DNA of 64,000 bases from Tetrahymena thermophila SB210 (Eukaryota; Ciliophora; Oligohymenophorea; Hymenostomatida; Tetrahymenidae): NCBI RefSeq assembly GCF_000189635.1, contig NW_002476426.1, positions 1,550,001-1,614,000 of the forward strand, written 5' to 3'. A program made the translations under genes and the position numbers. Shown here piece after piece: positions 1-64,000 of the stretch; positions within the stretch are counted from its first letter, which is position 1; each line of letters begins with the position of its first letter. The notes below the pieces were generated by a model that saw nothing but the letters and a program-made list of their open reading frames with translations, searched no databases and was not told the DNA's origin.

Positions 1-136
1 TTAAAAACAATTTTCATTTGCGAAATTTGAATACTCAGCAAGTAATAAATTATAAATTTATTACATATTTGCTTACTCACTTATTTAGTTTTATTTGAAA
101 TATTTTTGGTGAAAAATTTCAAAATTTTCTTCACAA

Positions 137-2581
137 TCATTTCTTGGAAGGAGAATTTTATTTTCTACTTTGTTAAGAGGTAACTCTCTTAAATTACAAA
201 TTTTAATTTCCATTCATGTGTACTGTACTGCTTAGTCCTTTTTTTACTTTTGGTTATTAGGTTGCTTTAATGTTACTCTAATTTGCATTTTTATCCATAA
301 ATTATTGTAACAAAACATCAGGTATAGGCTCAGTATGGTAGTTTATTAGAGCTTTTAATGAAGTGTTATCTATTTAGTATTATTATACTTTTTAAATAGG
401 AGGCTTGAAGAATCTTTGTTTGGTATTTATTAAAAGGTACTTTTCCTTATCTTCCAAGCTGTGCATTTGCTAAAATTCTTATGTTTGCTAAATTTCTAAT
501 CCACTTGTTTATGATATTTAGTTTGGGCTCTTTAAATCTATATCATTTAGTTATAAATAGAAATCTTTACTTTTTTGAAATTAGCTATCTTTTGAGCCTT
601 AGCTTTTTTAATTTTATTCATACTTAGTTTAATAAAATGTGCTGGGATTTTAATAGCTCGCTTCAAGTGTTTCTCTTGTTTTTAAGGTATTATCTTCTTC
701 ACTTATATTTTCCTTATTCTTTTTTTTATTTTAAACATTTGGATTGGTAGAGCTAGCTTATTTTGCTTCTGATTTATTGCTATTAGAATTATTCATTAAA
801 ACTCTGCTTTTTTAAGACATGGGAGTCACTTATTATTTCCAGTTCTCTTTAGTTAAGAAATTTTAGTTTAAAATTTGTAACTATTTATTCTCTATTTATT
901 TTTTTTATTCATGTGCTCTCTTTAAATTGCTAAACTCAACCTCATTGTAGGACTCTAGTTTCTCTTCGTACTCTGATTCTATTAAAGAAAGAGATTTCTG
1001 ATTCATAAAACTGTTATCTATTAATGTGTTGTCTTTATTTAATTATTAATTATTATCTATCTGGGAAAGAGGTCTTTTTATGTGCAAATTATGAGATCTA
1101 AACTTATAACCCTGAGGAGACAGTATTCTACAATTCCTAAAATTAGATATTGGTGATATTTGATTCTGAATGAAAATATTTTCTTTTTAGATTTAGTTAT
1201 TTGAATTAACAGACACTGATCTAGGGGGTTTTATCTTAAATAAATTTTAGTTTCTTTTAAAGGTTTATTCTTTAAATTTGCTCTAGATTTATTTATATTA
1301 GTCCTTGGTTGTTGTTTATTAGCTGCTTTTTGTTGATATTGGCTTTTACATTTAATCATCCTGTTATTATTATATTTTAGATTGAATGACAGGAGTAGTA
1401 AAACAAATGTTCCCTCCTATTCTTAATGAATGAGATCTTTTCTTGCTTTTATAATTAAAATCGTTAATTGATTAAGTCTTGAAATCCTTTTATAAATTAA
1501 ATTTATCTTGCTCATCTGGCTCTGTCCTTGCTAAAATATTTTTTTAAGTATAATGAGAATTTTTGCTATTAGAATCAGATTGGTTAAATTCAGAAGTAAC
1601 AAGCTGATCATTTTAGTTTTCTGGTTTGAGAATTTTGATTTAGATTAATTCATTTTTAAATTATGGGCATATACTCTCATCTTAACTTTAGTTATACTAA
1701 TTTGCTAGAGGGGATAAATGATACGATGAATTGTTTGTGTAATTAGTTTTTTTTTTACCTTTTTATAACTCTACTCCAAAGCTATTTGAACGTAGAATCT
1801 TAGTGTCCAAGTAATTATTCAAGAATTAAGCTCTAGATTTTGAGTATTTTCTGACATTTTTCTTATATTTCTAGGTTTAACGAAAATCTTTTTCAAATTC
1901 TTTGTGGTTAATATTAGATTGAGCATTAACGATCTTATTGATTAAATTAATATTTTATTATGCTATTTAACGTTATTCTTCCTTTCTAAATTCACTATTC
2001 AACGATTTACGAAGAATAGATGTATTTTATTTAGAATTGCTTTACTTTGTGCTGTTTATCATACTAAAAGTATAATCTTATTCTGGATAGATAAAATCTT
2101 AATGACTACTTTATTCTCCAGAGCATTAGGTATTTGAATGTTAAAAGATATTCATTTGCTATTTTTCTTCCTGCTCTAATAACTGAGATATAGTTTATAT
2201 TTCTTCTCTAAGCATACGCGACTTTGTTCTCCTTTTTTTTTTCAGTTTATGAGGTTTTTAATCAATAAATAAGCGGGCTATGGAATCTGGCTCACCCTTT
2301 GAAATCTCCTACAGTCTGTTAATAATTTTTAAATTGTCTTAGAGGATATTTTGTATTTTTTAGCGAGAGTTAAATTCCCTCGATTGTGTAAATACTCCTC
2401 TCATAGAATCATGAAAGTTATTAAATTTTTTTTCAGGAGATATGCCTTAGCTAATGCTATAGCTTTAAGACTTTTTAATATTATCAAGCTCTGTTTTATG
2501 TTTTTCATACTGTTTCTTATTTTCTAAGAGGTTGATTAGATTATTATTATTGTTGTAAAAGTAGACTAAACTACTCTTCAT
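137..2581 (-). CDS. CFAP97-like domain protein, 814 aa, intronless
   Basis: One continuous frame of 815 codons runs from ATG at 2581 to TGA at 139-137, with TAA/TAG read as Gln and no intron. Residues about 80-95 (QDNLKIINRLQEI) and about 195-245 (RQIAQQNINLINKIV, then EKDFRQTQKYKKNVRKYSK) match the two helical blocks of the CFAP97/Hemingway family: a helix with DN..ll..l, then EN..li.rI followed by a Lys/Tyr-rich helix. The smaller gene at 18944-20087 has the same two blocks, so the pair supports each other. A basic patch (KKKRRTKSR) sits between the blocks, and the rest is Gln/Asn/Ser-rich and probably disordered. Family members act in ciliary/flagellar axonemes; a role here is inferred. 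The frame is open upstream of the ATG, but that DNA looks non-coding. Confident as a gene, moderate as to family. Confidence 0.72.
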
Positions 2582-4059
2582 ATTATCTATTTGTATATAT
2601 TAATTTGGTTTTTTATAAACAATAAATATAAGTAAATATTAATTAAATATTTGCAATATCTGCAAACCAACTAAAAAATCTGTAAATTATAAATCAATTA
2701 ATCAACCAAACTAATTAGTTAATTAATATCTTAAAAATAGTAGATAAAAAATATTAAAAAATCTTATTAAATGTTTTTTTGTAAAAAATTTATAAAAAAA
2801 CATTTTTACTTAATAAAATTATTTATCTTTTTATTTAATATTAGTTCAGTTAAAAAAAACTTATTTGCCTTTTAAAATTATATTATATAATAATAATATT
2901 TAAAAATTTTTATTCTATTTTATTTTATTTTTTCTAATAGAAAATTATTATAAAAGAAAAGTTCTGAAAACAATAACTATTGATTTAGAATTAAAGTACT
3001 CACCTGAAATTAATTCATATCGAATATCTTCTAAAATTATTTGATAGTTGTAAATACACTTTTACAAGTGGTATATCTATTCTTAGTTTACTTTTTCATA
3101 TTAATTTTATAATAAATTTAAGTGTAAATATTAATTTAGCTTTAACAAAACACAGTTTCATAGCACTTAAATATTTTAAAACATAAAAAGTTTTAATAAA
3201 CTTTGTATAAAGCAGAAAAATTAATTCAATATATTATTGAGAGTAAAAAAACTTATTTAAAAATCTAATTATTTTGGTTTACTCACTCAATTTTATTAAT
3301 ATTGTTGTGATGTTACTAAGATTTCATATTTTTCAAATTAGGAATATCTAAATAAAAGTAAAAGATTAGAGTGTAAAATTTAATTATTTATTTATTAAAT
3401 ATATGTTTAATCTTTAACATCTTCATTTTTTATGGTGTTATTATTACTTATTATTTTCACTTTAAACTATAAATGAGTTTTAAAAAATTACTTTTCAGAT
3501 AACAAAAAATTATTTTAAAAAGGTGCGCTAATAGTGATTTGTTTAAAATTCATTTATTTTTATTTTCTGTTTCTCCGATACTATAACTTTTAATAATTGA
3601 TCTATTCACTATTTTCTTTCCTCATTCTATAGGATAAAAAATAGTTACTAGTTTTACTTATAAAAGCTTATCAGATAAAAATGGCTAAAATATTTAAATG
3701 TTCAAATAATAAATACCTTATAATCTCAGATCATTTCAATTTTTTATATGTAGTACCCTGAGGTACTGCCTATTTTAATGTTGGTGTGAATGAAGCTTTA
3801 AAAAATTTATTATAAAAATAAAAAAAATAGAATACGGTATTATTAAAAGTATAGATAGAAAGTTTATTTAGTGATTCAAAAATTCCGATTTTGATTTTAT
3901 TTGTAAAGGTAAATGGTAAATTTAAATGAATAATATTTATCATATTATGATTATTATTATTTCTTCTATTACTATTTTATCATTTAAAAAAATAACATTT
4001 ATTCAATAATTCTTAAATTAATTTTCAACTACAAAGGTTTTCCCTTTGTATAAACCAAA
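2582..4059. other. Intergenic, AT-rich
   Basis: No coding frame is recognisable on either strand. It separates the minus-strand gene at 137-2581 from the plus-strand gene at 4060 and so should hold both promoters. The only compact structure seen is a short perfect hairpin at 3752-3767. Confidence 0.6.
3752..3767. other. Short perfect inverted repeat
   Basis: AGTACC and GGTACT pair perfectly around a CTGA loop in an otherwise AT-rich intergenic stretch, about 290 bases upstream of the ATG at 4060. It could be a protein-binding palindrome; no function is known. Confidence 0.35.
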
Positions 4060-5806
4060 ATGCATGACGTTAAAAGCAGATATTACAATAATAAATTTCC
4101 CATCAAAACTATTAAATTATTAAAAAAAATAATTGAAAATAATCAAATGGATCTATCTTTTATTAGTGAAGACTTAAGAGATGAGATTCAAAAAATAGAA
4201 GAAGATATACTATTTATCTTAGACTAAGTACACAACAATCGCTAATATATCAATAAGCATTTCTAGAATTGCATGGTTAATTATTTCTTAAGAAATTTAA
4301 ATTTCCCTCTTCTCAGCGATATAGAGCCTAGTTATACCTGTTCAAAAACTATGAATAACGCAATTTTATAAAAATACATCAACTCTGAAGGTGCTATCTA
4401 TCTTAAACTTATGAATGGTTATTTACAGGAGATATAGATTCTAGGAAAGCTGTAACTGTATCGCTAAACGCTGGTAGAGATGATAATGATAACTGTTAGC
4501 TCATCTAAATACCGATCCACTGAGAAAGGTGTTTTACCAGAAAGTGATTTAAAAAATAACAAAGAGTATCAATCAGAAATATGGAAAAAAGCTTTTAGCT
4601 TATTTTTACTATTTCACAGTTATAACCAAAACATAAAAGGGATATTTGAAATATGGAACTCGCTGTTTCCACATAACCAAATAACAAGAAAAAGAAAACA
4701 AAATATTAACCATGTAATTGTGGTACCTACGAGAAGCTAATCGTAGACTGACAAATATATAAATGCTTCCTCTGATTAACAAAAGTAAGAACAATAAGAA
4801 GAAGATGAAGAAGAAGAAGTGTAATAAATTAAAATAAAAAACTTATAATTTTATTTGAAGACGAGTTAAAGGATAAAAATTTTAGTTCATAATAATTCCA
4901 AAATAAAAAAAGATTAACTTAATTTTAATAATTTAAGGCAGTAAAGTTCTGATACCATAAGTCCTAATTTATCGAGTTTTGAATCAGAAAATACATTCTT
5001 TTTAAATCTAACTCAGTGTTGCACTAATCTACATTTTAAAAATAACACTGGAGATATTTCCTTCCTGAGGTACTTAACATTTTTAAATGACAAAATTTTT
5101 GTTTATCTAAAAGCATTTTTCTCATCAAATTAATTTTTAGAAAGGATAATCTTGATTGATTTACAATATTTTTTATTAATTGAAATACCCATAGTAATTT
5201 TTTCATAAATGTGTATCTGAAATTTTACCAATATTTTTGAGCTGCCTATGTGTCTTTTCAATTTATTTTTTTAATTCGTGTATTCTTAAGAGCGAAATTA
5301 GTGAAGATTTAAAAAATTAGCCACTGGCTCTCTATTTAAATAATTTTATTTTTATATAAAAAAGAAGCTCAGAAAATTAAGAAATCTATGATATGTATGA
5401 TCACCAACTAAATATGAGCCTTAAAAAGGATTATTTGGTAAAATCAAATGCTACTGGGTATGCTGAAATAAATCCTACTTTTCCTCTTCTCCATTAAAGA
5501 AATGAGGATGCTTCGGATGAAAGCTAAAACTCAAGTATATTTATGATTCAAAGAATCTCTTCAAAATTAAAAAATGAGAAAAGACACACACCTCCGTAAA
5601 ACTCATGCAGCTTAGGAAGGAAAATAATCAAGCTGGATGATAAAGACACATAAGATGGTTTTTTTGATCCCTTCTAATAAATACCTAAGCTTCCTTTTTC
5701 TGAAGAAAGTATTTTAGATATTTAAGATAGTATTGGTGGAGTTTCATCTTCTTTAGACCCTATTAATTAGATATATCAAGATCAGAAAAATAGCTTTTAA
5801 TCTTGA
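4060..5806 (+). CDS. CID-like domain protein, paralogue of the gene at 13236
   Basis: Reading with TAA/TAG=Gln, ATG at 4060 opens a frame to 5220 (TGA). The C-terminal part reads well only in another frame from about 5302 to TGA 5804-5806. An intron 5070-5301 (GTACTT...ATTAG) joins the two in phase: exons 4060-5069 and 5302-5806, 504 aa. Residues about 50-85 (EEDILFILDQVHNNRQYINKHFQNC) and about 175-215 (WKKAFSLFLLFHS, then GIFEIWNSLFP) are shared with the protein at 13236-14519. The layout of short amphipathic helices ending in an I/L-F-x-x-W-x-x-x-FP helix resembles the CTD-interacting domain of RNA-processing factors, which is an inference. An acidic run (EEDEEEE) follows near residue 250. 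The intron ends and the first 50 residues, absent from the paralogue, are the least certain parts. Confidence 0.55.
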
Positions 5807-8800
5807 ACAGCTATGAACGAAAAGTTCGAATAATAAATAAAAACATCTCGAAAGTTTTAGTTTTTCGCCTTATAACAAAATAAAAATAATTTTTTCACAA
5901 AACATATAAATTGCTACATAAATAAAGAAATATTTTCAATTTTTAACTCTTTCTAAATATGATACTTAGTTATGTATAAGTATGCTTGTATTATCTATCC
6001 AAATATTATTTGTAATCAATAAAGTGAATATTCATTTTTTAATTTATTTCCTAATGATAATATTGAAAGTTATTTCAATTTTTTAACTCTCCAATCAAAA
6101 CAAAAACAGTGATGAGGATGAGGTTAATCACTAAAAATTTTTCAAATTCCCTAAATGAAACAATTAAATTCTAATATATGAATGAATTATGAATTTAAAA
6201 CTTAAAAAATATTAGTTTTTAATTTAGGTTTAATGTAAAATTTGTAGTCAAAACGTTTTCCTCCAACTTTATTTTCAAAAAGTAAATTTATCCTATACAA
6301 CTTGCATAAAATGAAAAAAATAATACATTATATGGAATGATTTTTTTAAATGGGTTAAACAAATCACTTTACTTTTTTATCACCTTATTAGCTTAATAAT
6401 ATAATATTAGCACTAATTTTTTTTTTAATTAGAAAGATGGTAAAAAAAAGTATTTATATATTAAATATACTCTAAAACTAAAATAATTGGTCATCTGTGT
6501 ATTTAGTTTTTCAATAATCAAGTAAAATTACTCACATTATTCAAGATTTTCATGTAAACACTCTATTATGGCATTTAAATATCATCTTTATTATAATTTT
6601 TTTAATATTTTTATTTAATGGTATTTATTGCTCTATCTTTCCTTTGCTCATTAATATATTCTGCCATAAATAAATTTGGAGGGAAGGTAAAAATATATTC
6701 AAACTAAAAGTTTCGACCTAAGTTTCTAATATGAAGAATTTGAAGTAACTATGATTTAGTTATTTTTAAATGAAAGAAAGAAAGAGAGAAAGAAAGAAAG
6801 GAAGTAAGCAAGTAAGAAGGAAAGAAAAGAACTAATTCTACATGCTCATACAATTTACTAGAAATTTATAAAAATGCCTCTTTAATAAATTTAAATAAAG
6901 TTAGGAACTAATTTAAATGATACTACACACACAAATTAGAATCAGTCTTGAATATGTTTGATCTGTAAATAGAAAAATTTAGGAGACAGTTAAAAATTTG
7001 AAAATAATAGCTTTGACTTTTGATTAATGTATAATTATTTGATGCGCTGTCTAAAATTTTATCATTAATTTTATTTGCAATTATTTTAATTTCATCATAA
7101 TTTTGGTATATTTTCTTAGATTATTGATTTATGAGTAACATAAATACTGTAAGCATTTTAGAGTTGAATAGAATTTAATTTAAATCCATGATTAAAATGA
7201 GTGTTACTCAATCTATTCTTTATTTAGTGATAGAATTAATTATTTTTAATTAAATTTATTATTAATAAGGCATTAAAAATCAAAAATAAAAGAGACCTAA
7301 ATTATTTGAGTCTGTCTGTATGTGTTACATACAATTTTAAAAAAAGTTAAAAAAGTACACAAAATGGGATGATAGCAATATATTTAGATGTTTTTATGAA
7401 TTTTAAAATTTATTTTTATTTTATCATTTTAAATCTTAATACGAAAATTATCTTACAACAAAAATAATTTTATAAATCTTATTACATTTGTTTTATAAAG
7501 TACCCAATAAAATTAAATTATATTTTTTTTCAATAAATTTCATTTTTTATTTCTCAAAAGAAAAAATGTTTAAAACAAATTGATGGATAAAACAAAAGCA
7601 TTATGTTTATTATTTAAAATGTTTATTAGTATAATCAATTAGTTTTTAACATAAAATAATTTCATTTAGGCCTTTAATATAAGCTTAAATCAATGTTTAA
7701 CATATGTGCCAATCTAAATTTATCATTAATATAATTAAATTTTTTAAAAAAATTATTAAAAAAAGTTAATTATTCCTAATCTAAATAAAATAATTTCTTA
7801 AAACTCTGAGCTTAACCCACTTAAAAAGATTTATATTTTTTTAAAATAGATTTACTATTCATTACCAATGAAGTTTACTTTGGTAGATTTTAAAAATTAT
7901 TGCTTCATTAAAAAATAATCTTTAAAAATCTTATTCAGATTAAAAACTTTTTAAAAAACCCAATTCAGTTAAAAAATCAAAAAACAGCTGTTAACTTTCA
8001 ATATAAAATTTTATTTAAAACTTTTCTACTTAAACTAGCCTAAAATTTTAATGTAAAATATGATAAAACCTTATAAGATAAAGTAAACATTATTTCTAAC
8101 CAGTATTAAGGTGTAGAGTTGAAAAAGTGTTTACTATTATTTTAAGTAAACAGAATTTACCTTAAAATATAGAGCAAATATTAGTGTTTTAAGTGAGTAA
8201 TTTTACAATAATTCTTTTCAAAATATATATGAAAAATTATGACTATCATTATATATTTGAATACTTTGATATTCTCCTTCATTTTAAAAATATTTTTAAG
8301 ATATTATTACAAATATTTTTATAATTTAAAAAAACAAAATTGATAAAATACTTTAAATCTTTTGTAAAATAAGCCAAAAATTGTAGGGACCCTTAAAATT
8401 AGTAAATTTTAATTAATATTATCCAAATACTTCATCTATCATAAATATTCCAATAATTATTACCAAAAAATATCAGCTATCAGTCATAATACTAAATAAT
8501 ATTTATGGAAAACAAAATTTTTAAAATCTTAGAAAAAAAATATTGAAATAGAAAAAGAAATAAATCTAATTAAATGATTTAATTTTTAGTAAATATGCAT
8601 TTTCAAATCCCATACAAAATACAAAGTAAAATTTTTATATTATTTATTTAAATATTTGATTGCTAAAATAGACAAATTTCCAAAATAGATCAATATAATA
8701 ATTTTGCATTTTTAATTAATTATTAAGCAAATATTCCATCAATTTAATTTCTATAATTGAACTTAGCAACTAAGAAGCGCAGTTTAACTTAAACTTTTTA

Positions 8801-11800
8801 GTAAATAAAAGTAAAAGGTTATTTTTAAATATTTTTCTTTTTCAAATTTGCTTTAAAATGGAACATAAAAAAATTTTTTCATATAGATATGCAAAAATTG
8901 TATATATTAATGCCAATCATAAATATCTAATAATTATTCTAAGCTGGCTTAAGTATTTTATTCATTCAATCAGATATTTAAAAACTTTATTTAGTAAATT
9001 CTTATAAATAACTAAATTTTGTTTATTGTTTTGGCATTTGGTTTTTAGTTTAGAGTTTCAACATTTTAAGAAATTTGCATAAAAATAAAAATGATATATA
9101 AGGATATTAGAGGGAAAAAATAGTTGATTGTTCTTTGTTTAAAATGATTATAGATAGATCAATATCTTGTATAGAGTCTCTTTAGTAATATTTAAGAATC
9201 CAAAATTATATTTTATAGCTATTAATATATTCTTTTTAAACAATAAAAATAAAATTTATCTGATATTTATTTTAAATGTTGCTAATATAAAATTACAAAA
9301 CATTAAATTATTCTAAAATAGTAATTTAAATAAAATCTATATTTTTTTGATTGACTAAACTTTAAAATATAATTAAAAATGGTTAATTATTAAACAAAAT
9401 ATTAAAAAACTATAGGAATTTAACCATTTTCCAAAAATTAATTGAGAATTTTTTAAGTAACAAATATAAAAAAACTAATTAATTTTGGATGTCGATTTAA
9501 TACTTAACTAATTTTAACATTTTAAAATAAAATTGAAATAAAATAATTGATTATATTTAGTTCACTTTTATGAAAATAAATAATATAATCTAAATTTTTA
9601 ATTTTTAAATAATTTTATATAATTCCATAAATTAAAAATGTAATTAATTTTTACAATTTTAATTTGTTTATTCTATTAGTAATTTAATTATTTAATTATA
9701 AATATAATATAAAAATCTAAAATTATTTACAATGATAAATAAAAATAAATTGATTATGTAATATTTATTTAATGTTTTTAAATAGAATTGAAATTAAAAC
9801 AAAACTAACTAAATTTAATAATATAGTTTATTAAAAAGAAAAAAAAAATATTTAACATATTTTAAAATGTTTGATTCTAAATAAAATCAAAAGAAAATAT
9901 TTAGAATAGTTAATTGAATTTAATAATTATAACATATCATTTAAAATTTTTAATATAATTTATTATTCATTAATTTAATTCTAAAAATAAGAGTGTCTCT
10001 TTAATAAATCCTAGTTAATTTAAGGTTTTTTTATGTTATATCTTCTAACTAAGATTTTTTTTAGAATTTAACTGTTTTATGGACTATTTAAAAGCGTTAA
10101 AAAATTATTTTTTACTGTTTTAACTAAGAGTTTTTTTAGATTTTCAATGAAAAACTTTTTATTTCTAAACTGAAATATTGATTTTAGAAAGTGATGTAAT
10201 TAATTTGTATATTTTTTTTAAATTTATTAAAATTTAAAAGATAAAATTAAGAAAATTTTGAGTATGATTTTTAGATTCGCATTTGTAATTTTAATAACTA
10301 AGACTATTTTAAATTTAAAGTGTTAAAATTTGATGTTAAATAGAGTTTACTAATATGATAAATGTATTTAGTAGTTTGAAAAGTATTTATTTATGGTTTT
10401 TGAAAAAACAATTGCTAAAATTCAAAAAAAGCATGGATTTATTTTAAATTTCTATTTAGAGAGGCTGCTTGCAAATTAAATTAATAATCTATACTTTGTC
10501 TATATTAAATTTATCTTGAATTAATGAAATTTTTAGTTTTCATATTAGAAAAAAGTAGAAAAATCAATTCGAAATTAATTAAGACTTTATTATAATCTAG
10601 AATAGAAAATAGAATATTTCAAAGATTTTTATATTTATTTAAACTAACTCAAATATAAGTAAATTAAAAAATATTTATCATTAAGCTTACTTAATATTTC
10701 TGTTAAAGATGTATTTATTTCATACAGTCAAAATATAAGGTAAAAGTTTCTAAATAATGACTTCTTTTTTGTTTAATTTAACTTTAAATATAATTTTTTG
10801 TGTCTATTAATGTTTTATGTAGTCTATTTTAACTTAATTTAGTTTCTTTAGATTATTGGTTAGATTCTGTATATAAAATACTATCTTCCACTTTTAAATT
10901 CATTCTAATAATTAAAATGATAATTTAATAATACTTTTTTACTTACTTTGAATGTAGTAATAGAAATAAAAATAATATTGGAGTTTTATTACAATTTTTT
11001 TGAATTGGTTAAAAATGCAATTAAACTCTCTTTTTTCAAGTATTTAATTTGAAATTCAGTTTATTTTAAATAAACCAAAGTAATAGTGAAATCCCTCTTT
11101 GACACTATAAGAATATATATGTTATTAATTTTATTTTATTAAATTCTATATTTTTTAATAAAATAGAGTTTTAAATCTAAAAGAATTTTTAAATATTTTA
11201 TCAGAATGTAAAATTATGTATTTTATTTTGTTAAAAATTAAATTAGCTTCACAATTAATTTAAATTCAACTGCAAAATTTTAATAATTTATTAAAAAACA
11301 AAGAGTATATTTTGAATTTGTGATCGTTTGTTTATCAAATAATAAAATTTTTAATTAGGGCAAATATTTATTAATACAATTAAATTCATGCAAAAAGACT
11401 TGATACTTTAGAATAAAATAGACATAAATTTATTAGAAATTAAATTATTTTTAAATATTATAATCTGCATAAAGTTAAGTAGTATTAATTTCTCAAAGTG
11501 GTTTTTTTATTATAAAATATTGAATTAATGCTTATGCTTTTATATAGTTACCATTTTCTGAAGGACAAATTTAAAAATGCCAATCATTATATTTTTAGCT
11601 TTGCATTATTTATTCAATATAACATTCATTTTATTATCAAATAATTATAGAATACAAAAAGCATTTATGCAGTACATATATAGATAGAAAAATACAAAAT
11701 TTTTACAAAAGACAGGAATTAGAAATAACAAAAACTAACATTTTGTTAAGGATAAAATATTCAGTCAAATATGCAATGGAAAAACATTGATATAAATGTA

Positions 11801-13235
11801 TTTATATTTATTAAACATTCTTATAAATGCTTATGAAATTTATTTTCTATTTCTTAGATAGTTAAATTAACACAAAATAAACATGTAAGCTGATTGCAAT
11901 TTACATTTATAAATAATTTGCATTTCGGATTTTATTTTATTAAAAGAGATTATATTTTAATTATATCATCTTCTATTTCAATGCTCATTCATTTTGTAGT
12001 TTCTTGCTTTAGGAAGAAATTTGATTAAGAATTAGATTGATTTACCTTTTAGAATGAATGCAAAAAATTTGAAAATGTCTAAAATTAATGATTTAAGGAA
12101 AAGCTTTTATTATTTATTCGAGCGTATTAAAAAGGCATTTATTTTGACTTACTAATAATTAAAAAAGATAATAATAAAAATACAATTTGTATGATGGAAA
12201 GATAATTTAATTAATTAATTTTTTTGTGAATTCTAGAGACCATGTCATAATTTAATTACTTTTGTTATATTTTTCTTTTTTAATTTGTAAGAATAATCAA
12301 TCTGATTAAAATAAACCTTTCGAAAAATAGATTGATTTATTCTTAATTACAATTTCCGCAGATTTTTAATAATATTAAAGAAAGCTTTTCTTTCTCAAAA
12401 TTTAAATTATTTTCTTAATAATTATAAGCAATCAAGTCGCTCAAAGATTAATTATCAGTTTTTGGCCTTGGAGTGTTAAATGACTCAAATAGATTTTTTA
12501 TAAATCTCACAAAAACAGCATAAAAATAAAAATTAAAAGGGTTATTAAATCCTGAATTTTCAATACTATTTAGAAGTATATAATCTCCTAGTTGTCATTA
12601 ATTAGCTTATTATGATTAGTATTCAAGGACTTCAGTAGATTTGGTTATAGTGTAAGGCGCACAATTTAGACATATAAAGATATTTTCATTATAAAATGAG
12701 TAAAATAATATTTGGATTATCTAAGAATAATTAAATTCGGTAATTAGCGTTTTTTTGGTTTATATTAGGAAATAGACAAACAATGTTATGCTAATCAAGA
12801 CCATTTATTTAATGTCTGTATTTCGATATAAATAATCTATATGAGAATTTGATTGAATGCTCTTGTTTAAGTATTAATATTTTTAGAATAGATTGAAATT
12901 ATCTTCTATTTTTTGCCCTAACGCATTCTACTTAAAATTTAATAATGCACTCCTTACTTTGATTGATTGCGAACATAATGGTATTTTAATACCGATGAAT
13001 TACAATTAAATTTTTTGATAGATAAAGAAAGAAACAAAGAATCGTAATTAAATATCTAAAATAGAAAGTCTTTTAAAATATCACGAGTTAGATTTTTAAA
13101 AAATTATAATCAATTAATAAACAAACAAATCAATAAATTAAAAAATAATCAATCAAATAAATAAATCAATCAGTCAAATAATTCATCAAAATTCAATCAA
13201 TAATCTCAAAATTATTAATAATTAAATAAATAAAA
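5807..13235. other. 7.4-kb gene-free, extremely AT-rich stretch
   Basis: Both strands were read with TGA as the only stop. No frame shows the codon use or protein-like composition seen in the flanking genes. The stretch is A/T homopolymers and short imperfect AT words, with one purine microsatellite near 6.8 kb. It is several times longer than the other gaps in the window and lies exactly between the two CID-like paralogues. It may be long intergenic DNA, an internal eliminated sequence if this is micronuclear DNA, or eroded mobile DNA. No terminal repeats or transposase fragments were recognised. Confidence 0.6.
6771..6830. repeat. GAAA-rich purine tract
   Basis: About 60 bases made almost only of A and G, dominated by GAAA units that drift into GAAG and GTAAG. 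It is the only clear simple-sequence repeat inside the long gene-free stretch. Confidence 0.85.
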
Positions 13236-14519
13236 ATGACTTTCGGTGCCTTTGATCAAACTAAAGACTAAATTATGCAAGATGTCTTATATATATTAGA
13301 CAACATTAGAAAGGATAGATCTTTCTTAAACAAGCACTTCTAGAATTCAATCAACAATTACTTCTTAGAAGACTATGCTGGATACTTCTTAAAGGAATAC
13401 TTAAATATGCCTAGAGCAAAGGATATTACTAAATACGTTTAAAATAAATATATGGATTTAAAGGGAACTAAATACATGAAACTCATGTATGGTTACATCC
13501 AAGAATTAAAGGAAGCTAATCAAATCAATCAATTTATGAATTTACTTTTAGCTAATATGCAATCAGAATCATATGACAATGATAAAACCTCTAAAGAATG
13601 GTAAAGCAATGTCTGGAAGAGAGCATTCTCTCTTTTTGTTCATCATTTCTGCCTTTAGGAATATGACCAACTCAAGGGTATTTTTGAAATTTGGAACTCA
13701 CTCTTCCCTCGCAGCAAGATTCTTAGAAAGAGATAAGAAAATGTTAATCACAGACCCAAAGAATTCTAAGAATAGGAAATTGATAATGTTAGAATTACAA
13801 AGAATCAAAACAAAAATTCTCAATAAAAGTAAATTACTCCTGCATAAGAATAGGCCATCTTCAATCTCAACCAAAGCTTCTTCGGTAATGATTTCAAGAA
13901 TGGTATGTTCTTCCCTAACTAAAAATCTGAATACCACATTAAGTAATAATACGATTACTACGTTGTCCCTTAACAATAACAACAATAAAATTAATAATAA
14001 CAATACAATTAATACAACACATAATATTCTAACTAAAACCAATAAAAACAAATTGACAATTAAATCTTCGAAGATCAAATGGATATTAACTTCGATTAAC
14101 CTTAATAAGAAGATAATATTAATGATTTCTTCACTAATATTCCTGAAGATTTAGTATAAAAAGCTGAAGATACCTCAAGCCCCATCAGCTCTGCTCCCTA
14201 AACCATGAATAACTTTAATGAAAATTAATATGATTAAATAATTGAATAACAACAATTATAATAATAACAATAACTTTAGTAATAATAATTACCTTCCCTT
14301 TCAAGAAACAACTCATTCAAATTCCTATAATAATAAATAAATTATAACAATTAAATTTCTTAATAAATAGGTGATAACTAATTTAACTTATTCTAAAATA
14401 ATGACGAAACTTATTAATAAAACAATCAATATATCTACAGCTTTAATAATTAAGAAAATTCATATGTTGACTATAATTCCTATTACTACAATTCTAATTT
14501 CTAACAAAACTACGCTTGA
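13236..14519 (+). CDS. CID-like N-terminal domain protein with Gln-rich tail, 427 aa
   Basis: Single exon, ATG 13236 to TGA 14517-14519, open only with TAA/TAG=Gln. Residues 1-170 are well-ordered and rich in aromatic and charged residues: DVLYILDNIRKDRSFLNKHF, then LMYGYIQELKEAN, then VWKRAFSLFVHHF and GIFEIWNSLFPRSKILRKR. The helix pattern and the final W-x-x-x-FP helix resemble the RNA polymerase II CTD-interacting domain of Pcf11/Nrd1/SCAF-type factors; this is inference from pattern only. From about residue 190 the protein turns into poly-Gln, Asn and Tyr, encoded by mixed TAA/CAA codons. The start has a good A-rich context (AAAAATGAC). The diverged paralogue at 4060-5806 conserves the N-terminal domain, which supports both models. 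Confidence 0.7.
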
Positions 14520-16129
14520 AAACGCACTAAAGCATCACATAGATAGATACATACAATTAATTAAAAAATTAATCACCTTCTTTATATCTTAATCCTTTCC
14601 CTAACATCTAAAACTTAAATTCTCTTCAATATATCTATAGTTATTAATATTTATAAACTCTGTAATAAATCTTTGAGCTTTATATTTTGTCTCTTACTAA
14701 CTAATATTATCACTAATTTAATTCAACTTCATTCATTTTTTTATTTCATCCTCCATTTTCTTAATTATAATTCACTAAAGTATTTGAAATAAATATCAAA
14801 CAAAACATCTTTTAATATCAATTAAATAAAAATTCTCTATAAAAAATGGGATCATTACTCTTAAATAATAGATTTTTTTAATCATCAAAACGTTTGAAAG
14901 GACTAAAAAAATCAGAAATAAAAATTTTATTCCATTTATTTAATGCTTAATATATAAACCTTGTCATTGAGTCTTAAATTATTATTGGCAAGTATTTATA
15001 ATATCAAGATATTTAATGTAACCATATTTACTAATCGTAAATTTTTGCTTTAACTATAATAAGAAAAATATCCTTTTGCCTTAAAATTTTTTTTCAGGTT
15101 GAATGAACGAACTATCAAAAATATTAATTTATTAAATTAAATTCATGCAAATTTGCTTAATAACTTCAAATTGAAATAAAAGGTCAAAATCTATTTTATG
15201 CCAAAGTGTAAAAAGCTCCTAGGAATTAAGAAAATTAAGCTAATGACTATCTATGTTCTTTTTGACAGATCTATTTAACAAAATTGTTATAAATATTTTT
15301 TTCGTTTTTAAAAAAATTAATAATAATTGCTTTCCATGCATAATCAACTTACTGAACAGAAAAAAATATTGTAAAAAAAATTATAAGTTACTATATATCA
15401 ACTTTAAATCCATATAAAATAAATGGTCATATAATAAATGGATAAAGGGAAGTCTTATGAAGAGGTTTATATCTTTAATTTTCATTTAAGTATTAAAAAA
15501 AATTATATCCAATTAAAATTGTAACCGGTTATAGGATAGTTGAATAATGGTAATTAAATAAAATCTAAATTAAAAATATAAAAATTGCCAAATTACTTAC
15601 AAGCCCGTTTAAAATTTTGCAAAAATTGAGTAATATTTCAAGTAAATAGTATAAATTCATTAAATAATTTAAATTTTATTTATTCCATCCAGTACTTACA
15701 TAAAAAATTACAAACATTACTTAAAACTTGCCATCAATATAATCACAAACGAAATCCATATATGATAATAAAAAAATACTAAATATATCTTTCTTTTAGC
15801 ATTCTGAAAGAAAAAGAACTCTAACATTTAAAAGTAATTATACATCCAAATAATTTAGATTTGTAATTAATTTGAATATGAAAAAATATTTTTCGCAAAC
15901 AAATATCTTAAAGAAAGAATATTTGATGAAAAATACTAGTAAAGATAAATTGCTAATTAGTTAGGTAGTTACACAGATAGATAGATTGATAGATAGATAG
16001 ATATGTTTTCTAATTAAAATTAATAATTTGTTAAAATTACAATTATTAGTATTATATAAAAGAAATTAAATTTATCGACCTAATTTAATATAAATTTTAA
16101 TCATTCGTTCACTAAGTTGTTTTTTTTGT
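14520..16129. other. Intergenic between convergent genes
   Basis: 3' flanks of the plus-strand gene ending at 14519 and of pantothenate kinase ending at 16130. AT-rich, with a GATA microsatellite at 15975-16004. No gene, tRNA or structured RNA was recognised. Confidence 0.6.
15975..16004. repeat. GATA microsatellite
   Basis: Seven GATA-type units, one of them changed to GATT, in intergenic DNA. A shorter run of the same motif occurs at 22021-22034. Confidence 0.85.
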
Positions 16130-17858
16130 TCATTCTTACTTTACTTATTATGTATTTAATTCACTTATTAACTATAACTTTTTTTGTTATTTTAAGGTAA
16201 ACCCTTAGAAAAATGACCCCAGAGCACCAATAAATCCATCGTGCTTTACAAAGAAAGCCTGTTATTATGTTCGAATATTTAGATTATTTTTAATAATGTC
16301 AAATTTTTACTTTTCTTTGGTTGTTTGCATCTTCGTTTTAGTTAAAGAACTCTATTGCAGTATTTATACAGTCCATAGTATCTTAATGATTTCTTACGAA
16401 GTTACCTGCGAAAATTATGCTTTTTTTAAGAAATTCATAAATTTAGGATAAGATAAAATTGGATTTGTTTGTAAGCTTACTTGTTGATTCCCTCTAATTT
16501 TGATTAAATAAAAGCTATTTAGCTTAAATTAAATGACGCCATCAAGAGCATGCTTTTAACTAAGTCATTTTTACTGATAATTTTAATTTGATAAAATAAA
16601 TTAACATCATTAAAGTCTTAAATAAATAAATAATCAATTACTTAACATCTTCGCCTTCTTTAAGTTTCGCAGACATTTTACCCATACTATTAAATAAGAA
16701 TATATCTAAATAAATTCTTTCTCCATTAATTTTATTTATACCTCACACATAGCGCATCACCATGAATATCTTCAGGTGGCACCACTTGTCCATAAATATC
16801 ATTTGCATATAAATCCACGTTTCTATTATCACCTTAATTACTCATTTCTAGTAATTTATCAAAATTTCTTTCTCCTGTAAGTAAATGGGTAATTCCCAAA
16901 AAGAATCCTGATTTTTATAAATTAATATAAATAATTTAATTAAAAAATATTTTTGCTTTTTTCATATTTTAAATAAAATTCATATTCAATTTATACCTCC
17001 TCCTATACTAGTTCCATTTACTCTTGTAAAAACTCCTTCTCCCTCAAATTTAATCATACTTACTCCACTTCCAATATTTATAAGTACAAATGGGAATAAC
17101 CCTCCTTGTCCTTTAAAAAAATCTTTTCCTTTTTACTTGCTAAAGTTAAATATAGAGTCATTAGGAGAGAGCTACTCCAACAATTAGAAGCCCATCTTAA
17201 GTGATTCGAATTCTTGTACTTTAATAACATTTACTTTCAGTCTTTCTTAGAAAAGTTCATCGAATTTATGAGCTCCACCTCCAGTGATGTAAAATTCCTT
17301 AGTAATGAAATTCATATCAAGAGCTATAAATAAATATTAATTAAAAAATATAATCAATCACTCTCTCTAATACTATTTTATTGTTTCAAAAAGACAAATA
17401 TCACTTTTAATTATATTTAAGCTTATTAAAAACCTAAAGCTATACAAATGTAAATTTTTAAAAGACATTATTTCAACATTAATCAAAGAATTTGCGATTG
17501 ATAAAACTATAAGAATACAGCAAAATAATAAAAAGTAATACATTCAATAAAGTCTATCATATCCTCAACATTTCTTGACTCAAAGGTTTTAAAGTATATA
17601 TCAAATTCTTAATAAGAATTAACTATTTTTTTAATAATAATGTTTTTTATTCAATTTTTCATTTCTGCTTGATTGATTTATTTAATCTTTACTCATCAAA
17701 TGTTCAATATGCTCGAAATCAACTTATGAATTCTTTTTCAATGCAAAACATAGTTTCGCTAAAGTTCCACCTATATCTATACCAATGAAAGGAATCAAAA
17801 ATTCAATTGAAGTTGATTTCTTCCTTCTAATAAATCCTATATCTGTTTCTATGCTCAT
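16130..17858 (-). CDS. PANK: Pantothenate kinase (eukaryotic type II), 371 aa, 8 exons
   Basis: Phosphorylates pantothenate with ATP, the first and usually rate-limiting step of coenzyme A synthesis. Exons: 17858-17693, 17622-17542, 17323-16997, 16907-16742, 16686-16642, 16573-16481, 16419-16311, 16258-16130; all phases agree. Visible motifs in order are the nucleotide-binding start [25 protein letters not shown], the ITGGGAHKF loop, [58 protein letters not shown] and the C-terminal [14 protein letters not shown]. The length equals a typical eukaryotic catalytic core with almost no N-terminal extension, so it is probably cytosolic. The GGG-T-FLG segment reads GGGFFLG here. An alternative in-frame ATG lies at 17906, but 17858 gives the more usual N-terminus. 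Confidence 0.93.
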
Positions 17859-18943
17859 TTTTAAACTTATTTTTATATTAATTAACCTTTGATATTTGTT
17901 TAACAACTTTTTTCTAATTTAAAAGAAAATACTAGGATTTTAATTAAAGATACAGCTATTTAGCCCAAAACTCATTGAATTCAATTACACAAAAAAGAAT
18001 TTTAGAATATAGTTGATGCTTTAAATTAGAACTAAAATCATCAAATATTATTTTTAAATATAATATATACATATATTTACTTCTCTATGACGTAAATACA
18101 TTCAAAGAATTTCCACTTTGATTGCATCAATTATACTGAAACCTGATTATCAAAGCAATACTAGATATTTTTTTATTAATAATTCATCATTCAATCACCA
18201 CTAAATTTTTTTATTATGCTAGAACTTCAATTTACGAGTTAAACAATTAGTATTGAAGAGTACCTAATCATACTTAATCAAAACTACATTAAGTAAATTT
18301 ATTTTAACATAGCCCTTCTTTTTTATTCATATTTATTATTTATTTATTTTTTATCATAATTCTAAAAACTATATTTTATGTTTTATATAAACTAAAAATA
18401 TAATTTAATTTCAAACAAAAGCTGTATTATTTGAGTTATTATATTTAATTTCTTCAATATTATTAAATTATTTTAAAATATACTTGTATTTAGTTAATAT
18501 AAAATAATGTAAAAGAGTATTTTATTTTGAATTAAACTGATCTAGTAATAAGAAAATTTTTTATTTAAATTTAGTATATACTCAATAAAAATACATATAT
18601 GAAGGAGGGATATATTAATTTTCTTAGTATAAATCTATCTATTTTTTGATAATAAAAATGATTTTATTAATACCCATAATTTCTATATACACCACATACC
18701 CTCCCTTCATTAAATTAGAAAGGATAATTTTATTTATTTATTTGATAATTTTTGTCAAGAAATTAATTGAAATAGACTTTACAAATCTAAAAAAAATATA
18801 TACTGAAAGGTAATGAATGATAATAAGCATTATTGAAATATTTTTTTACTTTATATAAAATATAAACAAAATTAAATTGCATAAATTTATAAATCTAATT
18901 GGTTGGTTTTATGAAGAATTCTATATTAAAATATTTATTAATC
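17859..18943. other. Intergenic
   Basis: Lies between pantothenate kinase (its 5' side) and the 3' end of the CFAP97-type gene, both on the minus strand. AT-rich; no coding frame or RNA gene is evident. Confidence 0.6.
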
Positions 18944-20087
18944 TCAAAGTTAAAAATCTATATCATTTCCTTGTCTATTATCTTATAACCTTCCACCAGG
19001 AGTTTTAGGCTTGTTACTATAGTAGGCTTTTTGAGTTTAAAGTAATCAAAAAATAAGATGTTTCTCATTAAAAAAAAAATCAATTTTACCTTAGTTATTA
19101 ATGTTAGGAGTACTTATTTTTCTAACCATAAAATGCTCGTTAGGGTAATTAATTTTAGTAAGCTTTGTATAATCTATTCCTTGTACTATTTTATATATAA
19201 GTAGTTTAGCTCTATTTAAAACGAGTTTTGTTATTAATCAATCAATGAATAAGTTTTTACTTTTAGACTTGCTTCTTAGAATGTTACTTTTGTATTACTC
19301 AAATTTTTTACTTTCTTTCATCCACATTTATTTTCCATAATTTGATTTTTAAGTTGCATTATCTATTCTTTCTATTATTTTCTAATTTATTTTTTTGATA
19401 TATTTAGCAAAAAATGAATTTATATTTATTTAAAGTAAACTGATAATCAGATAAAATTTAATTGTACGTTGTTTTCCTATTTGAGATTTTCTTGATTTCT
19501 TCTTCTTTGATACTCAGCCATGCTTTTTATTGGATATATTTCTTAGGCTAATTTTTTAGGATTCATATTAGATGATTTCTTATCTATTACCATCATTTTC
19601 TCAAGCAACACTTTATTATCATGCTAAATTTTTTAATTTCTCTCTTTTATAAAAATAAATTGTTTAAAATTAGCACTTTTCTTTTTTAAAATAAATTGCA
19701 AGGTTAACATTTTTTTTAATATTCATTTTTTTCTATATTTTTTCTTCATTATATTTGTTATTTTTCTAATTATTTTTAATTCTTACAATTTGTATATTTA
19801 TTGGTCCATTTAGAAAGAGAATGGCTTGGTTACCATGGAGTTCTTGTATCGATAGTAGGTCTTACGCTAGTTAAGCTTTAAAGATGTCTTCTTTGAGCCT
19901 TTTATATTAAAAAAAAATTCATACATTTAATTTGTTAGCTAACTCACTTCAAATATTGATTCAAAAATGATTTTGCTTATTTAAAAAGTAAACATAAATA
20001 AATTAAGATAAAATTGTTTCATTTTACTTCAGTAATCCTTCTTGTAGAGCAAATATCATATGAAGTGCAAGCTAAATTATTCCACAT
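18944..20087 (-). CDS. Small CFAP97/Hemingway-family ciliary protein, 215 aa, 6 exons
   Basis: Exons 20087-20028, 19898-19787, 19643-19468, 19381-19261, 19185-19090 and 19026-18944 join in phase from ATG (context AAAATG) to TGA 18946-18944. After a 20-residue leader comes RPTIDTRTPW, matching the P-x-x-D-T/V-x-x-P element near the N-terminus of CFAP97D-type proteins. Then HDNKVLLEKMMVI and ENNKIIERIDNAT followed by a Lys/Tyr helix (ESKKFEQYKSNILRSKS) give the family core. The C-terminus carries PKTPGGRL. Known members are needed for sperm-flagellum or sensory-cilium axonemes. The in-frame TGA that would follow residue 117 without splicing supports the third intron. It is divergent from the gene at 20761. 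Family call good, precise role unknown. Confidence 0.78.
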
Positions 20088-20760
20088 TTTAATTATACTA
20101 TAATTAATATAAAGCAATTCTAATTTTGCTAATAAATTTAAGTTATTATTTAAAAACCAGATAATAGCTTTTCTTATCTTTTGATTGATTAACTTCTTTT
20201 CAATAGATTTTAGTATTGAATTTAATTAATTAATTGATTTACTAAGATTATATATAAGCTATCTGTTTGAATATTACAAAAATTATACATATAATGAAAC
20301 AACTTAAGAAATCTAATAGAGATTTGTAATCAATTAAAATCACTGAATTTCTTTTAAATGATAAATTAATAGATTTATAGATATTTGATGCTAACAAACA
20401 AAATTCGTATGAAGAATTGAGTCTACCACTCAATCTATTTTAAATTTAATAATTTTTTACTTAAATCAAAAATCAATAAAAATACAAAAATTGAAATAAT
20501 TTTAAATAAATTAAAAATTTATTTTAAGAAATTATTGTTAAATTAAAAATGTATTTTTATTACTAAAATGATTATGAATAATTTTTTTAAATAATTAAAT
20601 TTAGCATTTGATTATCTAGAAACTAAATTCATATTTGGAATATTTTAGGAAATTTCTATCAAAGATAAATCATTCTTCAATTTTTGATAAAAAGTTAAAT
20701 TACAAAAAATTAATTAATATACAAATAATATCAAAATTAGTTGAAAAATTTGGAAAAAAA
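20088..20760. other. Divergent intergenic region
   Basis: Shared 5' region of the CFAP97-type gene (minus) and the membrane protein gene (plus). It holds a perfect 7-bp stem hairpin at 20416-20434. The downstream gene's frame stays open back to about 20600 without an ATG, so its true first exon might lie here. Confidence 0.5.
20416..20434. other. Perfect 7-bp hairpin
   Basis: ATTGAGT and ACTCAAT pair around CTACC in the divergent intergenic region. It may be a regulatory palindrome or chance; no known motif was recognised. Confidence 0.35.
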
Positions 20761-21507
20761 ATGAACGACTTTTTAAAAAATCTAAGGAAAAAGGCTTACG
20801 ATTATAAGAAAAACAATTAGCAAGATATTAATAAGGCAAAAAATGTGTCATATTATTTTTATTAGGAAGTAATGAAGAAAGGAGAAAGCATCAATTAAAA
20901 AATTAGAATGGAAAAAATTTACATCTAATCAAAATATGGAGATTAAATTAAAAATTAGAACTTCAATGCTTTTCATACTAAATGGCTATCTTTCAGAGAT
21001 AAGTATTTAGCTACTTATGCATCAAAAGCTTTACTTAAGCTAAAAGATTTTGGTCCTACAGCCTAAAGATTAATTTAAAATCCGACCTTTTAAAATAAAG
21101 TTCATAGTTTATAATAAAAACTTTAAGAAAAAGGATTAGATTCTTCTAAAGTAAATTAGGTTACTAAAAATGGATATTAATTGTTAAAAAAATAACTAAG
21201 TAGAGCTAATATATTCTTGAGCTAATAAAACTTAAATAAATATTTTTACAATCCCTTAAATTACTGTAGTTAATACATTTTAAAAAATAAATAAAAAGCT
21301 TTTAGAGGTGTACTTTTATTAGTATTTTGTTATGGACTAGGATCTTACATACCTGTAGCAATTAAAGACTACTACTTACAAAAACAATATATTTCTTAGT
21401 ATGCATAACTTTAAATGTAATAAAATTAGCTATAATTAGAATAAGAAAAACTTTAAAATCTATTAAACAAAAAGAACTCTACAAGCTAATAAATTCAATA
21501 ACCTTGA
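20761..21507 (+). CDS. Single-pass membrane protein with C-terminal coiled coil, 248 aa
   Basis: Function unknown. ATG 20761 (A-rich context) to TGA 21505-21507 with many in-frame TAA/TAG. Residues about 1-175 are charged and helical (KAKNVSYYFYQEVMKKGE, ASKALLKLKDFGPTAQRLI). One hydrophobic segment (GVLLLVFCYGLGSYIPVAI) lies at about residues 183-203. It is followed by a Gln/Leu-rich probable coiled coil (QNQLQLEQEKLQNLL). No signal peptide is visible, so the topology suggests a membrane protein anchored near its C-terminus, perhaps mitochondrial or ER. The frame is open for at least 40 further codons upstream without an ATG, so the N-terminus may be longer, with an unseen exon. Confidence 0.62.
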
Positions 21508-22155
21508 ATTTATAACTTCATAAAAATAAATTTCTTTATAAATAATATATATAAATTGTAATAAATAAAGATTTATTATAAAACTAAAATTATTTATTTT
21601 AATAATCGAATTTATTTCTTTTTTAATATATTAAAATAATTTTTTGTAATTTTTGCACTTTGCCATATTTAAAAATAATCTTCACTATCTAATAAAAATG
21701 ATTTAAATAATATTTAACATTAAAAATAATAAAATTAAAGATTAAGTATAAAACATAAATTTATTTTTTTGATATTTTGAATATTTCATAAAAAAATATA
21801 ATTTTAATTAACTATATTTTTAGAAAGATTAACAATAGAAATTTAAACTTGTATAATTATTTTAAATAAAATAAAATGATTGAGTTATGTATATCACATA
21901 ATTTTAGACTTTTAAAATATCAATATAGATGTATTTTTATTTTTACTTTTTTTCTGACTCATGTCTTATAAATTCCATTTTTCTAACTTCGATATTCTGT
22001 CTATCTTTAAAATATCTGTATAGATAGATAGATATAAAAAATTAAATATCGAACAAGTATTATAATTATAATATTTCTAGTAAATTGTTAAAAATATTTT
22101 TCATTTAATTTACATATTTTTCATAAAATATATAAAGTTAAAATAAATCACAAAA
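21508..22155. other. Intergenic between convergent genes
   Basis: 3' flanks of the genes ending at 21507 (plus) and 22156 (minus). AT-rich, with a short GATA run at 22021-22034; nothing else was seen. Confidence 0.6.
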
Positions 22156-22620
22156 TCATTAGTATTTTTTATATAAGCATATTATTAGCACAGTAAAGCC
22201 AAGTAATATAATAGAGTTTTTCATTGCTAAATAACTATATGGGCTAAAACAGGAATAAAGCTGTTAAATAAAAATTTAATATTATGGATGGTCAGAACCA
22301 CAATTTTTTCTAAAGCAAACAATAGACTAGTATTCATTTCTGTTACTTTTATCTTCACATCCTTTGGCACAATTAGCTAAGGATTTAAGAACTATAATAC
22401 ACTTTTCATCAGTTTTTTAGCAAATTTAATCGTTGATTGCTTACTTTACAAGACTTTCATAGCAATTTTCAAAAGAGGTATCTTAATTATAGATTTGAGA
22501 GTCACTATATTACTAGACCGATTCTAATTTATTCAGAGTTTTTATATTCTACTATTCTGCTTAGTTTGAAGCAATTACAACTACTAAAGTAGCCACTAAT
22601 AAGATACTAAAGAATTTCAT
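22156..22620 (-). CDS. Short secreted/membrane Cys-containing protein, 154 aa
   Basis: Function unknown. A single exon from ATG 22620 to TGA 22158-22156. The N-terminus is a clear signal peptide (MKFFSILLVATLVVVIAS, then NQAEQQ). The mature part has seven Cys in the central region (NCYESL, QICQK, EKCII, ANCAKGCED, IVCFRKNC) and one more at LYSCF, suggesting a small disulphide-bonded ectodomain. The last 22 residues include a hydrophobic segment (IILLGFTVLIICLY) before KKYQ, so it is either a type I membrane protein or a GPI-type substrate. Tetrahymena genomes carry many small secreted Cys-rich families of this kind; no named family was recognised. Confidence 0.68.
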
Positions 22621-23196
22621 AAAAAAGGGTTTTTTCTTATAAATTATTAATTTTATAAATATTTATTGATCAGAAAGTGTTTAAAAACTAATTAATACTT
22701 ATCATTTATTTTTTTTTTTAACTTTAAAGAATAAAAGAACACGTTGCAATAAAAATTGTTGCTATTATTTTATCTTTGATATTAAATTTCCACGTTTTGC
22801 ATTTTTTTAGCTGCTAAAACAAGAACATACCATAATATTTCAAAAGGTGCCAACAATAATAGAAAGGAAGTTATCATTTTTTCTTTAAATTTTTTCTAAA
22901 GTTTCAGTAAAATAATTATAATTTATAGGGATAAAAATTAATGATTATTTAAAGCATATCTTTATTTATAAAATAATTTTATGCTTCTTTATTTACTGAT
23001 GTGCTATATAAAACAAAATATTGGATTAAATGTTTTTTAACTTCAACCATACACAAATTTAAAAATATTCTATTTCTGCAAATTAAATCATAAAAAACTT
23101 GAATTTAGTGAGAATATTAATTTGATTAAAAATAATTTTAAGTCATATTGAATGTTAACTTAATGGATTGGATTTAGTATATATTAATATAAATAA
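22621..23196. other. Intergenic
   Basis: 5' flank of the small secreted-protein gene and 3' flank of tandem copy 1. No separate gene was seen. The repeat unit starts within it at about 22950. Confidence 0.55.
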
Positions 23197-24672
23197 TCAG
23201 TAAATATCATATAAATCATAGATAATTTAATTTGGATTGTATTTCATTTCAGGTGATAGATATTTATAAAAGCTTATTATCTATAGGTTTGAGGATACAT
23301 TTTAATACAATTTATTTTTTAAATCTGAAGGTTACATTTTTTCTAATAATTTTTGACTTAAGGTATTAAAAAAAAATCCATTTTATGTTCTTTCCAAGAT
23401 AATCTAAAATAGTTTTTCTTTAATTTTATTAGATTAAGATATTTTAACTAATAATTCAGTCTAAATATCTTTGAAATATATTGCGATTTCTTCGTAAAAG
23501 CATTCTAAATATTCAAAAAATTAGATTTTATTATAGAAAGAAATGTTTTCATTATTTTCAAACTAAGCAATTTATTTTAAAAGAGTCAGTATTTCATTTT
23601 TAAATTTAAGTTTATTAAAGTTTTCTTCCTCATTCTAATTTTAAATAGCTTATTTTCTAAGTTTTAAAGAAATAGCAAAATGCAATTTACTATTCTAATT
23701 TAGGATATTATTAGCTAATTGAATTTGATCTTCTTTTTTTATTTCTATAATTTTTGTTTTAAATGATAGCAAGTATATTTTTTTAAAATCAAAACCTAAT
23801 TGTAATAAAGTCAAAATAATAGTTAAATATGCTAGTATGAATTCTATTTAATGAGAAGAATATTTTTGATGGTCAAATATTTCTTCATAACTAAAGCCTA
23901 TTAGTATTACGCATCTAATAAATTAACTAAAATATGAAGATATTTCAAGGTAAATTTTCTTTTTTGATATTATTTACTAAGCTATTAAAAAGTTATTTGC
24001 TATAAAAAGAGGTATAATTAAAAATAAGTGTTTAAGCTTCAATTTTGGATATTTAACTATTAATAGACCCATAAATATTAACACGGTAATGAATATTTAG
24101 TATATCGCTAGATTAGATCCCAAAGTATCCACGTAGTAACTTAAAGCTGCGATGCTTATATAGTAAGGAAAAAAATTATTGAATATATAGAAAGATAATG
24201 AAGATTTTTTTTTTATTTCTAAAAGTTACAAAGTTATGATTAAAGTAACAACATTTAATGCAAAGAATATGTAGCTGACAATCATGCATACTCTCAAATA
24301 ATAGCTTATTTAATTATCTCTTATAACTCCTGCATAAAAAAAGAAAATAAGCTCTATAAATACTTAAGGAAACACTCTCCATACCAAAAACATCCCTAAA
24401 TAATTTTAATCAAGCATTTTAAATGGATAGTATAGAAAACCAACTGAAAATATGTCTAAAATCCACTAAATTTTGTAAGTATTATTAGATAAGAGAGCAG
24501 TTAAACAAACTAGTTTATCTATACAGAAGATAATGAAATATACAATAAAGTAAGCAAGTGCATTTTTCCCTCTGTTTTCTTACTAAATTATTAGTATAGA
24601 TATAGATGCGCTAAATATACTATTTAAATAATATATTAACAAGCTATAAAAAGCCCATTTTCGACTCTTCAT
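23197..24672 (-). CDS. Multi-pass membrane protein, tandem copy 1 (intact), 491 aa
   Basis: Function unknown. One exon, ATG 24672 to TGA 23199-23197. The N-terminal 300 residues contain about seven or eight hydrophobic segments, for example LIYYLNSIFSASISILII, LAYFIVYFIIFCI, ELIFFFYAGVI, SYIFFALNVVTLIITL, LKHLFLIIPLFIANNFLI and FILAYLTIILTLLQL. The last 170 residues are charged and helical (KKEDQIQLANNILNQ, FYNKIQFFEYLECFYEEIA, SYEEIFDHQ just before the last TM) and end in DLYDIY. The layout of a helical membrane bundle plus a cytosolic helical tail resembles receptors or transporters only loosely, and no signature motif was found. It belongs to a local tandem family with copies at 25098 and 26936. 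Confidence 0.75.
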
Positions 24673-25097
24673 TTTAAATTTTCTTTTCACTCGAATTAGT
24701 TTTTTCTTTCTTTTTTTAAATTTATTATCAAAAAATAAACAAATAACATACACCCAAAACATTAAATCTTTACATTGATTATTAATTTTTTTTTTTTTTT
24801 TTTTCTTAATTTTTTTTGAAAAATTTCAGTAAAAAGGTGAATATTAACTGGGAAGTAAATTAATTAGTATTTATGGCATATCTTCATTTATAAAATAATT
24901 AAATTATCTTTAAATTCGCTAATGTAATGTACAAAATATTGAACTTAATGTTTTTTCATTTCAAACATACACAAATTTATAAATATTTTGTTTCTCCAAA
25001 TTAAGTCAGTAAAAACTTGAATTTAGTGATGAAATAGAAAAATTACTTTAAGTGATCATAAACATTAATTTAAACAATTTAGTGCACATTAATAACT
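24673..25097. other. Spacer between tandem copies
   Basis: 5' flank of copy 1 and 3' flank of copy 2, including a 19-base T run at 24786-24804. Parts align with the equivalent spacers of the other copies. Confidence 0.6.
24786..24804. repeat. T homopolymer, 19 bases
   Basis: An uninterrupted T run upstream of copy 1 of the tandem array. It is the longest homopolymer noticed in the window and a place where assembly length may be unreliable. Confidence 0.85.
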
Positions 25098-26399
25098 TTT
25101 AAGTCAATATTCTATAAATCATGGATTATTTAGTTTGGGTTGTATTGCATTTCAGGTGATAGATATTTATATAAGATTATTATTTATATGTTAGAGGATA
25201 AATTTAAATACAGTTTATCTTTTAAATCTGAAGGTTTCATTTTTTCTGGTAATTTTTGACTTGAGGTATTAAAAAAAGAAACCTTTTTTATGTTCTTTCC
25301 AATATGATCTAAAATAATTTTTCTTTAATTTGTTTAGATTCAGAAATTTTAACTAATAATTCAGTCTAAATATCTTTCAATTTGATTGTAATTTCTTAGT
25401 AAATGAATTCTAAATATTCAATAATTAAATTTTATTATAGAAAGAAATTTTTTAACTATTTTCATATATTTTGATAATTTTTGTTTTAAATGAAAGCAAG
25501 TATATTTTTTTAAAGTCAAAACCTAATTCTAATATCACCAAAATAATAGGTAAATTTGTTAAAGGAATTTTATTTAATTAGAAGAATATTTTTGATGATC
25601 AAATATTTCTTCATAGCCTATGCTTATTAGTATTATGCATCTAATAAATTCACTAAAATAGACTGATATTTCAAGGAAAGTTTTCTTTTTTGATATTCCA
25701 ATGTCAACCAAAAAGTTATTTACTAAAAAAAGAGGTATAAATAAAAATAAGTCTTTACATTTACATTTTGGAGGTTTAATAATTAAAAGACCTATAAATA
25801 TTACTATGGTAATTAATATCTAGTATATAGCTTGATTAAACCCCAAAGTATCTGCATAATAGCTTAAAGTTTCTATGCCTATGTATAATAATATAGAAAA
25901 AAATTATTGAATTTATAGAAAGATAATGAAGGCTTTTTTTATTTCTAAAAATATAGTAGTTATGATTAAAATAACAAAATTTAATGCAAAGAATTTGCAG
26001 TTAATCATCATGCATACTTTCAAATAATAGCTTATTTAATTATCTCTTATAATTCCTGGATAAAAAAAGAAAATAAGCTTTAATTTTTAGTTAAGGAAGC
26101 ACTATAAATACCAAAAACCTCTCCAAATAATGATCATTAGACATTTTAAACGGATAGTTTATAAAGCCAGCTGAAAATATGTCTAAAATCCATTAATTTC
26201 TAAGTGTTTCTAGACATTAACCAAATTAAATAATTGAGATTATCTATACCAACGATAATGAAATATTATACAATAGAGTAAGCAAGCTCATTCTTACTTC
26301 TGTTTTCTAAAAAAAATAATAGTAAAGAATCATACATGCTAAATATATTATTTTAATAAAATATTAACAAGCTAAAAAAACCTATTTCTGATAACTCGT
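25098..26399 (-). pseudogene. Multi-pass membrane protein, tandem copy 2 (decayed)
   Basis: Homologous along its length to copies 1 and 3, but the ATG has become ACG at 26399-26397, the position of the terminal TGA reads TTA, and the segment after the first hydrophobic helix (near 26340-26310) carries indels that break the frame and bring TGA codons into phase. An internal block present in the other copies (about 23520-23740 of copy 1) is missing near 25460. Recognisable remains include words matching LDIFSVGF and IRDNQISYYLRV. It is a dead relic unless unusual editing occurs. Confidence 0.8.
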
Positions 26400-26935
26400 T
26401 TTACAATTTATTTTTATGGAATTTAATCATTTTACCTTTATTTTTTTAAAGCTTATTATAAAAACAATAAATAAATAATATATGCTTTAAATTTTTAATC
26501 TTTTGATTGATTATTACATTTTTTTAACTAAATTTTCTTTTATTTAACTTTTAAAAATTTATTAATTAACTTCGAAATTAATTATTAACTGTAAAATTTT
26601 TAATTAAAGAAATTCTTCCCTTATTCAAAAATAATTTTAAAAAAAATTTGTAAGATTCAAAATATTTTCTAAAATTACAGTATAATTGTGAAAATTAATG
26701 AGGTTTTACATCTTCTTTTATAAAATAATTGGATATTCCTTTATTTATTGATGTGCTATTTTTAATTTTAAACATTTACAAATTTACAAATATTCTTTTT
26801 CTGTAAATTAAATTAGTAAAACACTTGAATTTAATGACACCATTTAATTTGATTAAAAAAATTACTTTAAGTAGTATTGAATGTTAGTTTAAACAATTTA
26901 GTGTACTTTATATATATATATATATATTTAACTTT
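26400..26935. other. Spacer between tandem copies
   Basis: 5' flank of copy 2 and 3' flank of copy 3, including a TA dinucleotide repeat at 26908-26927 close to the stop of copy 3. Confidence 0.6.
26908..26927. repeat. TA dinucleotide repeat
   Basis: Ten TA units just downstream of the copy 3 stop. It is absent at the same place in copies 1 and 2, so it arose after duplication. Confidence 0.85.
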
Positions 26936-28410
26936 TCAGTTAATATTATATAAATCATAGATTATTTAGTTTGGGTTGTATTGCATTTCAGGTGAAAGAT
27001 ATTTATAAAAGCCTATTATTTATAGGTTTGAGGATAAATATGAATACAATTTATCTTTTAAATCTAAAGATTCCATTTTTTCTAATAATTTTTGGCTTGA
27101 GGTATTAAATAAAAATCCTTTTTATGCTCTTTCCAAGATGATATAAAAAATTTTTTCTTTAATTTTATTAGATTCAGATATTTTAACTAATAATTCAGCC
27201 TAGATATCTCTGAAGTTTATTGCAATTTCTTCATAAAAAAGTTCTAAATATACAAAAAATTGAATTTTATTATAGAAAGAAATGTTTTTGCTATTTTCAA
27301 ACTAAGCAAACTATTTTAAAAGAGCTAATATTTCATTTTTAAATTTAAGTTTATTGAGATTTTCTTCCTCTTACTAATTTTAGTTAATTTATTTTAGAAG
27401 TTTTAAATGAATAGCTAAATGTAATTTGATAACCTAATTTAGTAAATTATTAACTTATTGAATTTGCTCTTCTTTTTTTATTTTGATAACTTTAGTTTTA
27501 AATAAAAGCAAGTATATTTTTTTAAAATCAAAGCTTAATTGTAATAGAGTCAAAATAATAGTTAAATATGATAGTACGATTTTATTTAATTAGAAGAATA
27601 TTTTTGATGATTAAATATCTCTTCATAACCAAAGCTTACTAATATTAAGCATCTTATAAATTAACTAAAATAGGCAGACATTTCAAGATAAATTTTCTTT
27701 TTTGATATAGTTTTTTACCATGCTACTAAATAGTTATTAAATAAAAAAAGAGGAATAATTAAAAATATGTGTTTGAACTTCAATTTTGGATATTTAATAA
27801 TTAATAGACCAATAAATATTAGTGTGGTAATAAATATCTAGTATATGGCTAAATTTGATCCCAAAGTATCCTCATAGTAACTTAAAGTTGCAATGCTTAT
27901 GTAGTGTGGAAAAAAATTATTGAATATATAGAAATATAATGAAGGTCTTTTTTATATTTCTAAAAATGCCAAAGTTATGATAATAGTCACAAAATTGAAT
28001 GCAAAGAATATGTAGTTGATCATCATGCATACTCTCAAATAATAGCTTATTTAATTATCTCTTATAACTCCTGCGTAGAAAAAGAAAATAAGTTCTATAA
28101 ATAGTTAAGGAATCACTCTCGATACCAAAAACATGGCTAAATATTTATTATTAGGCATTTTAAATGGATAGTATAGAAAACCAACAAAAAATATGTCTAA
28201 AATCCACTAAATTTTCAAAGCGTTACTTTTCATCAGTTCAATTAAACATATGAGTTTATCTATACCAAAGATAATGAAAAATACAATAAAATATGCAAGC
28301 CCATTACCTTTTTTTTCTTACTAAATTATTAGTATAGATACAGATATACTAAATATACTATTTAAATAATATATTAACAAGCTAAAAAAAGCCAATTTTC
28401 GATTACTCAT
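26936..28410 (-). pseudogene. Multi-pass membrane protein, tandem copy 3, single 1-base frameshift
   Basis: ATG 28410 opens a frame closely matching copy 1 for about 280 residues. One base is missing between about 27571 and 27585 (copy 1 has an extra base in the QIEFI region), and translation then stops at TGA 27552-27550 after 286 aa. Past the lesion the original frame is open again all the way to TGA 26938-26936, with the same C-terminal tail (SPEMQYNPN, IIYDLYNIN). The total length, 1,475 bases, is exactly one less than copy 1. It is therefore either a very recent pseudogene, a sequencing or assembly error in an intact gene, or a functional truncated protein keeping most TM segments. No other lesion was found. 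Confidence 0.8.
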
Positions 28411-28948
28411 TTAATATTTATTTTTACTTCAATTTAATCAGTTTTTTCTTTCTTCTTATCAATTTATTATAAAATAATTAAACAAATAATATATACTCAA
28501 AAAATAATATAATCTTTTGATTGATTATTACATTTTTTGTTTAAATTTTTTTAATTATCCTCAATCCTCGTGTAAGTAAATGCCGAAAGACAATGTGCCG
28601 AGACTGAGAGGAATTACAGTAATTAAAAATAAATAGGGATTTTTTGATGTATCTACAATTTATTTTTTAAAGTATGGATGTAAAAAGTATTCGATATTAT
28701 TCTTTTTATAAGGATTTTCTAAATCAAAATATATATCCAAATATATAAAAAAATAGCTATTTTATTAAAATAAAAATATTCATCTTAAATTGAAATTGAT
28801 AATTCCAATTTAATGATCAAAATCATTTTAAATTAGTTATTTGTGTTTCAAAAGTAAAAATTTATAATTTAAAAGAAAGTAATAAAATAAAAATATTTTT
28901 TATTATAAAAATTGTAGTTAAATATTTTATTTATTATAAATAGTTTAT
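28411..28948. other. Intergenic with GC-richer patch
   Basis: 5' flank of tandem copy 3 and 3' flank of the gene at 28949. Apart from the 55-base GC-richer patch at 28558-28612, it is plain AT-rich DNA. Confidence 0.6.
28558..28612. other. GC-richer patch with nested inverted repeats
   Basis: About 55 bases with roughly half G+C in surroundings that are mostly A/T. The ends pair (TCCTC with GAGGA) and an inner CTCG pairs with CGAG, giving an interrupted stem. It also contains CTGA next to the closing stem, reminiscent of a D box, but no C box was found. A short plus-strand frame (MPKDNVPRLRGITVIKNK) also starts here and soon turns AT-rich. It could be a small structured RNA, a terminator-like element or a remnant; the identity is unknown. 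Confidence 0.3.
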
Positions 28949-31517
28949 TCAAGCTCTAAGCTCATAATACTAGTTTGTTTTAGGATCGTAATAACAATTA
29001 AGGATATCATCATAGAAAACTTCTATTTCATTATCATCTCTATGGGATGATGTCGAAGATTTATTAGCAGCCTAGAAAGATTCTTATTTTTGCAGTTAAT
29101 TATAATTTTGATTGTGCTTGTTATTAATTGAGTGATTGCTGATAATTGAATCTTTTTTTTATCTTAAATTTGAAGAATTCATTTAGCAAACATGATTAAA
29201 AGGTGGAGTAAAAGGTCTGAGGTTCGAAATCATCATATTTGAAATCTGATCTTTTAAGAAACGGGTTTAACTTTAATTAAGATCATCATCTTGAGCTTCT
29301 TCTATTTTTTAACTACTTAATTACTAATTAGAATGATCTTAATCAATTTATTCTTCTTATGTTACAAAATTATAATAAGGATTATTATTAGAATTAGGGT
29401 TGCTATATTTTTAAAATATTTTTTCTTAGGTTTTTTGTAAATCTGATGCATAGCTTTCATTTTTTTTAACAGCTAAGTTTGGTTTAGTAAAAGATAATCC
29501 TGTTGAATTTATTTTTTTCTGTTTCTCATAATCAGTATAATCACCAGAATTGTCTTCATGATCGCCATCATGGCCTTCTTAAGTTTCTTTCTGCATTACA
29601 TTACTCATTGTTAAATGATTTAATTAAGGAATACAGCTAATTTTATGACAATCTTTAAAATCTTTTGTTATTACTGGTTGAGTAGCACAGTGCTATTAAT
29701 TATCTTCGTAAACATCAACAATTTCTTCAATTTCAACTTCTTATTAAAATTTGTGTTTGTGCTTTGGAGAGTTGTTGAGAGAATGCTTAGATTCTGTTTC
29801 TATATTTTCTTCTATTTCATCATCTAAAATTGGTTAATTGTATCCATTATTAATTTTATCGCTCTGTCTCTTTTAATTCTTTTATTCACTTTTATAATTA
29901 GGATATTTAAGTTATGGTTTCGGAGGATTTTACTATTTAGCTGTAGATTCTTACTTTGCATTTGAAGGAGCCTATCCTCCAATAATATGCTCAATTTAAA
30001 ATAGTCTAGGATCTCCTATTGTAGAAAATTTTTATGACATTTCAAAATACTCTGTATCTGAAGCGCTGTTGATATCGTTTGAAGATCTCTCAAACTTTTT
30101 TTATTATATCTTTTAGTTAAGTTTTTTATTAAATGTTTCTTTAGTAATGTTGTTTTAATGATTGCTCTTAGCTTATTTTTAAGATTATATTTATGCATTT
30201 GATTTCTATGGCTTAGCTGTTTATAGCTTTACATTATCTTTATTATTTTTCTGAATTTTATCTATCTTAGTTATTGGATCTATTTTAGTTTCTGAAGTTG
30301 GTTTTGCATTTTTTTGGTTATTTCCCTTTTTTAATGCATTAATATTTTAAGAGGTGGCCCTTTCTATCACTTGTTTATTTTGTGAATAATTATGCTTTAT
30401 CCCTTTAACAGACTTTTCTTTTATTGTATCAAAGTTAGCGCTCTATATTTCTCTGTTCTTTTTTGAATCTTATGGAATCTCTGTAGGAGATTAAATTGAT
30501 TTTTGTGTTAATAATCCGCTTGTAATTCCGCCTGTAAATTTATAGCTTTAACTATCTTTATTTTAACTACGATTATTTTCAGGTGAGAACTCTTGAGTTC
30601 TTTGCATATTTTTTTGATGCATATACTGAGATTCTTGTTAACTATCTTCTTGAAGTTAGTTAAAATTAAGTTTTCTGGATGCGTTTATATTCCAAGGATT
30701 GATTGAACCAGAGTTTTGATTAGGAGATTGGTAATATTTAGGGGATTTGCTATGAATTGTATTGTTAGTTTGATATGTATTTTAACTTTTTTTATTTGAA
30801 TACTAAGCGTTCTTGCTGACTCTCGAGTTTCCTCTGCTTGCAGCTGTTGTCGTAGTTGTTGTACTAATGTTATGCAAATGATTTGTGCTATATTCGACTG
30901 AAGAAGTAAGCTGTTGCTAATTTTGTTTAGAACTAGAAAATAATTATTAAGTAGGACTGTTAGTGCTACGTTTGAATTATTCTTTGTTAATTTATAAGTT
31001 ATTTTAAGAGGACTTCAAATCTGAGAAGCCTGTTGTTTGTAAATCTTTGTTGTCCTCTTCTTATGTCTAAACATTTTTTTGCTTAGCCTTCCAAGGTTTT
31101 TCTGAGGTTGCTTTCTTTTATTTGTAACTGTATTTTTCAACACTTTAAGATTGAATTTTTTTCTTTTTTAAATTAGTTTAATTTAGTGATTAAGAATATG
31201 GCGATGATAAATCTCTAGGCTTTATTTTTGGCTACTGTTTGGAAGAAGATGTAGAATTTTCTTGAATTGTTTCAATAATGAAACTTCCTTTGCCTCCTGA
31301 AAGGAAATTTTAATTTTACTCATCAATCTGCTTTAAAGTATTTTTCTATTTAACGATGGACTAGTACATTGCATTACCAAATCCTTATGTTTAAACTGGA
31401 AATAAATTCTACCTTAAGTAAATTTTTATTAACTTAATTATTATTTTTATTACTTTTGAAAGCTCTTCCTTCTTTCTTTATTTGGTATGTTTATTGTTTG
31501 TTTTTTTTCTTTTTCAT
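28949..31517 (-). CDS. Unknown Gln/Asn/Ser-rich protein with conserved-looking C-terminal YYDP..YYEL motif, 836 aa
   Basis: Exon 1 31517-31454 (MKKKKNKQQ start) and exon 2 31395-28949, joined in phase across a 59-base intron; TGA at 28951-28949. The protein is mostly low complexity. Basic Ser/Gln-rich stretches make up the first half and acidic patches the second (DDEIEENIETESK; EEIVDVYEDN; EGHDGDHEDNSGDY). The last 22 residues stand out (EVFYDDILNCYYDPKTNQYY then ELRA): aromatic, ordered, and the likely folded or binding element. No catalytic motif or named domain was recognised. It is divergent from the giant gene at 33242, with 1.7 kb between the starts. Confidence 0.7.
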
Positions 31518-33241
31518 TCAATTTATGCCAAATTATAAATATTTCCCATGCCAAAAGTTACCATAAATTTTTGCAATTATTAATGAACTATTTTTAACTG
31601 AGTAATAGCTTACCAGAGTGAAATACTTAAATATTTGTGATATAATTTTTTGGCGAATCTGCAAACATCTTTTTTCTACACAAATACTTTATCACTGAAT
31701 TATAATTAAGAGAATAAAATTTAATTGTTTTAACTATTTCTTAAATAATATGTATGTAAGTAACTGAAAAAAAAAATTAGAAAATAAATATAAGATTTTA
31801 GTAAATTGTATCGTTAAAAAATACATAATCTAAGTATTGTCAACTAAAAAATAAAATAGAAAAAAAATTATCTTTTTATGAAAATTAAACTGAAATTGAG
31901 GCAAGATGAGAAATAATAAATGTATATTTTTGCTTGATTCATGAAAACTTGCTGTTTTGAACATCTATTAATTTTGAAAACAATATATATTAATACTAAC
32001 TTTTAATAAATAAATATCTTCTATTAATTTACTTAGTACTAAGAAATATTCAATATTTTCACAACAGTCATATTATTAATTAATTATATATATATATATA
32101 TAAGTTTAATAATATCTAAAATTATTTTTTTAATGTATAAAAATACCAATTAAAATTATTTTGGGAAGTTTTGTAATTTAAATAAATTTGATATTTGTAT
32201 TAAAACTCAAATTTTTTATGAAACTAATTTAAATACAAAAATTCTAACATACAAATTGATTTACATAAAAATATTAGTAAAAAAAGCTTACAAGATATTT
32301 AATAGATAATTTTATTTTTAATTTTAATTTTTTATTCCTATAATTAATTTACAATTCAATCATAAAATTCATTTGAAATACTTAAAAAATATTTTTTTTA
32401 ATTGTATCCTTCTTTAACTATTTAAAAGATCTTTAAAATAATGTTTTACAATTTAACTTCGTGAATAATTAAATAATGAATTAAGATAAATAATAGAATA
32501 TGTTTTTAGTAAAATATCTATTAGAATTTAAAATTTTAAAAATAACATAGCATTTAAAATAATTTATTTACTTAACTCATTATAAATAAAGGCTTTGAGT
32601 AATTAATAGTATTAATATTAAAAAACTATTTTAGATTAAATTAATGTGATTTTTTTTCAAACAATTTAATTTATTACAAAGGTTGAAATATTATAAAAAT
32701 ATTCTATTCGTGATAATAATTAATTTATTTATTTATTTTTAATATTTTGAAAATTAATATTAATAAAAGGGTAATGATTGATTATGAATATGTTTTGCGA
32801 AATAAAAATTTAAAATTTGAACATCAATCAAGTTCTGTATAAATTTCGTAGTTAAATATATTTGAATTTTAATTTGGCACCAACTAAGTTTTAATGCAAA
32901 ATTCAATTAATAATAATTAGCTTGGTTGCAAAATATAAATAAATTAATAAAAAGATTGATTTTATTTATTTATGGAAGACTTATTATTGAATCTTCAATA
33001 TATTTTTTTGAATTTAGATTTTTTGAAAGGTTGCATCAATAAATAATAATAATAATCCATTCATCTGCTTCCCTTTTTGGTTGATTTGATTTTATCACTA
33101 ATTTAATCTAAATATTGATTAGCGAATAACTATTTGATTCAAACAAATAATAAATATCGAAAATTTGTGTATAAAATCAATATACGTATTTTTTGTAATT
33201 AATTAAAATACAAAATAATAATATTTCAAATTTCATTCTAA
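31518..33241. other. Divergent intergenic region
   Basis: Common 5' region of the genes starting at 31517 (minus) and 33242 (plus). AT-rich, with a TA repeat at 32085-32102; no RNA gene or coding frame was seen. Confidence 0.6.
32085..32102. repeat. TA dinucleotide repeat
   Basis: Nine TA units in the divergent intergenic region. Confidence 0.85.
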
Positions 33242-36200
33242 ATGAATCCATTCTTTAAGCGAAATTCATATCAAAGCGAAACTTCAAGCAGTGGAGACCC
33301 AATAAATTTATAGCCCACCATATTTATTAATAATAACTATAATTAAAAGAAAGAGTAATTATAACTTTTTTAAAAGTGTTTATCTATTTTCTTATCTCTT
33401 GCCATTTATATACAATTTTGAATTTAAATTGGATAAAGAGCAACTATAAGAGCAATAAAATTATTTGAATTTTCTAATAAAGTATTATTATTATTCTAGA
33501 TTAGCAACAATGATAGATTAGTAGAATTACATTAATAAAGAAAATAGTAATGATGCAAATATTTAAGCCTAATCTCAATTTGCAGGACGTAAAATATCTA
33601 CCACTCAAAATATCACTGTGAAGACTTCAAAAAATAGTAAAATATGTCTTAAAACTTTAAGTTATATGTTCATTTAATATTAGAAATTAAAGTTAGCAAA
33701 TGCAATCAATTTCATAGAATACAATTATTTGTTTTTGATCTTTATAATAGGTTTTAATTTTATAAAAAATAGAAAAATTCCCTATTCCTTTAATGCAAAA
33801 GTCAATAAAGTAAAGAATTGGAGATTAATTTGGATAAGCATATATAGTTAGAGAAGACTTGGATTTTGATAGCCCTGAAATATATGCTCCTAATATGACA
33901 ATTGAATCTATTACAGATAAAAATAAATAAGGAAAGCAAACAAGAAGCAGCACTTCTAAGCATGTGCCAACTCAATCAACAAAAAGCAAAAGTTCTCAAA
34001 AGAATTCATCTAGATAGCCTAACACTACTAAATCTAACCCAAATTGTTAAATTGATCTTTTTTTTAATCACCTAAACGAGTACCCTCAATCTAATTAGCA
34101 AAAGCTTGTATAAAATGTAAATTCAAATGGATACTTAAATGGTCAGCAGTAACAATAAGCATAGATAACAAAAAAAGCATAGGAAAAGAATGGCCATGAA
34201 TAGCACTCACATAAAAGAACTGTATCCAAGCATAATGGAGGAAATAAGAGCACAGTAGCTCTATCAAATGCAGGTGCAAAGAAGAAATCTAAAAAGAAAA
34301 CAATATCATTAAAAGGCTTGAATAATACACAAACAACTTCTTCAGACATGAACACCATTTCATAAATTCCATCTGACTCTATTAATATATTTAACTAATT
34401 CGTTCCACCTTCATCAGTCCATTAATAGTAGTCTCATAACCAATAAATTAACTTTAATGGGAATTAATCTGTTACAAGTTAAAGAAGTAACAATCATCAT
34501 GGTAATTTTAACAAATAATTTTATCTTAATTCAAATAATAATATCTAATTTAATAAAAAGCTCTTTAACAACTGAATCTTCTTAGCTAAAATCAAAATAA
34601 GTAAGGATAAGACGGCACTGCTTTTTATCAAAACTAATAAAATAATAGTTTTTGTTCAAATTAATTTTAGTAGAACTAAATCAATATGAATCAGTATAAT
34701 AATTTGAATAATGAAAACGGTTAAATTTGTCATACTTCAAATACTGCTACATTTGAAGCTCATGGGACTATAGATGTTGAAGACTATAAAATAAATGGCA
34801 ATAGAAAAAATAATTAGATTTTTGGTTACCAAAATGAAGATAGAAAACAACGTACAAGTGCTTCAAAAAAGAAATTAAATGCCTCCAAAAGGTAGTCTTC
34901 GAGATCAAAAAGTGCAGGAAAAAAAAGTTTATCTAAAGTTAATGCAAGTATGAGCTAAGTAAATACTACTTTTACAAAATCTAAGTAGGTTGATTTAAAT
35001 AAAACTGACACTCTTAATGTCACAAATAAATCCTTTAGTTAAACAAACAACAGTAATTAATTTAATTAATTAATAAATATATTTTAAGTTTTAAGAAAAA
35101 ATTCTTCAAATAAAAATAGAAAAAAAGACCTAAAGAAGCCCAAGTGGAGGTCATCAAAATTCTAACTTAAATCAAATAAGCATCGATAATATCAAAAAGA
35201 AAAAAAGTAAATATATAAATTTTTTTAGTTATATTATGATGGGATTTAAATGATTTTTTTTTTATTAGTTTAAGAAATTATTTAAAAGTAAATCGAGCTC
35301 GAAAATGAAAAGAAAATTTAATAAAAGAAACTGTAACTTCAAATTGATAATGAAACTATTAGGATTAATAATGGATAAAGATTTTTGAAATAGAAGGCTA
35401 AGAAAGATGATCCTAAATTTCCTTGGGGATTTAACTAATAAAAAAGATTCTCATAGCACAGATCAGAAAAAAGCTAAGAAAGAATCAACAATCTTAATAA
35501 CACATAAAAGTATGATGAAACAAAAAGAAGAGAGCTTTTTGGGCTTAGCTTTTTAAATAAGATAGATGAAAATACCTTACAAAGTATTAAAAAAAGTAAA
35601 AATATTAATTTATAAAGAAAAATTGTTTGTACTAATTCACTTTTTAATTAGAAAATTAAGAATAAAAAGAACACAAAGAGTAACAATTTGAGCATCACCA
35701 TAGTAATAGGGCTTAAAAGACTTTGGAAGAACATTAAAATATTTTAGCTTTCATGGAATATTAAAAAAAAAGATAAATAGAGAAAAGTAAAGAATTAGAA
35801 TAGGAGAAAAAAGAAATTTAAAAGATGAAAGTTGAGAATTTAAAAAAATTAAATGATACTATTAAAAGGTAATAAAGATCTTCACGTTCTAAATCTGTTT
35901 AAAAGAAATCCTTTATTATGAACATAAACGATAACTAACAGAGTTAGAATAGTTATTATTAAATAAGATAGGGACGAAGCACTTCTGAGGATGCCTACGC
36001 TCTATAAAGAGTTCCCTCAGACTTCATCAGATAATAGCAAGTTTTACATAATAAGTTATTTTTACAGCAAAATACAATTATTAATTAACAACAAAGTGAC
36101 ATAAAAATTGATATTGAAGCTCTTGAAAATGAATAAAATAGTGATAGAAAGTTTAGTTTGTTAAATAATGAATGCAAGAGTATATTGCATTAAGCTAAAT

Positions 36201-39200
36201 TAGAGTAATAAATAAATAGATAATATTTTTTAAAATAATATTTTGAAAATTTTTCTTTTTTTATAATTAATTATAGGTAAAATTTAAAGCAATAAAATTT
36301 AAACTTGTCTATCGTGTCAAATAAAGGAGATAATACTAACCAAACTTTACACTAAAATTATATGTAAGTAGGAAGTCACCCTGGAAAGATGAGCTCTGGA
36401 TAAACTAGTCTACATAGCTTTATAACAAAAAATAGTAAAGAAACTTCAAATTAAAAAGTACTTTAAGAATCAAATAGAAATCAAATTATTCATTAAAAAT
36501 TTGAGCAATATTTAAATATTTAAAAGAGGCTTTAATTATTATAAGATTAAATGCTACAAAAACAACAACAACAATAATAGCTATAAAACTAAGTAATTAT
36601 CTAAAATTAAGGAGGTAATTAGTAATAATAATAATAACAACAATTAGCACTCTAAAGCGTTGATTAATACTTATATGAAATTTAAAACTAACTTTAAAAT
36701 TAAGAAAACAACTATCATGAAAATACTCAAAATATGTATTATATTTAGCATCCTGAAGAAAGTTAAAATAATAATTTCTAGTCAAGTAATGAGAACTAGC
36801 ACATACCCTCTGAAAGTGATGTGGATCCTAGATTGGTATTGGAATCTTCTTCTTCATCAATAGATTCAGATTACTCTTAGAGAAAAAATATTAAATACCA
36901 GTAACAATAGTAGAACAATATATAATAAAATGTAAATAATATTTATTTATTTTTTTTGTTTTTAATAATAATTTACATTTATAATAAGGGAGCTCCAATT
37001 TAAAATCCTTCTAAACAAAACTACTCTAACAGATACTCTAATTAGGATAGCTAAATCAACTACGAAAATCACTCTTCTAATAGATTGAATGAAGAAGTTA
37101 ATTAAGGAGAATATGAAATAGATAATTAACAAATTCATATTATATCTCCCTTGGAATTTAATAGAGGACCATCAGATGTTTTATCTTCGTAAAATGAATC
37201 TTCTAGAAACTAATAATGGAACCAAAATTTAGTTAGTAAGGATTAAAATATATAATTTAATGGTGAATTTGAACAAGATATGGAAAACTCTTAATCAAAG
37301 CAAATTTCTTCTGTTTCAAATTAGAAAAATCAGAGATCGGATTTCATGTATAACTAAAGCAGCTAAAGCTTCCATGATATCAAAGACAGTTCAAGATAAT
37401 AAATTGGAAATAGTGGAAAAATCGATGATTCTAGTAAATCTAATAAAATATAAAAGAAGCAATACGAATATGAAGATCCAGATTATGATAACGATGATGA
37501 AGAATTGCAACAAATCAAGTAAATTAGAGATATCGAACAACAAGCATTGCTAAATTCTACAAATGCAAATTTAAACAAAACAAATAATGTTTCAATTATT
37601 TCTAATTAGCCATTAATTTTAAATAACAATATAAGTAAAGAGTAAATGCAACAGGCCGCTATGCTTATTTAAAAAGTCTGGAAAGGCTACTACACTAGAA
37701 TTATTCTCGGCTATCGTCTTTAACAGATTTAATAAGAAGAAAATGATGAAAGCTTTGACCTGACCGAAGAGTAAGAAGATGAACTCTTGAAAATGTAGAT
37801 ACTTTAATATTTATAAGAAAGCAATGAATAATGGACTCAAGAAGAATTTGAGGAATATTTCTTAAAGTTCAAGCAAAAAAATGCTATTGAAAAAGAAAAA
37901 AGGAGATAAAAAAAGTAGCTCTAAAAGCAAGCTTAAATGCAACAACAAGCATAACATTATTAATAATCAGCTTCAGCTAAAAAGAGTGTTGTTAATGAAA
38001 GCTAAAATGAGAGATCAGTCAAATAAGAATATGAAAATAAGTTACACGATAGCTCAGAAAATAAACACATTGTTCATTCCTCGAGCTCTTATGATCTTTA
38101 ACACATGGATTCTAGAAAAAAACAAGAGAATTCATCTTAAGAAAATGAAATAGAAAAAATCATTTCAAATTAGCATCACTTACATTTAAACTCTCTTGCT
38201 GATCAAAAGGTTTCAACTTCAAATAAATAAACAGACGAAATACTAAACACTGATGATTTACTCATGGATGAAGAATAGTATATTAAATCAGCACAGAGAT
38301 ATTAATACATTAAAGAAAACTAACCTCATTTGATTGACAATTAAGTTGAAATTAACTATGATGAACTTATGAAGCTAGGTTAAAACCCTTCCAAATTCAG
38401 TCCCGGAGATCATTAAAAAATTTAGCAATAAAAAATGAATATCCCTTTCCATCCAATCGATCCTAGGTATCAAGCCCAGCAAAAAGTAAAATTTTAAATT
38501 ATAATATCAAAATTGATTTAACTCTGTACTTATTTATTTAGGAAATGCAAAAGGTTTAGGAGTAAAATACTTATGAAATGGAAAGCAGTGAGGGTCACCA
38601 ACAATATGATTACGAAGATGATTAAGAATACGAAAATGAAGAAATAGATGATTAACAGATTTTGAATTTTTTGAAACAAGGAATAAATTTGAACCACTTA
38701 GGAGGTAAAGAAACATTTGACATTTAGAATAAAAAGCTAATAATTTAAGATGGAGATGGACTTTATGAATTAGATCTCTCTTAGTTGCCTGGTATTAATA
38801 ATCTCCATTTCAAGGAAGATTAATATGCCTAATCTAACAGAGATTAATAAAAATCTGGATAAAAATACAGTGATATAGAAGACTTAGATTCATATTCTTA
38901 AAGGAACAAATTAAATACAAAAGAAGTAGGTTAAGGCGAGGAGGAATATGTTAATTTTGGTAACGAAGAGGATGAAGACGATGATGACAGAGAACTCGCA
39001 GAAATTAACAACAATATTAAATAAATTGAATCTACCAATAAGGAGAAGGAATTCAATAAGTTGTAAAATATATCCAAGAACAGAAAAGTTAATCTAGGAA
39101 TAGAAATTGATGATGATCCAACTTACAATGATTCAGCTTAAATAAACTTCTTGAATAATAATATTTAAAATTAAGCAGCTAGCAAAAAGAGAGAGTAGTA

Positions 39201-42200
39201 ACAATTACCTAATTAAGCAAATAACCAAAAGAGTGTAAATGGATAATTATATGAGAATTAGTAAGCTGACCAATCTCAGTAATAATCTTCTGCTAAAAGT
39301 AAATATGAGGGTGAAAAAAGTCAAGATCACACAGGAGAAAAAATTAAATAATACAACCACTACATGGAAAATTTGGAATTTTCTGAGAAAAAGGCAGCTT
39401 CTGCTCATCAATAATCTCAGTCTAACGACTATAATAATAGTCATAATCAAGAAGGAGAAGGTGAGGAAGAATTCGAAGAGTACGAAATCGATTTTGAATA
39501 ATTGTTGATGAAGGATAAATACTAAGACGAAGAAGGTAACATTTTCATAATTGAAAACGGAGATAAAATTTATTTGGGGGAAGAAGAAATTGAAGCCTTA
39601 AATGAATATGCTGCTTAATTTATGCAAAGTAAAAGAGTGAAAGAGGATAATTCTTTCGAAAAAGATAATGACGAAGAAGAAGTAGACGAATAAGTTGATT
39701 ATGATGGTTAGCATCATTTAGAAGACTAATATGATGACGAATAATTAGATTAAGAAGAAGAAGATGAAGATATCTATGATAACCATATTTAGAACTAAAT
39801 GAATAATTACCACAATAGGGATCAGTACGACGACGAAGATGACAACCATACTCCTGACGAAGCCTATAATGTAAATAAAACTAATAGTAATAAGATGTAG
39901 CTCAATAGAAACAATTAATTTATTTTATAAAATTATAAAAAATAGGAAGAAACTCTAACTGATTAATAATGCCTATAATAGGAATAACCTGAAGCTAATT
40001 TTAACAAAATCGGCTCCTCTTCTTCTTAAAATAATAAAGAAAAACAAGAATAATAAAATATATAATAATAAGCTAACTAAAAATAAATTAATAATTAAGA
40101 TAATCAAATATAAACAACTTTCAACAATTAAAAAAATTAAAATACAAATATTCACCAAAACGATGATGTCACTGATATTGATTTTATTGCTAAGCAACAA
40201 CAACAACAAAAATCTTTTTAAAATTTTGAAAATAATTCTATACAAACCCATGAAAATATTAATAAAAACTAAACATCTTAACAACGTGATGAGTTATTAA
40301 AAGAGTTTTCTGTTTCTTAGCATAGCGAAAATTAAATTTTTAACAACAGCAATCAAAATTAAAGTATCAACAGCCAAGACAATTTTTAGAATGGCAATAA
40401 CTTAAATAAAACAAATCAAAATAATCTCAATATCTCAAATTAAAATAATTTCAATTTAAATAATTAAAATTTCAATAACTTAATTTAAATTAATCCCAAT
40501 AGTAATAGTTAAAATTCTAATAGTAGAAATTAGAATCTTAATAATAGCAATTAAAATTTTAACAGTCCCTAAAAGAGTTAAACCCAAAATTTCAACAATG
40601 AAATATTAAACAGTGATTTCAAGCAGAATGACTTATCTTAAATTTCATATAATGAATTCAAGTAATTGCAATCAGATTTAAAAACAAAATAGGAATAAAT
40701 AAAATAATGGGCTGACATTGTCAGTATGCTATAAGAATACGATTAGAATAACCCACAGTCTCTCATTGAACAAATAAAGTTAAAATCTTAACAGAACTTC
40801 TAATAGCTGGCTAATGAATTAAAGAATTAAGAGGGATTAGTAAATATTTTCTAATTTTTTAATTTATTTAAAAAAAATATTTCTTAATTATAAATAGAGT
40901 CAATAAATATTAGAAAGCCCTTAACCCTTATTAAAGGAGTAAGAAAAATCACCAATAACTAATGATGATAACTCAAAGAGCTAAAGAAGTGCTAAGAAAA
41001 AACTTGTGATTGACGTAGATAAAATAGAAGATGAATTTCTATAAAAAGTTAGGCAATAAACATTCTCTGCATAAGATATGCATTAACTTAAAAAAGATCA
41101 GAAGACAAAAAGTTAATCTTAACTGGTTTAATCATAAGATCAAGTTATCGAATATGACAGCTAGAGTTCAGAAGATATCACATCAGCATCAAAGCTCAAA
41201 AGAAAATTCATTTAGCAAAGGGGATCTAACATAGACTCACTAATACCTTCTTTCTAATTCTCTTCAAAAACTTTAAAATCAATGGCAACTCCTGGAAAAA
41301 TAAACACTGATTCTGAAGAAAGTAAAAATATACCTAATATAAATACACAATTATTTATTTGTTTATTCAATATTTACTAATTATTAATTTTTAAAAATTT
41401 CTAAGATGAAGATGGAAGCTCTGCTACTGGTAGTCTTTTTGAGGAGGCTCCTTTCCTTGTTTTTTATCAAAAGTACCGTGAAGTAATGAAAACTGATTCT
41501 ATCAATCAGATATTAAAGTTTAGAGAACAAGCTTTAATCAAGAGACACAACATCGAAGAAAAGAATCTGAAAAAGAATCTAGAAATTAATCGCATTTCTC
41601 CCAGAACTTATGACATTAAGAGATTAGAGCTTGAAAAAATGGTCACAAAAGAAAGAGAGTAGATTCATAAAACAAGATAAGATATCGAGAGGACTTGGAA
41701 TCAAACAGCTCAAACTATAGCAAGAACTCAAAGAGATCTCATGTTTTTAAAAAAAGTAAAAGCTAATCAAGAAATGAATCCCACACACACTCATAATCCT
41801 CATTAAATGCTTTTGCTTAATATGAATACTCCACCTCCTTTGTTTACTGAGGGTAATGAGATTTTAAGTTCTCGCAACCCGATGTACAGCAGCTAAAGCT
41901 CCAGTGCTTTTAAATAAAGAAGAGTATTGTTTAAATCAGAAAGTGAAACAGAAACAGAAGGAAGCTGGAAACACTACAATAGAAATATGAGATACAATTT
42001 AAATGATATTAAAACACCTGATAATAACTATAGCCAGAATATAGTTGTGATTGATTCTTATGAGCCAATTGATATTTCTAAAAAAAATAACAATAAATAA
42101 TAAGATAAATCAATAAATTTCTCTAAAACTCTAGGTTCTACAATCACAGGCAGTTTAGATGAGAATAATAGTTAGATAGTTAATACAAATCGTAGTCATG

Positions 42201-45200
42201 CTAAAGTAGAGTAAAATTCTTCAGCTAGATAACGTAGCTCTTCTTTAACTTCTGAAAGGCTAAAAACTGATTAATCTTAAAGAAAATATAGTTCTGAGAA
42301 TTCAGAAGGCGATGCTCACTAAAATAAAAAAAAGGCTGATTTATTAAATTAAGATAAAGATTTGGATTAATATGAAGATGATTTTGATGTTGACATTAAT
42401 GAAGATATTGATTAATCAAGTGACTCTAAAATTCTTTAAAAGAAACTTAAAGAAATGAATATCCAAAATTAATTTGAAGCAGACTTTTAGGATTTATAAA
42501 AAGAGAGAGAAGAATTTGAAGAAAATTATAAAGATTTAGATACAACAGAGAAGAAAAATATTTATGAGAAAACTGATTTTTCTCTGGATGACTAGTAAGT
42601 CAGTTAAGAGATTTTTGATGAAAAAAATATTTACACTTCATCTAGAAAGTTATATGATGTTTTAATCCATAAGCAACCTGAAGAGTATTTTAACTAATTG
42701 CTTTAGTAGACTCCTGCTAATAACGTTTAAGACAGTGCAGATAGCAAACAATTTAGTTAGGAATCCATCTAAGATAGAGCACAAAAATTAGTAAATCATA
42801 CTGACTCAGATGGTACAGATTAATCTAAAGAATTTAATAGCATATCAAGTTCTTAGAAAGAAGCAAATATCATACAAAAGAAATTGTTTAATAAAAATGA
42901 TCAATTTGAGTAGGTAACTGCAAGCTATGATGCACCAGAAGTTGACTTTGAAAACTTAAGTGAAAACAGATCTCTTGATATGAACTCATCTGTTTTCTAA
43001 AAGACACCTGCTCAAATAACTAAAAATAACAAAAACGGTATTAAAGGTATTGGATAACGCAACTATAGAGAATCTCATGAAAATGGAGAATTCAGCTCAG
43101 AGAATATGTTTTGCTCTGCATCAAGCAATCTACAAGGAGTCATACAAGAAAAAAATGCTACTGTTCTTTCTAGCTTAGATTGGGAGGGGTAGCTTAGTGC
43201 GAGATAAAGCGCAGAAGAGAATGATTTAAAGCATTCAGGAAATAAAATATTGTAAAATCAAGCAGCAGGACGAAATCCAAGCACATTTGAAAAGAAAAGT
43301 AACAATAATGCTCCATAAGGCAACAATAATATTTTGATGGCTGAAGAGTTAGATACAAATATTGAACAATATCATTTATAAAACACAAGTTACTAAAACC
43401 AAGTTTAAAATCTCTGTGCTAATTATCATAATAATTACTCTTTAACAGAAAGCATAAACACTTGTTATGGTTAATTAAGTACTAATAGTGCCATTGCATA
43501 ATAAATATAGTAAAGTAATCAGATTCATTCTTCATATAAGTAAATATTCCCTAAATCATCTAATAAATCTTCAGCAGAGAAATTCTCTGATTTTAACTAC
43601 TCTTCTTCAAAAGAATGTACCTTAAACTTTGTTGATGACCAAGATACTGCATAGAAGCAGAAGAGAGACTTGTAAACTTAGAATACTCAATAGTAATAGC
43701 AAAATCAATAAGGATTTATCTACGACATATAAGATGATGATTATGAAATAGATCTTGAATATGAAGCTTCTGCAAACAAATAAAAATCTATTGCCCCTCT
43801 TTAAAAATCAGATAATAAAGGAAAGATCTTAAACACTAAATAAGTTCCTCTCTAAACACCAATCGAAGAAGAAGAACTCACTTAAGGAAAAGATGTAAAT
43901 ATACAAAATTTATCATGCAAATATGACAGTGAAGTCTTTGTTGAAGAATCTGTAGATGATTAAGAAAAAGACATCTTATAGTTTTCAAACCTAATTAATC
44001 CAGTATTTACATAATTTTTTTTTTTTTCATTTATTTTAAATTAAATTTTAATTAATAAATTTAGAATGCTATTTAAAACATGCAGCCTTTGAATACTGTT
44101 GAAGATAGTATCACTGAAGAAAGTGAAATAGCAGAATAAGTTCACATAAAGTAGAGTACTAGTTTACCAAATAGAGAAATAAATGATGATGAACTTCCTT
44201 CATCTTATGTAACTAAAGACTAGTTCGTTGATTCTTAAGAGAACTAAGAAGATTATGATTATGAAGAAAGTGCTTTATCCGTTAATGCATTTAATACTGA
44301 GCTATAGTTAAAAGAATTACAATAAAAAACAGTTAAAAATTAAAACGTAGATTTCCTTTGTGATGATTTGATTAATAGTTTGATGGACGAAGCAACAGAA
44401 GGTAAAGAATTAATTAAAAAATCAAAATTATAAAAAATATTTAAATATAAAAATAGAATTCAGTAAAAATGAAGAAATCAAAAGAAAGTTAAAAAATTGC
44501 TCAGAATATTTCGAAACTCTTTAATGTAAATTTCTTTTTTTTTTCAGTATTTTTTTTTAATTATTTGGAAAAAAATAGCTGAGTAAAATAATTTATAAAA
44601 AGAAGCATAAAAGTATCAAAGCTATTAAGATCAAGAAAATGAAGACGAGGAAGCAATAATCTAAGAAGAATTAAGTAAAAGCTCAAAATATTTAAATATT
44701 TAAACTTAAATAACTTTATATTAATTAGGTATAGCACAAAAAGAATATGGATAACCTTCTTACAGCCTTAAATAAAGATTAAGAGGTATTCAAACTTAAG
44801 TCTCTGCTATTAGGGAATACTTATCTAAGCTTAGTGAATACATAATTGGTAATTAAATTTTTTGATTCTTAATAATTTCATAAATTCCAAATTTTAACTA
44901 GAAAATTATTTGGACACATTTGTGGAGCGTATAAATTATAGTTTGGGTCCTACTGCTATTGAGATGTTAAGATTTTTGCATTTTACTGACTAAAATAATA
45001 GCTTAGATAGCTAATTAGATAACTCTTCGGATTTCTCAATGCAGCATTCAGCTGTACTTATTACAGACTTGTATTCTACTTTTGAAATGCTTCTTCTCGA
45101 GGAAAAGAAATAAAAGAAATAATAGTAAAAGCTTGAAAGAGAATAGAATGAATAGTCAGAAAATTATGTATGTGATGATACAGATGAAGAAGATATTGTT

Positions 45201-45789
45201 CTCTCTGAATAGCACAAAGTTAGTTTGAAAGATATCACTCATATCCACAATAAAGTCATTTTCGATGCATTTAACGAAGCTCTTGATAACCATAGGTTAT
45301 ATGGACTCAAAGGACGTCCATTCCCATGGAAAGTTGATGCTACTAAAATTAATAATGCTCCTATTACCCATGATAAAGTTCCATCAATATTAAGGAAATC
45401 AGTGACTAAAGTTATTGAATGGGCTGAATGCCAATGCGGATTTATATTTGACAGACCAGATGCTTAACTACCTACAAACTAGACTCTGAATGAAGAATAT
45501 ATCTCTAAAATAAAAGAAAAAAGACTAACTGATATGCTACATTCAGAAGTTAAAGAAGCAGAAGAGAAATGGATCATTTATGATGATGAATACACTGAAG
45601 TAATTGATTTTAATTTTCTTTAAATATAACATTTTTAATAAATTTATTTATTTTATATTTTAGATATAAGTTGAAATCTCAGAATTGGTATTTTAAGAAC
45701 TGTTGTTTGAATTCGAAGGCGAGCTAAGTAAAATAAATAATAAAAAATTAGGGCTCGATTAGAATATTAATAATGAAAATAATAATTGA
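33242..45789 (+). CDS. Giant scaffold protein, 3,792 aa, IQ motif and C-terminal DUF4378/TRM-like domain, 18 exons
   Basis: Exons, all phase-consistent: 33242-33354, 33500-33636, 33773-34501, 34561-35052, 35096-35206, 35269-35595, 35652-36204, 36277-36931, 36989-38485, 38542-40839, 40898-41321, 41406-44002, 44065-44401, 44457-44525, 44579-44674, 44729-44848, 44902-45599, 45664-45789 (TGA 45787-45789). Most of the protein is disordered: basic Lys/Ser/Gln N-terminus, acidic Asp/Glu runs near residues 1650-2000, an Asn-rich tract about 2130-2240. An IQ motif (AAMLIQKVWKGYYTR) near residue 1260 predicts calmodulin/centrin binding. Residues about 3520-3785 form an ordered domain with HIHNKVIFDAFNEAL, RPFPW and final VEISELVFQELLFEFE, matching the DUF4378 pattern of plant TRM and CEP350-like centrosome/microtubule scaffolds. 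A basal-body or cortical role is inferred. The 43-base intron at 35053-35095 is the shortest and least certain. Confidence 0.8.
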
Positions 45790-48158
45790 AAAATTCTCAA
45801 ATAATAACAATAATAATAAAATGAAGAAATAAATAAATAAATTGTGAATATTAGTAAATAAATTTAAAATAAAAAATATATAATAAATAATTTTATAAAT
45901 CAATCATCTTTATTATTTTGTTTAATTTTTATATAATAGTTATTTATTAAGCCATGTATGTATGTAAATCAATATTTAATGTATATATTTAGATTTTATT
46001 TTTTATTAATTAATAGCAAAAATATTTTATCAAAATTAATAGATTATTTATTTCCATTTTAATATTTTTTCTTAACTCATAAATTTGTAATTAATTTAAA
46101 ATAAATTTTTGAAATTAACTAGATAAAGTTGTTTAAAGGTGAGGAATTTAGTTGGATTGGAAACCATCTCCATTCTTTATTCAATAAAGTATTAGTGAAA
46201 ATAAATAAATGTATAAATCTTTAATTTAATTTATTCAATAATTTTTTGTAAATTGATTGATAACAATATTTAAAAAATAGAACTTAAGGTTAAATTTATT
46301 AAAAATTTTTATATCATTCACATAAATTAATGAGAAAAAGTCAAAAATCTAATATTGAAGTTCAGTGATATATGATTTAACCCTAATATAAATTTATTAT
46401 TACTAAATATTCTATTAATAAACAGTAGAATAAATAACCTTTAATAGAGTAAGATTTCATTACCAAAATTAAGAGTTTTGATTTACATAAAACAAAGTTT
46501 TTCGGGGGATTTTTTAAATTTTTGATTAAAATATCATAAATTCCTTTAAATTTTCTCAAATTTTCTAAGTATTTAATTACCTTTATTTCTAAGTAAATGA
46601 GATATTAATAAATTTGTGTTTAAACAATTTTTTCAATGATTTCTTCGATTTTTCAAAAATTAGCCAAAATGTTTAAAATTTAACTATTTTTTTTTTTTAC
46701 ATTAGCATTTATCTAAATTTGTTTTAATTAAATATTAATTAGATTAGCCTATCCAAAATTAAAAAAGTGTTTTTTTTTAATACAATCTAATTTTAATTAT
46801 TTTGATATATAAACTATGATTAACATACTTAGGAATATAAATAATAGATTTTAAGTCCACTCATATTTCCCTAAAACCTAAAAGTTTGAAAAATCAACCA
46901 ATAATTAAATAAAAAATTAAAACATTTAAAAATATTATGGATGATAAAAAGTGTCTAAAATAGATTCTTTTATTTCAGTATTAGCAGATTTTTAAGCGAG
47001 AAAATAAAAAACAATCATGTAAAATATAGATATAATACTATTGATTTTAAAAATGATCTTATCAAATTATAATTTGTTTTATAGGAAAATTTTTAATATT
47101 AAAGTAACTACATTATACCATCATAAAGCCATACAAGTATTTTTTTATTATTTGCTTAATTATTTATATTTATCAGGACATACTAAATTCCAATCTATCA
47201 TTTATAATTTTATTCAATTTTAGATTTTATTTAAAACAAAATTCTAGCTAGATTTTATTGTGCTTTCAGATAAAAATATTCTTGTGGAGTTATGGAAGTG
47301 CAAATTAATATCTAAAGTATTTAATATAAATGTTTTATCATTAGAAAAATATTGTCCCAAATTTATTACATTTCATAGATCAATTTTTATTATATTTTTA
47401 TCCAATATAATTTTTTACAAGCCCAGCTATTAAATGCTTTAGGTATTTTAAATGAAAAAATAAAAATATTTAATTGATTAAAAAAATATTCTGTAATTGT
47501 TCTATTAATCAAAAAAATAAAAATTACAATTTCTTGCTTCAAGTGGATGTTAAAATTTTTTGAATTATTAAATTTAATAAGAGGTATTTCTAGTTAATTA
47601 AGGATAATTTACAATTATTATATATTTTATGATTATTAAAAATTGAAAATTAAATTGTAAAATAAAATAAAAAATTAATTACATTTTTTATTTCATGTTA
47701 ACTGATTTGATTTTGACAAAATCTTTAATTAAAAAATAATTTTATTTTGTAATTAAAAGTAAAAATAACTCTAAATTATATTTATTTTATTATAGATAGG
47801 TAAATTTATTTATATTATTTAAAACAAAAGAGATAAATAAATATTTAAGCTTGAAATGTAATAATTATCAAAAAAAAAAAAATTGATTTATATGAATAAA
47901 TAACAAATAATACTAATTTAAAAATTATGAAAATTAAAAAAAACATTTGAATTATAGAAATATGGTATAAAAGAATTTATTTTTAATAAGAGTTTAGCAT
48001 AGTAAATGTGTCTGCCTTAGTTATACCAAAGATAAAGTAATGGGTTAAAATGAATAGTTATGTAAGTAAATAATTTATTCTTATTTTATTTAAATATAAC
48101 TTAATTTATTTGTTTATTTATTTATTTTTATACAGCTGCTTAGGTTATTTATAAAGAT
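45790..48158. other. Intergenic between convergent genes
   Basis: 3' flanks of the giant gene and SPEF2. AT-rich throughout, with no frame of protein-like composition and no RNA gene recognised over 2.4 kb. Confidence 0.6.
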
Positions 48159-51100
48159 TCAAGAAAGAAGTAAATCTGTATATGTAGTTATTTGTTCGTT
48201 TTCTCTTAACTATATATAATGACTAGCAGAAATAGTTTGAATAAAACTATCAATATCTATAAAATCCTAATTAATTATAATATAATTATAAATGAAATAA
48301 CATTTTGTCAGATTTAATTAATTAATTACTGTTTCTAGGTCTTTATGGATATAGAAAAGAAGTTCTTTGATATATCTAGGGCGATCGAATAAATATGTAT
48401 CTATTAATTTTTATTTATTAACATAATTATTACAAAGTAGTAAATAAATAAATTAAATAAATCTTTACCTATTTCTAATTTGCATGATTCTATTTCATCG
48501 AACCAAGATTCGGTGTTTATGAATTGAGCCTTTTCAATCATATCATCTCCTGAAGAGTTTAATTTAAGTTTTTCGAAGTAACCTTCTTCTTCTGTTTGGG
48601 TAGGAATGTGAGAGCCTGATAAGCAAATATATGTACAAATATCTTTACTGTTAATGTACCCAGTTATGTTTGGATCAAGATTTTAAATTAACTTTTAATA
48701 AGTTTTTATTGTGTTATTCCTCCAAAATTCAGGTAGATCCCATTTACTAATTTAGTTTAGCTATGATTTATAAAAATAATAATTATTTTTAAAAATTAAT
48801 GTTTGTGAGCAAGATCTTAATTAAATTATTTACTGTTTTTCTTGTTAAGAGTTGCAATAAAGCACGAGACTCTATTTAGTTATTTTCGTTAGTTATGCTC
48901 TTTAGTTCTTCTATGATGATGTAAAGTTATGAAATAGAAAATTTGTTTTCGTACAATGGTTCTTTGGCAGGTAAAATTATTGGCTATTTATTTATTTGTT
49001 TTTTTGAAATAATTTAGTTTTGTTTTGTTCTTTATAAAAATAGAATTTTACTGGAGGTGTTAGGAAATTGAGGATTTCATGAGAAATCACAATATCGACA
49101 AAATTGAGTTGAATTTCTTTTTGGATCTTTTTCTCTTCTTCAATATATTCACGGAAGATAGCGTCCATCTGATTTACAGCATCGTTTTCAACTTTAAAGG
49201 TATAGTCTATCCAGTCTTAAAGCTTTCCATAAAGGAGCTATGATTGAGCTTTCATTAATTTTAATTTGCTCAAAGCAAAATCCTTAATTACTTAAACTCT
49301 GTATCTAAAAATAGCCTTTTCCATATTTATTGCTTCCTTTTATTCTTTTTCTATAGGAGTAAGTTCTTTCTTTTCTTCTACTTCCTCTACAGCATTTTTA
49401 CCACCCTTTTTGACTGGTGGTTTCTTATCATCCTTTTTAGGAGGAGCTTTAGCTGCTCCCTTTTTAGCACCAGGTTTTTCTTCTACTTCTTCTTCTCCTT
49501 GATGAAGCTTTAATGTTAAATCAACAAGCTTTTCTAATCTAGGGAAGTTATTATTCTCTTCGATAGGAGGTAAACTTTCTTAATTTTATACTATATCGTT
49601 TTTAAAGTATTCAGGTATTTCTTATAACTCTCCTCCTTAAATAAGTACGTAGTAATCGTTAATTATTTACTAGCAGCTGAAGCTTCTACTTAGTTCAGCT
49701 TAAAGTAATTATTAAATTAAAAGCATAAACTTTTCAATTTCTTTTTCGATCCAGCCAGATTTAATGATTTGATTACGCTCTTCAGATGCTTCGTCACGCC
49801 TATTTTATTTTAGATATTTTTAGTTTAAACAAACTCGAAAAACAAAAAGCAATCATAATTGCTGCAAATAAATTTACTTAGCTTCTATAATATCATACAA
49901 TTGATCATGAAGATCTTCAACTCTTTAATGAAGCTCTTCCTTTGTTTAATCTTCTTCACACATATCAGGGTTAAGCTCAACGAACTTATTATATTCTTAT
50001 TGGAACTACCTCATTAGCATCTGTAGATTAAAATTTGATAAATACCGTTAAATTTATTCAAAAAAATGTAAATTTTTACGAATTTCTAATCAGGTCTTTA
50101 AATGAGTTCTAAAAACCTCTTTTGGATATCATGGAATCTTAAAAGAATAGACTGTTTTTACTCTCTTAAGTTGTAGAACACAAATTTGCTTGAATTAATA
50201 TAGATGTCTTGAGTATTTTTCCACAAATTGACAAGGTTTTTAAGGGCAGTAGGATTAATTTTTATACTTGCTGAGAAATTTTAAAGATCTTGTAAAATTT
50301 CTTCTCTTGTTGTGAAAAGCCACTAATTATTTATTAAAAACTCGTTCAAAAAAAATAAAAAAATAAATTTAAATTTGATACTTTTGCTTCGTTTTCTTTT
50401 TTTATTCTTGCAATTTCTTCATCTTGTTTTTTTCTTTCTTCGATGCTATCGAGTTTATTCTGAATAGCTTCATATTTTTGCTCTTTAGCTATTAATACCC
50501 TATCAATAATTTAATCTACTTAGTAAAAAACTTCATCGATCTTATCTTTTCCATTGACTTCTTGCCATACTATTTAATAATCTTATTATACATTGTATTT
50601 GGATTTTTAAGGAACTAATTAATTTTATGTTTCCCCATTCTCAACTTATTCTTCTGGTTGAGAATCTTACACATTTTATGCATTTTCTTCTAAATTCTAA
50701 TTCATAGATCCTGCTTAGTGCTAATTGTTAACCTATTCATTATTCTCTAAAGTTCCTTATCTACTGTCAGACTATTACTAATCTGATAAAGGGTGTTCTT
50801 CTTCATTCAAAGTTCTAATCTCAAATTTATTTCCAAACATACTATACCATTCCTTGAGCTACTTAAAATTATTATCTAATTCACAGTTTTTATCAACTAT
50901 AGCTAATTCAGAAGTGCCATATTCTCTTATTTATTCAAGACGTTCAATTAGAGGAGCATTATCAACAGGAGGAGGATTGTCATCCAAATGAAAATTTTGT
51001 TTAGTTAAAGGATCATATCTCCTTCCAAGTGCTCTGCGAAGACTTTCTTTTTTATCAATGTCTATATAGATGACCAAATCTAATCCAGGTTTAATTAATT

Positions 51101-54100
51101 AACGAGGCTTTGTTTCAACTTTAGTAGGTTTGACAATTTTTTAAGCTTTTTAGATAGAATCCTCAAATTCACTTTAAATAATCTCATCCTTTGGAAGAAA
51201 TCCTGATATTTCCTTTTCTAACAGCTTCGCTTATTCATAAGTGTGAGGGAAGTCTAGTAAAACAATGCCACTTGTATATTTATGAGTGCGGTTAATTAAG
51301 GCATTACGGAAAGTATCTTCTTTAGTTGGTGGCATTTATAAATCTTACCCTAAGTTAGGGAGTTTAAGTAATTATTCGTTTTCACTAGGGATACTCTTTT
51401 GAGCAAGCTGTTCAAGGAATTATTATTCAGTAACCTCAGGATGTATTTATTTTAATACGTTCTATATAAGTTTAATGTAATACTCATCAGGGATGTTCTA
51501 ACCAGTATACAAGCACTATTCTATTTTCTAAGCTAATTAGATACTCTCTTCATCTAATTCTACTTACTAATTTTCTTCTTCAATTTGTTACTATGAAATT
51601 CTTGCAGCTGCTATGTTAGCTTAAGATTTATTATTACGATTACTTCCACCACTAACATCGTTTCTCTCAATCTACCCAACACTATTATTATTTGGACGAC
51701 TACTGCTCTTGCTACTGCGAATCTTTTCCTCACGTTATTGTTACTGTACTTATCTTTAGTATGCATGATATTTTTCAATAAGCTCATTCATAAGAATATC
51801 AATTGAGAGAAGCTTTACACCATATTTTTTAGATATTATATTAGCAATAGTTTTTTTACCAGAGAATTGATAACCTAGAATTGCAAGTTTTAAAGGAAGC
51901 CAATCAAAATGATTGATAACTTCTCTCTATGATTATTCTATTTCTGAGCTGTAAAAATCTTTCATAATCCCGACTACCAAATTTCCTAAATGATAATTAT
52001 TTAGAGTTTAATTTGGAATGTATTTTTCATCATTGTTCAAAGGATCTTCTCCTTAATATTCAAAACGGTGTTAAGGAATCCATTCCCCACGTCCCTCTAA
52101 ATAATCCTAAAGTTCTTAATCTGCTAAAAAGTCCTTGCTCTCAGTTTAAGATTACTCCTAATTTCTTAAATTTGGAATAGTTTCGTAATTCCTGAATTAC
52201 TTTTCTTTTAAGAGAGGCTTGTTATCAATGAATAGTTTTATTTGATCATTTAAAAAGTGAGAATCAATATTTTCATTATCTTATTATTGCTATTATTCAT
52301 AGCAAATATTGGCTAAATCAACTAGCTGTTCTATTAAATTTCTACATTTAGAATACACATCTTTACGGTTTAACTGCTTTTCACTAATCTCTATTTCCCT
52401 TTAACGATTCAGTTTACTGAGAATATCATTTTCATTTTCTTATCTAAGAATTTTCAATAATTCTTCCTCTTTATACTTAGCATTTACTACATTAACTTCA
52501 TTTTTTTGCTTATACTTTTCATCTCTAAGAAATCTATCTTAAATAATAATTTATTTGCACTAATAAGCTCTCCATACCTCATATTCTATTTCTTTTTCCT
52601 ATTATTATTGTTAATATTTATTTATTTTCTATTGTAAATAATTTTTTATTTATTTTACCTATCTTGATTGCTACTCTAATTTTTTTAAAACTAGCTCCTC
52701 TCTTTTTCTCACTTCAATATCTCTCTAAAATTTAGCCTAGTCAACAATCATTTTTCTTCTTCTTTTATCTCTTTCTTTCCTTAAAAATTCATTAACTTGA
52801 GATTTTTCCTTGATTCTTTTCATAGTAGCAGTTGCACTGATAGTGTTTTTATGTTCTAAAAATATGTATTAATGTTTATTTAGATATAAAATTTTAGTCA
52901 GTCAATCAAATAATAAACTAAGTACCTTTTTTAATAATATTTCCATCTTCATCTTCTTCAAGCAAGAGTCCTTTTTTTTTAAGAGTTTCTTCAAACATGT
53001 CAATATCTCTATTAGTTTCATTCTTCGTTAACTCCTTAATTTAAAGCCTTTTAGTTTCTTCCTTTTGTTTTTATTTATAATCAAATTATTTATCTGCTTC
53101 TACTCTTTATTTGGTAATTTCTTAATTCTTTTTCCATTGCTCTAAACCCTTTTCATTCCAATCTTCTTAAAAAGCCATATTTCTTTGCAACTTGTTAAGT
53201 TCAATTTTTCTCATTTACTCCTTTAATTACTTTTCTTTTTCTTCCTCACTTTCCTTTATCTTCTTTATATAAGCATCTTACTATATTTTGAACTCCTCAA
53301 ATTTTTTAAGGTGGTTATCTTAGTTAACTGCTTTTTACGATCTATTTAATTAATTTAATCTTTAATTAAAGAATTTTGATTCCATGTTGGCAAATTAAGC
53401 AATAGGTGGATTTATTCTCATCAAAGGAGTTACTGTATTATATTTTCCAGCCTTGCTATTTATGATAACATCTGCAGGATTATTAACCTTTTCAAGTGCC
53501 TAATAAAATATATAACATTTATTTGATAAAAATAAAGACCAAAATTCTTCTTTAAAAATACTAAAAAATAGAACTTATTTAAATTAATTTGAAAAATGAA
53601 GATATAAAATATTTAAAGCATTTTTTATAATTTTAAATATTTTAAAATTTACCATTTTTAGTTAATAGAGAATTTATGATGCCACATCTTTTCTACAATT
53701 AATAATATCATCAACTGTTTGCGAATTAAATTTCACTTTTAAAGTTCTAAATGTTGGCTATAAAAGATCGAAGTTAGTCATCTTAGCTTTTCTTGTATCC
53801 CTATATTTTTATATTTCATAAGTATTTACAATAATGTTGGTAAATCATTTTGCAGTTATATAATATATGCAAAAACTATATTTTTAATTAGATTCAATCA
53901 ATAAACTTTTAGATTTAAATTCAATAAATACCCAAATACTTATTTAAATTAGACTCCTAAAAATCATTTCTATATTTTATTAATTTCTAAATTTCTATAA
54001 AATATTTTAGATTTCATGCTTGCTTATTAATAAATAAATGAAACAGATTAAATCTAAAATAATTTAAGGTTGTTGAAATTTATGTTATACGCGTTCTTGA

Positions 54101-54242
54101 ATTCTTTAAAGTTGAGCTATTGATTATACTTTGAAAGTAATTCACCAAAATAATAGCCATTCGCGAAATCCTATTCAAATGAAGTTATCTTTTTGGTAAG
54201 CTAAACTTCATCGTTAAGCCAAGTAAAGATTAAATCACCCAT
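48159..54242 (-). CDS. SPEF2: SPEF2/CPC1, central-pair C1b projection protein, 1,680 aa, 12 exons
   Basis: Exons 54242-54091, 53800-53653, 53499-52926, 52855-52659, 52598-50382, 50322-50080, 50020-49878, 49799-49052, 48983-48834, 48760-48469, 48400-48330, 48266-48159 join in phase. Residues 1-100 form the CH-like domain (MGDLIFTWLNDEVQL, DFANGYYFGELLSKYN, LQPTFRTLKVKF). A long Lys/Glu coiled coil follows. Then comes the nucleoside-kinase-like domain with P-loop GYQFSGKKT at about residue 599 and later SGIVLLDFPHTYEQAKLLEKE and DLVIYIDIDKKESLRRALGR. A Lys/Pro-rich linker (GAKKGAAKAPPKKDDKKPP) precedes further helices. Domain order and length match vertebrate SPEF2 (about 1,800 aa) and algal CPC1, which build the C1b projection of the central apparatus and are needed for normal ciliary beating. 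Divergent from UQCRH, 0.9 kb away. Confidence 0.92.
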
Positions 54243-55150
54243 TGTTTGTCTTTGCTTTTTATTAATATATTTATTTATTTAATAAGTGATATTCAATAAT
54301 ATATACAGCAAGCAGTATCTGATTGAATTAATCTTTTAATTTTACTTTTGCTTGTATTTTATTATTTATTTCATTCATTCATTTACAAACCAATTCTAAA
54401 ATTTATTAAAAACTAACAAAATCAAACATATTTTCATTTTGTGAAATAAAGTTTCAAAATTTTTTTGAATTACTTCCTCATTCATTAACCATATAGTCTT
54501 CATTCTAATTATCTTTCAAAGATTTTGTAATTGAAAATTCAATCTTTAAAATAATTATTAAATTAAATAATTCAAATCAAAATAAAATTAATTTATGTTA
54601 AACAAAATTTTTTTTTTTTAAATATAAAAATTTAAAAAAATTGTTTTACAAATCAAAACCTATTAGCATTGTGTTTAATTAAATTAGAGTTATTTTTAAA
54701 TATATTGCAAGAGTTAAACAAAAATAAATTTAACATAATTTAAAAGCAAGTTAAATAGAGCTGTTTGATTGTGATGCAAAGAAAACATTTACAAAATAGA
54801 AATGAATGTATATGTATGTAAATATAAAATGATAGATCTTTGTTAATAAAATTGGATATTGTGTTGTTTTTTATTTTAATTTGATTTGTTATTTATTGTG
54901 TTGCATTCTATTTTGAGTAGGCAATAAAATAATTAGGAGAAAATAAAATTCTGTGAATTAATAGAAAAAAATGAAAAAGAAATTTGTGTGCCTTTCTAAT
55001 AAGCATTTTTGATTGATTTATTTTTCTTGAAAATAATAGAACATTTAGATTTTAAAGAATGTTTTTAATTAATTTAATATTATACAATTAATTAGATTAA
55101 AAGATATTTCTAAATTCAACTTAATAGCAAGTAAAATCAAGAATATTAAA
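54243..55150. other. Divergent intergenic region
   Basis: Shared 5' region of SPEF2 (minus) and UQCRH (plus). AT-rich; no further feature recognised. Confidence 0.6.
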
Positions 55151-55594
55151 ATGAGCTCTGGAGATCTTCCATCTGCAACCTTAAGCATGATTTAATAAGG
55201 TCAAGACCCCAAAGAATTGGTCCTTTAACATTGCAAACCTAACTGTCTTCACTGGGAATAAAAACTTAAGAGATGTGAAGCAAAGTTAAGAGAACTTGTT
55301 AATGCTGATCCTGAAATGTCATGCGTAACTAACTAACTAGATATTTTTTCCATATTAATTTAGTTTCTAAAACTTATTATCATTGGAATTAAAACATACC
55401 ATACTAATAAAAATATTTTTATTATTTATATTAAATTAGATGTATCCTCTTAGAGATTGGGTTACTTGTGTTGAAGCTTGCGTAAAAAATTAACATAATT
55501 AATTAGCATAGTATAAAAATTATAATTTTATTAATAGGTTTAACCTCAAATTATTTCTTAACTTGTTGGTGCTTAGAAGGGAAGAATTTGGTGA
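55151..55594 (+). CDS. UQCRH: Complex III hinge subunit (UQCRH/QCR6), 90 aa, 3 exons
   Basis: Exons 55151-55324, 55440-55481 and 55538-55594, all phase 0; TGA 55592-55594. The product is the small acidic hinge subunit of the mitochondrial cytochrome bc1 complex, which contacts cytochrome c1 at the intermembrane-space side. The family Cys pattern is complete: HCKPNCLHWEQKLKRCEAKL, then EMSC, DWVTCVEACV, giving the twin-Cys helical hairpin with conserved His/Trp-x-x-K-L-x-x-C. The length is normal for the mature protein. The acidic N-terminal run of yeast and mammals is nearly absent. No cleavable presequence is evident, consistent with twin-Cys intermembrane-space import. Confidence 0.9.
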
Positions 55595-57165
55595 AATATA
55601 AAAACATCAATTTTTAACTTTAAAATGAGGCATATGTCATATTATTAGCTAAGAAGATAAATTATTTGCTTGAAATTACATAACTGAGAAGTATTTATTG
55701 AATTATAATCAGTTTATCTTCTCAAAAGATGATTATTAGTAATAAATGCCTTTAATCAAGTGATCTTTAAAGGAATAAAGAATGAGTATTCAGATTAATT
55801 ACTTACTAAATTAATATTTTCAAATATAACTATTTGCTAATAATTATTGTTATGTACTTGAATGATTTATGATAATATGGTGTCTGTCCATCGAGTATAA
55901 AAATTTACATAATAATTTAACTAAATTCTCCATTGTAATTTTAATAACTTACTCTTCAAAACCTTTTTCGTATTTTATATTTTATAAGGCTAAAACTTGT
56001 TTGTTTAAAATATTTTATATTTATCACAATGTTATTAAACTCAAAAATTATTTTGGAAAGCAAAATAATAAATTAAGCTTACTACTTAGTTTAATTGTGT
56101 TAAACTTTAAGCAATCCTAGCAGTTGATAAGTATCTAATATATTTAAAAATTAAATAAGTATATTCACAAATAACACTACAATAAAATATTTTAAAGCAA
56201 TTTTTTAACAATTTTCAGGTTACAGAGTTGATTTTGAAAAAAAATACTTTTAATATAAAAAAATTTGATATAAATTAAATTAATTTTTTTATTTAAATAA
56301 AATATGTTTAATCAACAAATTGAATAAGTTTTAAATATTTAAATCAAAATTCTTAAATCTTAAGATTGAGTTTTTTACAAAAATCAATAAATGGTTTCAA
56401 AGCAACAAATATCATGCATTCTCATTAATTAATGGTAAATAATATTTAAGACATTTTTTAAAAAATTTTTAAATATTGGTTATTTTTTTTGACAAAGTAA
56501 TTTTTGTTAATTCTCCATAATTAAAGAAAAATATTAATTTTTAGTTCATTTCTATCTTTTAAAACCTGTTTCAAATTTAAAGAATGTCTTTGAATAATAA
56601 TAATTTCTTCAGAACAAAATGCTTTTAAAATAAACATTTTAAAGAATATATAAAAATTTTAATTTAAAAATTATGAAAATAAATAGAAATTTAAATTAAT
56701 AGATCTAATCAAATAATTTAAAATAGTTGAGGACTTACTTTTTATATTTTCCAATTAATAGACATAAAACTAAATTGGTAAATAACGATAAATCATGCTA
56801 GGATTAAATATCTATAAAAATAATCTTTGAGTATTCATATTAAATTGCAAAATAACAATTTTTTATATTTTTTTTTGTAAATTATAATAATAAATTTTTT
56901 CAATTGGTTTTAATTTAAGTTAATCATTGATAAATTAAATATTAATTTTTGAATAATAAAAATTTAAAAAGAAAACTGAATAAGATTGTTGAAAGTAATA
57001 AATATGAAAGATAAACTATAGTTTATTTAAAATATGGAATGGAAAAATACATAACAAAATAATAATTTTTGATTATATATGTAAGATTTATAATTTAATT
57101 ATATAAATAAATAGAAATTGAATCGATAGGAGATAAATTTTTTCAAATCTAATCTACCTACACTT
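55595..57165. other. Intergenic between convergent genes
   Basis: 3' flanks of UQCRH and the kinesin gene. AT-rich; frames longer than average on the plus strand near 55.9-56.1 kb lack protein-like composition. Nothing else was seen. Confidence 0.6.
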
Positions 57166-60100
57166 TCAAGCATATTATGTGTTAGGTTTATAAATGTTAT
57201 TCATTAAATTTTATTACTATTAATTTCCTCCTGAATTAATGTTACTTGTTTAACTCACATAAGAAATTTGCTGAGGTTAAGGTGAGGTTAAATTTAACTA
57301 GGCTATAGGAGTTGAGTTAAGTTATGCAACTGCTTATGAAGAAGTTAGAGCGCTGTTTAGTTTACTATTGTATGTACTAGGTATAGTAAGAGATATAGTT
57401 TAAGGTTATCCATTTTAATTTTATGAATTTAAAGAGGAATATTATTAATTAAGGGGGTTTATTTATAGTTGACTAGTGTTGCTTTAACCAGGAGTTATGC
57501 TTTCAGTTGAGTTATATCCATTTATGACATCAAAATTATTTTTATTTTGATAGAGGTTTATACTTATTACGTTATTAGATGCACCTGCTGATGAATATCC
57601 ATTTTAGCTTGATTGAGTATTTTAATTTGTTATACCTGTGCTAATTTTTCTATTTTGGTTAGTAGGAGAGCTTAGCTTTTGGTTTTAAATCTTTTCAGCC
57701 GGGTTTTGGTTAGACACTTGTGTTTGCATCAGATCAATATCAGAATCAGAGTTAAATATGTTTGATGCTAAATTTGAGAGCATTAAATGTCTCTAGAATT
57801 CTTCTGAACGTTTTTTCTTTTGTTTATCGATTACATCTTAAACTAAATGGTTAACTTTTTTATTAGGAGACAATGACTGATATTTATTTTAATTGCCAAT
57901 ATTGTTTTCTTTTTCTACTAACGACTTTTAAGGAAGTCTATTTTTTAAAAAATATAAAATTATTAATTCAAAAATAAAAAATCATCTTAGAAAATAAAAA
58001 AAAATATACCCAAAAGATTTTATTCTTTGCTGTGTGAGAGATACCTGAGACTGAACCATTCCATGAGAAGGTGCTGATTGATTATACCTTTCTGATTTAT
58101 AATTTTATTCTTCAAAAACACGTTTTAATCTTTCAACTGAAATTTAATCACTTTAGCTTAGTATAAATCGTTAAAACTAAGAAGAATCTAATCTCTGAAT
58201 AAGGTCTTTTATTTCTTTTAATGTTTCCTAATTGACATCATTTGTTGACACAATATTGTCTAAGCGACGAATTTCCTGATAAATATTATAATTTCCCTTT
58301 TAGGTCTAGGATTAATTAGTATCTTGAACTGATTTTTCTTGTACTCCATAAATATTACTTGAATAACCTTGGTTTTGCTACTAAAATTATGAATTTAAAC
58401 CACTTTTTTCTTTTTCTTTATACAAATCCACTTTTTAAGTAACGAGAGAGCTTTCTGGCGTAGAAATTTTACTATCTTTTTGGCTTGATTGCTATTAAAT
58501 CCCTCTTGTGATTGATTCATTTCTTCTTTGAGAGCTGTTAGATGCAAGATTAATTGTAAATTTGCTTAATGAGGAAGATGAAGGAGTGTTGTGATTTTAA
58601 TGTCCTGTTAAATAAGAAGATTGACCCTATGAATTTGTATTCTAATGCGATGGTTTTTAACTAGTATTGCTGTAGAATGAGGAAATATTTTATTATGGAG
58701 GAAGAGAATGAGGCTTTTGATGGAGAGATGATATAGTTAGAAAAGGTGTTTGAATTATTTCATTTACTGCTTAATTTGGTGAGGCTTCTTTATTAAACTC
58801 ATTTGATTTTTTATTGCTTAATAAATTGTTAATATGATTGTTAAAGCTGTTACTTTTATCAGTTCCATTTATCCTTTCTAAAGATTGGCGTTTTTCGGAT
58901 CCTTAGTTTTTATTTGAAGCGTAAATCTCAGGGAATTCATCAGTTTATAAAAAATCTACAAGTGAAATGTCAGGGTTATTGCCTTTTTTCTATCCAGAGC
59001 TTAAAATGTTTTGTACTTTTTTGTCTATTAAATCTCCTTTCTATTAAGGACTTTCATTTAACTAATTTGATCTGTAATTTAATTGGTTTTCAACTTATTT
59101 AGTTACTTACTCATTATTATTAAGATTGCTTTAATATACTGTTGATGCGTTTGGGAATAAATCATATTCGTTTGATGGTTTATTGTTACTGTTATAATTA
59201 TTATTTGAACTTAAAAATTTTAATTTTTCATCTAAAGTTGAATGCATCATTGTGGCATTTTAAACTTGAGAGGGTTCTTCATCGTCTTTTTAAATTTTTC
59301 TAAATATGTTGATAAATTCTTTATATTCGTTTCTAGCATCTTACAATTTATTTGCTACTTATGGATTATTTGAATTGCTGCTGATATTATTGTTATTATT
59401 TGTGTTTAAGCTAATATTATTATGTTAGCTATTTAATTAGCTAACATTATTGCTTGAGGGTATAGTACTTTGTAAGCCTAATTTAGCTATTGAATTTGAT
59501 TAATTATTATTGTTGGAATTGGAAGCTAAATTTGTCTTTGAAGATACTTAATTTGGTGTAATAGTTAGAGCTTGATTAATTGAAGAAGTATTATTTGGAA
59601 AAGAGGAGAGAGCACCTACAGCTCCACTACTATTGTTTTTTACTCCCTAAGCTTGTTTCTCACGATGAGTGAGCACAGATTTCCTATTTATAATAGATTA
59701 AGCTATTGAAGACGGACTTTTGTAAACAGTTGAGAGTCTTGCAGAACTTTAAGTTGGAGAAGAAAAATTTTAATAATTATTGCTTGTAGACATTTAAGAG
59801 CTTGAAGCCATCAAATTTTTGCTAGCCATCAAATTCTAATTCAAATTATTAGGTAATGCTGTAGTTGAACTGTTGATATTGGTTATACCATTGCTGTTTT
59901 AAGTTTTTGAAGTTTCTAAGTTATTATTGTTTGTGCTTTTTGCTGTTTAATTAGGGCTTTATACTCTCATTTAAGGAGAGCCTGGAGCTTATCTTTACAA
60001 TCCCTAAGAAGTCATCATAGAACTCTAAGTAGTTTATGTTGGGTTTTTGGAGTTAAGAGTTGATGCCAAAGTAGTAGTTTTTTAACTTTGTTACAAATTC

Positions 60101-63100
60101 ATAATCCCGCCAGAAGAGGCAGAAGTTACAGCTAAGGAAGACGATGCAGAAGAAGATTGTCCACTGCTTATTTAGTTTTGTTTATTTTTGAAATCGAAAT
60201 AACCATTTTTTTCTGTGAAAAATTTTTTGTTGTTAGTATTCTAAGAAGATGTTGAACGTAGAGCAGTAGATTAGCTAAAACTTGCATTTATGCTACTCTG
60301 CATTTAAATTTACAATTTACTAACGCTATTATTAGGGTTAGCGTCTGAAGAAACAAATCTTTTTGCTTCTTTGTGCTTTTAATTCGTTGTATTTGAAGTA
60401 TTTGTTAGGTAAATAGCACTTGAATTGCAATAAAAGGGTGCAGATGTAGCTGAATGACTAATATTCTTATTATTTGCATGTGTTTTTTATACAATTGTAG
60501 ATTGATTTTACATAAAATTGTTTACGATAGGTTCTTGCTTGATGGAGTCACTTTTTGGAATCTGATTACCTTTAGATGATGAAGATGAATTTTTGATAGG
60601 CTGTGTGACTGAACACTTATTTTCAATACAATTAATACCATCTACTTGATCCTTATATTAATTCTAAGTATTCTGATCTGCCTAGCTTAGAAAGGGATTG
60701 AAATTATTTTAAAGGTTGCCATTATTCGTAACATTAGTTAGAAAGAAAGAAGTTTAGTTAAATGGACAGCTCGTCATAGAAGGCTAAGACGAAAAAGGAT
60801 TAAAAACAGAATTTGGATTTTAAGGACCTACATTTTGCTTACTTACAAAAGTCTACAGCATGCTCTAATTAATCTAGTTCCCAGATACCAAATTAGAAGG
60901 AATATTTTAAGAATTGACTGAACCTGAATTGCTAGCCAAATGCATAATGACTTATTAATTTTATTAAATTATTTAATCTTTTTCTTATAACTCTTTCTGC
61001 ATTTGTTTTATTTATTCTTCCATACTTTTAATTTGATGAACCTTCTCTTAAAATTAAGTTTAGAAATGCAAATGTTGTTATTTTAAATCAAGATTAGCAT
61101 TTTCAAGGTCGTTTTTTTCGATTTGTAAAATTTAACATGTTTAATTCATTGTTTTAACTAATTAATCAGAGCTGCTTTACAGCACCTACACCATTTATAT
61201 AGATAATTCTTATTTATTCTCTACATTTCTACGTAGAGCCTACTGCATATTTTCCAAAATATTTTAATTATTGGCCATAGTATTTTGCAGCTAGCCTATT
61301 CCTATCTGTAGCTAATTAATTTCGCTTTCGTGAGGCCATTATATCAAATTACTTTTCAGTTTTTTTAATCTCTGTTATTTTTCTTCAAGCACTTCTTCAT
61401 TTTATTTTTTTAAATTATTCAAATCTTGAATAGATTACTAAATCTCCCAATTCTCTTCTAAGTTTTTAAGTATTTTTCCGCACAACTAATTCATTTCTTC
61501 AGTAACCTTTTATTAATGAACTTACTATTACTTTGTAAAATTTAATTGAGAAGGGCTCCTCTTAAATAGAATAACACTTCCATTATTAGATGTATTAGTG
61601 CAACTAATTCTCACACTTTTTCCACTACTTGAAAAGCTGTCGTTATCTTACCATCCTCCCATCTGTTGAACTACCGCAGATGTAGTGGAATCTTATTTTT
61701 GTAGGAAAAGTGAAGGAATTCCATTAGCAATAATTTAAGATCTTTTGATATCATTGTTTATTAAATTATTTTACTCCATATTTGCAGGAAAAGTATTTGG
61801 AGGATTTATATTACTATTGAATAGCTCTGAAGCTGATGATACTTAATTTGAGGATTTCTCTTTCAATAAATATAAACCACCCACTTCTTAAGCATGTTAA
61901 TTTAACTAAGACTCGCAAGTAAAATTGGAATTATTTGGCATTTAATTATCGTTATTTGCTTAAACTGTTGAAGCAAGCTATTATTTCAAAAAATCTATTT
62001 CTTTTTTCATATTTTCTATTAATGTAATGTATTGCAAAGACTTTTAGGATGAAAGGCCCTAAATAGTTTTTTCGTTTTTTGTAACAACTTTTTGTATTCT
62101 ACTAGCTCTTTAAGCGTACTTAAGTGTGTTAAGTGTTTCTTCTAGGGATATGAAAGCAGGGCTGACGCAAGCAATCATGTAAGTCTGAGTGTTACCACCT
62201 AGTGAATCTTTCAGTAATCTAGTTAATTTTGAGTCTCTATAAGGAACAAATGCTCCCTTTTTAGTTGTATCAGAAAGAATATTAATACAATTTCCTAGTG
62301 CTAACAGAGATTTATTGATATTAGCACCTTCCTATAATCTCAAACCTTTATTCTCAGTTACCGCCGCTCTTTCAGAACCAGCTAAATCTACTAAACACAG
62401 CTTACTGGTTAAAACAGTATATTTATTATTTTATATATTGCTTTAAAATTCTCCTTTACCTTATTATTGTTCTGATTCTTAGTTTTTATTAGTAATAGTC
62501 TACTCAAGTGTAAATGTAATTATTGCATGTGATCTAGAACTAAATTCATTTTATCCAGTAGAAGCCATTTGTCTTCTTGTATTTCCTAGGCGAATGCATT
62601 CTAAGACCTATTGCTCAGAAATAATTTCTTATTCAATCAATTCAGGAACAAAGACACCTCTAGAAGGGTCTTCAATAACCATTAAATTATCATTATTTTA
62701 AGAATCAAGTGATAACAAGTCATGTATTTATTCGTTATATATTTCTAAATAACTTAATTTCAATCTAAAAGAAACTTATTTCTGTTGCTAGTTAGGTGTG
62801 AATCTATTTTCATCACTTAATTCCTAATTGCTATCATTATAAGTATCGTTTCTCTTTGAAGAGATGTAATCTTCTTCTATATTCTACTTCTTTTCTTTCA
62901 TTGATTCCATAATTTCTTTTAGAGATAGCATTATTAATCCCTTAATAGGAGAATTCATTGTAAGGTAGTTACAAATATCACCAAACATTGTGTAAGTTTT
63001 ACCAGCCCCAGTCATACCATATACAAAGCATGTGCAATTAAATCCCTCAAATAAACTTAATTTGATATCTTCTTTCATAACATAATCAAAAACTTCATCA

Positions 63101-63498
63101 TTTGAGCACTCCTCTCCAAAAGTTCTATTCATTTCAAATAATCTGTCATCTCTTACAGTTTGCGAAAAAACACTCTTATTGCTTTCACTAGAATTAATAA
63201 TAACAAACTTCCTATCATCTGCAACTTAAATTATCTTACGACTTCCATTTTTACCTGACAGTTCTTTCTAATTAAGAGGTCTTACTCTCACAAATACCTA
63301 CATAGTTTAATTTTTCTTTTATCGCTTTTTACTATAATTATTTCCTGCAGATTATTCTCTTAATCCAATTTATAACGACTCTATCATATGACCTCCTTCA
63401 GATCCATATCTTCTGTCTTTCTCTCCTTTACAAATATAAATTTATTTATTGAAATGAAAACAAGTAAAATATTCTAAAAGCTAATTAAAATTTTTCAT
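57166..63498 (-). CDS. Kinesin-8-like motor protein with long disordered tail, about 2,086 aa
   Basis: Exons 63498-58010 and 57937-57166 join in phase (TGA 57168-57166). The motor spans about residues 66-470: [16 protein letters not shown]-loop [13 protein letters not shown] near residue 160, switch I SSRSHAII, switch [12 protein letters not shown], then [12 protein letters not shown] and [16 protein letters not shown]. The LALGNCIN-L wording and [21 protein letters not shown] are typical of kinesin-8 (KIF18/KIF19), plus-end motors that limit microtubule or cilium length. An insert rich in Asn/Asp follows the P-loop helix. After a neck ([13 protein letters not shown]) come coiled coils to about residue 1000, then a Ser/Asn/Gln-rich tail to the C-terminus. 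The start is uncertain: ATG 63498 overlaps the TGA of an upstream frame, ATG 63303 begins directly at the motor, and coding-like DNA continues upstream. Confidence 0.82.
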
Positions 63499-63977
63499 CA
63501 AATCTTTCTTTAATATGCTATTATTTATTCTCTATGAATTATTTTAATTTCTTTAGTAATAACATTATCACTTTATTTTATTTGCTTTTCAATTTCTATT
63601 TCTACATTAAATTAATCGCTACTAGTTTAAATATACTAGATATACTTTAAAATTCTTTTATATGCATTATTTCTAACATTCATGCTTCATTTTTGGTATA
63701 TTAGCAAGGTATCTTCTTAATAATATGCAAAACAGGCTTTTTAAAATAAAATTGTCCAAACGAATCTTTGAATACCTTAAACTTGTGAATTTGTGATTGG
63801 TTAGTTTCCCTATTTGCTTTAGTAAAGTTAGTAAGAATATAAATGCCTATTCTAAATACTTGTCCTTGAATCTAGTGATTTTAAGCGCTTTTCTCCATTT
63901 ACTTAAAAACTACTAACTAAACTACTTGTAGTTTTAAGATATTGCTTTTATATTCTCTCAGGCGACTTGACCATCAT
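63499..63977 (-). other. Coding-like DNA upstream of the kinesin frame, interrupted
   Basis: From ATG 63977 one frame reads MMVKSPERIQKQYLKTTSSL and on through ordinary-looking protein to TGA 63689-63687. The same frame then continues, again protein-like (MNVRNNAYKRILKYIQYI, VEIEIEKQIKQSDNVITKEI), to TGA 63500-63498, which overlaps the kinesin ATG. A shift of one base near 63540 would run directly into the kinesin frame ([17 protein letters not shown]). No GT...AG intron with correct phase was found that removes both the internal TGA and the shift. It may be the true 5' part of the kinesin gene with sequence errors or lesions, or a separate small gene. The window ends 23 bases beyond the first ATG. 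Confidence 0.45.
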
Positions 63978-64000
63978 TTTCTATCCTAAAATTTAAATTT

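Follow-up and report, generated by a model that had tools for sequence, protein, structure and literature searches.

In the window, the whole 64,000-nucleotide stretch of Tetrahymena thermophila DNA analysed here, we found a spliced gene for a giant protein that ends in a DUF4378 domain; judged from its sequence, the protein is probably a scaffold of the CEP350/TRM type for FOP-family proteins, acting at basal bodies or on cortical microtubules. What computation establishes is the gene model with its domain match, the set of paralogues, a strict-consensus IQ motif and the presence of possible partner families in the genome. Within the known kind of DUF4378 proteins the giant appears distinct by its IQ motif, its size and its multiplicity.

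A spliced giant with a C-terminal DUF4378 domain

The window corresponds to C122:1550001-1614000 of the genome. Elsewhere in this genome, a telomerase reverse transcriptase locus agrees residue for residue with PDB chain 6d6v, the T. thermophila enzyme, along two segments of about 100 and 135 residues, and departs from it at the ends of the alignment, where the frame appears to enter introns; we therefore assign the window to T. thermophila. Long protein frames appear in the window when TAA and TAG are read as glutamine, while the standard code gives hardly any. Read in this way, Viterbi gene models placed one gene at 33242..45789 on the plus strand; it starts with an ATG at 33242, closes with a TGA whose last base is 45789 and encodes 3,802 aa (13.5% glutamine, 11.6% asparagine and 9.7% serine), with its conserved blocks in the same order as in five paralogues. 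Its 17 exons, all on the plus strand, lie at 33242-33354, 33500-33636, 33773-34501, 34561-35052, 35120-35206, 35269-35595, 35652-36204, 36277-36931 and 36989-38485 (exons 1-9), and at 38542-40839, 40898-41321, 41406-44002, 44065-44401, 44457-44525, 44579-44848, 44902-45599 and 45664-45789 (exons 10-17). The introns measure 53-145 nt, the longest gap between exons being 145 nt; since the model demands GT..AG borders and prefers AT-rich introns, such intron traits are no evidence in its favour.

Three models were compared. The first had its start fixed at the ATG at 33242 given in an earlier note on this DNA and was trained partly on the same locus; the second had a free start and a training set that included the first-model gene; the third, also with a free start, left the giant out and learned from 4,420 codons in four other open frames of the window. 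The first and third returned identical sets of 17 exons and 3,802 aa, and the second equalled both in gene ends, exon number and length. We regard the gene model as confirmed: the single spliced giant of the earlier note stands, while its 18 in-phase exons and 3,792 aa become 17 exons and 3,802 aa. The second run also put three short minus-strand models inside the gene, which we judged spurious. Downstream, the nearest sizeable gene model is a SPEF2/CPC1-like central-apparatus gene on the minus strand (48159-54242; PF22946; match to CPC1 of PDB 7n6g at E 6e-20), and a kinesin gene, also on the minus strand (57985-63567), has a motor domain matching PF00225 at 322 bits in a 1,861-aa frame.

The earlier note had described the C-terminus as DUF4378-like and had named comparison with that profile as a possible refutation. 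We found that PF14309 (DUF4378) scores 27.1 bits on the C-terminal 323 aa against a cut-off of 25.7, that is, 1.4 bits over it (E 6.1e-6 to 6.4e-6), and that the match covers profile positions 48-166 of 166, reaching the end of the profile. It lies at 45180..45711 on the plus strand (residues ~3622-3777), with the intron 45600-45663 inside. Because the match is modest, it was tested on relatives of the giant: DUF4378 was matched near the C-terminus in all six paralogues (E <= 1; best E 1.2e-6), and in the five other giants the domain sits within ~230 residues of the C-terminus.

The conserved domain of this six-member family is longer than the Pfam match, extending over 44797..45756 on the plus strand (residues ~3512-3792) and split by the introns 44849-44901 and 45600-45663. 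Its alignment has 35 invariant columns, after one unmodelled intron stretch had been taken out of the C309 row by hand. The last presumed helix, EYTEIQVEISELVFQELLFEF (45588..45714, plus strand, residues 3758-3778, with an intron inside), aligned in all six paralogues with three invariant residues. A six-frame genome search with the PF14309 profile gave no match, a kind of search that does not prove absence. PDB searches with the C-terminus and with the C-terminal profile gave no meaningful match (E 0.23 or worse), and an AlphaFold2 model of the 232 aa of exon 16, predicted without an alignment, was unusable, with a pLDDT of 40.5 and a pTM of 0.22.

The paralogues came from a protein search of the organism's own genome (101 Mb, 445 contigs) with the C-terminal domain, which returned five further loci, C280, C309, C65, C176 and C37; searches with the C176 and C65 domains recovered the identical set of six. 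As the search scores best candidates only, six paralogues are a lower bound. The five loci were modelled at 4,015, 3,334, 2,859, 2,612 and 2,689 aa, respectively, and with alternative training at 4,034, 3,334, 2,915, 2,642 and 2,709 aa, the gene ends being unchanged. In a tree of the C-terminal domain, C65 pairs with C309, C176 with C37 and the giant with C280; in a tree of the central block described below, the giant is not paired with C280. In the accessible CEP350, FOP and DUF4378 literature on Tetrahymena, ciliates and Paramecium, outside which subscription papers mostly lie, neither the titles listed nor the text consulted contained a description of these DUF4378 giants.

Partner families and the plant and animal scaffolds

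FOP is reported to bind the C-terminal domain of CEP350, and in human cells CEP350 and FOP stand upstream of CEP19 (PMC5493781); human CEP350 is regulated by PPP2R3C, and its loss leads to centriole fragmentation (PMC12704290). In plants, the motifs of TRM proteins follow the order M5-M1-M3-M6-M4-M2, with M2 at the C-terminus in all 34 Arabidopsis TRMs (PMC12197291). The series M3-M4-M2 is also present in human CAP350, where M2 recruits FOP (PMC4357431, PMC6300067), and the CAP350 M2 motif binds plant TON1 in yeast as well (PMC4357431). TRMs are described as acting through TON1, a relative of FOP, with PP2A as part of a plant TON1-TRM-PP2A complex (PMC6300067). By its place in the domain, the last helix of the giant's DUF4378 domain would correspond to the TON1/FOP-recruiting M2 motif of TRMs.

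Relatives of these partners are encoded in the Tetrahymena genome. FOP_dimer was matched at seven places at E <= 1, four of them clearly over the cut-off and a fifth (C9) exactly at it, and LisH_2 at six places, four over the cut-off (C9, C270, C291 and C91). Three gene models, of 394, 301 and 580 aa, were labelled FOP-like in this analysis; their number equals that of the FOP-like Tetrahymena proteins, TtFop1 among them, named in a published account (PMC6070722). We assigned the label FOR20-like to a 172-aa model, for which the FOP structure 2d68 gave a match (E 6e-4), and the label OFD1-like to models of 976 aa (C9) and 638 aa (C91); the latter two proteins are coiled-coil-like and have LisH_2 over the cut-off near the N-terminus. 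The three FOP-like proteins come from C291, C418 and C209, and those of C418 and C209 have in common, as seen by eye, a C-terminal stretch NPMF.S.ED..GAS.SYG.DQSV.S, possibly a second conserved FOP motif. The 602-aa model on C78, whose FOP_dimer match stays below threshold, has a long C-terminal part and seems to resemble ARMC9.

CEP19 was over the cut-off at three of five matched places, and EF-hand_13, which we take to be the PP2A B'' domain, matched one locus in two pieces. SAS-6_N, included as a control centriole family, was over the cut-off at ten places, here grouped into six loci; its matches fall on C131, C179, C138 (two places), C441 and C184, which is above expectation for a cartwheel protein. 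Since this control is also multiple, the numbers of CEP350, FOP and CEP19 relatives are not specific to a joint module, and an argument from their co-expansion is weakened. The other control, HYLS1_C, had no match anywhere in the genome and is uninformative.

The giant is like animal CEP350 (CAP350) in its predicted character as a giant scaffold, in a conserved terminal stretch lying where a FOP-binding M2 motif would be expected and in the presence of FOP and CEP19 families in the same genome. Compared by description, the Tetrahymena giants differ from CEP350 in being without the CAP-Gly signature, in having at least six paralogues and in their Asn/Gln-rich and acidic linkers. They differ, too, in the IQ motif found in five of the six; we know of none in CEP350. 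The CAP-Gly signature, G[KRQ]N[DN]G, occurs in none of the six giants, and a Pfam scan of the giant, covering 10 of its 17 exons and the C-terminal 323 aa, listed no CAP-Gly domain, the paralogues being covered by the signature alone. CAP350 itself is counted among the CAP-Gly proteins (PMC4357431), and because the signature is absent we do not call the giant CEP350 proper.

With plant TRMs the giant shares a DUF4378 domain towards the C-terminus, membership of a multigene family, TON1 relatives in the genome and, putatively, an M2 position at the end of the domain. Unlike TRMs it carries an IQ motif, and typical TRMs are several times smaller. A Stentor gene named CEP350 is listed among the centriole/basal-body genes of oral-apparatus regeneration (PMC9371601); this is a ciliate gene from a basal-body list, considered here by its name.

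The likeness to TRMs could be taken further, to a cortical DUF4378 scaffold, part of the epiplasm, of rootlets or of cortical microtubule bundles, with neither a basal-body role nor FOP binding. The absence of the CAP-Gly signature fits this alternative, several paralogues would fit several cortical arrays, and published accounts of plants agree with it, since beet TRMs are mostly annotated DUF4378/DUF3741 (PMC12574335) and TRM1 is located on cortical microtubules (PMC4357431, PMC6300067). Against it stand the FOP-family and CEP19 relatives encoded in the genome; and because TRMs also act via the FOP relative TON1, a cortical scaffold of this type has much of the same partner logic. We consider it rather unlikely and favour a scaffold that does hold FOP-family proteins.

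The IQ motif and further conserved blocks

The giant contains a strict-consensus IQ motif, IQKVWKGYYTRIIL, at 37667..37708 on the plus strand (residues 1258-1271), which agrees with the earlier note's placement of such a motif near residue 1260. The strict motif occurs once in each of five of the six paralogues, beginning at residue 1258 in the giant, 1634 in C309, 1334 in C65, 1367 in C176 and 1265 in C37, against 0.045 expected by shuffling per set of six paralogues. C280 has no strict IQ motif, and a profile built from the five copies was also without a match there.

The Pfam IQ profile, with a cut-off of 20.3 bits, was exceeded in three of the six stretches (C309 21.1, C176 28.8 and C37 23.0); C65 fell just below it at 19.8, and no match was listed for the C280 stretch tested. 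For the giant itself the profile remained sub-threshold: a 65-aa piece scored 16.6 bits, and no match was listed for a 133-aa piece at E up to 10 or for the complete exon at E up to 0.1. Around the motif, blastp gave short matches in several pairs of paralogues.

The earlier note had seen the IQ motif and the DUF4378-like domain as the only ordered parts, and this does not hold, as three further blocks recur in paralogues. Near the N-terminus, a GRKI motif lies at 33585..33596 on the plus strand (residues 67-70); the pattern GR[KR][IL] falls inside the first 204 residues of all six proteins, and shuffling the first 300 residues 500 times never placed it in more than one of them; it had been chosen by eye from these same six proteins. 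A WG..QQK / RR..GL..L block follows at 35412..35561 on the plus strand (residues ~568-617): WG..[QE][QE][KR] is present in five of six (absent from C65) and RR..GL..L in three of six, and the blastp matches of the giant's block are weak (C176, E 6.7e-4; C37, E 7.6e-4).

The central block, at 41435..41767 on the plus strand (residues ~2448-2558), is probably helical and was matched by blastp to all five other giants. In iterated profiles, run on the six giants without a shuffled control, the C-terminal domain linked all six members, and the central block every member except C280. For this block Pfam yielded nothing reliable, and no PDB match to its profile was better than E 0.23. Sixteen Pfam families were listed, HEPN_RES_NTD1 for two members and the other 15 for a single member each, the best E being 0.0012; we judged these matches to be due to chance because the sequence is coil-like. 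The block may resemble a stretch of human CEP350, a likeness that we did not use as evidence.

That five of the six paralogues place the strict IQ motif after the N-terminal blocks and ahead of the central one would suit a protein in which calmodulin- or centrin-type binding is the main function, namely a Sfi1/Sfr-type filament that binds centrin or calmodulin and whose C-terminal domain serves merely as a dimer or anchor. Sfi1-type proteins have many repeats, however, whereas each of these giants has a single strict IQ motif and C280 none. Matches between the paralogues are, moreover, far stronger in the C-terminal domain than in the IQ region. Tetrahymena does possess a Sfi1-repeat protein, reported as Sfr1 (PMC5112337); all in all we hold a filament of this type to be improbable for the giant, and continue to prefer a scaffold organised around its DUF4378 domain.

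In the six giants the blocks follow the order GR[KR][IL], IQ, central block and DUF4378, with the IQ motif absent in C280. This shared arrangement at six loci argues for one gene and one protein, and is the main evidence for this. That the model instead fuses two or more neighbouring genes, leaving a shorter DUF4378 protein, is very improbable: the very long low-complexity exons, the splice sites taken from a home-made model and the three opposite-strand models that this model put inside the gene speak for a fusion, but the block order recurs in the giants of five other loci, no gap between exons exceeds 145 nt and excluding the gene from training leaves the exons unchanged. The combination of features that the earlier note had called unusual is not confined to the giant, as five paralogues have all or part of it; the overall interpretation given in that note is partly supported, by the DUF4378 match and its recurrence in all six paralogues.

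A candidate organiser of basal bodies or cortical microtubules

With its DUF4378 end and at least six giants, most of them with an IQ motif, the family offers a good candidate for a missing basal-body organiser. A role of the giant as a basal-body or cortical organiser is plausible, because relatives of the known partners are encoded and because Fop1 of Tetrahymena is known to stabilise basal bodies; it is described as lying asymmetrically on them and as guarding them against beating forces (PMC6813674, PMC6838636).

From these comparisons we infer how the giant may bind, where in the cell it may lie and what it may do. LisH/FOP-family proteins would be bound by the DUF4378 domain, whose last helix would take the place of M2, and the giant would thereby hold them on basal-body triplets or on cortical microtubules. 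Its long linkers, acidic and rich in Asn/Gln, may act as a tether or spacer, and the central block and the IQ motif may add docking sites, the IQ motif being a putative site for centrin or calmodulin.

A more speculative extension, which we put forward as doubtful, is that a CEP350-FOP-CEP19 module has been expanded as a whole, into six giants, three FOPs and three CEP19s, with a separate class of basal body or cortical microtubule array for each set; the IQ motif would then make the tether responsive to calcium or centrin and so tune anchoring to ciliary beating.

The DUF4378 giants would be direct candidates for what places Fop1 on Tetrahymena basal bodies. Plants are reported to deploy the same motif on cortical microtubules (PMC4357431, PMC6300067), and the family would connect the plant TRM and animal CEP350 systems via a third lineage of eukaryotes.
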